From assembly GCF_017464355.1 (NCBI RefSeq), contig NZ_JAFUAG010000027.1:124001-188000 (forward strand): a DNA stretch of 64,000 bases, in the 5' to 3' direction. Made by a program: the position numbers and the translations under genes. The stretch is from Ruminococcus sp. GTDB lineage: Bacteria; Bacillota; Clostridia; Oscillospirales; Ruminococcaceae. Position 1 is the first letter of the stretch; each line of letters begins with the position of its first letter. The notes under the pieces were generated by a model. The model was given only the letters and a program-made list of their open reading frames with translations, was not told the DNA's origin and ran no database searches. Of this stretch, positions 1 through 64,000 are shown piece after piece.

Positions 1-1323
1 GGGCACTGCCACGGGGGTGTTATCAAGGTCAAGCAGGGAAGTATCCCTCAGCTGAGAAGCCCGCTGGTATACCAGGTCGCAGGAGATGTATTCATCGCCC
101 CTGCCGTCCTTCCATTTGCAGAAGACCAGCTTGCACCCAATGGGTGTCCTGCCCTCAATGGTATCGGGAAGCTCGTAGTCCTCAGCGCCCAGGGCTGCCA
201 GCACGCTGCCGATATTTGAGTCGTGTCCGCAGAGAAAAGTGAACCGTCTGCCCTCGGTGTCAAGCTCGCTGTCTATTTCTTCCAGCAGAGGGTGTGCCAC
301 GTTGGCGGCCACCAGGGGGGCAGTGAAAAGCAGGTCGCCGTAAAGGTCTTTTACCAGACCTATCTTCTGCCAGTCCTCAAAGGTCAGGTCATGGCCGAAG
401 GCAGCCTTTCGGTCGTCAGGCTCCTCGTAATACTGAAGCACCAGGGCGTCGCTGACAGAGCAGGCTGTCTTCATGGAGCCTGTCATGGAAGGCTCTGCAT
501 TCTCCTCATAGACAAAGCCCAGGTCATCGGCGGTAAACCCCGTGACAGTGCCGTCCTTATAAGCCGCCGACTCCTCCAGGTCTATGACCTCGGCCAGCAG
601 GTCGAAGCTTTCCTGTATCTTTTCAAGGTCATCGGCATAAAGCTCACGGGTCTGGGCTTCGGCGGCAGCGTTGTATCCGGGGGAAACATAGGTCAGCTGC
701 GGGGTGAAGACAGGGTCCATGGTATCGAAGTCCATGTGGTATTCGTTCATCAGGTCGGCCGCGGGAAGCAGGCCTGCCTTGAAATAATTGGCAGTGGCAA
801 TGGTGCGCTGTTTTGAGTTTGAGTAGAAACGAACCTCGCCGTCTTCGGGGCGGTAGTTCTCGGGGAAAAACTCCTCCTGCTCCAGCCACTTTCTGAAATA
901 CTGCCCCATGGCAGTTTCGGAGACCCCGCCCCTGAGGGAAAGCTGTGCGGCGGGTGAAGACCATTCCGTCCACTCATGGGGTGTCACCTGCCCCAGCACC
1001 GAGTCCTTGGAGCTTAAGGGCGCACGGATATTGTGCCTGCTGAGCATGACCACCTGCTCCAGCTCAAAGCCCTCGCGGGAAAGGGAATAGGCCACGCTGT
1101 CCTCGGCGGAGGTAGGTTCTTCCGCCTCCTGTTCCTCTTCCTCCGTTGAAGGCGCTTGGGTGACATCAGGGGCTTTTTCCTCCGCCTGCGCCGTGGCGGC
1201 AGCTGTGGTGACTTCTCCCCGTGAAGCTGTGTTTTCGGGGGTGTTCTCAGTGCTCTCACTGCAGGCAGATAGTATCATGCACCCTGCCAGCAGGGCAGCG
1301 GTGTATCTTTTTATTTGTTTCAT
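1..1323 (-). CDS. Histidine acid phosphatase (phytase-like) lipoprotein, C-terminus cut by window edge
   Basis: The frame is open from an ATG at 1323 to base 1 (441 codons), so the 3' end is missing. Residues 1-21 form a lipoprotein signal ending in LSAC, followed by a Glu/Thr-rich linker to about residue 75. The phosphatase motif RHNIRAP at 96-102 matches the RHGxRxP signature of clade-2 histidine phosphatases, and a CGHDSN motif near 365 supplies the C-terminal HD pair. The family (phytases, glucose-1-phosphatases) releases phosphate from phosphate monoesters through a phosphohistidine. Asn replaces the usual Gly in the motif. The protein should be anchored outside the cell. An AAGGTG ribosome site precedes the ATG. 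Substrate cannot be told from sequence. Confidence 0.85.
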   Translation of the reverse strand, partial: MKQIKRYTAALLAGCMILSACSESTENTPENTASRGEVTTAAATAQAEEKAPDVTQAPSTEEEEQEAEEPTSAEDSVAYSLSREGFELEQVVMLSRHNIRAPLSSKDSVLGQVTPHEWTEWSSPAAQLSLRGGVSETAMGQYFRKWLEQEEFFPENYRPEDGEVRFYSNSKQRTIATANYFKAGLLPAADLMNEYHMDFDTMDPVFTPQLTYVSPGYNAAAEAQTRELYADDLEKIQESFDLLAEVIDLEESAAYKDGTVTGFTADDLGFVYEENAEPSMTGSMKTACSVSDALVLQYYEEPDDRKAAFGHDLTFEDWQKIGLVKDLYGDLLFTAPLVAANVAHPLLEEIDSELDTEGRRFTFLCGHDSNIGSVLAALGAEDYELPDTIEGRTPIGCKLVFCKWKDGRGDEYISCDLVYQRASQLRDTSLLDLDNTPVAVP

Positions 1324-1377
1324 ATTTTCACCTTGTCTTTCTGTGTATCAGGTTTCTTGCAATTAACTTATACACAA

Positions 1378-1407
1378 ATTATACCACACTGCCGCAGAAA
1401 AAGTCAA
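1378..1407 (-). promoter_or_regulatory. Sigma-A promoter of the phosphatase gene
   Basis: Reading the minus strand, TTGACT and TATAAT are separated by 18 bases, with TGTGG just before the -10 box. It points to the phosphatase ATG about 50 bases downstream. Confidence 0.65.
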
Positions 1408-1467
1408 CCGCAGGACGCAGCTGCACCGAAGGAAATGCCGTTTCGGCAACAACGGGAGGACGGGTGC

Positions 1468-1496
1468 TTGCAAATCAGGGGGAAATGTGGTATAGT
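1468..1496 (+). promoter_or_regulatory. Sigma-A promoter of the nitrilase/NUDIX pair
   Basis: TTGCAA, a 17-base spacer ending TGTGG, then TATAGT. It is divergent from the phosphatase promoter. About 170 bases of leader precede the first gene; I see no clear structure in that leader. Confidence 0.55.
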
Positions 1497-1666
1497 ATTC
1501 TTATATCCCGCTGCGGCTTTATGATCCGTAATTATTGGCATATGCGAAGGCTTGCTGTTTCCGGGACAGCATTGCTGCAAACAGCGGGCAGGTCGGGGCA
1601 CATAGGGCTATAGGTATGACTTGTGCTGCCTGCCTTTAGATGAATGCATTCATGAAAGGGTCTTAT

Positions 1667-3043
1667 ATGGATAATATATTTGATATGATAGCTGAGCTTT
1701 GCTCGCGGGTCATGGCGATGTGTGAGGACAGTGTCTACCAGAAATACGGCTGTATCTCGCCCTCGGCTAAGGCTGAGATACGAGCTGAGATACAAGGAGC
1801 CGTGCCCGCCCTTTTTGAGGGGGACAGGGTCAGGCAGCTGGGCAGGGCTGACATGGACAAGGCATTCTTCCGTGAACTTGAAAACTGTATCGCAAAGGCC
1901 GAAGAGGGCGGGGACGTTTTTTACATGACAGGCCTGCTCCAGGTGCTGGACGAGAGCCTGGAAACGCTGCTGAAAGAGATAACAGCTGAGTATCAGCGGG
2001 ACAATTTCTCGGTGGTGCTGAACAACAACCGTGAAAGCACAGGCATAGGTCTGCTGCCCAGGTGTTCCTGCATATGGGAGCGGAGCCACAGGCTATCCCA
2101 CAGCTATGACAGGCTGGATAATTTTCTCTGCCACCTGCTCATGCTGGAAAACGACATACTGGGCGAGATGATAGACAAGCACTTTTTTCTGCCGAAGAAT
2201 GATCTCCCCGATGTGGGGGAGAAAGGCCGCCTGAGGATAGCTGCCACCCCCCTGAGGCTGGAGCCCCACTACGACTTGCCCGCCTTTGAGGAGGACAGGG
2301 TGGAATACTTCCGTGTACACGGCCATGAGGAGCATTATGAGGAGGACAACGGGCTCATCTGGCAGAAGATACTTGCGGCCGCCCATGGGGGCTGTGATAT
2401 CATGGTCTTCCCCGAAATGGTGGGCAACAGGCTGACGGCGGGGTACATCTCAGGGAAGATAAAAGCCCTTGACGAGGAAGAGCGCTCAAAGCTTCCCGCA
2501 CTGACCATACTGCCCTCATACTACGAAAACAGGCTGAACATAGCCGAGGTCATCGACAGGCGGGGGAACATACTCTGCAGGCAGACCAAGCAGAACCTTT
2601 CCACCTATATGTTAAAAGGCAGGCCTCATCTGGAGGCTATCACCCGAAATAATGTTGTCAATATTTTCCACTATGAGGGCATAGGGCGGTTCGCTTTTCT
2701 CATCTGCAAGGATTTCCTTACCACCAGGTACCTTGAGCAGATAATGCGCTGTTTCAAGCTGACCCTTATAATAGTGCCCTCAAACTCCACGGGTTCCTAT
2801 GATTTCAGGCAGTCGGTGGACCTTTGCGCCCACGATGACTGCAATGTGGTCTGGCTGAACACCTGCGCCGCCATGATACCCGGGAAGGAAGCGAACTTCC
2901 ACCATATAGGCTATGTCCGCAAGCGCATAGGCAGGGACGATGACGATTCCCAGAAACTGACAGAAATGCCCATCTGCAAGGGTGCTTTTGAGGGCAGGTG
3001 CAGCCATGACTGTATGTTTTTTGAAACTATAAAGGGAGTGTAG
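1667..3043 (+). CDS. Nitrilase-superfamily (carbon-nitrogen hydrolase) protein
   Basis: 458 residues from the ATG at 1667, chosen because GAAAGGG lies 7 bases upstream; in-frame ATGs at 1640 and 1652 have no good ribosome site. The C-terminal half carries the nitrilase triad in order: Glu in VFPEM (about 249), Lys in RQTKQN (about 308) and Cys in LICKDF (about 347). These enzymes cleave amide or nitrile C-N bonds through a cysteine thioester. The first ~190 residues are a helical region I do not recognise, making the protein about 170 residues longer than a simple amidase. There is no signal peptide. The NUDIX gene starts 3 bases after the stop, so the two are co-transcribed. Substrate unknown. 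Confidence 0.75.
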   Translation: MDNIFDMIAELCSRVMAMCEDSVYQKYGCISPSAKAEIRAEIQGAVPALFEGDRVRQLGRADMDKAFFRELENCIAKAEEGGDVFYMTGLLQVLDESLETLLKEITAEYQRDNFSVVLNNNRESTGIGLLPRCSCIWERSHRLSHSYDRLDNFLCHLLMLENDILGEMIDKHFFLPKNDLPDVGEKGRLRIAATPLRLEPHYDLPAFEEDRVEYFRVHGHEEHYEEDNGLIWQKILAAAHGGCDIMVFPEMVGNRLTAGYISGKIKALDEEERSKLPALTILPSYYENRLNIAEVIDRRGNILCRQTKQNLSTYMLKGRPHLEAITRNNVVNIFHYEGIGRFAFLICKDFLTTRYLEQIMRCFKLTLIIVPSNSTGSYDFRQSVDLCAHDDCNVVWLNTCAAMIPGKEANFHHIGYVRKRIGRDDDDSQKLTEMPICKGAFEGRCSHDCMFFETIKGV

Positions 3044-3045
3044 CA

Positions 3046-3606
3046 ATGGTCTTTAAAGGCATAAGGAAAGTGCATGGGGGAGAGTTCATATCCCGCTATG
3101 ACATAGAATATGAAACAAAGGGCGGGAGAAGAAAGGTCTACGAGATGATAAGCCGTGACCCCCATGTGAACAGCCTTGAAAGCTTACAGAAAAAGGATAT
3201 TGACGCAGTGGTGATGATAGTCCATGACCGAAAGGGCGAGAAGCTTCTGCTGAACCGTGAGTTCCGCCTGGCAGTGGGGGACTGGGTATACAACTTCCCC
3301 GCAGGGCTGATAAACGAGGGCGAGACCCCCCAGGAGGCCGCCGCCAGGGAGCTTTTTGAGGAAACAGGCCTGACCCTTGTGAGCATAGACGAGGTCTGGG
3401 CGCCCAGCTATTCGGCGGTAGGATTTTCCAACGAGAAGAACACGGTGCTGTTATGCACGGCTGAGGGCGACATAGGCGAGAGCGACTCGGAGGCAGAGGA
3501 GATAGAAGCCCGCTGGTTTACCAAAAGTGAGTTAAGCAAGCTTCTGAAAACAGAGATCTTCGCCGCCAGGACCCAGGCTTACTGCATGAAATGGGCAGTT
3601 GGTTAA
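3046..3606 (+). CDS. NUDIX hydrolase, ADP-ribose pyrophosphatase-like
   Basis: 186 residues. A complete NUDIX box starts at G87: G-x5-E-x7-REL-x-EE-x-GL, which binds the metal used to cleave a nucleoside diphosphate linked to another group. The upstream PAGLINEGE context and overall length resemble ADP-ribose/sugar-nucleotide pyrophosphatases (NudF type), but this is only family-level. It follows the nitrilase-like gene by 2 bases, so a nucleotide or NAD-derived substrate for the pair is a reasonable but untested inference. Confidence 0.85.
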   Translation: MVFKGIRKVHGGEFISRYDIEYETKGGRRKVYEMISRDPHVNSLESLQKKDIDAVVMIVHDRKGEKLLLNREFRLAVGDWVYNFPAGLINEGETPQEAAARELFEETGLTLVSIDEVWAPSYSAVGFSNEKNTVLLCTAEGDIGESDSEAEEIEARWFTKSELSKLLKTEIFAARTQAYCMKWAVG

Positions 3607-3616
3607 TTCATAATTG

Positions 3617-3645
3617 TTGACATATGCGCAGGTTTGCTGTATTTT
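3617..3645 (+). promoter_or_regulatory. Possible promoter for the ATP-grasp gene
   Basis: TTGACA, 17 bases, TATTTT. The following leader (to 3794) contains two perfect short hairpins: GGTGGGGG/CCCCCACC near 3665-3685 and TTGTCGG/CCGACAA near 3736-3755. The -10 box is weak. Confidence 0.4.
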
Positions 3646-3794
3646 GGATCGTTGTTAAACGTGTAGGGTGGGGGCTTGCCCCCACCATTTGCACCCCCTC
3701 CGTTTGCCCCAAACAAATGCGTTTGATAAACATTGTCGGTATGCCCCGACAAAAATGAAAAAACGTGAGAATTATCTTAAAGTGAGGAATAAAA

Positions 3795-4817
3795 ATGAAA
3801 GACGGAAAAAGGGTCATCTGGTTCAACCACTGGTTCAGCCAGGCTTACAATTTTATTGAGCTGCTGAAAAGAGATGAACGCAACTATGTCATTGCCACTG
3901 CCAAGGTGGAAGAATTTGTCTTCGGGGCGGCGGCAGACGAACGTGCTGTGGAGCCCCGTGGGGTGAACGGTGAGGAATATGTTGAGTGGGCGCTGAAATT
4001 CTGCAAAGAGAATGGGGTGGATGTATTCTTCCCGAAACGCTGGCGGGCTGAGGTCATTAAGCACATTGACGACTTCGGTGCCATAGGCACAAAAGTCACC
4101 GCAGACAGGAACACCGAGCAGAATGATATGCTTGACAGCAAGATGAAGTCCTGCGAATTCATGCGGGAGCATGGCCTGTGCGCCACCCCCTACATGGAGC
4201 GCATAACCACTGTTGAGGGCTTTGAGCGTGCCTATGCTGCCATAAAGGAAAGATACGGCAGCAGCCACAAGGTCTGTGTAAAGGCTGACCGTGACGAGGG
4301 CGGTATCACCTACCGCAGGCTGTACGATGAAGCAGCGCCGAAGTCCATGCCCGAGGACATAAGCTATGCGGCCTACCTGGCAGACCTTAAGTCCCGCAGC
4401 AGGATATACCCCATGGTAGTAATGCCCTACCTGAGCGAGCCCGAGATGAGCATAGACTGTATGCGCACCGAAAGCGGCCTGATAGCCGTACCAAGGTGCA
4501 AGGTGGACAGGCACATAACTGCCCTGCGTTTCGACAGAGAATTTCTTGACATAGCCGAGCGCATATCCTCGGCGGTGAAGATAGAGTACCCATACAACAT
4601 ACAGCTTCGTCCCCTGAACGGCGAGCAGGTGTTCATGGAGATAAACACCCGCATGGCAGGTGGGTGCTACAAGGCTGACGCTGTAGGTGTGAACTTCCCC
4701 CAGCTGGCTGTAAGCCATGCCTTCGGCGATGACATCGACATTGCCCGCATAAAAGCGGGTCTGCACGATGTCCGTGTAGGTGACGTAGCGGGGTTTGTTT
4801 TAATTCATAATTCATAA
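3795..4817 (+). CDS. ATP-grasp domain protein, substrate unknown
   Basis: 340 residues, no signal peptide. The order is an N-terminal Rossmann-like preATP domain, a central CVKADRDEGG segment consistent with the ATP-binding lysine loop, and a C-terminal QLRPLNGEQVFMEINTR segment matching the metal-binding E-x-N-x-R of ATP-grasp ligases (carbamoyl phosphate synthase / biotin carboxylase fold). Such enzymes join a carboxylate to an amine or thiol through an acyl phosphate. I cannot name the substrate. The gene is alone between its own leader and the palindromic element, and its stop is followed at once by tandem ATTCATA units. Confidence 0.7.
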   Translation: MKDGKRVIWFNHWFSQAYNFIELLKRDERNYVIATAKVEEFVFGAAADERAVEPRGVNGEEYVEWALKFCKENGVDVFFPKRWRAEVIKHIDDFGAIGTKVTADRNTEQNDMLDSKMKSCEFMREHGLCATPYMERITTVEGFERAYAAIKERYGSSHKVCVKADRDEGGITYRRLYDEAAPKSMPEDISYAAYLADLKSRSRIYPMVVMPYLSEPEMSIDCMRTESGLIAVPRCKVDRHITALRFDREFLDIAERISSAVKIEYPYNIQLRPLNGEQVFMEINTRMAGGCYKADAVGVNFPQLAVSHAFGDDIDIARIKAGLHDVRVGDVAGFVLIHNS

Positions 4818-4821
4818 TTGA
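4802..4821. repeat. Tandem ATTCATA heptamers at a gene end
   Basis: Two to three adjoining ATTCATA units overlap the stop codon of the ATP-grasp gene. Similar units occur at 3605-3615, 13310-13324 and, inverted, at 13456-13476. Confidence 0.6.
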
Positions 4822-4873
4822 GGTGTTCGCTTCGCTCACGTTTTTTGGGGTGCGTTTCGCCGCTATAGTCAGA

Positions 4874-5190
4874 AAAATGCGCTCCTGTATGGGTAGTTCT
4901 CGTAAAGAAGCTTATATGTTCTACTGGGGGAGACCCTTTTGAAAAAGGGTCGTCCCCCAGACCCCCCTTCCTAAAACTTCTATTTTGGGTGGGCGAAAGG
5001 TCACTGTTCTATGATAGAACAACGAATGTTTGACACTTGCTATAATTCGTAAGTGCAGTGACTTTTCGCCCACCCAATATAAAAAAGTCTTTGGAAAGGG
5101 GTTCGGGGGATAACCTTTCTTCAGAAAGGTTTCCCCCGATAAAACACACAAGTTTCTTTATGAGTGCCACCCATACAGGAACGCATTTTT
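4874..5190. repeat. Palindromic intergenic element, copy 1
   Basis: A ~300-bp imperfect palindrome. The left half (GGGTAGTTCTC at 4891, GGGGGAGACCC, GGGTGGGCGAAAGGTCACTG) is mirrored by the right half (CAGTGACTTTTCGCCCACCC, GGTTTCCCCCGAT, GAGTGCCACCC at 5162-5172). A near-identical core occurs at 9164-9469. The flanks ATGCGCTCCTGTATGGG and CCCATACAGGAACGCAT are themselves complementary and end in a T-run, so the element sits in the loop of a terminator-like stem between two convergent genes. It has no credible coding frame. It looks like a MITE-type or palindromic-unit repeat. Confidence 0.8.
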
Positions 5191-5200
5191 TTGCTGTGGC

Positions 5201-6391
5201 CTACTGTCCCTCTGCAAGCTCGGGGGCTTTGGCGGCTATAAGTCCGAAGAATGCGGGCTTGGCTTTCAGGCTGAGGGAGAAGAACAGGGGCATTTCCTGC
5301 TTCTTCCAGCTTACCCCGTCGGTCAGACCCCAGATAGTGAAGCTGGGTATGGGTATGCCCTCTTCTTTCAGTTCAAGTATCTTCTCCATGAAGCGCTGAG
5401 AATATTCGCCCTGGTTTTCCTCCCATTCATCGGTGTTGTCCTTGCTGATATCCAGCTCGGTTATGGATATCTCCACCCCAAGCTCCTTATTGTATCTGCG
5501 CACGGCGGTGGCGTAGGTCTCGGGGTCGCACCAGGTACCTATGTGGGACTGCATACCCACTCCGTCGATATTTCCTGCTTCTGCCACGGGTTTGAGGAAA
5601 TCAATTATCACCATCTGCTTGGTGAAGTTGAAAGCGTTGTAGTCGTTGTAGTAGAGCTTCACGCCCTCGGGCTGATACTTGCGTGCATACTCGAAGGCTT
5701 TCTCGATGTAGTCATCGCCGATAGTCTGGAGCCACAGGCAGTCACGCTTGGCACTCTGGCCGTCCGCCGCTGCTTCGTTCACAACGTCCCAGGCATAGAA
5801 AAGCCCCGGGTACTCGCTGTCAGCCCATTCAAACACGGTCTTGATGTAGTTCTCCATTCGTTTGAGCATAAGCTCTCTGTCCGCCAGTTCGCCGCTGGTG
5901 TCGTAGTCCTTGTAGAACAGCCACTCGGGGGTCTGTGAATACCAGATCAGAGTATGCCCCCTCATCTTTATGCCGTTGGCCTTTGCGAATTCCAGCTGGT
6001 CGATACACTTGTCGAACTTCACCGCAGGGCATTCGCGGTACTTTTCTATATCCGAGAGGGTGGTGTCCTTGTCCAGCAGGGCATCGGGCTTCATCTCGTT
6101 CTCGCAGGTCATGCTGTTGAACTGTTCTTTTATAAGGTTGACGTAATCGGGGTCCACCACCTGAGAGGCCGCCACCGCCGAGCCCACATAGAAGTCATCG
6201 GCGTACACATCTTTAAGAGAAGGGTAGTCAGCGGTCTTTGAGGGGAAAACGAACTCCTCCTTGCTGTCCTCCGCAGCAGCACTGTCTGACTTGTCGTTCT
6301 TGTCGGCCTTTGACTTATCGGAAGAACTGCCAGACCCGCAGCCTGTCATGAGCATTGCGGCGCACAGCAGTACAGCCATTGTTTTTTTCAT
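5201..6391 (-). CDS. GH10 endo-1,4-beta-xylanase, lipoprotein
   Basis: 396 residues from the ATG at 6391, with GAGGTGA 8 bases upstream. A lipoprotein signal ends at MTGC (residue 17), then a short Ser/Lys/Asp linker leads to a complete GH10 barrel. Family landmarks are MTCENEMKPDA, RGHTLIWYSQTP, WDVVNEAA (acid/base Glu about 205) and ITELDIS (nucleophile Glu about 312). It should cut xylan backbones at the cell surface. There is no carbohydrate-binding module. The gene stands alone, with its own promoter and a leader containing a hairpin plus T-run. It ends next to the palindromic element. Confidence 0.95.
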   Translation of the reverse strand: MKKTMAVLLCAAMLMTGCGSGSSSDKSKADKNDKSDSAAAEDSKEEFVFPSKTADYPSLKDVYADDFYVGSAVAASQVVDPDYVNLIKEQFNSMTCENEMKPDALLDKDTTLSDIEKYRECPAVKFDKCIDQLEFAKANGIKMRGHTLIWYSQTPEWLFYKDYDTSGELADRELMLKRMENYIKTVFEWADSEYPGLFYAWDVVNEAAADGQSAKRDCLWLQTIGDDYIEKAFEYARKYQPEGVKLYYNDYNAFNFTKQMVIIDFLKPVAEAGNIDGVGMQSHIGTWCDPETYATAVRRYNKELGVEISITELDISKDNTDEWEENQGEYSQRFMEKILELKEEGIPIPSFTIWGLTDGVSWKKQEMPLFFSLSLKAKPAFFGLIAAKAPELAEGQ

Positions 6392-6424
6392 GCAACTCAC
6401 CTCAGAAAATATACCATTATATAA

Positions 6425-6452
6425 AAAATATACAGCCCCCGTCGGAGGCTCA
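6425..6452 (-). promoter_or_regulatory. Hairpin with T-run in the xylanase leader (possible attenuator)
   Basis: On the minus strand AGCCTCC pairs with GGGGGCT around a GAC loop, followed by GTATATTTTTTA. It lies between the promoter and the ribosome site, where it could end transcription early. Confidence 0.4.
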
Positions 6453-6467
6453 CCTAAGTGTACAACT

Positions 6468-6496
6468 ATTATACCACAATATTGCCCTCTTTTCAA
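6468..6496 (-). promoter_or_regulatory. Sigma-A promoter of the xylanase gene
   Basis: Minus strand: TTGAAA, 17 bases ending TGTGG, TATAAT. Confidence 0.65.
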
Positions 6497-6788
6497 TCGG
6501 CAAACAGCATATTTTTTATGTTCAAAAATTGTGACGAACGTACTATTTACAACGGGCAGAGATGGTGTTGAACGAACTTGCCAATTATTGCGTGTGGTCT
6601 TACAAATATTGCGTTTTAGGGGATTTTGGGCAATTCTTGCGGTGGGCTGCGCAATTTTAGCTAATGTTAAAATAATCGCAATTATTAATTATAGCTAAGC
6701 AAAAAATGAATAGAAAAATAGTGTCAGCGGTTGTATAATAATATCAGAAAATACAACACGAGCAAAATTATAAAAGGGAGGCAGCAAT
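6497..6788. other. Intergenic region before transaldolase
   Basis: Holds the divergent start region between xylanase and transaldolase. A TATAAT occurs near 6736 but without a good -35 box. GGGAGGCAGCA near 6776 is the transaldolase ribosome site. I see no gene or RNA here. Confidence 0.4.
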
Positions 6789-7436
6789 ATGAAATTGTTT
6801 GTTGATACCGCGAATGTTGATGACATCAGAGAAGCAGAGGCGCTGGGCGTTATATGCGGCGTAACTACAAATCCCTCGCTGATAGCGAAGGAAGGCAGAG
6901 TTTTCGAGGAAGTAGTCAAGGAGATCACTGAGATCGTTGACGGTCCCATCTCAGCTGAGGTCATCTCGCTGGAAGCTGACAAAATGGTCGAAGAAGCTAT
7001 CCCCCTTTCCAAAATACACAAGAATATAGTTATCAAGCTGCCCATGTGCGCTGAGGGTCTGAAAGCCTGCAAGAGGCTGACCGAAATGGGTATCAAGACC
7101 AACGTTACCCTGATCTTCTCCGCTGCACAGGCTATACTGGCTGCAAATGCAGGCGCTACCTACGTTTCGCCCTTCCTTGGCAGGCTTGACGACATCGGCA
7201 TGACAGGCATGGATCTGATCGAGGAGATCGCTGATATCTTTGCGATACAGAACATCAAGACCGAGATCATCGCCGCTTCTATCAGAAATCCTATCCACGT
7301 TGTTGACGCTGCAAGGGCAGGCTGCGATATCGCAACTGTTCCCATGGGTGTTATCAGACAGATGATAAAGCACCCCTTGACTGACAACGGGATCGAGCGT
7401 TTTCTGAAGGACTGGGAAACTGTTCCCAATAAATAA
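6789..7436 (+). CDS. tal: Transaldolase (short, fructose-6-phosphate-aldolase-like subfamily)
   Basis: 215 residues, the usual length of the short transaldolase/FSA subfamily. It opens with [12 protein letters not shown] and [12 protein letters not shown], and the Schiff-base lysine lies in NIVIKLPM (about 83). [12 protein letters not shown] and [11 protein letters not shown] are also family hallmarks. It moves a dihydroxyacetone unit between sugar phosphates in the non-oxidative pentose phosphate pathway, useful for pentoses released from xylan. Codon choice is noticeably biased, suggesting high expression. It is followed by a structured segment and a strong terminator. Confidence 0.93.
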
Positions 7437-7483
7437 GCATTCAACGTAAGTTTGAATATACTCCAATTTCCACCTTATTTTCT

Positions 7484-7614
7484 AATCTCGGGACTTCCGG
7501 TACACCCTGACAAGGCGGTCAGTCAACCCTGCTGTCCTCCTTGTCTGCGGAACCCCGAACCTTTGCAGGACTGATAGTTCTGCGTTAAGAATGCTATCCA
7601 TTCTCCTTTTATTT
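7484..7614 (+). ncRNA. Putative structured RNA downstream of transaldolase
   Basis: No protein gene fits here, yet consecutive stems do. CTCGGG/CCCGA and TCCG/CGGA enclose GACAAGG/CCTTGTC (about 7488-7559). Next come GCAGGACT/AGTTCTGC with a 3-base loop (7565-7583) and AGAATG/CATTCT (7588-7604) before a T-rich stretch. It could be a separate small RNA or a 3' UTR of the transaldolase message. I do not recognise the family, and strand is assumed from the neighbouring gene. Confidence 0.4.
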
Positions 7615-7639
7615 CATATTATATATTCCTTCTGACAGG

Positions 7640-7672
7640 CAGCCGAGAGCCATCTTGGCTGTTTTGTTTTTT
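7640..7672 (+). terminator. Intrinsic terminator
   Basis: CAGCCGAGA pairs with TCTTGGCTG around a 4-base loop, followed by TTTTGTTTTTT. It ends the transaldolase/structured-RNA unit. Confidence 0.85.
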
Positions 7673-8004
7673 ATGGGAAAGTTTACCATGGTCTGGCTGC
7701 ACACTGCTTCCTCCGCCGAAGGTGGGGGAGCAATATTCTGTATCATCAGCAATACACATCAGGCTCGGGTGAAAAGCTTATCACGGTGAAACTGGCAGCA
7801 TATGGCAGAAGGCTTGACTATTTGGCACAATAGTAGTATAAATAAATATATCTGTGTCCCCCGAAAAGGACATAACCGACGAGTACGAAGCCATAGGCCA
7901 CGAGCTTCACGGATAGGGTCATTATCCATAAAAAAATCAGCCCTCGGGCGCTTAAGGGCGCTCGGGGGCATTGTATTTATCAGTGGGCAGGGAAGTATCT
8001 GCCT
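7673..8004. other. Intergenic region with no recognised gene
   Basis: About 330 bases between the transaldolase terminator and the convergent EEP gene. Only short, low-similarity frames are present. GGCGCTTAAGGGCGCTC near 7947-7965 could be part of a terminator for the minus-strand gene. Confidence 0.4.
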
Positions 8005-8748
8005 TTAAAACTCCACCTCAGCCATTACACCGTAATGGTCACTGGCGGCAAGCTTTGTTTCCTCCGAGATATTTGTCCCGAAGAGGGTGCAGCTCTTTAA
8101 TTCTGGCAGTTTTTCGGGGTAGGGATCTTTCAGCAATATGCGGTCGAAACGCTGGTCTGCTTCAATGGTGTTCCTAGGCTCGGCAGTGCCCCAGCGGGGA
8201 TTTTTACGGAAACTAAGCGTAGCAGGTGGTCTTGTCCCGTTCATATCGGCATAAGCTTCTGCCAGGTCGAAGTAATATGCGTCAGCCCCCAGAAGTGACT
8301 GCTCATTGGTAAGAAAACGGCTGACAGACGAGTTCTCGGAGCAGTTGAAGTCACCCAGCAAAAATGTATAGTCTGCTTTAATGCCTGAAAGGCTTTCTGC
8401 AATATCAACAACAGCCCTTTCCCTTAAGGAAGCCTTGTCCCAGGGCAGATGAACATTTGCAACAAGCAATGCTATGCTTTTGTATCGTATGCAGGCATAT
8501 GTGCCATATTCAAGATCTGCCGATTTTGTTATGGGATACCTGCTAAGTATGGAAAGCCCTGCCTGAGCCTGCAGGTGAGAATACCCATATCCGCAAAGGG
8601 CGGAAAAGCTTTGGTGCTTTGCAGGGTCTGATACTTCCTGCAAGCACATGATATCTGCCTTTATCCCCGTTATCTCCGCGGTCAGGTGAGTGAAACGGGC
8701 AGGCATACCCATATCGCTGTCCCAAATATTGTAAGTTGCTATTCTCAC
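8005..8748 (-). CDS. Endonuclease/exonuclease/phosphatase (EEP) family protein
   Basis: 247 residues from a GTG at 8748, preceded by AGGAGGGATATCC; a longer ATG frame has no ribosome site. EEP motifs appear in order: IATYNIW at the N-terminus, CLQEV (metal-binding Glu), ANVHLPW, LLGDFNC and a final ASDHYGVMAEV with the catalytic Asp-His. This fold hydrolyses phosphodiesters in DNA, RNA, phospholipid headgroups or inositol phosphates. There is no signal peptide, so it acts inside the cell. The particular substrate is not evident. Confidence 0.85.
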   Translation of the reverse strand: MRIATYNIWDSDMGMPARFTHLTAEITGIKADIMCLQEVSDPAKHQSFSALCGYGYSHLQAQAGLSILSRYPITKSADLEYGTYACIRYKSIALLVANVHLPWDKASLRERAVVDIAESLSGIKADYTFLLGDFNCSENSSVSRFLTNEQSLLGADAYYFDLAEAYADMNGTRPPATLSFRKNPRWGTAEPRNTIEADQRFDRILLKDPYPEKLPELKSCTLFGTNISEETKLAASDHYGVMAEVEF

Positions 8749-8786
8749 GGATATCCCTCCTGCTGATCCGAATTTTTCTGAGAACA

Positions 8787-8815
8787 ATTATAGCACACTG
8801 TCAGCACCCTGTCAA
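8787..8815 (-). promoter_or_regulatory. Sigma-A promoter of the EEP gene
   Basis: Minus strand: TTGACA, 17 bases, TATAAT; a near-consensus promoter about 40 bases from the GTG start. Confidence 0.75.
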
Positions 8816-8844
8816 ATCAGGGGCGGGAAAATTTCACATTAACA

Positions 8845-8883
8845 TAACTGCAACAAAACTCAAACCAAACTGCAACAAAGTCA
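8845..8883 (+). promoter_or_regulatory. Direct repeat upstream of the small repeat protein
   Basis: ACTGCAACAAA occurs twice 23 bases apart (about 8846 and 8869), each followed by TCA. It lies just upstream of a TATATT/TACACT region and could be an activator site. Confidence 0.35.
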
Positions 8884-8933
8884 GGGTATATTTACAGTAC
8901 ACTAAAACCAGATACAAAACGGAGGTAATAGTC

Positions 8934-9149
8934 ATGTCAAAAATAGCAGATGTAAATGCAAAGATAGCAGAGGGCGCTGTCAAGGTCTACAGGAAGATCG
9001 AGAACGGAGTGGTATCGGGCTACAAAAAGGTGGAGGACACCGTGGTCGGGGGGTACAAAAAGGTTGAGGACAGCTTTGTGGATAAGTTCATCGCCGGAGA
9101 AGGGGAGTCGGCAGAAGAAGCCAAAGCACGCATAGCCCCTAAGCTGTAA
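8934..9149 (+). CDS. Small amphipathic 11-residue-repeat protein
   Basis: 71 residues, with GGAGGTAATAGTC before the ATG. The core is built of three near-identical 11-residue units of the form xVVxGYKKVED (YRKIENGVVSG, YKKVEDTVVGG, YKKVEDSFVDK), predicted to form a long amphipathic helix. The tail EGESAEEAKARIAP is charged. There is no signal or membrane segment. Eleven-residue repeats of this kind are known in helix-forming, lipid- or stress-associated proteins. I do not recognise a named family. It ends at the second palindromic element. Confidence 0.7.
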   Translation: MSKIADVNAKIAEGAVKVYRKIENGVVSGYKKVEDTVVGGYKKVEDSFVDKFIAGEGESAEEAKARIAPKL

Positions 9150-9150
9150 C

Positions 9151-9485
9151 AAAAAAGGCGGTCTGTATGGGTAGTTCTCATAAAGAAGCTTATATGTTCT
9201 ACTGGGGGAGACCCTTTTAAAAAAGGGTTATCCACCTATGTCAGCTATGCTGACATATACCCCACTTCCTAAAACTTCTATATTGGGTGGGCGAAAGGTC
9301 ACTGTTCTATGATAGAACAACAAATGTTTGACACTTGCTATACTTCGCAAGTACAGTGACTTTTCGCCCACCCAATATAAAAAGTCTTTGGAAAGGGGTT
9401 CGGGGGATAACCTTTCTTCAGAAAGGTTTCCCCCGATAAAACACACAAGTTTCTTTATGAGTGCCACCCTTAAAAGACCGTCTTT
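9151..9485. repeat. Palindromic intergenic element, copy 2
   Basis: The core at 9164-9469 matches copy 1 (4886-5172) almost base for base in both arms. It again lies between convergent genes, inside complementary flanks (GGCGGTCT on the left, AGACCGTC followed by T-rich sequence on the right). It differs by a replaced segment at about 9230-9262 containing a perfect TATGTCAGC/GCTGACATA hairpin. The inner hairpin CACTTGC/GCAAGTA differs from copy 1 (CACTTGC/GTAAGTG) while still pairing. Confidence 0.8.
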
Positions 9486-9489
9486 CTAT

Positions 9490-10440
9490 TTATACCTGTT
9501 TTTCTGCCTCAGGCTGAGCTTCCTTTTTATTCAGTATACCTGCCAGCACAGCGCCTGAGATATTATGCCACACTGAAAAGACAGCCCCCGGGACCGTTGC
9601 CATGGCAAGGTCGGGGAAAGCCGTGCCTGCCAGTGAGGTGGCAAGCCCTGAATTCTGCATACCTACCTCTATGGCAAGAGCCTTTTTCCTCGGAAGATCC
9701 ATTTTGAAGAGGACACCTATAAGGTACCCGCACAGGTAGCCCAGCAGGTTATGCAGTACCACAACGGCAAGTATGATAAGTCCTGTAGACAGTATCTTCT
9801 CGCTGTTATGGGATACTACCGACCCAACGATAAGGCAGATAGCCGTGACCGAAACTGCGGGCAGAGCCTCGCTGACTTTCTGCGTAAAATTGCCGAACAG
9901 CTTGTTGATGAGCAGACCCAGTGCTATGGGAATGATAACGACCTGAACGATAGACAGGAACATGGACATGATATTGACACTTACGGTCGTCCTCAGATAA
10001 ACATAGGTCAGCATGGGGGTAAGGAAGGGGGCGAGCAAGGTGTTTACACTCGTCATACCCACGGAAAGGGCGGTATCTCCCTTGGCCAGGTAGGTCATCA
10101 CGTTGCTCGATGTCCCACCCGGGCAGGTGCCCACCATGACGACACCTACCAGCAGTTCGTTGTCAAGGCCGAACAGCTTCCCCAGCAGAAAGGCCAGCAG
10201 CGGCATGACGATAAACTGTGCCAGACAGCCTATAGCCACGTCCCGCGGCCTTTTGAAAACGATGGAAAGGTCGGAAAGCTTCATGGTCGTGCCCATGCCG
10301 AACATGACTATCATCAGAAGATAAGTGACCCATTCCGTCTTTATCCACAGGCAGGTCTTCGGCAGCAGCAGTGCCGCCGAAGCGATGAGCAAAACTATCC
10401 ATGCCATATATTTCCCAAGTATCTCACTGATCTTTTTCAT
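9490..10440 (-). CDS. Bile acid:sodium symporter (BASS) family transporter
   Basis: 316 residues with about nine hydrophobic segments. The BASS signature GTCPGGTSSNVMTYLAKGD lies in the first half and VGMQNSGLA in the second; both line the Na+ and substrate sites in this fold. It likely imports an organic anion (bile acid, pantoate, pyruvate or similar) with sodium; which one cannot be read from the sequence. It follows the LCP gene by 51 bases on the same strand with no terminator between, so the two may be co-transcribed. Confidence 0.88.
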   Translation of the reverse strand: MKKISEILGKYMAWIVLLIASAALLLPKTCLWIKTEWVTYLLMIVMFGMGTTMKLSDLSIVFKRPRDVAIGCLAQFIVMPLLAFLLGKLFGLDNELLVGVVMVGTCPGGTSSNVMTYLAKGDTALSVGMTSVNTLLAPFLTPMLTYVYLRTTVSVNIMSMFLSIVQVVIIPIALGLLINKLFGNFTQKVSEALPAVSVTAICLIVGSVVSHNSEKILSTGLIILAVVVLHNLLGYLCGYLIGVLFKMDLPRKKALAIEVGMQNSGLATSLAGTAFPDLAMATVPGAVFSVWHNISGAVLAGILNKKEAQPEAEKQV

Positions 10441-10491
10441 TATTCATCTACCCCTGTATCTTTTTATCTTTCGTGATGTGTCTGCTGACAG

Positions 10492-11946
10492 TCATTCGTA
10501 TATCTCGTGCCGCAGCAGGCTTCGGCAGGCTTCAAGGTCAACATCAAGGGTGGACTGCCCGTTGTGGTCGCCGTAGCCGTAGCTGCCCTCGGCAGGCAGG
10601 CGCAGGGACTTTATCTCGTAATTCACCGAGAACAGCGCCTTATAGGCCATGAACATCATATCCGCCCTGCTCATGTTGGTGGAAAGGTGAGAGAATGCCG
10701 CATTGGCAAACTTGTTTATCACCAGCGGGTTCGAGCCCTTGACCTTGCTTATTATCTTCGAGATGACCTTCCGCTGGCGGTCGGTGCGCTCAAAGTCCGC
10801 ATTACCCACATAGCGCAGTCTTGCATAGGCCAGCGCCTGGTTGCCGTTGAGGGTCATGTTCTTTCCGCCGTGGGTCAGAAGGTCGGTGCTTCCCGGCTGG
10901 CCGAGTATCTTGTTCTGCTCCCGCTGAGGAGGCTCCATGCCTGCGGCTTCTTCATCGGATACATCAAGCTCTATGCCGCCCAGGGCGTCAACGATGTCGA
11001 TAAAGGCGAAGAAATCGATGTAGACATAATCGTCCACCGAGATATCGAAGTTGTACTCAATGGTATCCATGAGCAGTTCAGCGCCCCCGTGAACGTAGGC
11101 CGAGTTCAGCTTGTCCCAGAAGTCAACGTCCTCGCCGTTTGTGTTCCTGCCCTTTATCTCAACGTACATATCCCTCATGAACGATGTCATAGTGACCGTC
11201 TTTTTGGACTTGTTTACCGAGAGAAGTATCATTGAGTCGGTTCTGCCGTATTCGTTCTTGTCACGGGTGTCCGAGCCGATGAGGAGGATATTGGTCAAAT
11301 CGGAGCTTTCCAGAGCGCCGCTGGTATAGGTTCGCACACCTCTGCCCCGCTGATCCACCAGGCTGATGTAGTAGTAAAGCAGCCCGTTCAGCCCTATGAA
11401 CATGACCAGCAGCAGTATTATCACCGTGCGGAAGAAGCTGCGTACAGGGTGGCTTTTCCTGTATTCGGGGGCTTCACTGCTTGTGTGCCCGCCGAATTGC
11501 AGTTCCTCGGGGTCATAGCGCTTTTCGTACTTCACAGGCTTGCTCCTCCTTTTGGCTGTGTTCTTCGTTGCAGACTTTTTCGGCGCTTCACGGCGGGGGG
11601 TGCTTTCGGCAAAGGTACGGCGCTGTTTCCTCACCGCAGGCCTGGTCTTTTTGGGCGCCGCTGACCTTTTGCGTGAGGGTGCCTGCCTCTGCTGAGGTGC
11701 CGCCTGTCCCCGTCGGGGTGGCTGCTGCGGCCGCGGCCTTTGCTGACCATAGCTCTGCTGACCGCCGTACTGCGGGCTTTCGTCGTACTGCTCATATTCC
11801 CCTGCAAAAGCGTCATCTATACTGCCCATGCTGAGGTCTATGTCGCCGCCCTTGTCCCCCGCCATACGGGAGAACTGCTCCAGCTGGCGCTGGTACTGCT
11901 CCTCATAGGGGTCAACGGGACGGCTGTTGAATTTATTGTTATCCAT
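10492..11946 (-). CDS. LytR-CpsA-Psr (LCP) family cell-wall ligase
   Basis: 484 residues. A cytoplasmic N-terminus of about 160 residues is rich in Gln/Pro/Arg, then one membrane helix (VIILLLVMFIGLNGLLYYYI) leads to an extracellular LCP domain. Family motifs include NILLIGSDTRD, GRTDSMILLSVN, TSFMRDMYVEI, LNSAYVHGG and YARLRYVGNADFERTDRQR, the Arg/Asp residues that hold the polyprenyl diphosphate. These enzymes transfer teichoic acid or capsule polymers from lipid carrier to peptidoglycan. The long basic cytoplasmic tail is unusual. Confidence 0.92.
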   Translation of the reverse strand: MDNNKFNSRPVDPYEEQYQRQLEQFSRMAGDKGGDIDLSMGSIDDAFAGEYEQYDESPQYGGQQSYGQQRPRPQQPPRRGQAAPQQRQAPSRKRSAAPKKTRPAVRKQRRTFAESTPRREAPKKSATKNTAKRRSKPVKYEKRYDPEELQFGGHTSSEAPEYRKSHPVRSFFRTVIILLLVMFIGLNGLLYYYISLVDQRGRGVRTYTSGALESSDLTNILLIGSDTRDKNEYGRTDSMILLSVNKSKKTVTMTSFMRDMYVEIKGRNTNGEDVDFWDKLNSAYVHGGAELLMDTIEYNFDISVDDYVYIDFFAFIDIVDALGGIELDVSDEEAAGMEPPQREQNKILGQPGSTDLLTHGGKNMTLNGNQALAYARLRYVGNADFERTDRQRKVISKIISKVKGSNPLVINKFANAAFSHLSTNMSRADMMFMAYKALFSVNYEIKSLRLPAEGSYGYGDHNGQSTLDVDLEACRSLLRHEIYE

Positions 11947-11985
11947 TTCATCTTTCCTTTCGGCAATTAACTTTCAGCCAAACTT

Positions 11986-12014
11986 ATTATATAGTATAGT
12001 TTCTGCTTTGTCAA
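11986..12014 (-). promoter_or_regulatory. Sigma-A promoter of the LCP gene
   Basis: Minus strand: TTGACA, 17 bases, TATAAT, about 40 bases from the ATG. Confidence 0.75.
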
Positions 12015-12109
12015 ACCAAACATGACATTTTTCATCACTCTATCACGGTATTTTTACCCTTTGTATAAAATATGACAGACTTCAGGCGAAAAAAATTCTT
12101 CCGCAGGTC

Positions 12110-12138
12110 TTTACAAAGCGGGAAAAATGTTATATAAT
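12110..12138 (+). promoter_or_regulatory. Sigma-A promoter of prfB
   Basis: TTTACA, 17 bases, TATAAT, about 39 bases before the prfB start. Confidence 0.65.
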
Positions 12139-12176
12139 ATATGTGTATGTACATTTGAAGAAAGGTGTTGTAAACT

Positions 12177-13316
12177 ATGGCAGTAGTTTTTCTGGAAAAC
12201 TTAAAGTCTGAGCTTGACGCCTGCAGACCCCTTATCAAGGAGCTGCATGATGTCTATGATATAGAGAACGCAGGTGAGAAGATAGAGGAGCTTCACGAAA
12301 AGGCAGCCGAGCCCGGTTTCTGGGACGACCCCGAGAAGTCCCAGGTGGTGCTGCAGCAGACCCGTAACCTGGAGGGCAAGGTGGAGCGCTACAACAAGTT
12401 CAATTCAGCCGCTGACGATATCGAGGTAATGATAGAAATGGCCGCTGAGGAGGACGAGGATACTCAGGCTGAGCTGGTGGAGGAGATAAAGGCTGAGCTT
12501 GACAAGCTGAGAGAGGGTCTTGATGCGGCTTCGCTGGAAACTCTGCTGACGGGCGAGTATGACCACAGCAATGCCATACTTAACTTTCATGCGGGCGCAG
12601 GCGGAACTGAGGCTCAGGACTGGACAGAGATGCTCATAAGAATGTATACCAAGTGGGCGGACTCCCACGGCTTCAATGCCAAGATAATGGATATACTGGA
12701 GGGCGGCGACGCAGGCATAAAGAGCTGCTCCATGTTCATCGAGGGCGAGAATGCCTACGGCTATCTGAAGAGCGAATCAGGCATACACAGACTTGTGCGC
12801 ATATCTCCCTTTGACAGCTCGGGAAGCAGACACACCTCATTCTCGGCCGTTGAGGTAATGCCAGAGCTTGATGACACTATCGAAGTCGAGATAAGGCCTG
12901 AGGATATCGAGATGGAGGTCTACCGTGCCAGCGGTGCAGGCGGACAGCACATCAACAAGACCTCCTCTGCGGTAAGACTGATACACAAGCCCACAGGCAT
13001 TGTAACAGCCTGCCAGACCCAGCGTTCCCAGTTCCAGAACAAGGACTACGCTATGAAAATGCTGAAAGCAAAGCTCATCGAGATAAAGGAAAGGGAACAC
13101 CTGGAAAAGATAGAGGACATCAAGGGTGTGCAGAAGGAGATAGCCTGGGGCTCCCAGATAAGATCCTATGTATTCATGCCCTACACCCTTGTAAAGGACC
13201 TGCGCACAGGCTACGAGTACAACAATGTCAAGGCGGTAATGGACGGCGACCTGGACGGCTTTATCAACTCCTACCTGAAAGCGCTCTCCCTTGGAAAGAT
13301 CGAGAAAAATTCATAA
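12177..13316 (+). CDS. prfB: Peptide chain release factor 2
   Basis: 379 residues. The stop-codon-reading tripeptide is SPF (about 209-211), typical of RF2, which recognises UGA and UAA. The GGQ motif that triggers peptide release is at 255-257 (SGAGGQHINKT). The frame is continuous: no in-frame UGA and no CUUUGA slip site near codon 25, so the autoregulatory +1 frameshift of many RF2 genes is absent. An AAAGGTG ribosome site precedes the ATG. Its own promoter and terminator make it a single-gene unit. Confidence 0.96.
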   Translation: MAVVFLENLKSELDACRPLIKELHDVYDIENAGEKIEELHEKAAEPGFWDDPEKSQVVLQQTRNLEGKVERYNKFNSAADDIEVMIEMAAEEDEDTQAELVEEIKAELDKLREGLDAASLETLLTGEYDHSNAILNFHAGAGGTEAQDWTEMLIRMYTKWADSHGFNAKIMDILEGGDAGIKSCSMFIEGENAYGYLKSESGIHRLVRISPFDSSGSRHTSFSAVEVMPELDDTIEVEIRPEDIEMEVYRASGAGGQHINKTSSAVRLIHKPTGIVTACQTQRSQFQNKDYAMKMLKAKLIEIKEREHLEKIEDIKGVQKEIAWGSQIRSYVFMPYTLVKDLRTGYEYNNVKAVMDGDLDGFINSYLKALSLGKIEKNS

Positions 13317-13360
13317 TTCATAATGAAGCTGTCCGCTTCATTATAATTGACAGGCATAGA

Positions 13361-13398
13361 AAAAGTGCGTTCCGTTTTTTGGAACGCACTTATTTTTT
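13361..13398. terminator. Bidirectional intrinsic terminator
   Basis: AAGTGCGTTCC pairs with GGAACGCACTT, with A-runs on the left and T-runs on the right. It serves prfB and the convergent YesL-type gene. A further hairpin, AATGAAGC/GCTTCATT, lies at 13322-13342. Confidence 0.85.
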
Positions 13399-13472
13399 CT
13401 AACTTTCGTTTATGCAAATCTTACGAGCTTACAGCCAAACCATCGCCCATGTCAATAATTATGAATTATGAA

Positions 13473-14363
13473 TTATCTAATGGTTTTGCGTTTGGAACTT
13501 TTAGAGGCGGCGGGAGGTGCTGTTTCCTCGGCGGCCTTGTCTTCAAAGAGGGCTTCACCCTCAGCAGGGGTAAGGCCTGCGTTCTCGGGGTTCTCTTCGC
13601 CGAGCTGGTCATAGTAGGGCTGTATAACGTGCTTGCGGATAACAGGGTAGCAGTTGAAGCAGGCAACGAAGGTCAGGAAAGTAAAGGGGAAGAAAATGAC
13701 AAGCGCTATGCCGATCCCGGGATTCACAAGCAGCATAAGGTAGTTGAAGATGATGATGAACAGTGAAGTCAGCAGGGTGAAGATAGTCTTCTTCATGCCG
13801 ATAGAAACAAGGAACAGCGCGTTGCGCAGTATCTGCTTCATGCTCAGGTTGGTGGAGCAGATCATCTGGTAGATGTAAAAGTGCATCATGAAAAATACCA
13901 GCATACAGGCAAGGCATATCACATAGGGAATGTACATGGTGCTGTTCTGCAGAGCCATCTGCTGGTAAATGGGCACGCCTATGACAAAGCTGATTATTGC
14001 CACCGTGTCAATGTAGCCCATTATCAGCCCCTGCTTGAAGTTCAGCTTGAAAGAGTGGAAAAAGTCGTGCCAGAGGAAGGTGTGCCTTTCCTGAGAATAG
14101 TTCCTGGCCACACGGGTCATGGCCGCCGTGGCAGGACCCATTATCCCCGCAGTGACCGACAGCGCCAGCCACTTTAAATTCTCGCTGGCCAGCAGCAGCG
14201 TGGCGAACAGCGGGATAAGGAAAATAAAGTACAGCAGGTTCAGCCCCATGAGCTGCCATGCGTGCCTGAAATATACTTCCCAGAATTTGAAAAAGGGACG
14301 CTTTTCGTGAGGGGTCTTCAATACTCCTCTGCCGGGGGTGTTGTAGTTTCCGAATAATGCCAT
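13473..14363 (-). CDS. YesL-type (DUF624) membrane protein
   Basis: 296 residues. Five to six hydrophobic segments and the pattern GPATAAMTRVARNY / HDFFHSFKLNFKQG match the DUF624/YesL family, often found beside sugar-uptake genes. The C-terminal 40 residues are a hydrophilic Glu/Ala/Lys tail ending in basic residues. AAGGAG lies 8 bases before the ATG. It starts 27 bases after the SpoIIM-like gene and is probably the last gene of the proC operon. Function of the family is not established. Confidence 0.75.
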   Translation of the reverse strand: MALFGNYNTPGRGVLKTPHEKRPFFKFWEVYFRHAWQLMGLNLLYFIFLIPLFATLLLASENLKWLALSVTAGIMGPATAAMTRVARNYSQERHTFLWHDFFHSFKLNFKQGLIMGYIDTVAIISFVIGVPIYQQMALQNSTMYIPYVICLACMLVFFMMHFYIYQMICSTNLSMKQILRNALFLVSIGMKKTIFTLLTSLFIIIFNYLMLLVNPGIGIALVIFFPFTFLTFVACFNCYPVIRKHVIQPYYDQLGEENPENAGLTPAEGEALFEDKAAEETAPPAASKSSKRKTIR

Positions 14364-14390
14364 TTTAAAACTCCTTGTAATTTGCCGAAC

Positions 14391-15008
14391 TTATGTCAGC
14401 TTTCCGATAAATAAATAATTGCACAGGGTATCAGCCCCTGCGGCCAGCGCCAGCATTGCCTCTGTCACCAGAAGCTTTGCGCCGTAAAGCTTCACTGTGT
14501 CCGCCAGACCTGTTTCCTGCCTGCGTGAAAGGGTGCGGCGCAGATAGATGTTTGAAAGGCTTATAGCCTCCCTTGCGGCCGCCGCCAGCGCCATGGTAGA
14601 TATGACCGCTCCGGGCAGCAGAAGACCTGCGGCATAAACAGCACCGCTCCTGCCTACAGCAGAGTATGTCCCTGCCAGCGTAAAGCCCAGCCCCATGCCC
14701 CGAAGTATCAGCAGTGCCAGCTCAAAGGGCTGCCCTATGGCGCAGAAGCCTGCCGCCCCCATGGCCAGCAGGAAGACCGTACTGCCTAAAAGCGACCCTG
14801 CCATGACCCCGCCGTTGTCCATGCCTGCACGGGATTGTATGCTGTCTGCCCCGAAAAGGCTCAGCCTGTCCGCAGCTGTACTGTCCAGGGAGAAACACAT
14901 CGCTCCCAGCAGCACCCCTGTCACCGCAGCCCCGCAGAGAAAGGCGAAGCTGCCCCTGCGGTAAACACCGCAGCTGTTGTTTTCTGTTGCCGTAAGGCTT
15001 GTCTGCAT
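14391..15008 (-). CDS. SpoIIM-like membrane protein
   Basis: 205 residues from the ATG at 15008, with GAGGTGAT 6 bases upstream. Four to five membrane segments. The segment LILRGMGLGFTLAGTYSAVG followed by AAGLLLPGAVIS resembles the LRGxxLGFT and LPxxxI motifs of stage II sporulation protein M (DUF95), which helps recruit peptidoglycan-degrading machinery in engulfment. The match is by motif only, and no other sporulation genes are in the window. It lies 47 bases after proC on the same strand. Confidence 0.5.
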   Translation of the reverse strand: MQTSLTATENNSCGVYRRGSFAFLCGAAVTGVLLGAMCFSLDSTAADRLSLFGADSIQSRAGMDNGGVMAGSLLGSTVFLLAMGAAGFCAIGQPFELALLILRGMGLGFTLAGTYSAVGRSGAVYAAGLLLPGAVISTMALAAAAREAISLSNIYLRRTLSRRQETGLADTVKLYGAKLLVTEAMLALAAGADTLCNYLFIGKLT

Positions 15009-15055
15009 AAATATCACCTCGGTAATACTATGCAGGAAAATGCTGTGTTATTCCA

Positions 15056-15859
15056 TTACTTTGCCAGCTCGTAGGCACGGGCTGTGCAGGCTTCGCAGCA
15101 TTCCTTTACTGCTTTGTCAAGGCTGTTCGCCCTGAGCTTGTCAAGCCCTGCAATGGTGGTGCCGCCCTTGGAGGACACCATGGTTATCAGCTCGTCTATG
15201 GTCTTCCCGCTGTCAGTTATCATCCTGGCAGAGCCTATGAGGGACTTGGCAAAGAGGTCGGTGGCAGCCTTTTCATCAATGCCCACGCTCTTTGCGTAGT
15301 CGATGAAATACTGAGCATAAAGATAGATGAACGCAGGCGAAGAACCGTTTATGGCTATGACCTCTTTCATCTTGTCCTTGGGCAGAACTGCACATATTCC
15401 GCAGGAACCGAAAATGTTCTGCACCAGTGTGAACTCGTCCTCGGTAACGCTGTCAGACTTTGCCAGTGCAGTTGCACCCTCGCCCAGCAGCAGAGGTGTG
15501 TTGGGCATTACCATAACTACCTTTGCCCCTGCAACTGTCCTCTCGGCGATGTAGTCATCGGTTATACCTGCACATATGGAAATTATTACCTTTTCAGGGG
15601 ACATAGCGTCCTTTATCTTTGCCAGCACCTCGTCCAGCTGCTGGGGCTTTATGGCCAGGAAGATATAGTCGCACCAGCTGACTACCTCAGCCTCACCCGA
15701 AAGGGGAGTCGCCCCGATATCAGCGGCCTTCTGCAAAGCGGGCTCATAGCTGTCATAAGCGAACAGGGCTATGTCATCGCTCATGCGGCTGCCCTTAATG
15801 CCCTTCATGATAGCGCCGCCCATGTTGCCTGCGCCGATAAATCCTACCTTATATTTCAT
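15056..15859 (-). CDS. proC: Pyrroline-5-carboxylate reductase
   Basis: 267 residues from the ATG at 15859. The N-terminal Rossmann motif is GFIGAGNMGGAIMKG, followed by FLAIKPQ and VMPNTPLLLGEGATAL. The C-terminal dimer domain carries AINGSSPAFIYLY and a VSSKGGTTIAGL motif near the active site. It reduces pyrroline-5-carboxylate to proline with NAD(P)H in the cytoplasm. It is the first gene of a three-gene unit with SpoIIM-like and YesL-type membrane proteins, for which no metabolic link is evident. Confidence 0.95.
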   Translation of the reverse strand: MKYKVGFIGAGNMGGAIMKGIKGSRMSDDIALFAYDSYEPALQKAADIGATPLSGEAEVVSWCDYIFLAIKPQQLDEVLAKIKDAMSPEKVIISICAGITDDYIAERTVAGAKVVMVMPNTPLLLGEGATALAKSDSVTEDEFTLVQNIFGSCGICAVLPKDKMKEVIAINGSSPAFIYLYAQYFIDYAKSVGIDEKAATDLFAKSLIGSARMITDSGKTIDELITMVSSKGGTTIAGLDKLRANSLDKAVKECCEACTARAYELAK

Positions 15860-15893
15860 AGTGAACATCTCCGTTTCAAAAATAGTTAATGAT

Positions 15894-15922
15894 ATTATAC
15901 TACATTTTACACAATATTTCAA
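15894..15922 (-). promoter_or_regulatory. Sigma-A promoter of the proC operon
   Basis: Minus strand: TTGAAA, 17 bases, TATAAT. Confidence 0.7.
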
Positions 15923-15969
15923 GTCCTTTTTTGCGCATATGTACCACGGCGGGGCTTTTGGGCGACCTC

Positions 15970-15998
15970 TTGCAAGCTTGGGGCCAGTGTGATATAAT
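15970..15998 (+). promoter_or_regulatory. Sigma-A promoter of the AlkZ-related gene
   Basis: TTGCAA, 17 bases ending GTGTGA, TATAAT, about 40 bases before the ATG. Confidence 0.65.
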
Positions 15999-16037
15999 AT
16001 AGTAGACCTACAAAAAACAGAAACGGAGTAATAGCAC

Positions 16038-16793
16038 ATGGAAACAGTGAACGGCGAATGGATAATGAAAGGCCTCAGGCTTGATGACCCCATGAGGATA
16101 CGCACCTGCGGCGAGCTTACCGCGTGGATAAAGAAGGTGGGCTTTCTGCCGCTGTTTTCGGGGGAGGTAGAGGGCTTTTCGGCAGAGGAACACGTTTCGC
16201 CCCGCTTCTGGTGGACGGGGGACAGGGAGGATGACCCCTGGGAATGGCGGGAGATCATTGCGGCAGAACATGAGGTGGCTTACGGAAAATTCTTCGGGGG
16301 CAGGGCCGGCTTTGTCAGCAGGGAGTGGCTGCCTTATTTTGCCAATTACAGGCGGGGCGGCTATGATTTCGACGCAAGATACGAGGACGGCCTTGCCAAC
16401 CGCCGTGAGAAACTGATAATGGATAGGCTGACCGACCGTGACGAGGACGGGGAGGTGGTCTTTGTGCGGAAGAACATTCTTTCCACCGAGCTTAAAAAGC
16501 TCTGCGGCTTCGGCAAGGGGGGCGAGAAGAATTTCCCCGGTATCACCACGGGGCTGATGATGCAGATGTACCTTGTCACCGCAGGCTTCCGCAGGCGGGT
16601 GAACAAAAAGGGGGGCGAGTACGGCATGGCGGTATCGGTGCTGGAGACCCCCGAGTCCATATGGGGATATGAACATATGACCTCAGCCTACGGCGAGAGC
16701 CCCGAGGCTTCACGGAAGAGAATAGCGAAGCGCATTAAAGAGCTTTTCCCTGCCGCAGATGATGAGAGCATAAGGGCGGTTATAGGAAAATAA
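16038..16793 (+). CDS. AlkZ-related conserved protein
   Basis: 251 residues, no signal or membrane segment. The blocks WWTGDREDDPWEWREIIAA, AYGKFFGGRAGFVSREW and FANYRRGGYDFDARYEDG match, from memory, a Firmicutes family of about 240 residues labelled AlkZ-related (distant from the winged-helix DNA glycosylase AlkZ). The C-terminal half is basic with many Arg/Lys residues. A nucleic-acid role is possible but I see no catalytic motif that proves it. Single-gene unit with its own promoter and a shared terminator. Confidence 0.55.
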   Translation: METVNGEWIMKGLRLDDPMRIRTCGELTAWIKKVGFLPLFSGEVEGFSAEEHVSPRFWWTGDREDDPWEWREIIAAEHEVAYGKFFGGRAGFVSREWLPYFANYRRGGYDFDARYEDGLANRREKLIMDRLTDRDEDGEVVFVRKNILSTELKKLCGFGKGGEKNFPGITTGLMMQMYLVTAGFRRRVNKKGGEYGMAVSVLETPESIWGYEHMTSAYGESPEASRKRIAKRIKELFPAADDESIRAVIGK

Positions 16794-16817
16794 GAAACTT
16801 CCTCCATGACACAAAAT

Positions 16818-16859
16818 GAGCGTGAGCGAAACACCGCCCACGCTCGTTTCTTTATTTTA
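16818..16859. terminator. Bidirectional intrinsic terminator
   Basis: GAGCGTGAGC pairs with GCCCACGCTC (one mismatch), followed by TTTCTTTATTTT. It lies between the convergent AlkZ-related and trmO genes. Confidence 0.75.
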
Positions 16860-17526
16860 CAGTTTCGATATCCGCCACATGAAGCACCCCGTCCTTTACG
16901 GTGAACTTCACTTCAAGCCCAGCGTATCCGAAGCCATAAACACGGTCGGGATCCTGCTGGTAGGCAGGTCTTGGGTCCTGGGCAAGCAGGGCTTTCAGGG
17001 CTTGGCGCTTTTCCTTGGGTACCTTTTCAAGGAGCACTTCGGGGAAGTCCACCTCCACCGAGTAGTCAGCCCTTTCGGAGGCAAAACCGCCTGTGGCTTC
17101 GGGGCGGCTGTCAGCTAAGGGGAGATAGGGCTTTATATCGTAGATGGGGGTGCCGTCCATAAGGTCAACGCCCCCTACCCGCAGGGCTAGGCCGCTGTCG
17201 GGGGTATCCTCTATGCCCAGAAGCTTCACGCAGGACAGCCCTATGGGGTTGGGACGAAATGGTGAACGGGTGGCAAAAACTCCCATACGCACATTGCCGC
17301 CTAACCTGGGCGGGCGCACCGTAGGCGACCAGCTTTCACGCTTTGCCTCGGAAAATTCCCAGATGAGCCACAGGTGCGAAAAGCCCTCCATGCCCCTCAA
17401 AGCCTCGGGCACACGGTATTCGGGCTCAAAGATTATCAGTCCCTCCAGTTCCTCCACCAGCCCGCTTTGTCTTGGCAGCCCGAACTTCGCGGGCAGGTCG
17501 GTATGTATCTTCGCTATTACCTCCAT
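16852..17526 (-). CDS. trmO: tRNA (N6-threonylcarbamoyladenosine-37) methyltransferase, TrmO/TsaA family
   Basis: 224 residues. Diagnostic blocks are KFGLPRQSG, MEGFSHLWLIWEF, GVFATRSPFRPNPIGLS and DLMDGTPIYDIKPYLP, the hallmarks of the TsaA beta-barrel SAM-dependent methyltransferase fold. It N6-methylates t6A37 in tRNAs that read ACN codons. The C-terminal domain (from about 150) matches the usual TrmO extension. A GGAGGTGTACC ribosome site precedes the ATG. The last codons overlap the terminator stem shared with the neighbouring gene. Confidence 0.88.
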   Translation of the reverse strand: MEVIAKIHTDLPAKFGLPRQSGLVEELEGLIIFEPEYRVPEALRGMEGFSHLWLIWEFSEAKRESWSPTVRPPRLGGNVRMGVFATRSPFRPNPIGLSCVKLLGIEDTPDSGLALRVGGVDLMDGTPIYDIKPYLPLADSRPEATGGFASERADYSVEVDFPEVLLEKVPKEKRQALKALLAQDPRPAYQQDPDRVYGFGYAGLEVKFTVKDGVLHVADIETVK

Positions 17527-17584
17527 GGTACACCTCCGTAAAATAACTCACCTCATTATACCACGGTGTGGAGCAATAGTCAAA

Positions 17585-17616
17585 TAAAAAAGCCCGTGGG
17601 GCTATCCACGGGCAAA
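17585..17616 (-). terminator. Intrinsic terminator of the XRE pseudogene
   Basis: On the minus strand GCCCGTGG pairs with CCACGGGC around a short loop, followed by TTTTTTATTTG. Confidence 0.75.
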
Positions 17617-17645
17617 TTTTCACTTTCATATCTGTAAGCCGATAT

Positions 17646-17866
17646 TCAGCTGTTGTTCTCGTCACGGTGAAGCTGTCTGCCTGCAAGATAATCAAGGTTC
17701 ACCTTGTAAAAATCTGCAAGTCTGATGAACAGGTGCATGGGCATTTCACGCTTCCGCATTCATAAAGCTGATATTGCTGGCGGGTGATATCAAGATATTC
17801 TGCAACTTTTTGCTGTGAAAGATCGTTATCTTCCCTGAGATCGCGGATGCGGCGGTAGAGATACAT
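17646..17866 (-). pseudogene. XRE-family helix-turn-helix regulator, broken by a 1-base deletion
   Basis: Starting at the ATG at 17866, the sequence reads MYLYRRIRDLREDNDLSQQK and continues through VAEYLDITRQQYQLYECG, a typical short Cro/CI-type helix-turn-helix. Within GGAAGCGTGAAATG (about 17738-17751) the frame shifts; reading on in the other frame gives REMPMHLFIRLADFYKV, then NLDYLAGRQ and a stop at 17646. The whole is 221 bases, one short of 74 codons. Such small regulators normally run to about 72 residues. Either a recent loss or a sequencing error. The intact terminator downstream suggests it was functional recently. Confidence 0.8.
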
Positions 17867-18214
17867 TCGTCATCACTCCTAGTTAATTATTCCAAACTAT
17901 TCTTTCTGAGCCATTCCTGAGATCTTGCGCGATTTATTTCTTATTTCCTTTTCATGACATTGATTTTAACATACAAATATTGACATGACGCCCTTTTGCA
18001 CCTCTTTGTATGCTCTGAAAATTTTGTGAACAGAGGTATGAGATTTGTGCAAATTGCAGAATTTGTTAAGAATGCTTGCTACGCATGGCATAAAATAGTA
18101 TATTTTGCCAACACAAATCACTGTGCTTGAATTTAAACGTGTGCAAGACGGCGGAAAAATAGTGACGTGACAGTAAATTGACATCGGCAGACGAACATCA
18201 GCTGTGCCCCTGTG
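17867..18214. other. AT-rich intergenic region without a gene
   Basis: About 350 bases between the XRE remnant and the glycosyltransferase promoter. It is AT-rich with no frame of coding quality and no clear hairpin. AGGAGTGATGACGA at the left is the XRE ribosome site. Confidence 0.4.
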
Positions 18215-18243
18215 TTGACAAAAGCAGATAAAAATGTTACAAT
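18215..18243 (+). promoter_or_regulatory. Sigma-A promoter of the glycosyltransferase gene
   Basis: TTGACA, 17 bases, TACAAT. It lies too close to the in-frame ATG at 18252, which supports the downstream GTG start. Confidence 0.75.
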
Positions 18244-18278
18244 AACTATATATGAAAACTCGCAGGGAGGTGCGCAAG

Positions 18279-19118
18279 GTGGAGAGAAAAGGTGTCAGGC
18301 TGCCTGACTACAGTGTGCTTATGTCCGTTTACAGCGGCGAAAAGCCCGAATACCTAAGAGAATGTATAGACAGTATGCTGGCACAGACCTTTGTGACCAA
18401 TGACTTTGTGCTGGTCTGCGACGGCCCCCTTACCGAGGAGCTGGACAGAGTCGTGGAAGAGTATGAGGAAAAGTACGATTTCTTCCGGCCCCTGCGGCTG
18501 CCCGAAAACAGGGGAGTGGGTACCTGCGCCAACGAGGGTCTTGCGGTGTGCAGGAATGAGTATATCGTGAAGATGGACTCAGATGACATTGCCCTGCCCG
18601 AAAGATGCGAGCTTTCCATGTACATCATGGCTAAGCACCCGAGGGTCGATATGCTGGGGGCATACCTCAGTGAGTTCGACAGTGACACGGGTAAGGAGAT
18701 AGCTGTCAAGAAGACCCCCACAGGGGACGCAGCTATCAGGAAATATGCCAGAAGACGCAACCCCTTCAACAACCCCACCCTGGTGTACAAGAAGTCGCTG
18801 GTGGAGAAGATAGGGGGCTATTCCACCGTAAGGCGGTGCGAGGACTATGACTTCGTGGTGAGAATGCTGGCAGCAGGGGCTGTGGGCAGGAACATACCCA
18901 AGGTGCTGGTGCGCTACCGTGTGACGGGGGGCAACTACAACAGGCGGAAAAACTGGGCTAACACCAGGTCATTCATTGCGGTCAGGTGGCGGATATACCG
19001 TTCGGGCTTTTCAAGCCTCTGGGATTTCACCGTGGCCACAGGTGCGCAGCTTGTCATGTTCTTGCTGCCCTCTTCGCTGACAGGCAGTTTTTACAAGAAG
19101 CTGCTGAGAAAAGGCTAG
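18279..19118 (+). CDS. Family 2 glycosyltransferase
   Basis: 279 residues from a GTG at 18279, 8 bases after AGGGAGG. GT-A motifs appear in order: YSVLMSVYSGEKPEYL, FVLVCDGP, LPENRGVGTCANEGL, the DxD-like MDSDDIALPER, then FNNPTLVYKK and CEDYDFVVRMLAAG with the catalytic ED. It transfers a sugar from a nucleotide donor, probably to a surface polysaccharide or glycolipid. The C-terminus ends in a moderately hydrophobic stretch and basic residues that may contact membrane. Single-gene unit; acceptor unknown. Confidence 0.85.
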   Translation: MERKGVRLPDYSVLMSVYSGEKPEYLRECIDSMLAQTFVTNDFVLVCDGPLTEELDRVVEEYEEKYDFFRPLRLPENRGVGTCANEGLAVCRNEYIVKMDSDDIALPERCELSMYIMAKHPRVDMLGAYLSEFDSDTGKEIAVKKTPTGDAAIRKYARRRNPFNNPTLVYKKSLVEKIGGYSTVRRCEDYDFVVRMLAAGAVGRNIPKVLVRYRVTGGNYNRRKNWANTRSFIAVRWRIYRSGFSSLWDFTVATGAQLVMFLLPSSLTGSFYKKLLRKG

Positions 19119-19236
19119 CAGACTTTCCCCTGTAAACAAACAAAGACCTTGCTGTGAACTAAAATTGTCGCAAAGTGTAAAATCTTACAGAAAGAATACA
19201 AATTGTGTCACAACAAGTACATTTATGAAAAATCCC

Positions 19237-19265
19237 TTGACTTTGGGGAGAAAAGTTGGTATATT
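19237..19265 (+). promoter_or_regulatory. Sigma-A promoter of the PASTA pseudokinase gene
   Basis: TTGACT, 17 bases ending GTTGG, TATATT. About 110 bases of leader follow. Confidence 0.65.
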
Positions 19266-19382
19266 TATTTGAGTACGCTGACGGAAGGTCAGCCTGCGTG
19301 CTGTGCGGAACGCGGCTTTCGTACAGGATATGGTCATATGGCAGAAAGCTCTGCCGCAAAATAGTAAGTAAGGAGGTTCGGT

Positions 19383-21263
19383 ATGGAACCGAGTGTTAAG
19401 CTGTGCATGGGCTGCATGAATGAACTTGGCCCCGACGGTCAGTGCCATTATTGCAGCTATTCGGACGATATTCCCCATTTACAGTCTTATTTAGCACCGA
19501 AAACTGTGCTGGACAATAGATATGTCATAGGCAAGATGCTCTCGTACAACGGCGAGGGCGCATCGTATATCTGTTATGATATGGTGGGCAAGTGCAAATG
19601 TGTCTGCCGTGAGTATATGCCCGATACCCTCTGCGAAAGAGAACCTGACGGGCTGAATATCAAGGTCAATAAGGACTGCCTGGCCAAGTACAAGACCTTT
19701 ATGTCGGAATTTGCCGATATGAACAAGGTACTTTCCCGTATGCGCAACCTGACTCATATCGTGACGGCCAAGGATATGTTCGCGGAGAACAACACGACTT
19801 ATGTCATACTGGAGTATGTGGAGGGCGTTTCCCTCAAGAAGTTCCTACAGTCAAACACGGGCTTCCTGACCTGGGAGCAGGTGAAGAAGCTGTTCGTGCC
19901 ATTGTTCACCACCCTGAACATAATACACAATTCGGGCATAATACACAGGGGCATATCCCCTGAGAATATAATAGTCACCACTGACGGCGAGCTGAAGCTG
20001 ACAGGCTTCTGCATAAGCTCTATAAGAACTTCAAATACGGGCATGATGCCTGAGTTCTATTCGGGCTATACTGCCCCCGAGCAGTATTCCTCGCTGCAGT
20101 GGCAGGGCACCTGGACGGACGTTTATGCCGTGGCTGCGGTCATCTACCGCATACTTACAGGCTGTATGCCCCTTGACGCCAATACAAGGATACACAATGA
20201 TACCCTGGTGGAGGCTAACCGCATAAACCCCAGGATACCCAGACATATCTCCGACGCACTGGCACAGGCCATGGCCGTCAGGGGCGAGGAGAGGATACAG
20301 ACCGTTACAGAGCTGGTATCTTCGCTGTTTGAGCAGCCTTCGAGAATGGAGCACCCAAAGGGCTCTACCCAGACGATACCTATACAGCACGTGCCCCGTG
20401 AGGAAAGACAGCGCAGGAGCGAGGAGGAATATCATGTCTCCCAGGGAAAGCCCCGCAAGAAAAAGGGCAGCAGCCTGGCGACCATTGTGGGCTTCTGTGT
20501 GCTGGCAGTGCTGCTGGGCATAGGCATCTATCTTATGACACAGCTGTTCGCTCCCCCTGAGGAGGGCGACAAGTCTTCCTCCAGCAAGCCTGTGCAGGAG
20601 ATCACCTACGACGACGAGAGCGAGGAAGAGGACGATTACGAGTACGCTACCACCACCACGGTCATCACTGCTGAGATAGATGATACCGAGTACGGCAGAG
20701 GTTCCATAATGCCCAATATCGTCGGCCTGATATATTCGGAGGTCGAGAAGAAAATGGGCGGTGAGTTCACGCTGAAGCCCAAGTATTACTACTCCGATAC
20801 CGATGAACGCGGGCTGGTAAAGAGCCAGAGCATCCCCGAGGGCTCGGACTACGACCCCTCCAGAAAGAATGAACTGGTAATGGACGTTTGTGCAGGACCT
20901 TCCAGCATACCCGTGCCCGATTCCTCGGGTTATACCAAGAGGGATTACCTCGACCTGCTGGACAGCCTGAACATCAAGTACAGCGTTACCGAGGAGAGAT
21001 CTTCGCTGGCTCAGGGATATGTCACCAGGACAAGCATAACCGCAGGCAACTATATCAATGTTGAAAAGGGCGAGACCCTGACAGTATACGTCAGCAACGG
21101 CAAGCCTGTGGCTACTACCACGGCTGCCTCAACTGCCGCACAGACGGATACAGCTTCCGAGACCCAGCAGTGGACAGATACCGAGCCCTGGACGGATACA
21201 CAGGCCTGGACAGACACCGAGGCTCCAGCAGTAGATTACGGCGGAGAAGAACAGCCCCAGTAA
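19383..21263 (+). CDS. PASTA-domain Ser/Thr kinase-like membrane protein with degenerate active site
   Basis: 626 residues. Order: a small zinc ribbon (CMGCMNELGPDGQCHYC, 9-25), a protein-kinase fold (about 45-320), a basic juxtamembrane region, one membrane helix (LATIVGFCVLAVLLGIGIYL, about 361-380), an acidic Ser/Glu linker and two PASTA repeats (about 445-510 and 512-578). The C-terminal tail repeats WTDT three times. The kinase core is degenerate: the beta-3 lysine position reads CREYMP, the catalytic loop is HRGISPEN (Asp to Gly) and the DFG motif is GFC. PASTA kinases sense cell-wall muropeptides; this one is probably a pseudokinase that binds rather than phosphorylates. AAGGAGGTTCGGT precedes the ATG. 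Confidence 0.85.
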   Translation: MEPSVKLCMGCMNELGPDGQCHYCSYSDDIPHLQSYLAPKTVLDNRYVIGKMLSYNGEGASYICYDMVGKCKCVCREYMPDTLCEREPDGLNIKVNKDCLAKYKTFMSEFADMNKVLSRMRNLTHIVTAKDMFAENNTTYVILEYVEGVSLKKFLQSNTGFLTWEQVKKLFVPLFTTLNIIHNSGIIHRGISPENIIVTTDGELKLTGFCISSIRTSNTGMMPEFYSGYTAPEQYSSLQWQGTWTDVYAVAAVIYRILTGCMPLDANTRIHNDTLVEANRINPRIPRHISDALAQAMAVRGEERIQTVTELVSSLFEQPSRMEHPKGSTQTIPIQHVPREERQRRSEEEYHVSQGKPRKKKGSSLATIVGFCVLAVLLGIGIYLMTQLFAPPEEGDKSSSSKPVQEITYDDESEEEDDYEYATTTTVITAEIDDTEYGRGSIMPNIVGLIYSEVEKKMGGEFTLKPKYYYSDTDERGLVKSQSIPEGSDYDPSRKNELVMDVCAGPSSIPVPDSSGYTKRDYLDLLDSLNIKYSVTEERSSLAQGYVTRTSITAGNYINVEKGETLTVYVSNGKPVATTTAASTAAQTDTASETQQWTDTEPWTDTQAWTDTEAPAVDYGGEEQPQ

Positions 21264-21376
21264 GCTTTCGGCCGCTGTGGGAAGTGTCTTTTCTAAAACG
21301 TTTTCGGAAATATGCAAAAAAACATGAACTTCATCTGAAACGTTTTTGAAGAAATGTGAAAACCTTAGCAAAGCCC

Positions 21377-21405
21377 TTGACAAGTCGGGGGCTTTGTGTT
21401 ATTCT
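21377..21405 (+). promoter_or_regulatory. Sigma-A promoter of pfkA inside an inverted repeat
   Basis: TTGACA, 17 bases, TATTCT. The perfect arms CAAAGCCC (21369-21376) and GGGCTTTG (21389-21396) enclose the -35 box. AAAACGTTTT-like sites lie upstream at about 21295 and 21340. Confidence 0.6.
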
Positions 21406-21474
21406 TAGATGTGGAAAATAAGATGAAAAAGGGCGGACAAGTGGATAAACTGCCCGAATTTGGAGGTATATAAT

Positions 21475-22437
21475 ATGGCAAAGAAGATCGGCGTTCTCAC
21501 TAGCGGCGGCGACGCACCTGGCATGAATGCTGCTGTAAGAGCAGTATGCAGAGCAGCACTTCAGAGGGGTATGGAAGTCGTTGGTATCAAGCGCGGCTAC
21601 AACGGTCTGCTGAATGGCGAGATCATTGACATGAATGCAAGAACAGTTTCGGGCATTATCCAGAGAGGCGGTACCTGCCTTTACACTGCAAGATGTCCTG
21701 AGTTCAGAACTATCGAGGGCGTAAAGAAGGGCGCTGACAAGTGCCGTGAGATCGGCCTTGACGGTATCGTTGTTATCGGCGGTGACGGCTCATTCAGGGG
21801 TGCAGCTGATCTGTCTGCACAGGGTATACCCTGCATAGGCCTGCCCGGTACTATCGACAACGATATTTCCTGCACCGAGTACACTATCGGCTACGATACA
21901 GCAATGAACACCGCTATGGAAATGATCGACAAGATCAGAGATACTGCACAGTCCCACGACAGATGCTCTGTTGTTGAGGTAATGGGCAGAAACGCAGGCT
22001 ACATAGCTATCAACGTCGGCCTGGCTGTTGGCGCTGAGGCTGTTATCACTCCTGAAGAGGACTATGACCTGGACGCTATCTGCGCTAAGATGCAGAAGGT
22101 GATGAAGAGCGGCAAGACCCACTTCCTTATAGTTGTTGCTGAGGGCGTTGGCAAGACCGAAGAGATCACCAAGCTGATACAGGAAAAGACAGGCGTTGAA
22201 ACAAGAGCAACTATCCTGGGCCATGTACAGAGAGGCGGCTCGCCTACTGTAAGAGACAGAGTTACCGCTACCCAGATGGGCTACCACGCAGTTGAGCTGC
22301 TGGAGCAGGGTATCGGCAACAGAGTTGTCGGCATGAAGGACAACCACATATATGATGTGGATATCCAGGAAGCTCTGGCAATGAAGAAGCCTTTTGAAGA
22401 TGAGCTGTATTCTATACTGAATGAGACTGCATTCTAA
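21475..22437 (+). CDS. pfkA: ATP-dependent 6-phosphofructokinase
   Basis: 320 residues from the ATG at 21475, with TGGAGG 6 bases upstream. Motifs: GVLTSGGDAPGMNAAVRAV at the N-terminus, GGDGSFRGA for nucleotide binding (Gly after GGD favours ATP over pyrophosphate), PGTIDNDI with the catalytic Asp, and the substrate-binding VEVMGRNAGYIA and HVQRGGSPT. It commits fructose 6-phosphate to glycolysis. Codons are strongly biased, as in transaldolase, suggesting abundant protein. The first gene after the pseudokinase, with its own promoter. Confidence 0.96.
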   Translation: MAKKIGVLTSGGDAPGMNAAVRAVCRAALQRGMEVVGIKRGYNGLLNGEIIDMNARTVSGIIQRGGTCLYTARCPEFRTIEGVKKGADKCREIGLDGIVVIGGDGSFRGAADLSAQGIPCIGLPGTIDNDISCTEYTIGYDTAMNTAMEMIDKIRDTAQSHDRCSVVEVMGRNAGYIAINVGLAVGAEAVITPEEDYDLDAICAKMQKVMKSGKTHFLIVVAEGVGKTEEITKLIQEKTGVETRATILGHVQRGGSPTVRDRVTATQMGYHAVELLEQGIGNRVVGMKDNHIYDVDIQEALAMKKPFEDELYSILNETAF

Positions 22438-22477
22438 AAACGGTCATTATCCGCGTGATACGCGGCTGACATATTAC

Positions 22478-22573
22478 AGAGTAGAGTACCGAGCGTTAAG
22501 TGTCCGACGGACGGGGAGTTGACGACGGAACGAAAAGGCTTTGCCTTGCGGTTTGGTGCTCGCATCCCGCTGA
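22478..22573 (+). promoter_or_regulatory. Tetrahydrofolate (THF) riboswitch aptamer
   Basis: The conserved THF aptamer elements are present in order: GAGTAG near 22480, GCGTTAAGTG (22493-22502), GGGGAGTTG near 22513, and the 3' GGTGCTCGCATCCCGCTG (22556-22573). The gene downstream is a folate transporter subunit, the usual target. The segment 22587-22656 supplies the expression platform. Confidence 0.9.
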
Positions 22574-22586
22574 ATGTGTAAAAGAG

Positions 22587-22656
22587 AAGCTTTTCATAAA
22601 CTGCTCCTTTATGCACGAAGCTGTCATTTAAAGGAGGAGGATCCTATGAAAAGCTT
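22587..22656 (+). promoter_or_regulatory. Translation-blocking hairpin of the folT riboswitch
   Basis: AAGCTTTTCATA (22587-22598) is perfectly complementary to TATGAAAAGCTT (22645-22656), which includes the folT start codon. Nested inside, CTCCTTTA (22604-22611) pairs with TAAAGGAG (22629-22636), covering the ribosome site. Together they form about 20 pairs that would shut translation. Confidence 0.75.
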
Positions 22657-23284
22657 TTTTTCGTCATTTTCAAAGTCAGCTAAGGAGCTGACAGACCTGA
22701 GGTGCCTGTGTGTTACGGCAATTTTCATCGCTTTGTCGATGCTGCTGGAATCTGTGGCTATCAACACCCCCTATTTCAAGATAAGCTTTGCTTATCTGGC
22801 GGCTGCCTGCATAGGTATGCTGTTCGGTCCTACGGTGGGCTTCTTTGCAGGGCTTATATGTGATGTGGTAGGCTATATCGCCAACCCTGCGGGTGCGCCT
22901 TTCCTGCCTGCATACACCCTTGTTCAGGGTATGTCGGGACTTATCTACGGCGCTGTGCTGTATTACAAGGTGGACTACTCTATCTTTGCCAAGAAGGAAG
23001 ATCCCTTTAAGGACAAAAAGAGCAAGAATGGTCTGAGTGTACAGTTTTTTGTACGAATTGTCATAGCTAAGCTGCTGAACATCACTATCATCAATATCTT
23101 CATAAATACTGCGCTGAATATGCATTACGGCTTTATCCCCAAGCAGGCATACAGCGTGGCCATAGCGGCAAGGGTCATCAAAAACCTGACCCAGCTTGCT
23201 GCTGATATACCGCTGATGTTCGTGGTGATACCCTCGGTATTTGTTATATACAAGAGGGCGTTCAGAACCGGGACTGCTGCATAA
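22646..23284 (+). CDS. folT: Folate ECF transporter substrate-binding (S) subunit
   Basis: 212 residues with about six membrane segments. The N-terminal region LCVTAIFIALSMLLESVAI and LAAACIGMLFGPTVGFFAGLICDVVGY match the S-component fold of energy-coupling-factor transporters, and FolT is indicated by the upstream THF riboswitch. It captures folate and works with a shared EcfT/EcfA module encoded elsewhere. AAAGGAGGAGG is 5 bases before the ATG and is the sequence hidden by the riboswitch hairpin. An intrinsic terminator follows. Confidence 0.92.
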   Translation: MKSFFSSFSKSAKELTDLRCLCVTAIFIALSMLLESVAINTPYFKISFAYLAAACIGMLFGPTVGFFAGLICDVVGYIANPAGAPFLPAYTLVQGMSGLIYGAVLYYKVDYSIFAKKEDPFKDKKSKNGLSVQFFVRIVIAKLLNITIINIFINTALNMHYGFIPKQAYSVAIAARVIKNLTQLAADIPLMFVVIPSVFVIYKRAFRTGTAA

Positions 23285-23293
23285 GAATTCTTT

Positions 23294-23318
23294 GAGCGAC
23301 CTTCGGGTCGCTCTTTTT
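23294..23318 (+). terminator. Intrinsic terminator of folT
   Basis: GAGCGACC and GGTCGCTC pair around a TTCG-type loop, followed by TTTTT. Confidence 0.9.
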
Positions 23319-23521
23319 ACTTGTAAATATTCTGTGAACTCTTGTACGAAAAGGGCAACTGTTTGCCGAAACTGAAAAGCGGTCATTTTCGTGACCCTGT
23401 GGTATATATTGGGATATTGCCCCTCTGATTTAGCCTGCAAATGTCGGTATATAAAGGAAATATGACCTTAAAATCAAAAAAATAGTATAATGTTAAATAA
23501 GTTACGAAAACGAAACCGCAG
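23319..23521. other. Intergenic region without a recognised feature
   Basis: About 200 bases between the folT terminator and the small-RNA promoter. No coding frame or strong hairpin stands out. Confidence 0.4.
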
Positions 23522-23550
23522 TTGACATTTTTCAGCGAAAACGTTATAAT
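23522..23550 (+). promoter_or_regulatory. Strong sigma-A promoter of a small RNA-like unit
   Basis: TTGACA, 17 bases, TATAAT: an exact consensus promoter with optimal spacing. Confidence 0.85.
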
Positions 23551-23556
23551 TAATAT

Positions 23557-23668
23557 GTACTTGGGGAAGTATACTTTTTATAAAGGCGGGGAAAAGTCAT
23601 AGTGCGGGAACGCACGGACATTCCGAGAACAAGACGGCTGCGGCGCTTAACGCTGCGGCCGTTTTTTT
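23557..23668 (+). ncRNA. Putative small RNA of unknown family (~112 nt)
   Basis: A consensus promoter ends 6 bases upstream and a strong terminator closes the unit: a 12-pair stem (23634-23645 with 23651-23662) and seven T. Between them lie GTACTT/AAGTATAC and GTGCG/CGCAC with a GGAA loop (23602-23615), then a single-stranded ACATTCCGAGAACAAGA. The only frame is about 15 codons without a ribosome site. The next gene has its own promoter, so this is not simply a leader. I do not recognise the family. Confidence 0.6.
23634..23668 (+). terminator. Intrinsic terminator of the small RNA
   Basis: ACGGCTGCGGCG pairs with CGCTGCGGCCGT (two G-U pairs) around a 5-base loop, followed by seven T. Confidence 0.9.
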
Positions 23669-23695
23669 GCGCTCTGTAAGGGGCAGCTGTCATCA

Positions 23696-23716
23696 ATTTG
23701 AGAGGTATTCTCAAAT
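23696..23716. promoter_or_regulatory. Fur/Zur-type operator upstream of the zinc regulon
   Basis: ATTTGAGA, 5 bases, TCTCAAAT: a perfect inverted repeat. A related half-conserved copy (TTGAAAC...CTCTCAAATTT) lies at 23782-23802, just downstream of the -10 box. Confidence 0.7.
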
Positions 23717-23747
23717 GTAAACAATGTGTAAAAGTGTGGGAAATCCG

Positions 23748-23776
23748 TTGACAGGCGGTGTGGGTTGTGATATACT
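23748..23776 (+). promoter_or_regulatory. Sigma-A promoter of the zinc regulator gene
   Basis: TTGACA, 17 bases, TATACT, bracketed by the two Zur-like palindromes. Confidence 0.75.
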
Positions 23777-23822
23777 ATTAAATTGAAACTTACTCTCAAA
23801 TTTCTGCGAAGGAGGGCTGGTA

Positions 23823-24236
23823 ATGGCCAAGTATAACACGGTGCAGCGGGGCGAACTGCTGGAATTTATGGGCAGGCACAGGACTTCTGCCTACACGGTG
23901 AAAGAGATCGCTGATATGATGAAAGCGGACGGCAGCATACCCAAGCCCCCGGGAGAAAGCACCGTCTACAGGCTGATAAAAGAGCTGGTGGAAAGCGGCG
24001 AGGTCAAGCGTACCGTCAGGGGAAATACCAGGACTTTCGTGTACCAGCTGACCGACGGCGAAAGCTGCCACCACCACCTGCACATGAAGTGCGTCAGCTG
24101 CGGCAAGCTTTACCATATGGACGACGAAGCCAGCCGTGCGCTGGTGGAGCGCATACTGCGGGAGGACAGCTTCGAGATAGACCCCAGCGTTGTGCTGCCG
24201 GGTAAGTGCGGGGGCTGTCGGGGAGGAAAAGTATGA
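23823..24236 (+). CDS. zur: Fur-family metal regulator, probably zinc-responsive (Zur)
   Basis: 137 residues. An N-terminal winged helix (ADGSIPKPPGESTVYRLIKEL) is followed by a dimer/metal domain with CHHHLHMKCVSCGKLYHMD and a C-terminal CGGC; the two Cys pairs form the structural zinc site of Fur proteins. It should repress zinc uptake when zinc is plentiful. Zinc specificity is inferred from the downstream ZnuABC-type genes rather than from the protein. The two palindromes around its promoter suggest autoregulation. The stop overlaps the next start as ATGA. Confidence 0.85.
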   Translation: MAKYNTVQRGELLEFMGRHRTSAYTVKEIADMMKADGSIPKPPGESTVYRLIKELVESGEVKRTVRGNTRTFVYQLTDGESCHHHLHMKCVSCGKLYHMDDEASRALVERILREDSFEIDPSVVLPGKCGGCRGGKV

Positions 24237-24520
24237 AGCGGCATATTGCTGCCCTGCTGACAGCAGTGGTAATGGCGGCAGCGCTGGTGCTGTCCATTTG
24301 CTGCATTGAGATACACGGCGGTCACGATTGCTGCGGCGAGGGCTGCAGTATCTGTGCGGTGCTGGAACAGTGCGCAAAACGTCTGGGCGGTGCAGGCAAT
24401 GTCGGGCAGATGACTGTGATCATTGCGGCCTTTGGCACAACTGTCTTTATCTGCATAAAGGTAGTGGAGTTTTTTTGTAGAAAATCTCCCATAGGGCTGA
24501 AAGTGGTGCTGCTGAATTGA
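24233..24520 (+). CDS. Small Cys/His-rich membrane protein of the zinc regulon
   Basis: 95 residues, overlapping zur by 4 bases and therefore translationally coupled. An N-terminal hydrophobic segment (AALLTAVVMAAALVLSICCIEI) and a second one (MTVIIAAFGTTVFICIKVVEF) flank an external loop with HGGHDCCGEGCSICAVLEQC, containing two His and six Cys that could bind metal. I do not know a named family. Position suggests a role in zinc handling or sensing at the membrane. Confidence 0.7.
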   Translation: MKRHIAALLTAVVMAAALVLSICCIEIHGGHDCCGEGCSICAVLEQCAKRLGGAGNVGQMTVIIAAFGTTVFICIKVVEFFCRKSPIGLKVVLLN

Positions 24521-24586
24521 TGTTGGCTGTGCGTATATATAATGGTATATCATCGGACAGAATAACATCAAACGGAGGATCTTATA

Positions 24587-25561
24587 ATGATAAAGAGATT
24601 TGCAAATATAATGGTATGCGCTGCTATGCTGGGGCTTACAGCCTGCGGCAGTGCGGTAAGCGCAGCGGAAAATGATGAGGGTAAGCTCAGTGTGGTTTGC
24701 ACGACTTTCCCAGGATATGACTGGACCGGGGAGATACTTGGCAGCCATAGGGAAGAAGTTCAGCTGACCTACCTGCTTGATAACGGCGCTGACCTCCATA
24801 ACTACCAGCCCTCTGCGGCGGATATGGTGAAGATATCAGGCTGTGACGTTTTTGTTTACGTCGGCGGAGAAAGCGAGCATTGGGTCGCTGACGCACTGAA
24901 AGAAGCCTCCAACAAGGATATGCAGGTGGTAAAAATGCTTGATGTCCCCGGGCTTGACGCCAAGGAGGAAGAGGTCAAGGAAGGCATGGAGGCCGAGGAA
25001 GAAGATGGCGAAGAGGAAGAGCCTGAGTACGATGAGCACGTATGGCTCTCGGTGAAGAATGCGGAGATGATCAGCGGCAGCATAGCTGATGCCCTGGCTG
25101 CGGCCGATCCCGATAATTCGGCGGATTACAAGGCAAATTATGAAAGCTACAAGGCTAAGCTGGCGGAGCTTGATGAGAAGTTCACTGCTGCCGTTGAGGG
25201 CGCACAGAACAAACCTGTCATCTTCGGTGACAGGTTCCCCTTCAGGTACCTTTGCGATGACTACGGCCTTGACTACTATGCCGCCTTTGTTGGCTGCTCG
25301 GCGGAGACCGAGGCTTCCTTTGAGACAGTGGCTTTCCTGGCTGAGAAGGTAGATGAGACAGGCACTGACACATTGTTCACCATTGAGAATTCTGACGGGA
25401 AGATAGCCCAGGCTATCATCAGCAATACCGAAAAGAAGGACCAGAAGACCGCTGTGCTGAACTCGCTGCAGTCGGTAGATGCAGAAGACGCTGATAATGG
25501 CGCAAGCTATATAACGCTTATGGAACAGAACTGTGAAACACTGAAAGAGGCGCTGAAATAA
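24587..25561 (+). CDS. znuA: Zinc ABC transporter substrate-binding lipoprotein
   Basis: 324 residues. A lipoprotein signal ends at LTAC (residue 20). The cluster-9 binding-protein fold shows VVCTTFPGYDWTGEI, the first metal His in GADLHNYQPS, a second His in DEHVWLS, and a late ENSDGK segment. Between residues 124 and 148 is a strongly acidic loop (EEEDGEEEEPEYDEH) in place of the His-rich loop common in ZnuA. It hands zinc (possibly manganese) to the ZnuBC importer. A 157-base gap before znuC holds only short hairpins. Confidence 0.88.
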   Translation: MIKRFANIMVCAAMLGLTACGSAVSAAENDEGKLSVVCTTFPGYDWTGEILGSHREEVQLTYLLDNGADLHNYQPSAADMVKISGCDVFVYVGGESEHWVADALKEASNKDMQVVKMLDVPGLDAKEEEVKEGMEAEEEDGEEEEPEYDEHVWLSVKNAEMISGSIADALAAADPDNSADYKANYESYKAKLAELDEKFTAAVEGAQNKPVIFGDRFPFRYLCDDYGLDYYAAFVGCSAETEASFETVAFLAEKVDETGTDTLFTIENSDGKIAQAIISNTEKKDQKTAVLNSLQSVDAEDADNGASYITLMEQNCETLKEALK

Positions 25562-25717
25562 CAGCGCTCCCGCAATGGGGGATAAAAGTCCCGAAAACAG
25601 GACAGAAGCGCAAAGCCCGTCGGGAAACACACGGCATAGTGTGATATCGGATGAGCCAATTTTCATCAAAAATGCAAAAAGCATTCACAGAAACAATAAA
25701 TTACGGGAGTAATGTAA

Positions 25718-26437
25718 ATGGGTAAGCAGATAGAATGTAAAAACTGCACACTGGGATATGAGGGCGTAGCCGTTACGGAGGACATAAACTTCACCGTAAG
25801 CAGCGGCGATTACCTCTGTATACTGGGCGAGAACGGCTCGGGCAAAAGCACGCTGATAAAGGCGCTGCTGGGACTTCGGCCTGTAATGAACGGTAATATC
25901 GAGTGGGTAGAGTCCAAGCAGGGCGAGATAGGCTACCTGCCCCAGCAGACCGTTGTGCAGAGGGATTTTCCCGCTTCGGTCAGGGAGATAGTGCTTTCGG
26001 GCTGTCTGGGCAAGGGCAGCTTCAGGCCTTTTTATTCAAAAGAGGATAAGGAACTGGCGGATAAGACCATGACGGAGCTTGGCATAAAAGATCTGGAAAA
26101 GCGTTGCTACCGTGAGCTTTCGGGCGGACAGCAGCAAAGGGTCCTGCTGGCGAGAGCCCTTTGTGCAGCTGGGAAGATACTGCTGCTGGACGAGCCTGTC
26201 ACAGGCCTTGACCCCAAAGCCCAGAACGACCTGTATGAGCTTATCGCTAAACTGAACAAGCAGGGTATCACCATTATCATGGTCTCCCACGATATACACG
26301 CTGCGGTCAGGTATGCCAGCCATGTGCTGCATATCGGCAGCAAGAAGCAGCTGTTTTTCGGCACCAAGGACAAATATGTCAACAGCAAGCTGGGACAGAG
26401 CTTTATTCTTTCGGAGGAGGCTGAGGATAATGAGTGA
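25718..26437 (+). CDS. znuC: Zinc ABC transporter ATP-binding protein
   Basis: 239 residues. Walker A GENGSGKST (about 38-46), Q-loop LPQQTVVQRDFP, signature LSGGQQQRVLLARAL, Walker B ILLLDEP and switch His in VSHDIH are all intact. It powers the metal importer together with the following permease, whose start codon overlaps its end by 8 bases. Confidence 0.92.
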   Translation: MGKQIECKNCTLGYEGVAVTEDINFTVSSGDYLCILGENGSGKSTLIKALLGLRPVMNGNIEWVESKQGEIGYLPQQTVVQRDFPASVREIVLSGCLGKGSFRPFYSKEDKELADKTMTELGIKDLEKRCYRELSGGQQQRVLLARALCAAGKILLLDEPVTGLDPKAQNDLYELIAKLNKQGITIIMVSHDIHAAVRYASHVLHIGSKKQLFFGTKDKYVNSKLGQSFILSEEAEDNE

Positions 26438-27332
26438 GATCATGGATAAGCTGCAGTATTACTTTGCCTACCCCTTTGTGAGGTATGCACTGATCGTCGG
26501 TCTGCTGATAGCGCTTTGCTCATCTCTGCTGGGGGTAACGCTGGTGCTTAAGCGGTTTTCTTTCATCGGCGACGGACTTTCCCATGTGGCTTTCGGAGCA
26601 ATGGCGGTTTCCACCGTGCTTTCTGTGACGCTGAAAAAAATGTCGGGGGGCGAGAGCGCCTTCGGGAAATTTCTTGAAGATACCAACGGCATGGCTATAA
26701 TACTTCCCATAACGCTGCTCTCGGCGGTGCTGCTGCTGAGGACGGGGCAGAACACCAAGATAAAAGGCGATGCCGCTGTGGCCATGATATCTGTGGGGGC
26801 GCTGGCGCTGGGATATATGCTCATAAATCTGTTTCCTGCTTCTTCCAATGTGGCAGGCGATGTTTGCAGCACTCTGTTCGGTTCAACGTCCATACTCACC
26901 CTGACAAAGGGGGAGGTCTGGCTGTGCGCCATACTGGCAGTTGTGGTGCTGGCGGTGTTCATTATTTTCTACAACCGCATTTTTTCCGTTACCTTTGATG
27001 AAAACTTTGCAAAGGCAAGCGGTGTCAAGGCTGACGGCTACAACCTCATCATCGCCGTGATAACAGCACTTATCATCGTGCTGGCCATGACCCTGGTGGG
27101 CTCGCTGCTCATCTCGGCGCTGATAATTTTCCCTGCCCTTTCGGCCATGAGGCTTTTCAAGAGCTTCAAAAGCGTTATCATCTGCTCGGCTGTGATATCT
27201 GTTTTATGTGCAGGCGTGGGCATAATAGTTTCCATACTCTGCTCTACACCGGTGGGCTCTACCATAGTTTCGGCGGATATCATCGTGTTCGGCATTTTCA
27301 GCCTGACTGCGGCATTGACAAGGAGGAACTGA
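26430..27332 (+). CDS. znuB: Zinc ABC transporter permease (ABC-3 family)
   Basis: 300 residues from the ATG at 26430, after GGAGGAGGCTGAGGATA and overlapping znuC. Eight or so membrane segments; FIGDGLSHVAFGAMA and AMTLVGSLLISALIIFPALSAM are typical of the ABC-3 family that transports Zn2+ or Mn2+. The lipoprotein gene starts one base after its stop, so the unit continues. Confidence 0.92.
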   Translation: MSEIMDKLQYYFAYPFVRYALIVGLLIALCSSLLGVTLVLKRFSFIGDGLSHVAFGAMAVSTVLSVTLKKMSGGESAFGKFLEDTNGMAIILPITLLSAVLLLRTGQNTKIKGDAAVAMISVGALALGYMLINLFPASSNVAGDVCSTLFGSTSILTLTKGEVWLCAILAVVVLAVFIIFYNRIFSVTFDENFAKASGVKADGYNLIIAVITALIIVLAMTLVGSLLISALIIFPALSAMRLFKSFKSVIICSAVISVLCAGVGIIVSILCSTPVGSTIVSADIIVFGIFSLTAALTRRN

Positions 27333-27333
27333 C

Positions 27334-27915
27334 ATGAAAAGGATAATATTTGCAGCGCTGGCAGCTTCTGTCATGCTGGCGGGCTGCGGCGATACCTCAA
27401 AGGTGGACGGCCTTATAGAAAGCAGCGCCGCTGAAACAGTTACTCTCAGCAAAACAGACGAAGCCATAGCCAAGCTGGCAGAAGACAACGCAGCGTCTTA
27501 CTGGGCTGACAAGGAGACCACTCCTGTTCCCATGACCACTAAGATAGAAGAGAGCGAGCTCCAGAATGGTGATATAGATATCGACCTGACGAGCCTTGAC
27601 GCAAATATGCTCTATGCACAGGTATATGCGATGACCGCTGAGCCTGAAAAATATGTGGGCAAGAAGGTACGCGCAACAGGCACCTTTGCCCATACCCAGG
27701 ACCCCAACGGCAGCGATTATTTTGCAGTGTTCATCGCTGATGCGGCAGCCTGCTGCCAGCAGGGACTTGAATTCCGCCGTGAGGGAGAATTCAGCTACCC
27801 CGAGGATTACCCCGAGGTCAATGAGCCCATTACCGTAACAGGCACTTTCAACACCTATCAGGAGGGCATTTACACCTACTGCGAGCTTATGGACGCAGAT
27901 ATGGTGGTAGGTTAA
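27334..27915 (+). CDS. OB-fold-like lipoprotein at the end of the zinc operon
   Basis: 193 residues. A lipoprotein signal ends at LAGC (residue 18). After a disordered stretch, residues about 100-190 (PEKYVGKKVRATGTF, ADAAACCQQGLEF, EPITVTGTFNTY) look like an OB-fold. The Cys-Cys pair and GLEF echo the C-terminal part of the DUF1980/YcgQ family found near zinc-regulated genes; this resemblance is from memory. It may bind metal at the cell surface next to ZnuA. Confidence 0.65.
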   Translation: MKRIIFAALAASVMLAGCGDTSKVDGLIESSAAETVTLSKTDEAIAKLAEDNAASYWADKETTPVPMTTKIEESELQNGDIDIDLTSLDANMLYAQVYAMTAEPEKYVGKKVRATGTFAHTQDPNGSDYFAVFIADAAACCQQGLEFRREGEFSYPEDYPEVNEPITVTGTFNTYQEGIYTYCELMDADMVVG

Positions 27916-27934
27916 AATCACTTTGCATAAAAAG

Positions 27935-27970
27935 GAGAGCGTGGACAGTTCCACGCTCTCTTTGTTTTTT
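27935..27970. terminator. Bidirectional intrinsic terminator
   Basis: GAGAGCGTGG pairs with CCACGCTCTC, followed by TTTGTTTTTT. It closes the zinc operon and, on the other strand, the DUF4132 operon. Confidence 0.9.
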
Positions 27971-30900
27971 ATATCGACGGGGCTGCCCCGAGTACGGAGG
28001 TCAGCTGCATGATAAGTTCACTGAAATATCTTTCGCTGACACTGCCTATCTCCAGGGGCTGATAGCGGTAGTAGCTGCTGTCGGGGGTACTGAGCTCCAG
28101 TTTGCCTACAGTTACTTCCTCGCCCTCAAAGTCATAGTTGACTATGCTCGCCCCAGAGAACACCAGATATGCACGGGTGCCTGCGGCTGTCCAGCTGCCG
28201 TCCGCCTGCCTGGTGCGGCTGCTTATATCCTCACGGTAGAAGTAGTAGAAGAACCCTGCGTCCTCAGCCTGACCCTTGTACCAGCCTATCTTGGTAAGCT
28301 TGCCTATGAGAGAAAGGCTGTTCAGCTCTATGCCGTCAAAACGCAGTATCTCCGTGGACTTGCGCTCCTCATCGGTCATGCGGAAGATCCTTCTGTCAAG
28401 CTGCGGGAAGGGCTGGGTGATCTCGTAGTCTTCCAGCTGCTCCTTCCAGGCGGATATCTGTTCCGCTGTCAGCTCCAGCGGGTGAACAAGACCTATCTTT
28501 GCGTTATCGGGAATTGTCAGCTCATCGTCATCTACCGAGTTGAAGCTGCCCTCCTCGGTGTAGCGGAAGGTGTCTGTCAGCTTGCCGCTGTCATCGTACA
28601 GCCCCCAGATGAGCCCCATGGCGAAGCCGTGCATAACTGCGTTCTTCACGAAAAGCTCCTTCCAGCCCTCAGCTGTCCAGCGGCGGTCGTTCATAAGCAC
28701 GCTCTCGAGTCTGGCGGACTGGTTGGCTGCTACGGTCTTCAGCTGCTTTTTCATCTCCTTGAAGTCAGCTGTTGCTGCTGCGGCTTTTTCTGCATCATCG
28801 CCGGCTGCGGGCTTGGGCAGATTTTTTACCTGCTTATCCCCGTTGAATATCTGCAGGACATTGCCTGCACCCAGGTATACCTTGAACTGCCTGGGGCCGA
28901 AGTCGAATTCACGGCACATATTCTCATCAAAGCCCAGGTCGGGTACTATCTTGTCGGCCAGCTCGTCGGTGGTCAGCCCCAGTTCCTCGGCGGCATTCCT
29001 CAAAGCGTCGGCCGCTGCACCGCGCACCATTTTGTTCTTGAACTTGCGGGACATACCGTCCACGTTCATAAGGGCGGTCTTGCTGCCGCTGAGCGCCATG
29101 GCCCGTACAGCCTCGGAAGCTATAGCCCCACGGGAATTCTCGCCCCAGAACTTTATGTAGTGCATGAAGCTTTCCTCCACAGCGCTGCCCCCGTGGAGAG
29201 CCGTAAAGTACAGCACCCACTTGGTCTTGGCCTGCGCCCCTGCGTCTACCCATTTAGCGAAGACATCTGCGGCAAAGGCGGCCAGCTCGCGCTTGTTGAG
29301 TTTTTCTGCCAGCACGTTTGCAGTGGGGCTCGCCCCGAATTCTGTCATGCCTGCGTAGCACATCATCAGGGCTTCGAGGTACTTGCGCTCACACTCGCTG
29401 CCGTCGGCATTGTGTACGGTCTTGGTGGAGCCGTCAAAGGCAAAGGCGACTTTTCTGGCCTTGCCGCCCTTGGTCAGCTCCTCCACAGGGTCAACAGCCG
29501 AGGGCTTTGTGCTGTCCTCGGGTGCCGCGGGAGCAGCGCCCAGCAGCAGGGCAGCCTTATCCTTTATCTTGGCAGACTTTTCCTTTTCATACAGCGCTTC
29601 AAGCTCAGTCCTGTAATCGGCAGCACCCTGCTTCTCGATGATAGCCAGTGCCAGTTCACGGGCGGAGGCTTTCTTCCTGGTCAGCAGTGCAGCTATGTCA
29701 TCGTGCCAGATGTTCATGCCTGCCATGCACTTTGTAAGCTCGGTCTTGACAGCCTTGCTGGTATCCTCAGCCATAGCGAAAAGCTGTGCTTTGTAGCGCT
29801 CGGGGTCACGGCTGTAGGCCATGGCTGATATCTGTCTGCCCAGGGCGGGAAGCTCTGCATGGTCAACTTTGTCCAGCGCCTCCTTATGGTCAGTGCCGAA
29901 AGCGGCAGCTATCTTCATGGCAGTGGACTCCTTATGAGAGTAGAGAGTATCGATGTAATTGCTGAGGGTCTTCAGTATAGTAGTGGGGTGCAGCCCTGTT
30001 CTCAGCAGCATTTCCACGGACTTGTCAGGTTCATCGGTGAACTCGAAGCCTGTGGCTCTATTTATGATGAAGTCCTTGCTCCAGCCCATATCCGCCATTA
30101 CCAGCACCGCATAGTAGCGGCAGAAGAAATCCTCCGACCCAACAGATGAGTAACAAGTGCATACAGGACGCTCACGGGTCGTCCATTTCAGGTCGGTCAG
30201 GGTGGGAAGTACCTCTTCAAGGGTCTTTCTGCCGTTGATGTAATCCACCATTTCATCTGCGGCGGGCTTATCAAAGCCTGTCCTTATAATATCGGCAGCC
30301 TGCTCTCTTATGGCAGCGTTAATATCGGGGCAGGGAAGTCCCAGCTCTTTCAGGGTGTCGGCAAGGGTCCTCATGACTATGGGGTCATCGGTATTCAGCA
30401 CGGCCTCTGTGAAAGCTTCGGTGTGATTTTTCGCCATTTTTCTGAGGTGAGCATTGACGAGCTCATGATCCGTTTCGGGGTATCTTAGGTAGAATGCCAC
30501 ATATATGGCAGCGTACTTGGTGCAGAGCAGGGGCTCCTCCTCGATGACATCAAGGGCTTTGTAGCAGAAATTCTTCATGACCACATTTGTAAGCTTTTTG
30601 GTGTCATGCTTGGCATACATCACGGCCTTTGCCCTGGCGGTGCTGTCAAATCTGCCCAGCTCTGTCATCAGCAGGTAAAAACTGAAGTTCGTGTCATCGG
30701 GGGTGCCTGCGGTACCGTTTGGCTGAATGTCAGCAGCGTACTTTGCTATGTGCTTTACGATATTGTCAGCCTTGTCGGTGTGTTCGAGCGCAAGGGCATA
30801 TATGGAGTTGGCCATACGTCTGTTGGTCTGGGCGATGATATCGCCCATCTGCATATATTCCTCGGCAGACCTGCCCTTGTAGATGTAATCTCTGTTCCTC

Positions 30901-31340
30901 AGTATATTGCCTGTACACCACACACAGGTAAAGGCCTCGGCGCAGAGCCTTGCCTTTTCTCTGCCCAGCCAGCCTGTCAGGGCTCTTTCGAAAAGTGCGC
31001 TGCATTTTTGGGGAGAATTGTTGTCGGTGACTATGCTGTCTACCAGCCCCACACAGCTGACCCCGACGGCTGCCCACAGAAAGCAGAGGAAACGGTCGGT
31101 CAGCTCATTGTTATTTGCCCTTACTATCTCCAGGTTGACAGCCTTTTCGTACTTGCCCTTGTCTGTGATGGGTCTGCCGTAGACAGCACACAGGGTAACA
31201 TTGGAAAGTATCCCGTAGTCCACAGGCTTGCTCATATCCATGAATTCCTCGAAAAACGGGCGGTTCTCCTCCAGCATACCCTGCTTTACCAGCAGCTCGC
31301 CCAGGCTGCTGCCCTTCATTGGTTGTTGTGCGTAGATCAT
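27969..31340 (-). CDS. DUF4132 (MolR/YehI-like) protein, last gene of the AAA/VWA operon
   Basis: 1123 residues from the ATG at 31340, with AAAGGAGAT 6 bases upstream. The first ~750 residues are helical and repeat-like, resembling HEAT-type scaffolds. The C-terminal third matches the DUF4132 domain of E. coli YehI/MolR: LRFDGIELNSLSLIGKLTKIGWYKG... followed by DAGFFYYFYRED. There is no signal peptide. Function is unknown in any organism to my knowledge. It starts 19 bases after the SWIM gene and is the largest member of a five-gene unit. By analogy with other MoxR-VWA systems it may be the effector or the scaffold. Confidence 0.75.
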   Translation of the reverse strand: MIYAQQPMKGSSLGELLVKQGMLEENRPFFEEFMDMSKPVDYGILSNVTLCAVYGRPITDKGKYEKAVNLEIVRANNNELTDRFLCFLWAAVGVSCVGLVDSIVTDNNSPQKCSALFERALTGWLGREKARLCAEAFTCVWCTGNILRNRDYIYKGRSAEEYMQMGDIIAQTNRRMANSIYALALEHTDKADNIVKHIAKYAADIQPNGTAGTPDDTNFSFYLLMTELGRFDSTARAKAVMYAKHDTKKLTNVVMKNFCYKALDVIEEEPLLCTKYAAIYVAFYLRYPETDHELVNAHLRKMAKNHTEAFTEAVLNTDDPIVMRTLADTLKELGLPCPDINAAIREQAADIIRTGFDKPAADEMVDYINGRKTLEEVLPTLTDLKWTTRERPVCTCYSSVGSEDFFCRYYAVLVMADMGWSKDFIINRATGFEFTDEPDKSVEMLLRTGLHPTTILKTLSNYIDTLYSHKESTAMKIAAAFGTDHKEALDKVDHAELPALGRQISAMAYSRDPERYKAQLFAMAEDTSKAVKTELTKCMAGMNIWHDDIAALLTRKKASARELALAIIEKQGAADYRTELEALYEKEKSAKIKDKAALLLGAAPAAPEDSTKPSAVDPVEELTKGGKARKVAFAFDGSTKTVHNADGSECERKYLEALMMCYAGMTEFGASPTANVLAEKLNKRELAAFAADVFAKWVDAGAQAKTKWVLYFTALHGGSAVEESFMHYIKFWGENSRGAIASEAVRAMALSGSKTALMNVDGMSRKFKNKMVRGAAADALRNAAEELGLTTDELADKIVPDLGFDENMCREFDFGPRQFKVYLGAGNVLQIFNGDKQVKNLPKPAAGDDAEKAAAATADFKEMKKQLKTVAANQSARLESVLMNDRRWTAEGWKELFVKNAVMHGFAMGLIWGLYDDSGKLTDTFRYTEEGSFNSVDDDELTIPDNAKIGLVHPLELTAEQISAWKEQLEDYEITQPFPQLDRRIFRMTDEERKSTEILRFDGIELNSLSLIGKLTKIGWYKGQAEDAGFFYYFYREDISSRTRQADGSWTAAGTRAYLVFSGASIVNYDFEGEEVTVGKLELSTPDSSYYRYQPLEIGSVSERYFSELIMQLTSVLGAAPSI

Positions 31341-31359
31341 TTTTTTATCTCCTTTCGTA

Positions 31360-33150
31360 TCATTCATGCTCAGGCTGCATTTTTGCCAGGGCACTTATTG
31401 TCTGAAGTCTTTTTTCACCTGCACGGATATAATCGTACAGCACCGTCATCTTCTGCATGATGTCCGCAGTGCTGCCCCCCGTGCTGTGACGGTAGGCGCC
31501 TGCCAGCGCAAGAAGCTCCTCCGTCATTGCCGCAAGATTTCCCATGCCGCAGTTTTTTGCCTGCCGTGCCAGCTTGTCCTCGTCCCGTATCTGAGAACGA
31601 AGTCCGCAGTGTACGATAAAATAAAGGGTCTCACGAAGCTTTGCGAAGAGTTTCAGCAGTTCCTCCGCATACACCGCCTGCCCCTCGGCACCGTCGTACT
31701 TCTCGGGCAGAAAATACTGCTTGTCATCAAAGGGGGTTATGAAGTCGTATATCTCCACGGGGAACAGCACCAGCTCGCCTTCCTCGATGCTTGCTATCCC
31801 TAAGAAGGTAAAGCGCTTTTCGTCCTTTTCCCTGAGCATACGAGTGGCTATCTTTTCCAGCTGGTCGATGAAATCTTTGGTCTCCGCCTGATATTTCGCC
31901 CGCACCTTCATGCGGCAGCCCCGCCAGTCCTCGATCTCCATGATGAACTGCTGGCTGTATTTATCGAACCTGTGATATCGGCAGCCCGCCGCTGTCACGA
32001 AGAACAGCCTGTCCGTTTCAAGGGGGCCTGCCTCGTCAAGGGCAGCGGCTATCTCACGGAAATCATCTTTGATAAGTTGAAGCACCGCAGGGCAGTTCAG
32101 CCCTGCATTTGACTGGCTGATGACCCTTGTGCTTCCCGAGGAGGAAAGCTTCTCGCCGCTGACCTTAGCTCCCGTAAGCACCATGCGACTCTTCATGACA
32201 TTGCGTATGGGTACGCCTAAGTCCCAGGGGGTGGTGACAGCATACCTCATACGGGAGTTTTTCTCATAGTAGGCAGGCCGCAGCTCTGACATTGTGAGGA
32301 AGGTCTGTCCCGTGACCTTGTTCTCGTCCAGAAAATAGAAGATATCTCCCTCGAACTCACCGCCCCGCACCTGTCTGCCGCCTATGGGCAAAAGGGTCAG
32401 GGCGCCTTTGACCTCGGTGTAGCTTTTGCGGAACTCACCCAGCTCCGTAACGGGTATGCCATCTCTTTCAAGGCGGGCAAGCTTCTTGTCCGTGCGGCAG
32501 AGTTTTTCTGCAAAAGCCTGCCCGTCAAAGGCCGCGCGTCTGCCCAGGTGCTGGCTGAGTTTTCCGCCTATGTCACGCATCATTCGCTCGGCATCGGCGG
32601 CACGGACAGCGTGGCAGCGCACCGCAGCGGCTTCGATACGAGCGGGCATATCCTCGGGCACCCGCACCAGACCGCTTTCAAGTATCTCCCGCAGCAGCCC
32701 CCTGCAAAGGGCAGCGCACTCATGCACCTTGGCTTCGTCCCTGGGTGGAAGCTTTTCTGCCTCGGGCTCGGCTTTCGCTGCCGCCGAAGTTACTCCCGCC
32801 CCGGGAGCTTCTTCCTGTTTCACCTCAGCATTGTCTTCCGCCGCGGGGGCCTGTGCGGGGACTTCCGCAGGGGGCAGAGTATTCTTCAGCAGCACCAGCG
32901 CCCCGACTATATGCCTGCACACCGCCCGTGAGGGGCAGCTGCAGCTGCTTTGTTCAAGGGGGTCTTTCAGGGTAACGGTCTCGCCGCCGAAGGGGATAGT
33001 TATGCTGTCCTCGTTCTCGGTGAACTCACAGGGAGCGCCCTCGGCGTCCTTGCAGGCACGCTTGTAGGTGCCCTTGTTGGCCAGCCCGATGAGATAGTCC
33101 TCGTCCGCCAGAGAAATTTTCTGTCTTAATTTTTGTACAGTTTCTGTCAC
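31360..33150 (-). CDS. SWIM zinc-finger protein (YehQ-like)
   Basis: 596 residues, GTG start at 33150 after GGAGGTGAGATA. A SWIM zinc finger, CSCPSRAVCRH (C-x-C-x5-C-x-H), lies at about residues 70-80, followed by a Glu/Ala/Pro-rich linker to about 130 and a long, mostly helical region without a recognised catalytic motif. SWIM fingers bind DNA or proteins. It starts 13 bases after the VWA stop. Its place in the operon matches YehQ beside YehP in E. coli. Confidence 0.75.
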   Translation of the reverse strand: MTETVQKLRQKISLADEDYLIGLANKGTYKRACKDAEGAPCEFTENEDSITIPFGGETVTLKDPLEQSSCSCPSRAVCRHIVGALVLLKNTLPPAEVPAQAPAAEDNAEVKQEEAPGAGVTSAAAKAEPEAEKLPPRDEAKVHECAALCRGLLREILESGLVRVPEDMPARIEAAAVRCHAVRAADAERMMRDIGGKLSQHLGRRAAFDGQAFAEKLCRTDKKLARLERDGIPVTELGEFRKSYTEVKGALTLLPIGGRQVRGGEFEGDIFYFLDENKVTGQTFLTMSELRPAYYEKNSRMRYAVTTPWDLGVPIRNVMKSRMVLTGAKVSGEKLSSSGSTRVISQSNAGLNCPAVLQLIKDDFREIAAALDEAGPLETDRLFFVTAAGCRYHRFDKYSQQFIMEIEDWRGCRMKVRAKYQAETKDFIDQLEKIATRMLREKDEKRFTFLGIASIEEGELVLFPVEIYDFITPFDDKQYFLPEKYDGAEGQAVYAEELLKLFAKLRETLYFIVHCGLRSQIRDEDKLARQAKNCGMGNLAAMTEELLALAGAYRHSTGGSTADIMQKMTVLYDYIRAGEKRLQTISALAKMQPEHE

Positions 33151-33163
33151 TATCTCACCTCCC

Positions 33164-34309
33164 TCAGCTCAATATGCTGCCTATGTGTTCCCCTAACTGC
33201 TCGGGGGTCATGGCACCGACGAATGCGCCCATATCTGCCAGCTTCTGACCCAGCACCCTGTCAAAGGCCGCATTTGCGTTCTCATCAAGGGCGGTCAGGT
33301 AGCTGAGCTTTGCGCCGCTTGTGATTATGTTTCTGCTTACGTTCATCAGGCGGTCTTCTCTTCCGCCCTCATACAGGTCGGTGACACATATGACCGCCGT
33401 CTGTGAGGGTGTGGTGATAAGGCTCTCGCAGTAGGTCATGGCCTTGCCGATGTCAGTTCCGCCCCCCAGCTGCACGCTCATCAGCACCTCCGCAGGCTCT
33501 TCCGCCCGGCCGCTGAGGTCTACCACATTGGTATCGAAGATGACCAGCTTGACCTCTGCAAAGGGCAGTTTGGAGATGATCTGCGCCATGACCGCACTGT
33601 AGATAATGGAGCTTGACATGGAACCGCTTTCGTCCACGGCGATGATGACAGTCTTGTTGTTGAAGCGCTTTACCCTGTTGGAAAAATATATCTCTTTCAG
33701 CATGAGCTGTTCGCTGTCACTGTCGTAGTTTTTCAGGTTGCGGCGGATAGTCTTTTTTATATCAAGATTTCTCGCTGAATGTATGGGGCTCGAGCTGTTG
33801 CGGTCAAGCCTGCCCATTACCGAGCGCCGCACCGAGTTCTCCAGCTTTGCACGCAGCTCCTCGGCCACCTGTGCCGCCACCCGCTTGGCAGTTTCCAGCA
33901 CCTCGCCCCGCATAAGGTGCCGCAGGGAAAGTATGGTCTTTAAAAGCTCCATGTTCGGGGTCATCTTTTCAAGAACTTCCTTGTCGGTCAGCAGCTCTGT
34001 CAGCCCGAATTCATCGAGGGCGTGCCTTTCCAGCACCTCTGCGGTCTGTCTGGGGAAAAGCTCACGCACCCTGGTTATCCACCTGGCGGCGGTTATCCTT
34101 GACTCACCTGTGCCCCCCGTCCTTGACTCGTTCTCGCGGACATCATCGCCACCCGAACGGCTGTAGAGGTAATCGAGCAGCTGCTCCATGTCCGCAAAGC
34201 TTTTCAGCTCCTCGCTACTGCCCGAAAACTCCAGGTCACGGTCGGACTGGCTGCCAAGCACCAGCCGCCAGCGGTTCACCGAAAGGGCTTTCTGTTCAGC
34301 CTCTGTCAA
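33164..34309 (-). CDS. VWA-domain (CoxE/YehP-like) protein
   Basis: 381 residues with a TTG start at 34309: AAGGAGGTGAGCAG lies just upstream, and TTGA overlaps the preceding gene's TGA. The N-terminal half is helical. The C-terminal von Willebrand A domain has a full metal-ion-dependent adhesion site: DESGSMSSS (DxSxS), the Thr of GGTDIGKA, and the Asp of CVTDLYEGG. VWA proteins of this type partner with MoxR AAA+ ATPases to remodel or metallate a client protein. Overlap with the DUF5682 gene indicates fixed stoichiometry. Confidence 0.85.
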   Translation of the reverse strand: MTEAEQKALSVNRWRLVLGSQSDRDLEFSGSSEELKSFADMEQLLDYLYSRSGGDDVRENESRTGGTGESRITAARWITRVRELFPRQTAEVLERHALDEFGLTELLTDKEVLEKMTPNMELLKTILSLRHLMRGEVLETAKRVAAQVAEELRAKLENSVRRSVMGRLDRNSSSPIHSARNLDIKKTIRRNLKNYDSDSEQLMLKEIYFSNRVKRFNNKTVIIAVDESGSMSSSIIYSAVMAQIISKLPFAEVKLVIFDTNVVDLSGRAEEPAEVLMSVQLGGGTDIGKAMTYCESLITTPSQTAVICVTDLYEGGREDRLMNVSRNIITSGAKLSYLTALDENANAAFDRVLGQKLADMGAFVGAMTPEQLGEHIGSILS

Positions 34310-36723
34310 AACTGCTCACCTCCTTCAAGCTGCGCCGTGATAAGGCTGTCCAGCTTTCTTCCGAAATCGTAAAGTCCCTCATCTATCATGTCGCCGTCCA
34401 GCACATCTTTTTCCTTAGCCCCGTGAAGTGCGGCGGCCACACCTGCTATCTCCTGTATCTCAGAGGGTGTGAAGTAGGAGAATGCCAGCCTCATGGAAGG
34501 CAGTATCTCCATAAAATCCTCAGTGCCGAAGCCTGTGAGCAGGGAGTCTGTCAAGTGCAGAAAAGAGTCGTCTGCCAGCACGATATCTCCCGCAGTGCTG
34601 AAAAGCCCCCGCAGGTAGTCAGCCCCCTGCTTGCGTACCTCGGAGGAACCGCTGAGGTAGCCCCGCATGGCATTTTCCGCATCGGTGCGGCGCTCAGCTT
34701 CAATAGCATACAAAAGCCCCATTACCGCCCCGTAGACCGTGGGTTCCTTATCCTTTGCACCTGCCATGGTAAGCAGGGCATCTTCCAGGGAATCCCGCCA
34801 CATGGCCAGCACGCCTCCTGTCAGGCTGAACATTATTTTAAGTATGCTCACCACCTCGTCCGCCTTATCCGAGGGTGTGTTCGCCATGGCGGGCAGGGAG
34901 GATATCAGCTTTGCCATGCACCTGTTCATGTATTCAAGGGAAGAACTGTCCTCAAATTCGTACAGCTTGCGCAGGTCGTAAAGTCTGCCGAAGCACCTGA
35001 GCCCCTCGCCCACCGAGAAGAAGTCGCCGTCATTGGTGACAGCATCTTCAAGCAGTGCCAGCTGGTTCTTGTCAAGGGCAATGCCCATGAGGAAGCAGTT
35101 TATGGCAGTGTGGGCGCCGTCCGCACAGCGCCTGCGGTCAGCAAGTACTCTCGTGGCCGCCGTGGTGCAGGCCTCCTCAATGGTGAAGCCGTCAGTGGTG
35201 CGGTCGATGAGGGCAGCATCGACGTTGGGTGTGCGGCGGTATGTCCACAGCTCGTGTACACGGCTGCGGTCCCGTCCATGGTGTAGGTCGGGACCCTTGG
35301 CAAGCTTGCAGAAGCCTGTTTTCAGGTATTCCATGCGGTGGAAAAATCTGCTGAGCGCCAGCCCCTTTCCTCCGCCGAAAAGTGCCACGTCCGACTCCAT
35401 GGGCACACCTATCTGGTATTTCAGCCTGAAGCTCTCGCACTGCTTTTCAAAGTCAGCCACCAGGGGCGGGACATGGCTTTTGTCGCCGATACGGCCTACA
35501 CCTTCACCCGTAGCTATGCGCTGCATGATAGCCAGCGGCATGGAGGAGGACAGATTTTTCTCGCCCTTGATAAACGCTGAAGTAACACCGTCCATGACCT
35601 CGGCGAGGCCTGTCTGGCTCACGTTCCTCAGCGCCGCCAGACCTGTCATCACACTTTGGGCAGAGGTTATGTCCGCTATGGAAACGGGTATGTCCTTTTT
35701 TGAACTTTCCCTTGCTGTTCTTATCAGCAGTTCAAGGCAGGCATCGTTGTACACATTCCCGGGGTCATCGCCCTTTTCAAGACGGGTGGTTATGCCGTCG
35801 TAGAACCCGGGGCACATCATGCCCGAGGCATAGCCGTGCAGGGCATCAGCAGCCTGATAGGAGTAGGCTGTGGGGAAACACCCCTGCTGGTCCGCGGGTA
35901 TCCTGTGCAGCTTTTCAGCCTTGAACTTGCCCTCATGCAGCAGCCTTGCCAGACCCAGGCTGTGCAGTCCCCCTGTGACCACCAGCACCTTTTCGCCGCT
36001 GTCGAGGGCTTCCTTTATGCGCAGCGCCATGTGCCTTTCACGGGCGAGGGTGCCATCGGCTTCAAGCTCGGCTGGGTCTTCATCATTTCGGGTCAGCACG
36101 CAGTAGGTGTGCATATTTTCGCAGAATTCTCCCGGGGTAAGCTTAAGTCCCTCTATCTCAAAATACTTCTCCCAGAATTCCTCAAAGCTGCGCATGCCTG
36201 TTTTCTCACAGAGCCTGCTGTAGAACTTTGAGCGCACCAGACGGCTGTCATCGGTGTAGCTGTGCTTGTCCGCCGCCTTTCTCAGACCCTTGCTCTGGGC
36301 GGTATTTATCAGTATCTCGCAGTAGGGCAGGTCGATGAAGCGGGCGGGTATGCCCCGCTTTGCACCCTCTGCAATGGCATTGTACTCAGGCGAAGAAAGC
36401 AGGAAAGGATAGTAGCACTTGTAGTCCTCCCCGTCTTCGCTGACCAGCTTTTTCTTGTCCTTGTAGTAGTAATATATGGCCGCAGGAAGCTCTGTCTGCT
36501 CATCAGTCAGCACGGGTATGAGCTCGTTGGCATTTTCAGGTCCCTCGATGAGTATGACCGTGGGCGAAAATTCCTCCACCGCCCGCCGCAGCTGAAAAGC
36601 GCACACAGGGCTGTGGTGCCTTACGGGGAAAAGCAGCAGCTTTCCCAGGGGGTCATACCTCAGCAGCTGACCCGCAGCGCCTGCTATCTCAGCAATGCGG
36701 CTGTCTCTGAATAAGCCTTCCAT
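34306..36723 (-). CDS. DUF5682 (YehM-like) protein
   Basis: 805 residues. The N-terminal ~270 residues carry LFPVRHHSPVCAFQLRRA, VILIEGPENANEL and VLVVTGGLHSLGLARLL; the last is a G-x2-H motif, and the set is reminiscent of the TraB/ChaN-like hydrolase fold, though this is my inference. The rest is helical with no known motif. Its start overlaps the AAA+ gene by 40 bases, and its stop overlaps the VWA start. E. coli YehM is the recalled counterpart. Biochemical activity unknown. Confidence 0.75.
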   Translation of the reverse strand: MEGLFRDSRIAEIAGAAGQLLRYDPLGKLLLFPVRHHSPVCAFQLRRAVEEFSPTVILIEGPENANELIPVLTDEQTELPAAIYYYYKDKKKLVSEDGEDYKCYYPFLLSSPEYNAIAEGAKRGIPARFIDLPYCEILINTAQSKGLRKAADKHSYTDDSRLVRSKFYSRLCEKTGMRSFEEFWEKYFEIEGLKLTPGEFCENMHTYCVLTRNDEDPAELEADGTLARERHMALRIKEALDSGEKVLVVTGGLHSLGLARLLHEGKFKAEKLHRIPADQQGCFPTAYSYQAADALHGYASGMMCPGFYDGITTRLEKGDDPGNVYNDACLELLIRTARESSKKDIPVSIADITSAQSVMTGLAALRNVSQTGLAEVMDGVTSAFIKGEKNLSSSMPLAIMQRIATGEGVGRIGDKSHVPPLVADFEKQCESFRLKYQIGVPMESDVALFGGGKGLALSRFFHRMEYLKTGFCKLAKGPDLHHGRDRSRVHELWTYRRTPNVDAALIDRTTDGFTIEEACTTAATRVLADRRRCADGAHTAINCFLMGIALDKNQLALLEDAVTNDGDFFSVGEGLRCFGRLYDLRKLYEFEDSSSLEYMNRCMAKLISSLPAMANTPSDKADEVVSILKIMFSLTGGVLAMWRDSLEDALLTMAGAKDKEPTVYGAVMGLLYAIEAERRTDAENAMRGYLSGSSEVRKQGADYLRGLFSTAGDIVLADDSFLHLTDSLLTGFGTEDFMEILPSMRLAFSYFTPSEIQEIAGVAAALHGAKEKDVLDGDMIDEGLYDFGRKLDSLITAQLEGGEQF

Positions 36724-37778
36724 GCGCCACCGTTCCTTTTCGCCTTCTCGTTGACAGATGTCCTGAAATAAGCTTTCAGCTTTTCAAGGTCGTCCTTGTT
36801 CTCCTTGCATACCGCCCCCAATAAGTTCTGGGTCAGCACCCGCAGATCGGCTCTGCCGTCACCGTAGTACCAGCTGTGGCTGATAGTCTGGTAGAATACC
36901 GATACAGCTTCTGCCGTACTCATGACCGCCGCAGGCTTTTCGACTATAGTACCCTCAGCGGTCTTGCCCTCACGAAGCTCATGGTAGGTAACAGCCAGCA
37001 GCTCGGCCACATCAGTATCAACAGGACAATCGATATGCCCCGCCTTTGCCATGTTCTCGGCCTCACGGATTATTATCTCCTTTTCAAGACGGACATCTGC
37101 GATAGGCTCAACGGTCTCAAAATTAAAACGTCGTTTCAGCGCCCCCGACATTTCGTTTACGCCCTTGTCACGGGTGTTGGCGGTGCCTATGATATTGAAG
37201 CCCGGCTTTGCCAGCACAAGCCCCTCATCGCCCAGCTCGGGGATATTCAGTATCTGGTCACTCATAACAGAGATGAGGCTGTCCTGTATCTCGGCGGGGG
37301 TACGGGTGATCTCTTCAAATCGTGCGAAGACACCTTTCTCCATACCTATCAGCAGGGGAGAGGGCACCAGCGCTTCACGGCAGGGTCCTTTTGAAAGCAG
37401 CAGCGCATAGTTCCAGCTGTACTTTATCATATCCTCGGTTGTGCCTGCGGTACCCTGGACAGTATTGGTGCTTACCCCGCAGCAGGCCGCTGACAGCAGC
37501 TCGGAAAGCATGGTCTTGGCAGTGCCGGGTTCGCCCACCAGCATAAGGCCGCGGCTGCCCGCAAGGGTGATTATGCACCTTTCCACCAGGGCGTCATTGC
37601 CGTAGAATTTTCTGGGGATATCCATATCACCCGCCTTGCCGCCCAGAATGAACGTGCGCACAGCTTTAGGCGAGAGCCGCCAGTTTTCGGGCTTTCTGCC
37701 TGTATCATTTTCTTCCAGCGCCCTGAGCTGGTCGGCATACCTGACCTCAACGGGGGGCTTGATAAAATTCTGTTCCAT
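36684..37778 (-). CDS. MoxR-family AAA+ ATPase (YehL-like), first gene of the operon
   Basis: 364 residues from the ATG at 37778, with AAGGAGG 5 bases upstream. Walker A is VGEPGTAKTML (about 80-90). The Walker B region reads ARFEEITRTP, with Glu in place of the usual Asp. Sensor 1 is IIGTANTRDKG, and an Arg-rich ALKRRFNFE follows. MoxR ATPases form hexamers that act as chaperones with VWA partners, one of which lies two genes downstream. It is transcribed from its own promoter 100 bases upstream. Confidence 0.85.
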   Translation of the reverse strand: MEQNFIKPPVEVRYADQLRALEENDTGRKPENWRLSPKAVRTFILGGKAGDMDIPRKFYGNDALVERCIITLAGSRGLMLVGEPGTAKTMLSELLSAACCGVSTNTVQGTAGTTEDMIKYSWNYALLLSKGPCREALVPSPLLIGMEKGVFARFEEITRTPAEIQDSLISVMSDQILNIPELGDEGLVLAKPGFNIIGTANTRDKGVNEMSGALKRRFNFETVEPIADVRLEKEIIIREAENMAKAGHIDCPVDTDVAELLAVTYHELREGKTAEGTIVEKPAAVMSTAEAVSVFYQTISHSWYYGDGRADLRVLTQNLLGAVCKENKDDLEKLKAYFRTSVNEKAKRNGGAWKAYSETAALLR

Positions 37779-37874
37779 GAGAACCTCCTTATCAAATACA
37801 AAATTGCACGGCAGGCCATGCGCGTTCTTGTCCGCTGAAAAACCTGCCCACATTTTTTTCACATCTATGAAAAG

Positions 37875-37903
37875 ATTATAACATATCTGTTTATAAATAG
37901 CAA
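37875..37903 (-). promoter_or_regulatory. Promoter of the AAA/DUF5682/VWA/SWIM/DUF4132 operon
   Basis: Minus strand: TTGCTA, 17 bases, TATAAT. It lies between the alarmone-synthetase terminator and the AAA+ start, so the operon is transcribed on its own. Confidence 0.6.
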
Positions 37904-37917
37904 TACATTTTTCGAGA

Positions 37918-37955
37918 AAAAAAAGGCAGCTGTACAGAAAACAGTACAGCTGTCC
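37918..37955 (-). terminator. Intrinsic terminator of the alarmone synthetase gene
   Basis: On the minus strand CAGCTGTAC pairs with GTACAGCTG around a 7-base loop, followed by CCTTTTTTTTCTC. Confidence 0.85.
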
Positions 37956-37967
37956 GAAACACAAAAG

Positions 37968-38762
37968 TCAGTATATGGGTACATCGAAATTCTTCATCTT
38001 CTCGAAGAGTATGTCGTCCTCCGAGGGAATGTCCGCAGCCTGCTCTATCTCGCTGCGTATGCTCAGCATCTCGCGGTCGGTGGAGGATATGACCTCGGCA
38101 CAGGCACGAAGACGGTCAACTATCTCCTGCTCGTTTTCCACCGCCTGCTTGTATTTCAGCTGATGTTCCAGACTTGCCCAGAAATCCATGGCTATGGTGC
38201 GTATCTGGACTTCCACCCGCATATCACGCTTTTCTTCCGCAAAAAACACAGGCACACTGACTATCAGGTGCAGGCTGCGGTAGCCGTTGGGTTTGGGGGA
38301 AGCTATGTAGTCCTTGCGGGCGATAAGGGTGATGTCGTCCTGCTGTATGAGGGCATCAGCAATGGAATATATGTCATCTATATAAGCGCAGATGACCCGC
38401 ACGCCAGCCACGTCGCTGAGGTTCTCCTCGATGGTCTGCGGGTTCATGGGCAGGCCTTTCTTCGCCAGCTTCTCGGCTATGCTGGAGGTACGCTTCAGCC
38501 TGGTGCTTATGAACTCAATGGGGTTGCGGCGGTAGCGCACGTTGAACTCGGTGTTCAGCACATCGAACTTTGTCTTGACCTCCTTGATAGCACAGGTGTA
38601 CATCATCATAAGCTCCTTGTACTCCACCATGGTGCCCAGTATCTGCTTGGTCTGGCTATATACGAACTGCACCTCGTCATTGCTCAGTGCAGGCAGGGCG
38701 AGGTCGCTGCTGTTTATCACATCGTTGAAAAGCTCTCCGAAATTCTGTTCTCTGTCACTCAT
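37968..38762 (-). CDS. Small alarmone synthetase, RelA/SpoT homologue (RelP/RelQ type)
   Basis: 264 residues, the size of single-domain (p)ppGpp synthetases. The catalytic region shows RLKRTSSIAEKL, DVAGVRVICAYIDDIY, ARKDYIASPKPNGYRSLHLIV and VEVQIRTIAMDFWASLEH, matching the RelA_SpoT fold that transfers pyrophosphate from ATP to GDP or GTP. There is no hydrolase, TGS or ACT domain. It has its own promoter and terminator but lies between the WYL pair and the AAA+ operon, all on one strand. Confidence 0.9.
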   Translation of the reverse strand: MSDREQNFGELFNDVINSSDLALPALSNDEVQFVYSQTKQILGTMVEYKELMMMYTCAIKEVKTKFDVLNTEFNVRYRRNPIEFISTRLKRTSSIAEKLAKKGLPMNPQTIEENLSDVAGVRVICAYIDDIYSIADALIQQDDITLIARKDYIASPKPNGYRSLHLIVSVPVFFAEEKRDMRVEVQIRTIAMDFWASLEHQLKYKQAVENEQEIVDRLRACAEVISSTDREMLSIRSEIEQAADIPSEDDILFEKMKNFDVPIY

Positions 38763-38804
38763 GTTATCCTCCTTGTTCCGTCACAGGGTCGTCTTTATCC
38801 TGAT

Positions 38805-38833
38805 AGTATACCACCCTTTTGGAATGACTGCAA
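38805..38833 (-). promoter_or_regulatory. Promoter of the alarmone synthetase gene
   Basis: Minus strand: TTGCAG, 17 bases ending GGTGG, TATACT. Confidence 0.6.
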
Positions 38834-38871
38834 GGTGTTTTTATGTTGGGCTTGTGAAAACTTGCTGCCTG

Positions 38872-39840
38872 TCACTGTTCGCCCTTATTCATCATCAGCC
38901 CGAACTGCCTCATCACCCTCTCCCGTGCCTTTGCCCGCATATGGAGCGGGCCTGTTATCTCCAGAGTGGGGCCGTAGCCCAGCAGACGTATGAGCAGCTC
39001 GGTCTCGTCGTTGCGGTCGTACCACAGCCTGACTTTCACGGTGCCTTCCTCACTGCGCTCGGTGCGCTTTTCGTAGGCTGCAAATTCCATGAGAAAACGC
39101 TCGTCGGCGCCCCTTTCATTTTTCACTGTTATCTCCAGAGGCTCGCTGCACCGCAGGGTGCTTTCGTCCAGTGCTGCGGGCTTAGCCTTGCTGCTGCTTT
39201 TGCTTACCTCCTCTACCCTCGCCAGATTTATGACGGAAGTGCCGTGCCTTACCGAGGTGCAGTGTACCCTGAATTTGTCGTCCTTTTTCGAGTATTCTAA
39301 TTTGCAGGGTAAAAAATCACCCTCTATCACCTTGCCGTAGCGGCTTATGAACCTTATGCAGATAAGCTCTTCAGCTTTCAGCGCTTTAAGCACCATGCGG
39401 AAATTTCTGCGGTAAACGGGGTCGGTGTAAGGGTCGCCGTCGCTGTACCTGTCGGGACACCGCATATCCTCTGCCGAGTAAAGGGGCGGTATCTCACCCA
39501 GCCTTTCCCAAAGCAATGCCAGCTCCCTGTCATCAAGAAAAAGCCATGCCCTGGGGTCGTCAAGCTGGGTGCGCAGCCAGCGCTTCTGCAAAGTGGTCAG
39601 GACTTTCGGGGGTTCTATGACGGTAACGGGGTGCAGTACCCCTGCCTTGTCGCGGGAAAGCAGACCCCAGTCGCTGCCGTCCTCCTGCGGTATAAGCTTT
39701 TTGTCCAAAAAAAGACCCGTTTCCCCGAAGCCCTCCTCGGCTATCAGCTTGCGCAGTTCGCTTTCGGTCATGGAATGCTCGCTCAGCACATGGGTGATTA
39801 TGCGGAAGTATGTCCCGTAAAGCTCACTGAATATCTTCAT
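38872..39840 (-). CDS. WYL-domain regulator, second of the pair
   Basis: 322 residues from the ATG at 39840; an ATG at 39846 is an alternative. The start lies inside the preceding gene (overlap about 17 bases), so translation is coupled. The middle contains a WYL-type module (ICIRFISRYGKVIEGDFLPCKLEYS, FRVHC, INLARVEEV), and the end has a WCX-like region (VRLWYDRNDETELLIRLLGYG). No clear DNA-binding helix-turn-helix is visible, so it may act with its partner. WYL domains sense ligands or nucleic acid and often control defence loci. Confidence 0.7.
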   Translation of the reverse strand: MKIFSELYGTYFRIITHVLSEHSMTESELRKLIAEEGFGETGLFLDKKLIPQEDGSDWGLLSRDKAGVLHPVTVIEPPKVLTTLQKRWLRTQLDDPRAWLFLDDRELALLWERLGEIPPLYSAEDMRCPDRYSDGDPYTDPVYRRNFRMVLKALKAEELICIRFISRYGKVIEGDFLPCKLEYSKKDDKFRVHCTSVRHGTSVINLARVEEVSKSSSKAKPAALDESTLRCSEPLEITVKNERGADERFLMEFAAYEKRTERSEEGTVKVRLWYDRNDETELLIRLLGYGPTLEITGPLHMRAKARERVMRQFGLMMNKGEQ

Positions 39841-41059
39841 CGTCATCGCCCCCGTACATTTCATACATTCGCTTTATGTCGCTGTAAAACCGCTTCCGCA
39901 GACTTTCGGTGCCGCCCTCCAGCCTCTTTATCCTCCCTATGAAAGTCTTGACCCACTTCATGGCTTCGGTGGGGTCGCAGATATCCAGCGTTAACGTAAA
40001 TTCGTTCTCGCCTGTCTTTTCAAGAGTCCCGCAGCGCTTCTCCCGTTTCAGCCTGTCGATGATGTACTGCTCTTTCACTTCATCTGCATAAATGACTATG
40101 ACCAGCGGCTCAACGTCTTTTGTTTCTGCAAATGAGACCCCGAAGGAGCGTGCGCAAAGCTCATCGTAGCGGGTTTTTATCTCATCGTAGTTGTCGAAGA
40201 CAGCCCCTGCCTTCGGCCTGGGCATATAGTCAAGCCTGAAAGTCATATACTTGTCACCTCCTGGGGAATATGCTGCCAGGAACCGCCTGCCTGTCTGCAC
40301 CGAGGTGATGACCTGCATGGGCAGTACATTGTGGGTCACATCGTTTTTGAAGCTGCCCACCGTCAGCAGGCGGTGCTGTGCCATGGCCTCGGTAATGATA
40401 AGCATGACCTCATCTTCAAGCACATGGACTATGTAGTTGTGCTTTATGCAAAAATGCTCGTTCTTCTGCTCGGTCAGCCTGAGTATGCTGTTGCCCGCCA
40501 CCCCGAAAACTGCGGCCTCGGAGAAGAATTTAACCATATCGTACATACCCTCGCTGTCAAGGATATTCTCTGCCAGGTCGGGGCTGAGCCTGTACAAAAC
40601 GGACTTGCCCTGCTTTCTGCTGAGGACTATTCCTTCCTCTGCATACTCTTTCAGCTTAAGTCGGAGGGTCTGTTCTTCGGGGGAAAAACCAAAGGCCTCC
40701 CCCAGCAGGGAACAGAGTTCCCCTGCGGTGTGTTCCTCGCCGTCACAAAGAATATCCAGCGTGAGAAAATGCATACGCACATCGTTCTCAGTAAAGCTGC
40801 GGGTGTAGAAAGCCTGATACAGCGGGTTTTCGGTGATGTGGGCAGAGTCCACCGAGATAGCCACCTGCTTGCCCCTGACCGAGTCATCATACACCAGATG
40901 TTCCCCCAGCCAGCTTTCCACACGGCGCTTTTCGTCATCGTAGGTGCGTGCGCTTTTCTTATTGAAATCGCCACGCACCTTGTAGCCGTAGATAAAAAAG
41001 TCACGCACATAATCACGGGTCTTGTCGAAATTCTTTATAAGCTCGGAAAAACCTGCCAT
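39824..41059 (-). CDS. WYL-domain regulator, first of the pair
   Basis: 411 residues from the ATG at 41059, after AGGAGGGTGACT. The N-terminal half includes a helix-turn-helix-like region (FLTLDILCDGEEHTAGELCSLLGEAFG, about 100-130), followed by a WYL-like domain (KHNYIVHVLEDEVMLIITEAMAQHRLLTVGSFKN; YMTFRLDYM) and a C-terminal part ending in an acidic tail. Likely a transcription factor for its own or the adjoining units. It is divergent from carA with promoters back to back. Confidence 0.65.
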   Translation of the reverse strand: MAGFSELIKNFDKTRDYVRDFFIYGYKVRGDFNKKSARTYDDEKRRVESWLGEHLVYDDSVRGKQVAISVDSAHITENPLYQAFYTRSFTENDVRMHFLTLDILCDGEEHTAGELCSLLGEAFGFSPEEQTLRLKLKEYAEEGIVLSRKQGKSVLYRLSPDLAENILDSEGMYDMVKFFSEAAVFGVAGNSILRLTEQKNEHFCIKHNYIVHVLEDEVMLIITEAMAQHRLLTVGSFKNDVTHNVLPMQVITSVQTGRRFLAAYSPGGDKYMTFRLDYMPRPKAGAVFDNYDEIKTRYDELCARSFGVSFAETKDVEPLVIVIYADEVKEQYIIDRLKREKRCGTLEKTGENEFTLTLDICDPTEAMKWVKTFIGRIKRLEGGTESLRKRFYSDIKRMYEMYGGDDDEDIQ

Positions 41060-41119
41060 AGTCACCCTCCTTTTTGCAGACATAGTCAAACTGTACTGCC
41101 ATTCGTTTTGTTAACTATA

Positions 41120-41148
41120 AATATACCATAATTTTCAGGGATTTGCAA
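41120..41148 (-). promoter_or_regulatory. Promoter of the WYL gene pair
   Basis: Minus strand: TTGCAA, 17 bases ending TATGG, TATATT. Confidence 0.6.
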
Positions 41149-41209
41149 GAAAAAAAGCGAACGTCAAAAGATCAGAGTAATTTTTTTTGAATTTTGTACG
41201 AACGTCCCC

Positions 41210-41238
41210 TTTACAAATCTGCGGGGACGTGGTATAAT
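41210..41238 (+). promoter_or_regulatory. Promoter of the carA operon inside an inverted repeat
   Basis: TTTACA, 17 bases ending CGTGG, TATAAT. Perfect arms ACGTCCCC (41202-41209) and GGGGACGT (41223-41230) enclose the -35 box and could be an operator. Confidence 0.65.
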
Positions 41239-41269
41239 ATCTTGAAGAATGTTTAAAGGAGGATTTAAA

Positions 41270-42361
41270 GTGCAGAAGGCATACCTTATTCTGGAGAACG
41301 GTACCGTGTTCGAGGGCAAAAGCTTCGGCGCTGAGGGAGAGGCTGTCGGTGAGATAGTTTTTACTACTGCTATGACAGGCTATCTTGAAACACTTACCGA
41401 TCCCAGCTATTATGGACAGATCGTTGTTCAGACATTTCCGCTGATCGGCAACTATGGTGTTATCCCCGAGGATTTTGAGTCGGGTCAGCCCCACGTTAAA
41501 GCTTATATCGTAAGACAATGGTGTCAAGAGCCCAGCAACTTCCGCTGCCAGGGTGATCTTGACATTTTTTTGCGCAAAAACGGCATTGTCGGACTTTACG
41601 GCATAGATACCAGACACCTGACCCGCATAGTCAGGGAACACGGTGTCATGAACGGCAAGATAGTTACTTCCACCGACGGCACCGTGCCCGAGGAAGTGAA
41701 GGATTACAAGATAATCGACGCAGTGAAGAATACCACCTGCGACAAGGAAGAGGTGTTCAGCCCCGAGGGCGAGGTAAAGCGCAGGGTGGTGCTTTACGAT
41801 TTCGGCGCCAAGGCAAATATCTGCCGCTGCCTTGTAAAGCGCGGCTGTGAGGTCACGGTGGTGCCTGCCTATACAAAGACCGAGCGTGTGAAGGAGCTTG
41901 CCCCTGACGGCATAATGCTTTCAAACGGCCCCGGCGACCCTGCGGAGAATACCGAGATAATCGCTGAGCTGAAAAAGCTGGGCGGACTGGGTCTGCCTAC
42001 CTTCGGCATATGCCTGGGTCATCAGCTGCTGGCGCTGGCTCACGGTGCCAAGACAGAAAAGCTCAAATACGGCCACAGAGGCGCTAATCAGCCCTGTAAG
42101 GAACTGGCTACGGGCAGGGTGTATATCACCTCCCAGAACCACGGCTATGCTGTGGTCAACGACTCTCTCCCCGAGGGGGCTGAGGTCAGCTTCGTAAACG
42201 CCAATGACGGCACCTGCGAGGGCGTATGCTATACCGATGAACCTGCTTTCTCGGTGCAGTTCCACCCCGAGGCCTGCGGCGGTCCGCTTGATACGGGATT
42301 TTTGTTCGACCGCTTCGTTCAGCTTATGGACGAGTACAAAAATTCTCCCGCAAAGAATTGA
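41270..42361 (+). CDS. carA: Carbamoyl-phosphate synthase small subunit
   Basis: 363 residues from a GTG at 41270, preceded by AAAGGAGGATTTAAA; an upstream ATG at 41249 overlaps that site. The N-terminal half is the CPSase_sm domain (YLILENGTVFEGKSFG). The C-terminal class I glutamine amidotransferase has the nucleophile Cys in FGICLGHQLLA and the His-Glu pair in VQFHPEACGG. It releases ammonia from glutamine for the large subunit. It is 27 bases ahead of the carB-dapF gene. Confidence 0.95.
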   Translation: MQKAYLILENGTVFEGKSFGAEGEAVGEIVFTTAMTGYLETLTDPSYYGQIVVQTFPLIGNYGVIPEDFESGQPHVKAYIVRQWCQEPSNFRCQGDLDIFLRKNGIVGLYGIDTRHLTRIVREHGVMNGKIVTSTDGTVPEEVKDYKIIDAVKNTTCDKEEVFSPEGEVKRRVVLYDFGAKANICRCLVKRGCEVTVVPAYTKTERVKELAPDGIMLSNGPGDPAENTEIIAELKKLGGLGLPTFGICLGHQLLALAHGAKTEKLKYGHRGANQPCKELATGRVYITSQNHGYAVVNDSLPEGAEVSFVNANDGTCEGVCYTDEPAFSVQFHPEACGGPLDTGFLFDRFVQLMDEYKNSPAKN

Positions 42362-42388
42362 GAATGGTTTAGAAAGGACAGATAAGAT

Positions 42389-45300
42389 ATGCCTTTGAAT
42401 AATGATATACGCCGTGTACTGGTCATCGGCTCGGGCCCTATCGTCATAGGTCAGGCAGCTGAGTTCGACTATGCAGGCACCCAGGCCTGTCGTGCGCTGA
42501 AACAGCAGGGTCTTGAGGTAATACTCATAAACTCCAACCCCGCAACTATCATGACCGACAACGCTATGGCGGATAAGATATATATCGAGCCCCTTACCCT
42601 TGAAACGGTGAAGAGGGTCATCATCAAGGAGCGCCCTGACAGTCTGCTCTCCACACTGGGCGGACAGACAGGCCTTACCATCTCCATGCAGCTGGCAAAG
42701 GAGGGCTTCCTTGAAAAGCACAACGTAAAGCTGCTGGGCGCCAATCCCGAAACTATCGACAAGGCCGAGGACAGACAGCTGTTCAAGGACACTATGGAGT
42801 CTATCGGCCAGCCCTGCATACCCTCCAAGGTGGTAAATACTGTGGAGGACGCTATGGCCTTCGCCAATGAGGAGGGCATAGGCTACCCCCTGATAATACG
42901 CCCCGCATTCACCCTGGGCGGCACAGGCGGCGGCATAGTAAACAACGAGGAAGAACTCATCGAGATAACCAGGAACGGCCTTTACCTCTCGCCTATAACC
43001 CAGGTGCTGGTGGAAAAGTGCATAGCAGGCTGGAAGGAGATAGAGTTCGAGGTAATGCGTGACTCAAAGGGCAACGTGATAACCGTATGCTCCATGGAGA
43101 ACTTTGACCCCGTGGGCGTTCATACAGGCGACTCGATCGTTATCGCTCCTGCTGTCACACTGGCAGATAAGGAGTACCAGATGCTCCGTTCTGCTGCACT
43201 TAAGATCATAGAAACACTTAAAGTCGAGGGCGGCTGCAACTGCCAGTTCGCACTGAACCCCGAGACCTTTGAGTATGCGGTCATCGAGGTAAACCCCAGA
43301 GTTTCCCGTTCTTCCGCACTGGCTTCAAAGGCTACGGGCTACCCCATAGCCAAGGTGGCTGCACAGATAGCTATCGGCTATACCCTTGATGAGATAAAGA
43401 ACGCTGTAACAGGCAAGACCTATGCCTGCTTCGAGCCTGCGCTGGACTATGTGGTAGTAAAGCTGCCCAAGTGGCCTTTCGACAAGTTCGTTTATGCTAA
43501 GCGTGAGCTGGGCACCCAGATGAAGGCTACAGGTGAAGTAATGGCCATAGGCACCACCTTCGAGCAGGCTATAATGAAGGCTGTGCGCGGCGCCGAGATA
43601 GGCCATGACTGTCTTATCTCGCCCAAGATGGCAGACCTTACCCTTGAAGAGATAAAGGACAAGCTGAGCAAGCCCAGCGATGAGCGTATCTTCCTGGTAT
43701 ACGAGGCACTGCGCCGCGGCATGAGCGTTGATGAGATACACGCTGAGACCATGATAGACGAGTGGTTCCTCTATAAGCTGACCAAGCTGATAGATATGGA
43801 AAAGGAACTGGCGAAGGGCAATGTTTCCAAGGATACTTACCTTGAAGCCAAGCGCCTGGGCTACCCCGACAAGGTCATCGAGCGCATAAGCGGCGAGGCT
43901 GTGAAAGAGCCTGCCCATGCGGTATTCAAAATGGTCGATACCTGTGCGGCTGAGTTCGCTGCGAACACACCTTACTTCTATTCGACCTACGATGATGAGG
44001 ACGAGGCTGAGGAGTTCATAGAGGAGCAGAAGCAGAAAAAGGAAACGGTCATAGTTTTCGGTTCGGGTCCTATCCGCATAGGCCAGGGCATCGAGTTCGA
44101 CTATGCTTCGGTACACTGCGTATGGGCGCTGAAGGAACACGGCTACGATGTGGTCATAGTAAACAACAATCCCGAAACAGTTTCCACTGACTTCGATACG
44201 GCAGACAGGCTGTACTTTGAGCCACTGACCGATGAAGATGTAATGAACATCATCAGGATAGAAAAGCCTGTGGGCGTAGTTGTTGCTTTCGGCGGACAGA
44301 CCGCTATAAAGCTCACCAAGCACTTGAACGAGAACGGTGTGAAGATACTCGGCACACCTCCCGATTCCATAGATGCCGCCGAGGACAGAGAGCGTTTTGA
44401 TGAACTGCTGGAGGACCTGCACATCAAGCGCCCCGAGGGCTTTACTGTTATGACCTGCGAGGAGGCGCTGGAGGTGGCTGACAGGATAGGCTACCCTGTG
44501 CTGATGAGGCCTTCCTATGTGCTGGGCGGCCAGAACATGATAATCGCTTTCAACGAGGCAGATATCAGGGAATACATGGCCATAATCCTGGATCAGGGTA
44601 TCGAGAACCCTGTGCTGATAGACAAGTACCTCATGGGTATCGAGCTGGAGATAGACGCTATCTGTGACGGCGAGGAGATACTTATCCCCGGTATCATGGA
44701 GCATATCGAGAGAACAGGTATACATTCGGGCGACTCCATAGCTGTGTACCCAGCATGGAACGTTTCCGACAGGCTCATAGACAAGGTGGTAGACTGCTCA
44801 AAGAGGCTGGCGCTTTCCCTGAAGACAAAGGGTCTTGTTAATATACAGTACCTTATCTACGATGATGAGCTTTATGTCATCGAGGTCAATCCCCGTTCTT
44901 CAAGGACCATACCCTACATTTCCAAGGTAACGGGTGTGCCTATGGTAGACCTGGCTACAAAGGCCATGCTGGGCGAAAAGCTGCGTGATATGGGCTACGG
45001 TGTGGGTCTGCACCCCAATTCGCCCTATGTGGCTGTAAAGGTGCCTGTGTTCAGCTTTGAGAAGCTGATAGGCGTTGACAACCATCTGGGACCTGAGATG
45101 AAGTCCACAGGCGAAGTGCTGGCAGTTTCAAGCTCGCTGGAGGAGTCGCTGTACAAGGGACTTACTGCGGCAGGCTATAAGCTGGAGCAGAAGGGCGGCG
45201 TGTTCATCACCGTGCGTGACTCCGACAAGAAGGAGATACCCCAGACCGCCAAGATGTTTGCTGACCTGGGCTTCAAGATATATGCCACCGAGGGCACTGC

Positions 45301-46444
45301 AAGAGTCCTCCATGACCACGGCATAAAGGCTGAAGCTGTCAAGAAGATACACGAGAGCGACGTCAACACCCTGACCCTTATCGAAAGCGGCAAGGTAAAC
45401 TACGTTATCTCCACATCTTCCAAGGGACGCATACCTTCCAGAGATTCAGTAAAGATAAGAAGAAAGACCGTTGAGTGGAACATACCCTGCCTGACCTCCA
45501 TAGATACCGCCAATGCCATTGCGGCTTCTATCAGGAGCAAGTACAACGAGTCCAACACCGAGATAGTCGATATAAACAATATGCGCCGTGAGAAGACCAC
45601 ACTGCACTTCACTAAAATGCATGGCTGCGGCAACGACTACGTTTACTTCAACTGCTTCGACCGCATGATAGACAACCCCGAGGGCTTTGCGCTGAATCTG
45701 TCCGACAGACATTTCGGCGTGGGCGGCGACGGTGTCATACTGGTATGCCGTTCAAAGATAGCCGACGGCAAGATGAGAATGTTCAACCTGGACGGCTCCG
45801 AGGGCAAAATGTGCGGCAACGGCATACGCTGTGTGGCCAAGTTCATGCGTGACAACGGCCTTGTTGACCGCGACAGGATGACCATAGAAACACTTTCGGG
45901 CATAATCAAGGTCAGCCTGAGCAGGCATTACGGCGAGGTCAACGGCGCAACTGTTGATATGGGCGCAGCTATCCTCGACCCTGAAAAGATACCCTGCACA
46001 CTGCCCGCTGATGAGAATGGCAGAGTAGTTGACAGGGAGGTCGAGATAGCAGGCGAGAAGCACCGTGTCACCTGCGTTTCCATGGGCAATCCCCACTGCA
46101 TAGTCTTTATGAACAATATAGACGATATGGATATAGAAAAGATCGGCCCCAAGTTTGAGAACGACCCCATTTTCCCTGAAAGAGTGAACACCGAGTTCAT
46201 CAAGGTCATCGACAGCCACACCCTGAAAATGCGTGTGTGGGAAAGAGGTTCGGGTGAGACCTTTGCCTGCGGCACAGGTGCCTGCGCTGCGGTAGTTGCG
46301 GCGGCACTGAACGGCTTCTGCCCTATGAATGAGGAAGTCACAGTAATGCTCCGCGGCGGCAACCTGAAGATACGCTACACAGAAGACACTGTTTACATGA
46401 CAGGTGAAGCTGTTACCGTATTCGAGGGCGATATAAGAGTATAA
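42389..46444 (+). CDS. carB-dapF: Carbamoyl-phosphate synthase large subunit fused to diaminopimelate epimerase
   Basis: One uninterrupted frame of 1351 codons. Residues 1-1064 are a full CarB: two ATP-grasp halves (LVIGSGPIVIGQAAEFDYAG and VFGSGPIRIGQGIEFDYAS start each) and a C-terminal MGS-like allosteric domain. Residues 1065-1351 are a full DapF: HFTKMHGCGNDYVY, catalytic Cys in MCGNGIRC (about 1141) and in CGTGACA (about 1293), and VSMGNPHC. The join is SNTEIVDINNMRREKTT with no stop and no ribosome site before the internal ATG at 45581. CarB makes carbamoyl phosphate for pyrimidine and arginine; DapF makes meso-diaminopimelate for lysine and peptidoglycan. Both halves keep their catalytic residues. 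A sequencing error that removes a stop is the alternative. Confidence 0.9.
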   Translation: MPLNNDIRRVLVIGSGPIVIGQAAEFDYAGTQACRALKQQGLEVILINSNPATIMTDNAMADKIYIEPLTLETVKRVIIKERPDSLLSTLGGQTGLTISMQLAKEGFLEKHNVKLLGANPETIDKAEDRQLFKDTMESIGQPCIPSKVVNTVEDAMAFANEEGIGYPLIIRPAFTLGGTGGGIVNNEEELIEITRNGLYLSPITQVLVEKCIAGWKEIEFEVMRDSKGNVITVCSMENFDPVGVHTGDSIVIAPAVTLADKEYQMLRSAALKIIETLKVEGGCNCQFALNPETFEYAVIEVNPRVSRSSALASKATGYPIAKVAAQIAIGYTLDEIKNAVTGKTYACFEPALDYVVVKLPKWPFDKFVYAKRELGTQMKATGEVMAIGTTFEQAIMKAVRGAEIGHDCLISPKMADLTLEEIKDKLSKPSDERIFLVYEALRRGMSVDEIHAETMIDEWFLYKLTKLIDMEKELAKGNVSKDTYLEAKRLGYPDKVIERISGEAVKEPAHAVFKMVDTCAAEFAANTPYFYSTYDDEDEAEEFIEEQKQKKETVIVFGSGPIRIGQGIEFDYASVHCVWALKEHGYDVVIVNNNPETVSTDFDTADRLYFEPLTDEDVMNIIRIEKPVGVVVAFGGQTAIKLTKHLNENGVKILGTPPDSIDAAEDRERFDELLEDLHIKRPEGFTVMTCEEALEVADRIGYPVLMRPSYVLGGQNMIIAFNEADIREYMAIILDQGIENPVLIDKYLMGIELEIDAICDGEEILIPGIMEHIERTGIHSGDSIAVYPAWNVSDRLIDKVVDCSKRLALSLKTKGLVNIQYLIYDDELYVIEVNPRSSRTIPYISKVTGVPMVDLATKAMLGEKLRDMGYGVGLHPNSPYVAVKVPVFSFEKLIGVDNHLGPEMKSTGEVLAVSSSLEESLYKGLTAAGYKLEQKGGVFITVRDSDKKEIPQTAKMFADLGFKIYATEGTARVLHDHGIKAEAVKKIHESDVNTLTLIESGKVNYVISTSSKGRIPSRDSVKIRRKTVEWNIPCLTSIDTANAIAASIRSKYNESNTEIVDINNMRREKTTLHFTKMHGCGNDYVYFNCFDRMIDNPEGFALNLSDRHFGVGGDGVILVCRSKIADGKMRMFNLDGSEGKMCGNGIRCVAKFMRDNGLVDRDRMTIETLSGIIKVSLSRHYGEVNGATVDMGAAILDPEKIPCTLPADENGRVVDREVEIAGEKHRVTCVSMGNPHCIVFMNNIDDMDIEKIGPKFENDPIFPERVNTEFIKVIDSHTLKMRVWERGSGETFACGTGACAAVVAAALNGFCPMNEEVTVMLRGGNLKIRYTEDTVYMTGEAVTVFEGDIRV

Positions 46445-46515
46445 TTTTGGACGGCTTGCCTAGGTCGGCTCGATGATATGTGTGAGAAAAACTCTCGGAC
46501 AGGAGAAAACGTGAT

Positions 46516-46842
46516 ATGGACAAAACAGCACTTGAATGGCTGGTAGCAGGACTTCTGCCCGGGATACCCGGGGCGGCAATGATGATACTGAATTACCATG
46601 TGATATACCTTGGCTACAAGAATTCAAAGCTCCCCGAAAATGAGCGCCGTCGGGTAGCTTCGGGGGCGCCGCTGCTGGGCGGTGTGCTTGTGGCACTGGG
46701 TCTGCTTATCGGTTTCCGCGGGAAGCACATCTGGCTGGCGGCCATACCACTTCTCCTTGACCCGGGTGGGATATCGGGTCTTGCCTATAGTTACTTCTGC
46801 GGATACAGAGATATGAAAAAGGCGGAAAAGGAAAAGAAATAG
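46516..46842 (+). CDS. Small membrane protein of unknown function
   Basis: 108 residues, ATG after CAGGAGAAAACGTGAT. Three hydrophobic stretches (residues about 8-32, 52-67 and 72-92), and a highly charged C-terminus (RDMKKAEKEKK). No motif that I recognise. It follows carB-dapF by 71 bases and ends before a terminator, so it may be the third gene of that unit. Confidence 0.6.
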   Translation: MDKTALEWLVAGLLPGIPGAAMMILNYHVIYLGYKNSKLPENERRRVASGAPLLGGVLVALGLLIGFRGKHIWLAAIPLLLDPGGISGLAYSYFCGYRDMKKAEKEKK

Positions 46843-46884
46843 TCCGAAAAATTACCCGTGTTTTATGCGCGGAGATAGTTCTTT

Positions 46885-46925
46885 AAGCGTGAGCGAGATG
46901 ATCGTTCACGCTTTTTTGTTTTTTG
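46885..46925 (+). terminator. Intrinsic terminator of the carA operon
   Basis: AAGCGTGAGCG pairs with CGTTCACGCTT, followed by TTTTGTTTTTT. Confidence 0.85.
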
Positions 46926-47166
46926 ATATGGATATTTCGGGCATGGTAACGGCTGTGCAGTTTTGCGCATGGGCGTGTTTTCAGAGGCCTGTCTGTAATG
47001 AGGGAAATGACAGCTGCGGGGCAGACAACTTTCTGCACAGGCCGTTTATCTCAGCGCAACAGCAGGAAGGATTTCTCAAGGTCGGTGCGCAACTAAAAAT
47101 CCCATGTTTTGATATTGTTGTGATAAATGCACAATTCTATTTGCAAAAGTTGGTAAAAAACAGCTA
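46926..47166. other. Intergenic region with no recognised gene
   Basis: About 240 bases before the galactan-locus promoter. It contains AGCGCAACAGC near 47055, a single half-site of the LacI-type operator. Nothing else stands out. Confidence 0.4.
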
Positions 47167-47195
47167 TTGACACCAAGATGAAAATGTGATATCTT
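47167..47195 (+). promoter_or_regulatory. Sigma-A promoter of the galactan operon
   Basis: TTGACA, 17 bases, TATCTT, immediately upstream of the palindromic operator. Confidence 0.75.
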
Positions 47196-47203
47196 TTAGT
47201 AAA

Positions 47204-47219
47204 GCGCAACCACTTGCGC
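47204..47219. promoter_or_regulatory. LacI-type operator, galactan operon
   Basis: GCGCAACCACTTGCGC is a perfect GCGCAA/TTGCGC inverted repeat with a 4-base centre. It starts 8 bases after the -10 box, where binding would block transcription. A related site lies at 56796-56810 before the second galactanase. The likely binder is the LacI protein encoded at 55617. Confidence 0.7.
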
Positions 47220-47323
47220 AAGTTGTACGGTGAACAGCAGGGCGCATATTTCAGGGAGGGAGGTCCCCGAAATGCATAACAAGCTTTGCTGTCTGCCGCA
47301 ATATCATCGAAGGAGTGGATAGT

Positions 47324-49156
47324 TTGGAAGAGAAGTTCATTCTCAATCTTATCCACCGCCCCGAGCTGGCGCCAGAGTACGCCGAAACTGTCATGGGGCA
47401 GGGTAAGAAGAAGGATATCACCCGCACTGACCTGCGGGACGAGTCGCTGGATATTTTTATCTTCCAGCAGGACGTGGCTCACCGAAACGGTTTGAAGACC
47501 ACTATCGAGATGACCTACGCTTCGCTGTTTTCAGATGAAGCTGTCAGGCTGGCCAAGGAACATCACGAAAAGTACGGCGATGAGATAGGCCTGAGCCTGC
47601 TGGGTCTGCCCTGCAAGGAGTTCAGGGACAAATACAAGACCAAGGATTTCTGTATCTGGATGTTCTCAAGCGAGGACAAGCGGGCTATCGTTGATGATGT
47701 TTTCGGAAAGTTCCGCGAGAAGTTCGGGTTCTACCCCGCATCGACGGGTTCATATTATATGGACGCTGAACTGACCAACTACATCAAGGAGAAGTACCCC
47801 ACGGTAGTGTGCGCAGTGGCTACCTGCTGGGAGGAGGGTCCCAAGGCCTACCACACCTGCAACAACAGCTGGTACACCCTTATGGACGGCGGCCCCTGGG
47901 CACCCTGGATACCCTCAAAGCAGAACACCCATGCCCCTGCCGCCAATGAAGCTGAGGACAGCGGTATAGTGGCCATACCTCATCTTTCCCGTGACCTGCT
48001 GGCCTGCTACGACGGCAACGGCTCAAACTTCGGAACACACCCCCAGAACGTACTTCGCGGCATGATCTACCGTGACGGCGAGTACCCTTATCTGTACAAT
48101 TTAATAGACCAGTACAGACATCTGGGGCGTTACAACAACGGTATCTCCTACAACATGATGTTTGTGGGGCCCGGCTGGCTCAACAAGCTGGGCAGGTGGG
48201 AAAGCCCTTACGAACTTCTCTGCAAAAGCTATGAGGACGGCCTGGGCTACTACGGCAAGCTGAAAAAAGAGGGCAAACTCATCGACATGACCATGGAGGA
48301 ATTCGCACATTTCTACCGTGAGAACAAGACCTACGAGCAGCCCGAATGTGCGCTCTGGCGGGATATACTTTACGGCAGCAACAAGGAAGTCTTCTGGTAC
48401 TGCGACCCCTATATGAGGGCAGGCATAGACATGAACCAGGGCGGCGCCCTGTTCGACTTAAGACCCTACGTTTCCAAGCTGGACTGGAAATTCGGCATAG
48501 GCACCAAGCGGGTGCAGGACGTTTCCTATCCTTTCCTCATACAGATGAATTACCGTGCAGGCTACTTCACCCATTATGCAGGTGAGGGCACTATCCGCAG
48601 CTGCAAGATAAGCTGGAAGGGTCAGGAAACTGATATGTGCCTGTGCAGGACAAAGGCACATTTCTCCAGGGAGGGCAAGGTGAGAAAGCTGACCCTGGAT
48701 CCAGTGGACATTGTATTTGACGGGCTTTCTGCTAAGATACAGACGGTCATCAGCTTTGAGGAGGGTTCCTCTGAGATAGTTTACCGCCGTGAGGTGCTGG
48801 AGATATCTGATGAGAATGAAAAGCTGGATATCAACGAGTACATCACCGCCTGTTACGGTACTACCGAATATCCCGAGGATATGACAGAGGTAAGGCTTAC
48901 GGCAGAGGGTGCTGAGGGTGTAAAGAACATCGAATATGCTTACAGGAACCGCAGCGAGGAGGTAAGCAAAGTCAAGTCTGTAAGTGCGGTGATACCCCCT
49001 ATCGAAACAAAGGTGGTGCTGGGCAGCAGGGAAGAGGCTGAAGGCTATATCACTGAGGGCTACGCATTCTCGCCCATGTTCACCCTGGGTATCAAAAAAT
49101 CTCTCGGGAAAGGAGATGTGCTGACCACATGGCTCAATCTGCAAAAGGAAAACTGA
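47324..49156 (+). CDS. Unrecognised 610-residue protein opening the galactan operon
   Basis: TTG start at 47324, 8 bases after AAGGAG; a GTG at 47315 overlaps that site. No signal peptide. The first ~300 residues have a rhythm like a (beta/alpha) barrel hydrolase of the NodB/GH38-57 type: FIFQQDVAHRNGLKTTIEMT, EIGLSLLGLPCKEF, KFGFYPASTGSYYMD, then VVCAVATCWEEGPKAYH. The C-terminal ~230 residues look beta-rich, as in glycosidase accessory domains. No family match is certain. It occupies the place where a beta-galactosidase is found in B. subtilis gan-type operons, so an intracellular galacto-oligosaccharide-processing role is plausible but unproven. Confidence 0.6.
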   Translation: MEEKFILNLIHRPELAPEYAETVMGQGKKKDITRTDLRDESLDIFIFQQDVAHRNGLKTTIEMTYASLFSDEAVRLAKEHHEKYGDEIGLSLLGLPCKEFRDKYKTKDFCIWMFSSEDKRAIVDDVFGKFREKFGFYPASTGSYYMDAELTNYIKEKYPTVVCAVATCWEEGPKAYHTCNNSWYTLMDGGPWAPWIPSKQNTHAPAANEAEDSGIVAIPHLSRDLLACYDGNGSNFGTHPQNVLRGMIYRDGEYPYLYNLIDQYRHLGRYNNGISYNMMFVGPGWLNKLGRWESPYELLCKSYEDGLGYYGKLKKEGKLIDMTMEEFAHFYRENKTYEQPECALWRDILYGSNKEVFWYCDPYMRAGIDMNQGGALFDLRPYVSKLDWKFGIGTKRVQDVSYPFLIQMNYRAGYFTHYAGEGTIRSCKISWKGQETDMCLCRTKAHFSREGKVRKLTLDPVDIVFDGLSAKIQTVISFEEGSSEIVYRREVLEISDENEKLDINEYITACYGTTEYPEDMTEVRLTAEGAEGVKNIEYAYRNRSEEVSKVKSVSAVIPPIETKVVLGSREEAEGYITEGYAFSPMFTLGIKKSLGKGDVLTTWLNLQKEN

Positions 49157-49350
49157 ATTTCAGGTGTCCCTCGTGTTTTATGAGAGATATCGATATAGAT
49201 ATGTTCTACGACATGGACAAGAAGGAATATTACTGCATACGCTGCTGCTATCACGGCGATGAAAAGGACGTGCTGGAGAAGAACGAAATGGCCCGCTTCC
49301 GCTACCGTGATATGATGAAGCGGATAACGCTGGAGGATTATGATGACTAA
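49129..49350 (+). CDS. Small zinc-ribbon protein
   Basis: 73 residues, starting 28 bases inside the preceding gene. Two CxxC pairs, CPSC (about 13-16) and CIRC (about 36-39), with aromatic and acidic residues between, form a zinc-ribbon pattern. The C-terminus is charged. It may bind nucleic acid or act as a small partner protein. The GH53 start overlaps its end. I do not recognise a named family. Confidence 0.6.
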   Translation: MAQSAKGKLNFRCPSCFMRDIDIDMFYDMDKKEYYCIRCCYHGDEKDVLEKNEMARFRYRDMMKRITLEDYDD

Positions 49351-50455
49351 GCTTATCATGGGTGCAGACCTTTCGACTCTGCCCGAGGCTGAGGCGCAGG
49401 GCGCAAGATATTTTGACGGCGAAAGGGAAGGCCTTGCTGATGACATACTTATCTCCCATGGGGTAAGTTCCGTGAGGATAAGGGTGTGGAACGACCCCTT
49501 TGATACCGCAGGCAAGCCCTACGGTGGAGGCACCTGCCATACCGCCAACATGGTCACGCTGGCAAAGCGGCTGAAGGACAAGGGCATGAGCTTCATGCTT
49601 GACCTGCATTACAGCGACTTCTGGTGCGACCCCGCAAGGCAGGGCACACCTAAAGCCTGGCGGGGCATGAGCCTTGACGAGATGTGCAGCGCACTCCGCG
49701 ATTTCACGGCGGAAACGGTAAAGGCTTTTATCGCGGCGGGGGCAGCCCCTGAGTATATACAGGTGGGAAATGAGATCACCAACGGTATGCTGTGGAATAC
49801 CGCAAAGCTCGACCGCAGCAGCCCCGTGGCTTTCACTGAAAGCTTTGAAAGGCTGGCTAAGCTGATAAAGGCAGGAACTGCCGCTGTGCGGGAAGTCAGT
49901 GACGCTAAGATCATCATTCATCTGGAGCAGTCGGGAAAGAACGACCTATGGCGGGAATGGTTCGATGAAGCGGCAAAGCATAACATGGACTATGACATCA
50001 TCGGGGCAAGCTACTATACCCTCTGGCACGGCACCCTTGAAGAGATGAGGGCGAACCTAGATGACATGGCAAAGCGGTATGACAAGGACATAATGATAGT
50101 CGAAGCTGCCTACCCCTTTACCGCCAAGCACCACGACCCATTCAGTAAAAGGCTGATGATAGATGAGGACTTTACTCTGGCTGACGGCAGCAGACCAAAG
50201 TGGGCTTTCAGCCCCGAGGGTCAGGCGCAGTTCGTAAGAGAGCTGAAAGCGACCGCCGAAAGCATTGAAAGGTGCAGGGGTATATACTGGTGGGAGCCTG
50301 CATGGCTGCCCACGAAGGGTTCGACCTGGGCAACAAGGGAAGCCCTGCGGGATATAGGCGAAGAAGACAAAGGCACAGGCAACGAGTGGGCTAACCAATG
50401 CCTGTTCGATTACGAGGGCAGGGCGCTGCCTGCATTGTACGAATACGGGATATGA
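49343..50455 (+). CDS. Intracellular GH53 endo/exo-beta-1,4-galactanase
   Basis: 370 residues from the second of two adjacent ATGs, 6 bases after GGAGG. A complete GH53 barrel: MGADLSTL, VSSVRIRVWNDPFD, DLHYSDFWCDPARQ, acid/base Glu in VGNEITNG (about 143) and nucleophile Glu in IVEAAYPF (about 254), then WWEPAWLP. Unlike most GH53 enzymes it has no signal peptide or binding module, so it should act on imported galacto-oligosaccharides. It is about 40% similar by eye to the barrel of the secreted enzyme at 56922. Confidence 0.9.
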   Translation: MTKLIMGADLSTLPEAEAQGARYFDGEREGLADDILISHGVSSVRIRVWNDPFDTAGKPYGGGTCHTANMVTLAKRLKDKGMSFMLDLHYSDFWCDPARQGTPKAWRGMSLDEMCSALRDFTAETVKAFIAAGAAPEYIQVGNEITNGMLWNTAKLDRSSPVAFTESFERLAKLIKAGTAAVREVSDAKIIIHLEQSGKNDLWREWFDEAAKHNMDYDIIGASYYTLWHGTLEEMRANLDDMAKRYDKDIMIVEAAYPFTAKHHDPFSKRLMIDEDFTLADGSRPKWAFSPEGQAQFVRELKATAESIERCRGIYWWEPAWLPTKGSTWATREALRDIGEEDKGTGNEWANQCLFDYEGRALPALYEYGI

Positions 50456-50511
50456 AACGTTACCCGCCAAGGTGCGGGAGGATATATTGAACAGATCAGG
50501 AGGATATTATT

Positions 50512-51804
50512 ATGAAACTGAAAAAATTATTGACAGCAGCAGTATCGGTATCACTTATGGCCACCATGGCACTGGCAGGCTGCGGCAGCAGCGATGAGGG
50601 CGGTTCGGCAGCCGAGGGCGGCGAAAAGAAGAACACCGCTAAAAGCGGCGAGGCTCAGGCTGTTACCGTATGGGCACCCGAGGAGATATCTGCACTGACC
50701 CAGGAAAAGCTGGACAGCTGGGTAAGTTCTTCCGAGTGGGCAGGCCAGTACACCGTTACAGTATCAGCTATGGGTGAGGGCGAAGCTGCTACCCAGATGC
50801 TGACCGACGTTGAGGCAGGCGCTGACGTCTTCGGATTTGCACAGGATCAGCTGGCAAGACTTGTGGCAGCAGGCGCACTTTCCGCACCGGGCGGAACTTT
50901 CCTTGACAACGTAAACAATAACAACGATACAGGCTCTGTAGGCGCTGCTACCCTGGACGGCAAAGTTTATGCTTACCCCGAGACCAGCGACAACGGCTTC
51001 TTCCTCTACTATGACAAGTCTGTAGTGAAGGACCCCTCTACCCTTGAGGGCATACTGGCTGACTGTGACGCGGCAGGCAAGAAGTTCTACATGGATATCC
51101 AGTCGGGCTGGTACAATGTGGCATTCTTCTTTGCAACAGGTGCTGAATGCTACTACAACTGGGATACCGAGGGCAACGTAACAGGCGCTGTCTGCGACTA
51201 CAGCAGCGACAAGGGTCTTAAGGCATTCAAGGCTATGAACGACATGGCGCAGAACCCCGGCTTTGCTCAGTCCACAGGCTCTGATGCAGCACTGTTCGAC
51301 CCCAACGGCGGTACCGCAGGCGCTATTGTTTCGGGTACCTGGGACAGCTCAACCGTACAGGAGCTGCTGGGCGACAACTATGGCGCTGCGAAGCTGCCCA
51401 GCTTTACTGTTGACGGCGAGTCCTTCCAGATGAGCGGTTTCGGCGGCTTCAAGCTGGTAGGCGTAAAGCCTCAGACAGACTCTGACAAGCTGACCTTCTG
51501 CCATGCACTGGCTGACTACCTGACAGGCGAGGATATGCAGACAGCCCGCTTCGAGGCTAACGGCTGGGGTCCCTCCAACAAGAACGTTCAGGCTTCTGAT
51601 GCAGTGCAGTCCAACGAAGCTCTTGCAGCACTGGCAGACCAGCTGCAGTATTGCCCCGCACAGGGTCAGTACCCCAATGCTTACTGGGATCTCTCAACTG
51701 CTTTCGGCACCGACATCAACAGCGGCAAGTACGCAGGTGCTTCCGACAGCGACCTGACAGCTGCCCTGACCGAGCTTGAGAACTCTATCAAGGAAGCTAA
51801 GTAA
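50512..51804 (+). CDS. Sugar ABC transporter substrate-binding lipoprotein
   Basis: 430 residues. A lipoprotein signal ends at LAGC (residue 23), followed by a Gly/Ser/Glu linker. The fold resembles MalE/GanS-type oligosaccharide binders (VTVWAPEEISALTQEKLDSW; GAIVSGTWDSS; KPQTDSDKLTFCHALADYLTGEDMQ). Context with two permeases and GH53 enzymes points to galacto-oligosaccharides. GGAGGATATTATT precedes the ATG. Codons are strongly biased, consistent with high expression. Confidence 0.88.
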   Translation: MKLKKLLTAAVSVSLMATMALAGCGSSDEGGSAAEGGEKKNTAKSGEAQAVTVWAPEEISALTQEKLDSWVSSSEWAGQYTVTVSAMGEGEAATQMLTDVEAGADVFGFAQDQLARLVAAGALSAPGGTFLDNVNNNNDTGSVGAATLDGKVYAYPETSDNGFFLYYDKSVVKDPSTLEGILADCDAAGKKFYMDIQSGWYNVAFFFATGAECYYNWDTEGNVTGAVCDYSSDKGLKAFKAMNDMAQNPGFAQSTGSDAALFDPNGGTAGAIVSGTWDSSTVQELLGDNYGAAKLPSFTVDGESFQMSGFGGFKLVGVKPQTDSDKLTFCHALADYLTGEDMQTARFEANGWGPSNKNVQASDAVQSNEALAALADQLQYCPAQGQYPNAYWDLSTAFGTDINSGKYAGASDSDLTAALTELENSIKEAK

Positions 51805-51970
51805 GCTTTTGGCAGGATAAATACATCTCCTTATTGAATAAATGCGGCAGCAGCGGGATAATGCTATGCGTCCCGCTGCGGTTGACCGCATGATCTTTGT
51901 TTCACGCTGCACGAAACTCGCGCATGGTGAAATGAAGACCGAATAAGGCATCGAAAGGAATGGTATACAT

Positions 51971-53485
51971 ATGAAACGTCTGGCTGAACTTGAATATCTC
52001 GGGCTGCCCCCCGCACGGCAGAAGCTTTACAACTTTCAGCTGTTCTTTGCTGATCTGCCCAAAAAGCTGGCAGGCGGCTGCAAAAAGATACCTGCTGCTC
52101 TCGGCAAATTCTTCGGGGGTATCGGCAGAGGCTTTGCAGGCATAGGCAGCATTTTCAAGGAGGGCGACTTCAAGACACGGCTGTCCTTCTTCATCATGGG
52201 CTTCGGCCAGTTCTTCCGCAGACAGATAGGAAGGGGCATCATCTTCCTGCTCATGGAAGTGCTTTTCGTGCTGTTCATGGCGTTCTTCGGGGTGCATTAT
52301 CTGGCTGATATGCGGAACCTCGGTACCGTGGCCGTGGAGAAGACCCTGAACGACTACGGGCTGGAGATAACCGTCTACAAGGACAACAGCCTGAAAATAC
52401 TCCTCTACGGTGTGCTGACTATCTTCATAGTCATAGGCTTTATCTGGACATGGATCATAAACGTCAGGCAGAATGCCGTTGCCCAGAAGCTCATAGAAGA
52501 GGGCATACGCCCCAAGGCATTCAAGGACGACCTTAAATCCATCGCGGACGAGCAGTATTACAAGGCGCTGCTGGCAGTACCGCTGCTGGGTATAGTGCTT
52601 TTCACGGTGATACCCATTTTCTTCATGATACTCATAGCCTTCACCAATTACGATTACTCACATCTTCCCCCCGAGAACCTGTTCTCATGGGTGGGGCTGG
52701 AGAATTTCCACACCATGCTCTCCACGGACGTTTCAGGCTCGGGCAAGTTTGCCTACACCTTCCGTGAGATACTTATCTGGACGCTCATCTGGGCGCTGGT
52801 GGCAACTTTCTCGAACTACTTCCTGGGAATGTTCGTGGCTATCTGCATAAACAAGAAAGGCATACGCTTCAAGAAAGGCTTCCGCACCATACTGGTAATG
52901 ACCATTGCGGTGCCCCAGTTCGTATCGCTGCTGCTGGTCTCAAAAATGTTCGCAGATGAGGGCATAGTCAACAGCCTGCTGATGAACCTGGGCTGGATAA
53001 CCGAGAAGATACCTTTCATGACAGGCCCTACTATGGCGAAGATAATGGTGCTGGTCATAAACCTCTGGGTGGGCATACCTTATCTTATGCTCATAACCAC
53101 AGGCGTGCTGATGAACATACCCGCAGACCTCTACGAGAGCGCCAGGATAGACGGCGCCTCGGGCATGAAGCAGTTCACCAAGATAACACTGCCCTATATG
53201 CTTTTTGTGACAGGCCCCTACCTGCTCACCAGCTTTACGGCTAACATCAACAACTTCAACGTTATTTACCTGCTCACCGCAGGCGCACCCAAGACCATGG
53301 AGTACGAGGGCGGCGCAGGCAAGACCGACCTGCTCATCACCTGGCTGTATACCCTGACCATTACCAATAACGACTACAAAATGGCAGCGGTCATAGGCAT
53401 ACTGGTGTTCCTGGTGGTAGCGGTGATCTCATTGTTCGTTTACAACCTTTCGCCTGCAATGAAGAATGAGGAGGATTTCCAGTAA
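51971..53485 (+). CDS. Sugar ABC transporter permease (MalF/GanP type)
   Basis: 504 residues. An N-terminal cytoplasmic region with amphipathic Gly/Phe-rich sequence (KKIPAALGKFFGGIGRGFAGIG) precedes eight or so membrane segments. The EAA loop that docks the ATPase is ESARIDGASGMKQFTKITLP. The long extra N-terminal part is typical of MalF/GanP-type subunits. Its stop TAA overlaps the next ATG by one base. A 166-base gap after the binding-protein gene holds a GCAGC-rich hairpin, which may adjust the ratio of binding protein to permease. Confidence 0.9.
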   Translation: MKRLAELEYLGLPPARQKLYNFQLFFADLPKKLAGGCKKIPAALGKFFGGIGRGFAGIGSIFKEGDFKTRLSFFIMGFGQFFRRQIGRGIIFLLMEVLFVLFMAFFGVHYLADMRNLGTVAVEKTLNDYGLEITVYKDNSLKILLYGVLTIFIVIGFIWTWIINVRQNAVAQKLIEEGIRPKAFKDDLKSIADEQYYKALLAVPLLGIVLFTVIPIFFMILIAFTNYDYSHLPPENLFSWVGLENFHTMLSTDVSGSGKFAYTFREILIWTLIWALVATFSNYFLGMFVAICINKKGIRFKKGFRTILVMTIAVPQFVSLLLVSKMFADEGIVNSLLMNLGWITEKIPFMTGPTMAKIMVLVINLWVGIPYLMLITTGVLMNIPADLYESARIDGASGMKQFTKITLPYMLFVTGPYLLTSFTANINNFNVIYLLTAGAPKTMEYEGGAGKTDLLITWLYTLTITNNDYKMAAVIGILVFLVVAVISLFVYNLSPAMKNEEDFQ

Positions 53486-54360
53486 TGAGCGACAATAACA
53501 GCAATAAGAAATATGCCAGCAAATCAGGGAAAGAGCGCACTGCCAGAACGCTCATATACATCTTCCTGACAGCACTGAGCATCATATGGCTGCTGCCCTT
53601 CATCTACCTGATATGTCAGGCTTTCAGGGGCGAGTCAAGGTCCATGGTGACCTACGTTTTCCCGAAAAAGTGGTCGCTGGAGAATTTCCGCATACTGTTT
53701 AAGGAAACTCAGTTCCTCCACTGGTATCTCAACACCCTTATAATAGCACTGTTCAATGCGGTGCTGCAGACGGTCATCGTGCTGAGCGTGGCCTATGCCC
53801 TTTCAAGAATGCGCTTCAAGGGCAGGAAGCTCATCATGAACCTAATGCTGGTGCTGGGTATGTTCCCGGGATTTCTCTCCATGATAGCGACCTATTTCAT
53901 ACTCAAGCTCATCGGCCTTACAAGCGAGAATGCCGTACCCGGACTTATACTGGTATACGCTGCAAGCTCGGGCATGGGCTACTACATAGCCAAGGGATTT
54001 TTTGATACCATACCCAAGTCCCTGGACGAAGCTGCCCGCATAGACGGCGCTTCCCGCAGCAGGGTGTTCTTCAGGATAATAATGCCCATGGCAAAGCCCA
54101 TAATCATCTACACTATCATGATGGCTTTCATTGCCCCCTGGGGCGATTTCATGTATGCTTCGCTGATAACTTTCGGCCACGAGAAAGCTTACAACGTTGC
54201 GGTAGGTCTGTACCGCTGGCTGGATAAGGAGCATATCAACAACTACTTCACCGTGTTCTGTGCAGGCGGACTATTCGTTTCGGTACCTGTGACTGCACTG
54301 TTCATGAGCCTGCAGAGATACTACGTCGAGGGCGTTACAGGCGGCGCGGTAAAGGGTTAA
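53485..54360 (+). CDS. Sugar ABC transporter permease (MalG/GanQ type)
   Basis: 291 residues, six membrane segments. The EAA loop is DEAARIDGASRSRVFFRIIMP. It pairs with the preceding permease to form the channel. The start codon overlaps the preceding stop, showing coupled translation. The operon's own ATPase is transcribed from a new promoter just downstream. Confidence 0.92.
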   Translation: MSDNNSNKKYASKSGKERTARTLIYIFLTALSIIWLLPFIYLICQAFRGESRSMVTYVFPKKWSLENFRILFKETQFLHWYLNTLIIALFNAVLQTVIVLSVAYALSRMRFKGRKLIMNLMLVLGMFPGFLSMIATYFILKLIGLTSENAVPGLILVYAASSGMGYYIAKGFFDTIPKSLDEAARIDGASRSRVFFRIIMPMAKPIIIYTIMMAFIAPWGDFMYASLITFGHEKAYNVAVGLYRWLDKEHINNYFTVFCAGGLFVSVPVTALFMSLQRYYVEGVTGGAVKG

Positions 54361-54374
54361 TATACGGGAAACAG

Positions 54375-54403
54375 TTGACATTTCCCGTGATCTAGTATAC
54401 AAT
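54375..54403 (+). promoter_or_regulatory. Promoter of the MsmX-type ATPase, inside an inverted repeat
   Basis: TTGACA, 17 bases, TACAAT. Perfect arms ACGGGAAA (54364-54371) and TTTCCCGT (54381-54388) enclose the -35 box. Confidence 0.7.
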
Positions 54404-54421
54404 ATAGCGGAGGAATACATT

Positions 54422-55573
54422 ATGGCAGAGGTTACGCTGAAAAATGTAAAAAAGCAGTACGATAACGGCTTTGTGGCCGTACACGATTTCAACCTTGATA
54501 TAAAGCATGAGGAATTCATAGTGTTGGTAGGACCCTCGGGCTGCGGTAAATCCACTACCCTGAGAATGATAGCAGGCCTTGAAGATATCACAGGGGGCGA
54601 GATAGCTATCGACGGCACGGTGGTAAACGATATGGAACCCAAGGACCGCGACATAGCCATGGTCTTCCAGAACTATGCGCTTTATCCCCATATGAGCGTT
54701 TACGAGAACATAGCCTTCGGCCTGAGGCTTCGCAAAATGCCAAACAAGGAGATACACAAGAAAGTCACCGAGGCCGCAGAGATACTTGGTATAACCGAGC
54801 TTCTGGGCAGAAAGCCCAAGCAGCTTTCGGGCGGACAAAGACAGCGTGTGGCCATAGGCCGTGCTATCGTTCGCGTGCCCAAGGTCTTCCTTATGGACGA
54901 GCCCCTTTCCAACCTGGACGCAAAGCTGAGAAACCAGATGAGAGCAGAGATAATACTGCTCCGTGAAAAGATAAAGACCACCTTTGTGTATGTTACCCAT
55001 GACCAGACAGAAGCCATGACCCTCGGTGACCGCATAGTCATCATGAAGGACGGCTATGTTATGCAGGTGGGCACTCCCCAGGAGCTTTTCAACCACCCCG
55101 CAAACCTGTTTGTTGCAGGATTTATCGGAACGCCCCAGATGAATTTCTTCGGGGCAAAGCTGCGTAAGGATAACGGGGGCTACACCGCCCTGGTGAATAA
55201 CCTTGAAGTCAAAGTTCCGCAGTACATCTGTGAAGCCCTGAACAAGAGGAGAGAAGTACCCACGGATGTACAGCTTGGTGTAAGGCCTGAGAACCTTGTG
55301 CTGAGCGATGATGACAACATCGGCATAAGGGCTGAGGTAAAGGTCACTGAGATGATGGGCAGTGAGATACATATCCACGGTGAACTCAGCAACGGCAAAA
55401 TGGTCATACTCAAAGTCCAGATAGCTGATATGGACGACCTTAAGCAGCGGGAGCTTCTTAATAAGAGGGAAGTAGTATTCACCATACGCGAGAGGACAAT
55501 AAACCTCTTTGATGACAAGGACGGAAGAAACCTTGCAGTGGAGGACGCTGTGCCTGTTCCCGAGAAGGAATAA
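54422..55573 (+). CDS. msmX: Multi-sugar ABC transporter ATP-binding protein (MsmX/UgpC family)
   Basis: 383 residues. Walker A GPSGCGKST, Q-loop FQNYALYPHMSVYENIAFGL, signature LSGGQRQRVAIGRAI, Walker B VFLMDEPLSNLD and switch THDQTEAM are intact. The C-terminal ~140 residues form the OB-type regulatory domain of the MalK/MsmX family. It energises CUT1 sugar importers. Its own strong promoter suggests it also serves other sugar transporters, as MsmX does in B. subtilis. Confidence 0.92.
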   Translation: MAEVTLKNVKKQYDNGFVAVHDFNLDIKHEEFIVLVGPSGCGKSTTLRMIAGLEDITGGEIAIDGTVVNDMEPKDRDIAMVFQNYALYPHMSVYENIAFGLRLRKMPNKEIHKKVTEAAEILGITELLGRKPKQLSGGQRQRVAIGRAIVRVPKVFLMDEPLSNLDAKLRNQMRAEIILLREKIKTTFVYVTHDQTEAMTLGDRIVIMKDGYVMQVGTPQELFNHPANLFVAGFIGTPQMNFFGAKLRKDNGGYTALVNNLEVKVPQYICEALNKRREVPTDVQLGVRPENLVLSDDDNIGIRAEVKVTEMMGSEIHIHGELSNGKMVILKVQIADMDDLKQRELLNKREVVFTIRERTINLFDDKDGRNLAVEDAVPVPEKE

Positions 55574-55616
55574 GTGTCCCAAAAGATGTACAAAATTATA
55601 TATAGGAAGAGATAAA

Positions 55617-56621
55617 ATGGAAAAAAATAAAAAGACCCAGCTGGAAGATATAGCTGCCGCACTGGGGTTGTCGAAGTCAACGGTGTCAAGGGCTATATCG
55701 GGCAAAGGACGGATAAGCACCGATACCCGTGAAAGGGTATTGCAGTGCATAAAGGAAATGAACTACAGGCCAAATATGATAGCCAAGAGCCTTTCGGAAA
55801 ACAAGACCTATAACATCGGCACTGTTATCCCCATGGACTCCGCTGAAACGGAAGCGCCTTTCTTCCAGACCTGCCTTATGGGCATATCGAAGGAGTGCGC
55901 TGTGAGGGATCACGACGCTGTTATCATCGGCACCGAGAAGAACGACCTCTCCCAGCTGAAAAGAGTGGTCGATAACCGCAAAGTGGACGGCATAATCATC
56001 ACCCGCCCTGTGGCTGACGGCGGCATGGAAAAAATGCTCCGTGAAAACGGTATGCCCTTTGTTGTCATAGGCCAGAGCGTGGATAAAGACGTTGTCACCG
56101 TGGACAGTGACCACACTGCGGGGTGCAGGGAGCTGACCTCCTACCTGCTCATGTCAAACCCGCCCGAGAGCATAGGGCTTATTCTGGGGAGCATGGAGCA
56201 TACCGTCAATAAGAGCCGTCTTTCGGGCTTTGAAGCGGCCTTTGCCGAGGCGGGCAGCAAGCCCTCGGTGCAGCTGGTGTATACCGATGTGGAGAGCGAA
56301 CTGCAGTTCTCAAAGGCTATGACAGCCCTGATGAAACAGCAGCCTGCCTGCATTATCTGCGGGGACGATATGCTGTGTATGCGCCTGCTGGCAGAACTGA
56401 GCAATCTTGGGCTTTCAGTGCCTGATGACATCAAGGTAGCTTCATTCTATGACAGCGTTTTTCTGGACAGTTATCTGCCCCCTATCACTTCCCTTATCTA
56501 TAATGCCACCGAGCTTGGGGCTACGGCAGTTTCTCAGCTTATGGATATGCTGGAGGGTGAAGAGGTCGAAAAGCAGAAGCTCATGCACTTTGAAATGCTG
56601 GTGCGCAGATCGACAATGTGA
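55617..56621 (+). CDS. LacI-family transcriptional regulator, probable galactan repressor
   Basis: 334 residues from the ATG at 55617. The N-terminal helix-turn-helix is LEDIAAALGLSKSTVSRAISGKGRISTDTRERVL with the hinge MNYRPNMIAKSL. The rest is a periplasmic-binding-protein-like effector domain (YNIGTVIPMDS, DGIIITRPV, SIGLILGS, ASFYDSVFLDSYLPPITSLIY). It probably binds the GCGCAA/TTGCGC sites at 47204 and 56796 and releases them when a galacto-oligosaccharide is present, like B. subtilis GanR. Site assignment is inferred from proximity and symmetry. Confidence 0.88.
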   Translation: MEKNKKTQLEDIAAALGLSKSTVSRAISGKGRISTDTRERVLQCIKEMNYRPNMIAKSLSENKTYNIGTVIPMDSAETEAPFFQTCLMGISKECAVRDHDAVIIGTEKNDLSQLKRVVDNRKVDGIIITRPVADGGMEKMLRENGMPFVVIGQSVDKDVVTVDSDHTAGCRELTSYLLMSNPPESIGLILGSMEHTVNKSRLSGFEAAFAEAGSKPSVQLVYTDVESELQFSKAMTALMKQQPACIICGDDMLCMRLLAELSNLGLSVPDDIKVASFYDSVFLDSYLPPITSLIYNATELGATAVSQLMDMLEGEEVEKQKLMHFEMLVRRSTM

Positions 56622-56758
56622 CTTTTTTGAGGATATTATATACTTGCAGTTCTTTGCGCAACTGTTTGCGCCGAGGGCTGCTTTTTATTTTGGAAAGATA
56701 TATCTCTAATTATAAGAAATAGCTAATTTTACCCAACAAAGATTGATTAATCTGTTTA

Positions 56759-56787
56759 TTGACTACATGGCTAAAATCTGGTATCAT
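56759..56787 (+). promoter_or_regulatory. Sigma-A promoter of the secreted galactanase gene
   Basis: TTGACT, 17 bases, TATCAT, with the operator beginning 9 bases after the -10 box. Confidence 0.7.
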
Positions 56788-56795
56788 ATTATTAG

Positions 56796-56824
56796 AGCAA
56801 CCGCTTGCGCAAATAGTTGCGCAG
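56796..56824. promoter_or_regulatory. LacI-type operator, secreted galactanase
   Basis: GCAACCGCTTGC is a perfect GCAA/TTGC palindrome with an added GC on the right, similar to the site at 47204. AGTTGCGCAGG follows at 56815 as a possible second half-site. Distance from the -10 box is the same as in the first operon. Confidence 0.65.
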
Positions 56825-56921
56825 GGTGGAAAAGGCGAAAAAGGCTCGCTGTACAGGGCAGGCTTGCGGTGGAAAGAGCATTCCCGAAAGGCGGGCAGAC
56901 GGAATACTAAGGAGGATATCT

Positions 56922-59759
56922 ATGAAAATGCAAAGATTTTGCGCTGCTGCAGCGGCGCTGGCTATGGCGGCAGGGTGTGCTGTCATAGGGGCTGGGGCTG
57001 AAACAGTTTCTCAGGACGGCATAAAAGTCACCCTGACCGCTGAGGGCGTCGAAGCCACGCTTTCGGTAAAAAACGAAAACTCAGCGGATATCACAGGGGC
57101 TTCCGCTGAGATACAGGCACCCGAGGGCTGGGAGTTTGAGGGTGAACACAGCCTGCCCGCGGGCAGTCTGGCGGCGGGGGAGAGCGTTGAGCTGAAAGCA
57201 AAGCTCGTCAAGTCCCCGACAGCAGCCCCCGAGGACAGCAGCGAAAGTCAGGCAGATGATGACAGCTCTGAAAAGCCCGCACCTGGCGATGAGAGCATTA
57301 CTTCCCAAAAGGCTGAGGACAGTTCTTCAAAGGCTGTCCCTGCAGAAGACAGCAGTTCCTCCCGAACAGGGGCAGACGCCGAAAGCAGCAAGCCCGAGGA
57401 GAGCAGTTCTTCGACATCAGGTGCTGAAAGTACATCTAAGGCAGATAGTTCTTCTTCTAAGGCCGACAGTTCTTCAAAGTCTGCGGCGGCAGCTGCTGCA
57501 AATTCCAACCCCAACACAGGTGCACACACGACAGCTTATCTGCTGGCGGCTGCTGCACTGGCAGGCATGGTGCTGAGCGTGAGAAAGGGCAAGGGCAGAC
57601 AGCTGCTGTCTGTGGCGGTCTGCGGTACTATGTGCATAGGCCTTCTGGGAGACGGCCATTTCATCGTCAGTCATGCCCAGCAGAACGAACAGGGAAGCAT
57701 AACCGTCACCTGCGGCATTGAGACCGATGAGGGCGAGCTGGAGATAACTGCGGTAGTAAACTATGATATCCCCGCCGCAGAAGCCCCCGCTGAGGACGAA
57801 CAGCCCACCGATGAGGAGACCACAGCCGATGAGGAAACGACCTCCGAAAACGAAACGACTGCTCCCGAAACTAGCGAATACCCCGCCGATGACACACCTG
57901 TCATTGAGCTGATAAAAAGCAGCGACAGCCTTTATGTAAAGCAGGTTGAGGGCCTTGATGAAGACTTCTTCATGGGCGCTGATATCTCCAGCATACTGGC
58001 GCTGGAAAAGTCGGGGGTAAAATTCTATGACTATGACGGCAGCGAAAGGGATATCTTTGAGGTGCTGGCTGAAAGCGGTGTGAACTGCATACGCGTCAGG
58101 ATCTGGGTAGACCCCTATGATGCCGAGGGTAACAGCTACGGCGGAGGTGCCTGCGATATCGACACCGCCGTGGAGATAGCAAAGCGGTGCAAGCGCTGCG
58201 GTCTTGGTATGCTGGCTGATTTCCATTATTCGGATTTCTGGTGCGACCCCGGCAAGCAGAAAGCTCCCAAGGCATGGGCTGATATGGATATCGACACCAA
58301 GGCGGAGGCACTGCATGAGTTCACAGCGGAAAGCCTTGAAAAGCTGAAAGCCACAGGTGTGGCACTTGAAATGGTCCAGGTGGGCAACGAGACCAACGGC
58401 GCTATGTGCGGCGAGAAAACCTGGGAAAACATTGCACGACTTATGAACGCAGGCTCCTCTGCGGTGCGTGAGATATCTCCCGAAACCCTTGTGGCTGTCC
58501 ATTTCACCAACCCTGAAAAGAGCGATAATATCCTCTGGTATGCTTCACAGCTTGACACTCTTGAAGTGGATTACGATGTCTTCGGCACATCATATTATCC
58601 CTTCTGGCACGGCACCACCGAGAACCTGACCTACGTTCTCAGCACCGTGAAGGAGCGCTACGGCAAGGAGGTCATGGTGGCTGAGACTTCCTATGCTTAC
58701 ACCCTTGAAGACGGCGACGGCCACGAGAACAGCGTGCGTGCAGGTTCGGCAGGGGATAAGCCCTACCCCTACACCGTGCAGGGGCAGTCCCGTGAGCTGG
58801 CTGATGTTATTGACGCTGTAGCCGCAGCTGAGGGCATAGGCGTGTTCTACTGGGAACCCGCATGGCTTCCCGTAGCAGGGGAAAGCTTTGAAGAGCGCTC
58901 TGCCCTCTGGGAGAAGAACGGCGCAGGCTGGGCTTCAAGCTATTCATCGGAATATGACCCCGACGACGCAGGCAAATACTTCGGCGGCAGCAGCTGGGAT
59001 AATCAGGCTATGTTCGACTTTGGCGGCAGACCTCTGGAGTCCCTGAAGACCTTTGCGCTGGTGCGCACAGGCAACGAGCTTGAACCAAAGGCTGACGCAG
59101 TTGAAGATTTTGAGGTAACGGTGCTGACAGGGGAGAGCCCCGAACTTTCCGAAACGGTGGAAGCTGTCTTCACAGACGGCAGCGTGCAGAACGTAGCTGT
59201 GACCTGGAACGAACTTGACCTTGCAGCCATAGATACCTCAGCCCCCGCAGTTTACCTTGTGGGCGGCAAGGCAGAAGGCTTCGATGTGGTATGCACCCTG
59301 CGTGTGAAGAGCGCAAACTATGTCCCCGACGGCAGCTTTGAAAGCGGCAGCCTCGACGGCTGGGATATAGACAACGTGGACAATGCCACCTCACAGATAG
59401 ACTGCCAGTGGAGCACCTCAGACTCTCACAGCGGCAACTATGCTCTGCACTTCTGGGGCGAGAACGGCACTAAGTTCACAGCCTCCCGCAGCCTGACAGG
59501 TCTGGCGGCAGGCAGCTATTCCATGAGCGCTTTTGCACAGGGCGGCTGGGACGAGAACCAGAATGTCTACATATTCTGTAAGGTAAACGGCGAGGAATAC
59601 ACCGCCTCCGTCACCCTTAACGGCTGGTGCGAATGGGACGAGTCCGTCATAGATAACATCGAGATACCCGAAAATGCAGAGGTGGTCATCGGTGTTTACG
59701 TTGAGGCAGGCGCAGGCTCCTGGGGCACGGTAGATGACTTTACGTTCTCGGCAAAATAA
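56922..59759 (+). CDS. Membrane-hairpin GH53 endo-beta-1,4-galactanase with CBM61
   Basis: 945 residues from the ATG at 56922, after AAGGAGGATATCT. Order: signal peptide (1-27), a small Ig-like domain (to about 88), a Ser/Glu-rich linker (to about 190), NPNTG (196-200), a hydrophobic helix, RKGKGR, a second hydrophobic stretch (about 229-248), an Ig-like stretch, a Thr/Glu linker, the GH53 barrel (about 348-710; acid/base Glu about 489 in VGNETNGA, nucleophile about 588 in MVAETSYAY), a Big-4-like Ig domain, and a C-terminal CBM61 (FESGSLDGWDIDNVDN onwards) that binds beta-1,4-galactan. The paired helices would form a hairpin that leaves both N-terminal domain and enzyme outside the cell. It degrades pectic galactan. 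Confidence 0.88.
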   Translation: MKMQRFCAAAAALAMAAGCAVIGAGAETVSQDGIKVTLTAEGVEATLSVKNENSADITGASAEIQAPEGWEFEGEHSLPAGSLAAGESVELKAKLVKSPTAAPEDSSESQADDDSSEKPAPGDESITSQKAEDSSSKAVPAEDSSSSRTGADAESSKPEESSSSTSGAESTSKADSSSSKADSSSKSAAAAAANSNPNTGAHTTAYLLAAAALAGMVLSVRKGKGRQLLSVAVCGTMCIGLLGDGHFIVSHAQQNEQGSITVTCGIETDEGELEITAVVNYDIPAAEAPAEDEQPTDEETTADEETTSENETTAPETSEYPADDTPVIELIKSSDSLYVKQVEGLDEDFFMGADISSILALEKSGVKFYDYDGSERDIFEVLAESGVNCIRVRIWVDPYDAEGNSYGGGACDIDTAVEIAKRCKRCGLGMLADFHYSDFWCDPGKQKAPKAWADMDIDTKAEALHEFTAESLEKLKATGVALEMVQVGNETNGAMCGEKTWENIARLMNAGSSAVREISPETLVAVHFTNPEKSDNILWYASQLDTLEVDYDVFGTSYYPFWHGTTENLTYVLSTVKERYGKEVMVAETSYAYTLEDGDGHENSVRAGSAGDKPYPYTVQGQSRELADVIDAVAAAEGIGVFYWEPAWLPVAGESFEERSALWEKNGAGWASSYSSEYDPDDAGKYFGGSSWDNQAMFDFGGRPLESLKTFALVRTGNELEPKADAVEDFEVTVLTGESPELSETVEAVFTDGSVQNVAVTWNELDLAAIDTSAPAVYLVGGKAEGFDVVCTLRVKSANYVPDGSFESGSLDGWDIDNVDNATSQIDCQWSTSDSHSGNYALHFWGENGTKFTASRSLTGLAAGSYSMSAFAQGGWDENQNVYIFCKVNGEEYTASVTLNGWCEWDESVIDNIEIPENAEVVIGVYVEAGAGSWGTVDDFTFSAK

Positions 59760-59810
59760 TATCACATAACAGGGCTGCCCTTAAAGGGCGGCGCTGATAA
59801 AGAAAATCAG

Positions 59811-59851
59811 TGCCATAGTATTTCTGATTTACAGTCAGAAATACTATGGCA
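59811..59851. repeat. Perfect 17-bp inverted repeat
   Basis: TGCCATAGTATTTCTGA (59811-59827) and TCAGAAATACTATGGCA (59835-59851) enclose a 7-base loop. It lies 6 bases before the -35 box of the next gene. No T-run follows, so it is not a standard terminator. Confidence 0.85.
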
Positions 59852-59857
59852 TTCCTA

Positions 59858-59887
59858 TTGACAGTGCAGCTATTGATGTGCTATAAT
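59858..59887 (+). promoter_or_regulatory. Promoter of the ketopantoate-reductase-like gene
   Basis: TTGACA, 18 bases, TATAAT. Confidence 0.75.
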
Positions 59888-59925
59888 TGTTATTAACAAA
59901 AATCGAATTTTATAAGGGTGATAAC

Positions 59926-60885
59926 ATGAGAATAGCAGTTTTGGGGATCGGTGTTATTGGAACAACATATGCCTATGCGTTTCAAAAGGCAGGACATGAT
60001 ACTTATCATATATTGAGGGAAGGGAAAAAAGATATTCCGACTGAAATAGCTGTTCATATTTTAGATGGCAGGTACAACTCGAAGGGCGAAGAAAAAGATG
60101 ATGTATATAAGGTCACGGCAGCAGAGGATGATTCTGAATATGATTTCATTATCGTAAGTGTTGCAAGCGGAAAGCTGGAATGTGCAATGGATACTATAAA
60201 AAAGAGGAATATCAAGGGAACGATAGTCCTTTTCTGTAATTTCTGGGATGAAAGAAATGATATAAAAAGAATGGTAGGTGACTATGAATACATCACTGCT
60301 TTTCCGACAGCAGGCGGTCATATGAGCAAGGATCATGAGCTCAATTGCGTACTGTTTGATCATGTAATGCTTGAGGGCGAAGCCAAGGCTGATATATCTA
60401 ATTATGCTGAAATATTAGATCTGCTGAGATCAGCAGATCTGAAGTGGGAAATACCATATGATATGTATGAATGGATCTGGATCCATATGGCTATCAATGC
60501 CGGGGTAACATCTACCGCAGGCAGAGGTGGTGCAATTGATGATCCGAATAAGTTGGCAAGGGAACTTATGGCTGATGCCAAAGCATTGAAACTGGCAGTA
60601 AAAACTATTCGTGAAACACTTCAGGCTGTTAAAGCCAGAGGTGTTGATCTTAAACTATATAAAAATGAGTTGCTGCCATACAAGATACCGGCAGGTATAG
60701 CCGGTATTGCAATGAAAAAACTGTTTTCGTCTAATGAGCTGACTTCCAGGATCATGACGCTGCATAATGATATCAGCGATATTTTATATGGGTGTAAATG
60801 TGTATATGATGAAGGCAAGAGACATGGGATAAATATGCCGTTGTACTATAAAAATATAGAAAAGATCCTGGAGCAGATCGGGTAG
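59926..60885 (+). CDS. Ketopantoate-reductase (ApbA/PanE) family protein
   Basis: 319 residues from the ATG at 59926, after AAGGGTGATAAC. The N-terminal Rossmann motif is IAVLGIGVIGTTYAYAFQKAGHD, and the C-terminal ApbA-like region contains WIWIHMAINAGVTSTAGRGGA, with the helical domain of this family. It uses NAD(P)H on a 2-oxo acid; whether it makes pantoate is uncertain. The base composition is clearly lower in G+C than neighbouring genes, with many AAA, GAT and ATA codons, which suggests later acquisition. Confidence 0.78.
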   Translation: MRIAVLGIGVIGTTYAYAFQKAGHDTYHILREGKKDIPTEIAVHILDGRYNSKGEEKDDVYKVTAAEDDSEYDFIIVSVASGKLECAMDTIKKRNIKGTIVLFCNFWDERNDIKRMVGDYEYITAFPTAGGHMSKDHELNCVLFDHVMLEGEAKADISNYAEILDLLRSADLKWEIPYDMYEWIWIHMAINAGVTSTAGRGGAIDDPNKLARELMADAKALKLAVKTIRETLQAVKARGVDLKLYKNELLPYKIPAGIAGIAMKKLFSSNELTSRIMTLHNDISDILYGCKCVYDEGKRHGINMPLYYKNIEKILEQIG

Positions 60886-60947
60886 CAATATTCTTTTTTA
60901 TTTGCATACAAATTCCGGTTAGGCTTAGCAACTGTATAAAATACAAT

Positions 60948-60977
60948 GCCCCGAAGTACTTTGAAGTGCTTCGGGGC
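60948..60977. terminator. Hairpin after the ketopantoate-reductase-like gene
   Basis: TGCCCCGAAG pairs with CTTCGGGGCA, with TACTT/AGTG pairing partly inside. No long T-run follows, so termination is likely but weakly supported. Confidence 0.5.
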
Positions 60978-61096
60978 AAAACATATATAAGAGTATCTTT
61001 TTTTTGGGGCGGCCTTTTTTGCCATGATATGCCCTGTTTTGATTATAATACACAAAACAACGGTTAGGCTGACAAAACTATTTTAACTGGTGCGCA

Positions 61097-61125
61097 TTGT
61101 AATTTTCAGAGAAATGTGGTATAAT
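61097..61125 (+). promoter_or_regulatory. Sigma-A promoter of pepF
   Basis: TTGTAA, 17 bases ending TGTGG, TATAAT. Confidence 0.6.
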
Positions 61126-61178
61126 AGCTTATATATTATTTTTTCACGCTTTTTTTGACATAGAAAAGGAGAATCATT

Positions 61179-62978
61179 ATGAGCGAAGAAAGAATCCCTA
61201 AGAGAAGTGAAGTCGCTAAGGAAAATACCTGGGCGCTGGAAGATATCTTTCCTACAGATGAAGCCTGGGAGCAGGCGCTGGAAAATTTCAGGAAATACCC
61301 CGAAAAGACCGCTGCCTTCAAGGGCAGGCTGGGGGAGAGCGCTGATACGCTGCTGGAGTTTTTAAAACTCAGCGATGAGATATCCGTGGCCGCTGATGCC
61401 CTCGGCAACTATGCCCAGCGAAAGTCCGATGAGGATACGGCTGTGGCTAAGTATCAGGGCTATGTGGGTCAGCTGATGAGCGCCTATGTGGAACTGAATG
61501 CCGCAGGCAGCTTTGAGACCCCCGAGCTTATCGCCATACCCGAGGATAAGCTGAACGGTTTCTACAAGGATAACAAAGACCTTGAACTCTACCGCCGTCA
61601 CCTGGACCGCATAAGGCTGAAAAAAGACCATGTGCTTTCCGAAAACGAGGAAAAGCTCATAGCCATGACAGGTGAGATGGGCAATTCTGCCGAGAACATC
61701 TACTCCATGTTCTCTGATGCAGACCTTAAATTCGATGACGCTGTGGATAAGGACGGCAAGGCACACCAGGTAACTCACGGCAGCTATATCCCCCTTGTGA
61801 AAAACAGCGACCGTGTGCTGAGAAAGTCAGCCTTTGAGTCCATGTACAAGGGCTACGGCAGCTTCCGCAATACCTGCGCTGCCACCCTGAATGCCCAGAT
61901 AAAGGCAGTGAACTTCTACTCTCAGGCAAGAAAGTATGACTCTTCGCTGGAGGCTGCGCTGAGCGCTAATGAAGTTCCCGTTGAGGTCTACAAGAACCTC
62001 ATCAAGGCCGTACACGACAATATGAACTATATGTACGACTATGTGGCACTGCGCAAAAAGCTGCTGGGTGTTGATGAGCTGCATTACTACGACCTCTACA
62101 CTCCCATGGTAGCAGACTTTGAGATGAAAGTCACCTTTGAAGAGGCCAAGGAAACTGTTCTGAAAGCACTGGCACCCATGGGCGAGGACTACCTTGCTAT
62201 CCTTAAGGAGGGCTTTGAGAACCGCTGGATAGATGTCTATGAAAACGAGGGCAAGACCAGCGGCGCTTATTCCGCAGGGGCAAGGGTACACCCTTATGTT
62301 CTGCTGAACCACAAGGAGACCCTTGATTGTATGTTCACGCTGGCACATGAGATGGGTCACGCTATCCATTCATACCTTTCCAACAAGAACCAGCCTGTGG
62401 TGTACAGCGACTATGTCATCTTCGTGGCGGAAGTGGCTTCCACCTGCAACGAGGCACTGCTCATGCAGTACCTGCTGGCGCATACCGATGACAAGAAGGA
62501 AAAGGCTTACCTCATCAACTATTTCCTGGAGCAGTTCCGCACCACCCTGTACAGACAGACCATGTTCGCGGAATTTGAACTTAAGTGCAATGAGATATGC
62601 GCCGCAGGGGGCACCCTTACCGCAGATGAACTCTGTGAGATATACGGCGAACTCAATAAGCTCTATTTCGGTGACGGTGTAGTGCTTGATGAAGATATCA
62701 AGATGGAATGGGCAAGAATACCCCACTTCTACTACAACTACTATGTTTACCAGTATGCAACAGGATATTCGGCGGCTATAGCACTTTCACAGCGTATCCT
62801 GAAAGAGGGCGCACCTGCTGTAGCGGACTATATCGGCGGCTTCCTCAGCGGAGGCTGTTCGGCAGACCCCATATCTCTGCTGAAAAAAGCGGGTGTTGAT
62901 ATGAGTACCACCAAGCCTGTTACCGAGGCACTTGCACTGTTCGGCGATCTCATTTCTCAGATGGAGAGCCTCTTCTGA
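61179..62978 (+). CDS. pepF: Oligoendopeptidase F (M3 family metallopeptidase)
   Basis: 599 residues, the usual PepF length. The zinc motif HEMGHAIHS (His 389 and 393, Glu 390) is followed by the third ligand in FVAEVASTCNEALL. The N-terminal helical oligopeptidase_F domain precedes it. It cleaves short peptides in the cytoplasm. AAGGAGAATCATT precedes the ATG. A single-gene unit. Confidence 0.95.
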   Translation: MSEERIPKRSEVAKENTWALEDIFPTDEAWEQALENFRKYPEKTAAFKGRLGESADTLLEFLKLSDEISVAADALGNYAQRKSDEDTAVAKYQGYVGQLMSAYVELNAAGSFETPELIAIPEDKLNGFYKDNKDLELYRRHLDRIRLKKDHVLSENEEKLIAMTGEMGNSAENIYSMFSDADLKFDDAVDKDGKAHQVTHGSYIPLVKNSDRVLRKSAFESMYKGYGSFRNTCAATLNAQIKAVNFYSQARKYDSSLEAALSANEVPVEVYKNLIKAVHDNMNYMYDYVALRKKLLGVDELHYYDLYTPMVADFEMKVTFEEAKETVLKALAPMGEDYLAILKEGFENRWIDVYENEGKTSGAYSAGARVHPYVLLNHKETLDCMFTLAHEMGHAIHSYLSNKNQPVVYSDYVIFVAEVASTCNEALLMQYLLAHTDDKKEKAYLINYFLEQFRTTLYRQTMFAEFELKCNEICAAGGTLTADELCEIYGELNKLYFGDGVVLDEDIKMEWARIPHFYYNYYVYQYATGYSAAIALSQRILKEGAPAVADYIGGFLSGGCSADPISLLKKAGVDMSTTKPVTEALALFGDLISQMESLF

Positions 62979-63189
62979 AAACATTCGCACAGCGAAAAAA
63001 AGCAAACAAATGGCGCAGACAGATAAAAAGACAGCATAACAGATCATCGTGGCAGACGAACTGAAGACCCTGAAAAAACACCACCTATCCGCCAGGTGTT
63101 TGCGTGTGAACGGAGAACGATATCTGTCCCGAAAACGGGACAGCAGTAAAAAAGTAAGGAACCAGAGTGAATTAAAAAGGAAGTGTGAT
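62979..63189. other. Intergenic region before the ABC exporter
   Basis: About 210 bases with two hairpins: CACCT/AGGTG near 63083-63100 and CTGTCCCG/CGGGACAG (63124-63142) with a 4-base AAAA loop. Neither has a strong T-run. They may shape the leader of the downstream gene. Confidence 0.4.
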
Positions 63190-64000
63190 ATGCTAAGTTT
63201 AAAGGAGATAACCAAAGACTATGTCGTGGGCGACACGACGGTCAGGGCGCTGAAAGGTGTCAGCATTGATTTCCGTGAGAACGAGTTCGTTTCCATACTG
63301 GGACAGTCGGGCTGCGGTAAAACTACACTGCTGAACATCATCGGCGGCCTTGACAGATACACCAGCGGCGATCTGAACATCGGCGGAAAGTCCACCAAGG
63401 ATTTCAAGGATGCCGACTGGGACAGCTACCGCAACCACTCCATAGGCTTCGTTTTTCAGAGCTATAACCTTATCCCCCACCAGACCGTACTTGCAAACGT
63501 AGAGCTGGCGCTGACCCTCTCGGGTGTGCCTAAGGCGGAAAGAAGAAAGCGTGCTGTCGATGCGCTTACTCAGGTGGGTCTGGGCGACCAGCTCAATAAA
63601 AAGCCCAACCAGATGTCAGGCGGACAGATGCAGCGTGTGGCCATAGCGAGAGCCCTCGTGAATGACCCCGATATTCTGCTGGCCGATGAGCCTACTGGCG
63701 CCCTCGATACCGAGACCAGCGTGCAGATAATGGAGATACTCAAAAAGATCTCCAAGGATAAGCTCATCATCATGGTAACACATAACCCCGAACTGGCAGA
63801 GAAGTATTCTTCAAGGATAATCCGTCTGCTGGACGGCAAGGTCATAGATGACTCAGACCCCTACAAGGCCGAGATAAAGAAGCAGGAGAAGACCAAGGCT
63901 GAAAAGAAGGCCGAGCGCAAAAAGCTCAGGACTTCCATGAGCTTTCTCACTGCTCTCAGCCTTAGCCGCAATAACCTCATGACCAAAAAGGCCAGAACTC
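63190..64000 (+). CDS. MacB/LolD-type ABC transporter ATP-binding domain, runs off the window
   Basis: The first 270 codons are present. Walker A GQSGCGKTT (about 38-46), Q-loop FQSYNLIPHQTVLANVELAL, signature MSGGQMQRVAIARAL, Walker B ILLADEPTGALD and switch THNPELAEKY are intact. After about residue 230 a basic linker (KKQEKTKAEKKAERKK) leads into SFLTALSLSRNNLMTKKART, the usual start of a fused FtsX-like permease. It likely exports a lipid, peptide or antibiotic. AAGGAAGTGTGAT precedes the ATG. Confidence 0.88.
   Translation, partial: MLSLKEITKDYVVGDTTVRALKGVSIDFRENEFVSILGQSGCGKTTLLNIIGGLDRYTSGDLNIGGKSTKDFKDADWDSYRNHSIGFVFQSYNLIPHQTVLANVELALTLSGVPKAERRKRAVDALTQVGLGDQLNKKPNQMSGGQMQRVAIARALVNDPDILLADEPTGALDTETSVQIMEILKKISKDKLIIMVTHNPELAEKYSSRIIRLLDGKVIDDSDPYKAEIKKQEKTKAEKKAERKKLRTSMSFLTALSLSRNNLMTKKART

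What the first reader, a model, noticed from the sequence alone, without database searches (positions are those of the whole stretch)
27969..37778. Five-gene MoxR / DUF5682 / VWA / SWIM / DUF4132 operon with no known function
Seen: a AAA+ ATPase with MoxR features, a DUF5682 protein, a VWA protein with a full metal site, a SWIM zinc-finger protein and a 1123-residue DUF4132 protein are encoded head to tail. Their starts overlap or lie within 20 bases, under one promoter (37875-37903) and one terminator (27935-27970). Established (from memory): the same five families occur together in E. coli as yehL, yehM, yehP, yehQ and yehI, also uncharacterised; MoxR-VWA pairs remodel client proteins. Inference: a conserved ATP-driven machine in which DUF4132 and SWIM are client or effector parts, possibly a stress or conflict system.
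Basis: partly seen in the sequence, partly recalled or inferred. Interest (0 to 1): 0.82.

Follow-up and report, generated by a model that had tools for sequence, protein, structure and literature searches.

The report
ATP-driven machine with a predicted hydrolase
Five neighbouring genes that travel together from gut clostridia to E. coli appear to build a protein-remodelling machine, and one long-mysterious part looks like an enzyme related to the TIKI/TraB hydrolases, which gives an uncharacterised E. coli operon a testable function.

Summary
In detail: a YehL-type MoxR ATPase, DUF5682, a CoxE-type VWA protein, a SWIM protein and a 1123-residue DUF4132 protein are encoded head to tail; E. 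coli yehL/M/P/Q/I are the same families.

Co-occurrence is strong. Of 396 genomes of the family, 68 carry DUF5682 over its cut-off: 31 type A, 31 type B, 6 fragmented. All 31 type A genomes hold DUF4132; type B has a HEAT-like protein instead in 28 of 31 loci. A and B are separate, fully supported sides of MoxR and DUF5682 trees that span phyla.

Main new result: the DUF5682 N-terminus resembles TraB/TIKI hydrolases (86% profile-profile at each of two motifs; 30 control families at most 4%), and His36, Glu60, Arg228, Glu229, His254 are invariant in 81 of 81 sequences. Against it: ChaN and EreA comparisons and a full-length fold search gave no support.

Best explanation: MoxR-VWA remodels a client chosen by DUF4132/SWIM, and DUF5682 hydrolyses it (enzyme step inferred). 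Dedicated phage defence is weakly supported: yehM is in 5284 of 5426 E. coli genomes and PADLOC does not match. Leucine-rich-repeat cassettes inside some operons keep a recognition or conflict role open.

The parts
36684..37778 (-). MoxR AAA+ ATPase, YehL-type, 364 aa; Walker A GEPGTAKT, second acidic motif RFEEITR (Glu-Glu where Asp-Glu is usual; that usual form is recalled)
   Evidence: motif R.EEI[ST]R in 80 of 82 ORFs scanned
34306..36723 (-). DUF5682, 805 aa; N-terminal alpha/beta region with TraB/TIKI-like motifs, then a mostly helical C-terminal part
35960..36620 (-). TraB/TIKI-like region of DUF5682 (about residues 35 to 254: His36, Glu60, Arg228, Glu229, His254; approximate limits)
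   Evidence: invariant in 81 of 81 sequences; profile-profile match to TraB
33164..34309 (-). VWA (CoxE-type) protein, 381 aa, complete metal site
31360..33150 (-). SWIM zinc-finger protein, 596 aa (CSCPSRAVCRH), with a C-terminal helical module that is a separate gene of about 110 aa in 19 of 65 relatives
27969..31340 (-). DUF4132 protein, 1123 aa; HEAT-like middle, conserved DUF4132 domain near the C-terminus
36684..36723 (-). 40-nt overlap of the MoxR and DUF5682 genes, in 68 of 77 relatives
   Evidence: AGGA upstream of the ATG
37875..37903 (-). promoter-like site TTGCTA-17-TATAAT
   Evidence: consensus only
27935..27960 (-). terminator-like hairpin, also scored on the other strand
   Evidence: consensus only

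Best explanation
The operon encodes one self-contained machine. SHOWN by sequence: a YehL-type MoxR ATPase, a VWA protein with a complete metal site, a SWIM protein, a large partly HEAT-like DUF4132 protein, and DUF5682 with a TraB/TIKI-like region; these parts are inherited together. INFERRED: the MoxR ring and the VWA protein work as a remodelling motor, as in NorQD and RavA-ViaA; DUF4132 and SWIM hold or select the client; DUF5682 cleaves a peptide or ester bond in it with the His36-Glu60 pair, His254 and probably Glu229. ATP hydrolysis by MoxR exposes the client or opens the enzyme. The client is either general or encoded elsewhere. I put the conserved remodelling module at 0.9, DUF5682 as a TraB/TIKI-superfamily member at 0.8, and the complete mechanism with an active hydrolase at the confidence given.
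For: Unit: 52 of 63 loci with enough downstream DNA hold all five families; 31 of 31 type A genomes hold DUF4132, 24 of them on the same contig 1.5-8.4 kb from DUF5682; MoxR lies beside DUF5682 in 61 of 62 A and B loci. Hydrolase: profile-profile probability 86.3% at motif 1 against all 11 TraB sequences, 86.0% at motif 2 against four PrgY-like ones; 30 control families at most 3.9%, 45 column shuffles at most 0.41%, reversed at most 0.38%; weak single-sequence Pfam hits to ChaN in 22 of 56 and TraB in 12 of 56 members; key residues invariant in 81 of 81. The 24-residue His-Glu spacing is near the 28 residues of known TIKI enzymes (PMC6254334, passages). The AlphaFold2 model (mean pLDDT 89.8, pTM 0.84) shows alternating strands and helices in that region. 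Motor: MoxR-VWA action in PMC7159879 (section 8) and PMC13036017 (abstract). No client operon: of 676 neighbouring ORFs in 78 loci, only one small gene cluster recurs next to the operon.
Against: Profile-profile against two ChaN and three EreA sequences gave 1.6% and 0.7%, and against seven TraB sequences alone 29%. Foldseek with the whole 805-residue model gave no match at E 0.001 or better in the PDB, and no TIKI protein among the 50 rows shown of 932. Weak Pfam hits to PI3_PI4_kinase (9 of 56 members, best 7.3e-5) and ssDNA-exonuc_C (7 of 56, best 0.0039) are individually better than those to ChaN or TraB. The first Gly of the GX2H motif is Pro in 64 of 81. Members of the superfamily can be inactive: PMT lacks the catalytic motif (PMC6254334). 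No activity, interaction or phenotype was tested.
Confidence: 0.42

Rival explanations
1. A metal-cofactor insertase or maturation chaperone like NorQD or CoxDE: MoxR-VWA twists a client enzyme open to insert a metal, and the other proteins hold the client or metal.
For: MoxR plus CoxE-type VWA; NorQD precedent (PMC13036017, abstract); DUF4132 has been linked to molybdate metabolism through MolR (PMC8533742, passages); in this window the operon faces a FUR/ZnuA/ABC/ABC-3 zinc-uptake cluster.
Against: No client enzyme recurs beside the operon. The best NCBIfam hits of the MoxR are far below cut-off (27.6 bits of 475). A TraB/TIKI-like hydrolase is not expected in an insertase.
Confidence: 0.17
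2. A conflict or anti-phage system with the logic of the MoxR-vWA-VMAP ternary systems: DUF4132, HEAT or LRR parts sense an invader, MoxR-VWA is the switch, DUF5682 is the effector.
For: Patchy in the family: 68 of 396 genomes, and 3 of the 8 same-genus genomes listed. LRR genes lie between operon genes in four loci, 15 of them in L033. Tandem HEAT copies: two in L107, four in L143; two DUF4132 genes in L079, L164, L169. LRR_5-DUF4132 fusion (L191). Precedent in PMC7159879 (passages and section 8). Iodobacter plasmid copy lies near restriction genes.
Against: PADLOC-DB: no match for the five window proteins or ten relatives. yehM in 5284 of 5426 E. coli genomes, 5289 of 5291 places on chromosomes. 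The enzyme is not swapped: DUF5682 is constant while the solenoid changes.
Confidence: 0.2
3. A DNA-damage or nucleic-acid-linked remodeller: DUF4132, often with a WGR domain, and SWIM bind damaged DNA or its proteins, and the machine clears them.
For: WGR fused to DUF4132 in Agrobacterium vitis; WGR protein YehF near yehI; Deinococcus DRA0166 (DUF4132) and DR2173 (WGR) rise after mitomycin C depending on IrrE (PMC8533742, passages).
Against: The window protein has no WGR. Those Deinococcus genes were not shown to belong to this operon. The SWIM motif does not prove DNA binding.
Confidence: 0.13
4. DUF5682 keeps a TIKI-like fold but is a non-catalytic binding part (for example a ligand or haem sensor like ChaN), and the machine only remodels.
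For: Weak hits to ChaN, described as haem-binding, in 22 of 56 members; inactive superfamily members exist (PMC6254334).
Against: His36, Glu60, Glu229 and His254 are invariant in 81 of 81 sequences of both types, which a pure binding role would not require.
Confidence: 0.13

Closest known systems
E. coli yehI-yehK-yehL-yehM-yehP-yehQ
   Same: Same five families; MoxR 47% identical. The E. coli proteins group with type A in both trees.
   Different: DUF4132 gene lies first; a pseudogene copy (yehH), yehK and a WGR protein (yehF) lie nearby; SWIM similarity covers only 67 columns. Function unknown there too.
RavA-ViaA and NorQ-NorD (MoxR-VWA pairs)
   Same: MoxR ATPase with a VWA partner encoded together; YehL is one of seven named MoxR subfamilies (PMC3893208, passages).
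   Different: Neither pair is described in what I saw with DUF5682, SWIM or DUF4132 partners.
MoxR-vWA-VMAP ternary conflict systems (PMC7159879)
   Same: MoxR and vWA with further proteins in one operon; repeated or recognition-type domains in some loci.
   Different: No Pfam or PADLOC sign of conflict-system parts in the five proteins; the presumed effector is constant; no SWIM, WGR or EreA is mentioned in that paper's main text.
TraB/PrgY/TIKI/erythromycin-esterase superfamily
   Same: Two motifs in the right order, His-Glu pair, R...M...I before the second motif.
   Different: DUF5682 has a long mostly helical C-terminal part and a MoxR-VWA context; first motif mostly P-V-R-H, not G-x-x-H.

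Membership tests
YehL subfamily of MoxR AAA+ ATPases | Groups with E. coli YehL and not with another MoxR type | tested here: inconclusive
   47% identity to YehL and same side of the MoxR tree, but the tree holds only YehL-type A and B sequences, no other MoxR subfamilies.
YehL subfamily of MoxR AAA+ ATPases | Walker A and arginine-rich LKRRF motif present | tested here: met
   Walker A in 80 of 82 and LKRRF in 80 of 82 ORFs scanned; window sequence.
YehL subfamily of MoxR AAA+ ATPases | VWA partner gene nearby | tested here: met
   69 of 80 loci, several of the rest cut by contig ends.
TraB/TIKI superfamily (DUF5682) | Profile-level sequence similarity | tested here: met
   86% against TraB sets; 30 control families at most 3.9%. 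ChaN 1.6% and EreA 0.7% with only two and three sequences.
TraB/TIKI superfamily (DUF5682) | His after the first strand and Glu about 28 residues later | tested here: met
   His36 and Glu60 in 81 of 81; spacing of the known enzymes from PMC6254334 passages.
TraB/TIKI superfamily (DUF5682) | Two GX2H motifs (recalled definition) | tested here: inconclusive
   Second motif G251xxH254 in 81 of 81; first has Gly in 17 of 81 and Pro in 64 of 81.
TraB/TIKI superfamily (DUF5682) | TIKI three-dimensional fold | tested here: inconclusive
   Good model but whole-protein Foldseek showed no TIKI protein in the 50 rows listed; the domain-only job never ran.
TraB/TIKI superfamily (DUF5682) | Hydrolase activity | not testable with these tools
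   Needs purified protein.
MoxR-vWA-VMAP conflict system | VMAP component | not tested
   No VMAP profile was searched by name; Pfam and PADLOC scans of the five proteins named no conflict component.
MoxR-vWA-VMAP conflict system | Variable effectors around a constant switch | tested here: not met
   DUF5682, the likely effector, is present in both types; the solenoid changes instead.
Dedicated metal insertase (NorQD, CoxDE type) | Client enzyme gene next to the pair | tested here: not met
   No recurring client gene in 78 loci.
Known anti-phage system (PADLOC-DB 2.0.0) | Match to a PADLOC model | tested here: not met
   0 of the 5 window proteins at E 0.001, 0 of 10 relatives at E 0.01.

The most novel reading that the evidence does not exclude
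A new class of ATP-dependent hydrolytic machine, nearly universal in E. coli and scattered through other phyla: a MoxR-VWA motor feeds a TIKI-fold protease (DUF5682), with an exchangeable recognition solenoid (DUF4132, DUF5691 or a HEAT protein) that some lineages extend with arrays of leucine-rich-repeat proteins. I recall no AAA+ motor coupled to a TIKI-type enzyme.
Probability: 0.3. Interest if true: 0.85.

Novelty: new variant of a known kind. Interest (0 to 1): 0.55.

Why it matters
yehLMPQ/yehI is near-universal in E. coli (yehM in 5284 of 5426 genomes) yet has no known function. Naming DUF5682 as a probable TraB/TIKI-type hydrolase gives point mutants to make and substrates to look for. 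The two-type architecture shows which part is constant (MoxR, DUF5682, VWA, SWIM) and which is swapped (the solenoid). If right, it would add a hydrolytic member to the MoxR-VWA machines, which have been seen mainly as remodelling and metal-insertion chaperones.

Tried and rejected
Whole-model Foldseek in the PDB found helical-repeat proteins and 14-3-3 proteins, none at E 0.001 or better; uninformative for the N-terminal domain. PDB sequence searches with DUF5682, SWIM and VWA gave nothing convincing. The type B HEAT protein is not detectably related to DUF5691 (hhalign 0.4%), and DUF5691 not to DUF4132 (0.4%). The 110-aa helical protein did not match E. coli YehK. The one phage hit, MT835988, is an unverified 14-kb scaffold from faeces that begins with MoxR and carries the other genes; I do not count it as a phage gene. 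The 1.7-kb-residue DUF5724-DUF4132 proteins (about 1,700 aa) are a different architecture and were kept apart. The DUF4132 hit of the single type B genome G774 gave no match to the operon-type DUF4132 profile at E 1e-5. L014, the weak DUF5682 hit in G244, looked TraB-like by eye only. At class level the co-occurrence of the two DUFs is not significant (1 of 245 genomes with both, p 0.07); the family sample carries that claim, and its genomes are related, so its p values (1.6e-19) are not independent-sample probabilities. A literature search of the held open-access library found no paper with DUF5682 and only passing mentions of yehL/M/P/Q in the rows listed (listing only).
Full report
WHAT IS THERE. 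The five genes are present as described. They lie on the minus strand from 37778 down to 27969, with junctions of 40-nt overlap, 4-nt overlap, 13-nt gap and 19-nt gap. Pfam places them in AAA_5, DUF5682, VWA_CoxE, SWIM and DUF4132. NCBIfam gives no named function.

E. COLI. MG1655 has yehI (DUF4132), yehK, yehL (MoxR), yehM (DUF5682), yehP (VWA), yehQ (SWIM) in that order, with identities of 36, 47, 25, 39 and, over 67 columns only, 33%. yehM matches in 5284 of 5426 complete E. coli genomes, over at least 80% of its length in 5166; 5289 of 5291 places are chromosomal.

CO-OCCURRENCE, NEAR RELATIVES. DUF5682 is found in 77 of 80, VWA in 69, SWIM in 65, DUF4132 in 55, all five in 53; of the 63 loci with at least 8.6 kb after MoxR, 52 hold all five. 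This set is chosen by MoxR similarity. The gene order varies: L021, L025 and L029 have VWA-SWIM-DUF4132 before MoxR-DUF5682; L079 has two DUF4132 genes before MoxR.

CO-OCCURRENCE, FAMILY SAMPLE. In 245 genomes of the class DUF5682 rings in 4 (3 over cut-off) and DUF4132 in 6. In 396 genomes of the family, which include most of an earlier sample of 119, DUF5682 is over its cut-off in 68 and DUF4132 in 45. The full-length DUF5682 scores fall in two groups, 283-372 bits (31 genomes, type A) and 459-540 bits (31 genomes, type B); 6 more are fragmented. DUF4132 is in 31 of 31 type A genomes, 1 of 31 type B (G774, whose region gave no match to the operon-type DUF4132 profile) and 1 of 6 fragmented ones; 12 genomes have DUF4132 without DUF5682, nine of them with reading frames of about 1,680-1,780 aa. 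In type A, DUF4132 is on the same contig as DUF5682 in 24 of 31.

TYPE B. Reading the type B loci shows SWIM - HEAT-like protein of about 600 aa - MoxR - DUF5682 - VWA. The HEAT-like protein is in 28 of 31; L152 and L155 are cut by contig ends and L108 (G274) lacks it. It is not in Pfam, but its profile matches the middle of DUF4132 (89.4%, 186 columns; three unrelated controls at most 0.2%), a region that itself matches HEAT-type designed proteins in the PDB (best E 1.5e-8). That may be shared repeat character rather than common descent. In Rhizobium, Methylosinus and Deinococcus plasmids the corresponding gene is annotated DUF5691.

OTHER PHYLA. tblastn of DUF5682 found 29 plasmid-collection records, some of them whole chromosomes by size. 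I opened 10 of the 29. Proteus, Nonomuraea, Iodobacter and Agrobacterium are type A; Methylobacterium, Rhizobium, Methylosinus, Deinococcus and Fusobacterium are type B-like; Nocardia shows SWIM, MoxR, DUF5682 and VWA with the fifth gene unresolved. In trees of 57 chosen rows, the 37 A and 20 B rows separate with 100/100 support for MoxR and 100/99 for the DUF5682 N-terminus. I labelled rows B when the HEAT-like profile matched or, for five loci, by the neighbourhood, and A otherwise; the program warns of long branches.

DUF5682 IS PROBABLY A TraB/TIKI HYDROLASE. In the alignment of 56 relatives the invariant blocks are RHHSPxC, EGP, CYYPF, D131, RE..M and GGxH. Scanned singly against Pfam, 22 of 56 members give weak hits to ChaN and 12 to TraB, but also 9 to PI3_PI4_kinase and 7 to ssDNA-exonuc_C, with better best E-values. 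The N-terminal profile of 81 sequences (56 plus 25 from other loci; none dropped) was compared with TraB sequences fetched for the purpose: 86.3% against all 11 at motif 1, 86.0% against four PrgY-like ones at motif 2, 29% against the other seven. A global alignment of both motifs scores 95.7%, though its middle carries no clear similarity. Thirty control families reach at most 3.9%, reversed TraB at most 0.38% and 45 shuffles at most 0.41%. Two ChaN and three EreA sequences give 1.6% and 0.7%. His36, Glu60, Asp131, Arg228, Glu229, Met232, Gly251 and His254 are invariant in 81 of 81; the sequences were trimmed around the first motif, so its alignment there is partly by construction, but the pattern missed none. 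TIKI enzymes use a 2His/2Glu set with a His-Glu pair 28 residues apart (PMC6254334, passages); here the pair is 24 apart. The AlphaFold2 model is confident but the whole-chain fold search is dominated by helical repeats. The domain-only test could not be run.

OTHER PARTS. MoxR keeps Walker A and LKRRF, and carries R.EEI[ST]R in 80 of 82 ORFs scanned. The VWA D.SGS motif is in 69 of 69 and the SWIM C.C..C.H in 65 of 65. The SWIM protein ends in a helical module; it is fused in 43 of 65 SWIM loci and in the window (window E 5.4e-6), and a separate gene of about 110 aa in 19 of 65; the remaining three are cut at the end of the locus. The 40-nt overlap of MoxR and DUF5682 is found in 68 of 77 loci, the start being ATG in 67 of 68 with a ribosome-site-like motif upstream in 60 of 68 (27% at random positions; the MoxR codons may contribute).

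RECOGNITION MODULES. Four type A loci carry BspA-type leucine-rich-repeat (LRR_5) genes between the operon genes on the same strand: L033 (15 LRR genes: five before MoxR, five between MoxR and DUF5682, five after), L036, L116 and L188. One DUF4132 protein (L191) begins with LRR_5, Leptospira LIC_12901 has LRR, WGR and DUF4132 (PMC11674859, passages), and the Agrobacterium vitis DUF4132 has WGR. The HEAT-like gene is in two (L107) or four (L143) tandem copies. I take this to mean that the solenoid is the recognition part.

MECHANISM. MoxR-VWA pairs are thought to grip a peptide through the VWA metal site and to remodel the bound protein by ATP-driven motion (PMC7159879 section 8; NorQD abstract). 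Most MoxR pairs that I know sit beside their client (recalled). Here 676 neighbouring ORFs in 78 loci show no recurring partner apart from the small SWIM-tail gene: the other five recurring clusters occur in 5-11 loci at median distances of 0.8-5.7 kb. The simplest reading is a self-contained machine with its own enzyme. Shown: gene content, conservation, co-inheritance. Inferred: complex formation, ATP coupling, hydrolysis, client choice.

CONFLICT OR HOUSEKEEPING. Against a dedicated defence system: no PADLOC match, near-universality in E. coli, constant enzyme. For it: patchiness in the family, tandem and LRR expansions, plasmid copies. A damage link rests on Deinococcus proteins of the same families that rise after mitomycin C (PMC8533742, passages). 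I prefer surveillance or quality control of proteins, with defence as a real rival.

NOVELTY. The families and the E. coli cluster are known, and YehL is a named MoxR subfamily (PMC3893208, passages). I found no paper in the held library that mentions DUF5682; subscription literature is not covered. The assignment of DUF5682 to the TraB/TIKI superfamily and the A/B architecture appear to be new, within that limit.

Noticed in passing
window 37968-38762 (-): A RelA/SpoT-type small alarmone synthetase gene (YjbM-like) ends about 190 nt upstream of the MoxR start, with a terminator-like site between.
   Followed up: partly
window 38872-41089 (-): Two adjacent regulators with WYL/WCX similarity upstream of the alarmone synthetase.
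   Followed up: no
window 23823-27332 (+): A FUR-family regulator followed by ZnuA, ABC ATPase and ABC-3 permease genes, a likely zinc-uptake cluster convergent with the operon.
   Followed up: partly
L033 5482-20959; L036; L116; L188: LRR_5 genes inserted between genes of the operon on the same strand, 15 in L033; looks like an expandable recognition cassette.
   Followed up: partly
L191 5492-7858 (+): LRR_5 and DUF4132 in one 788-aa protein in a genome without DUF5682.
   Followed up: partly
L143 and L107: Four and two tandem copies of the type B HEAT-like gene.
   Followed up: no
L059 11196-14762; L056 13556-14608: A UvrD-type helicase gene between MoxR and DUF5682 (L059) and a RhuM-family gene between DUF5682 and VWA (L056).
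   Followed up: no
window 36684-36723: The 40-nt overlap of MoxR and DUF5682 is kept in 68 of 77 relatives, a short stretch coding in two frames.
   Followed up: partly
window 36684-37778, motif RFEEITR: The second acidic ATPase motif reads Glu-Glu instead of the usual Asp-Glu (usual form recalled), in 80 of 82 ORFs scanned and in E. coli YehL.
   Followed up: partly
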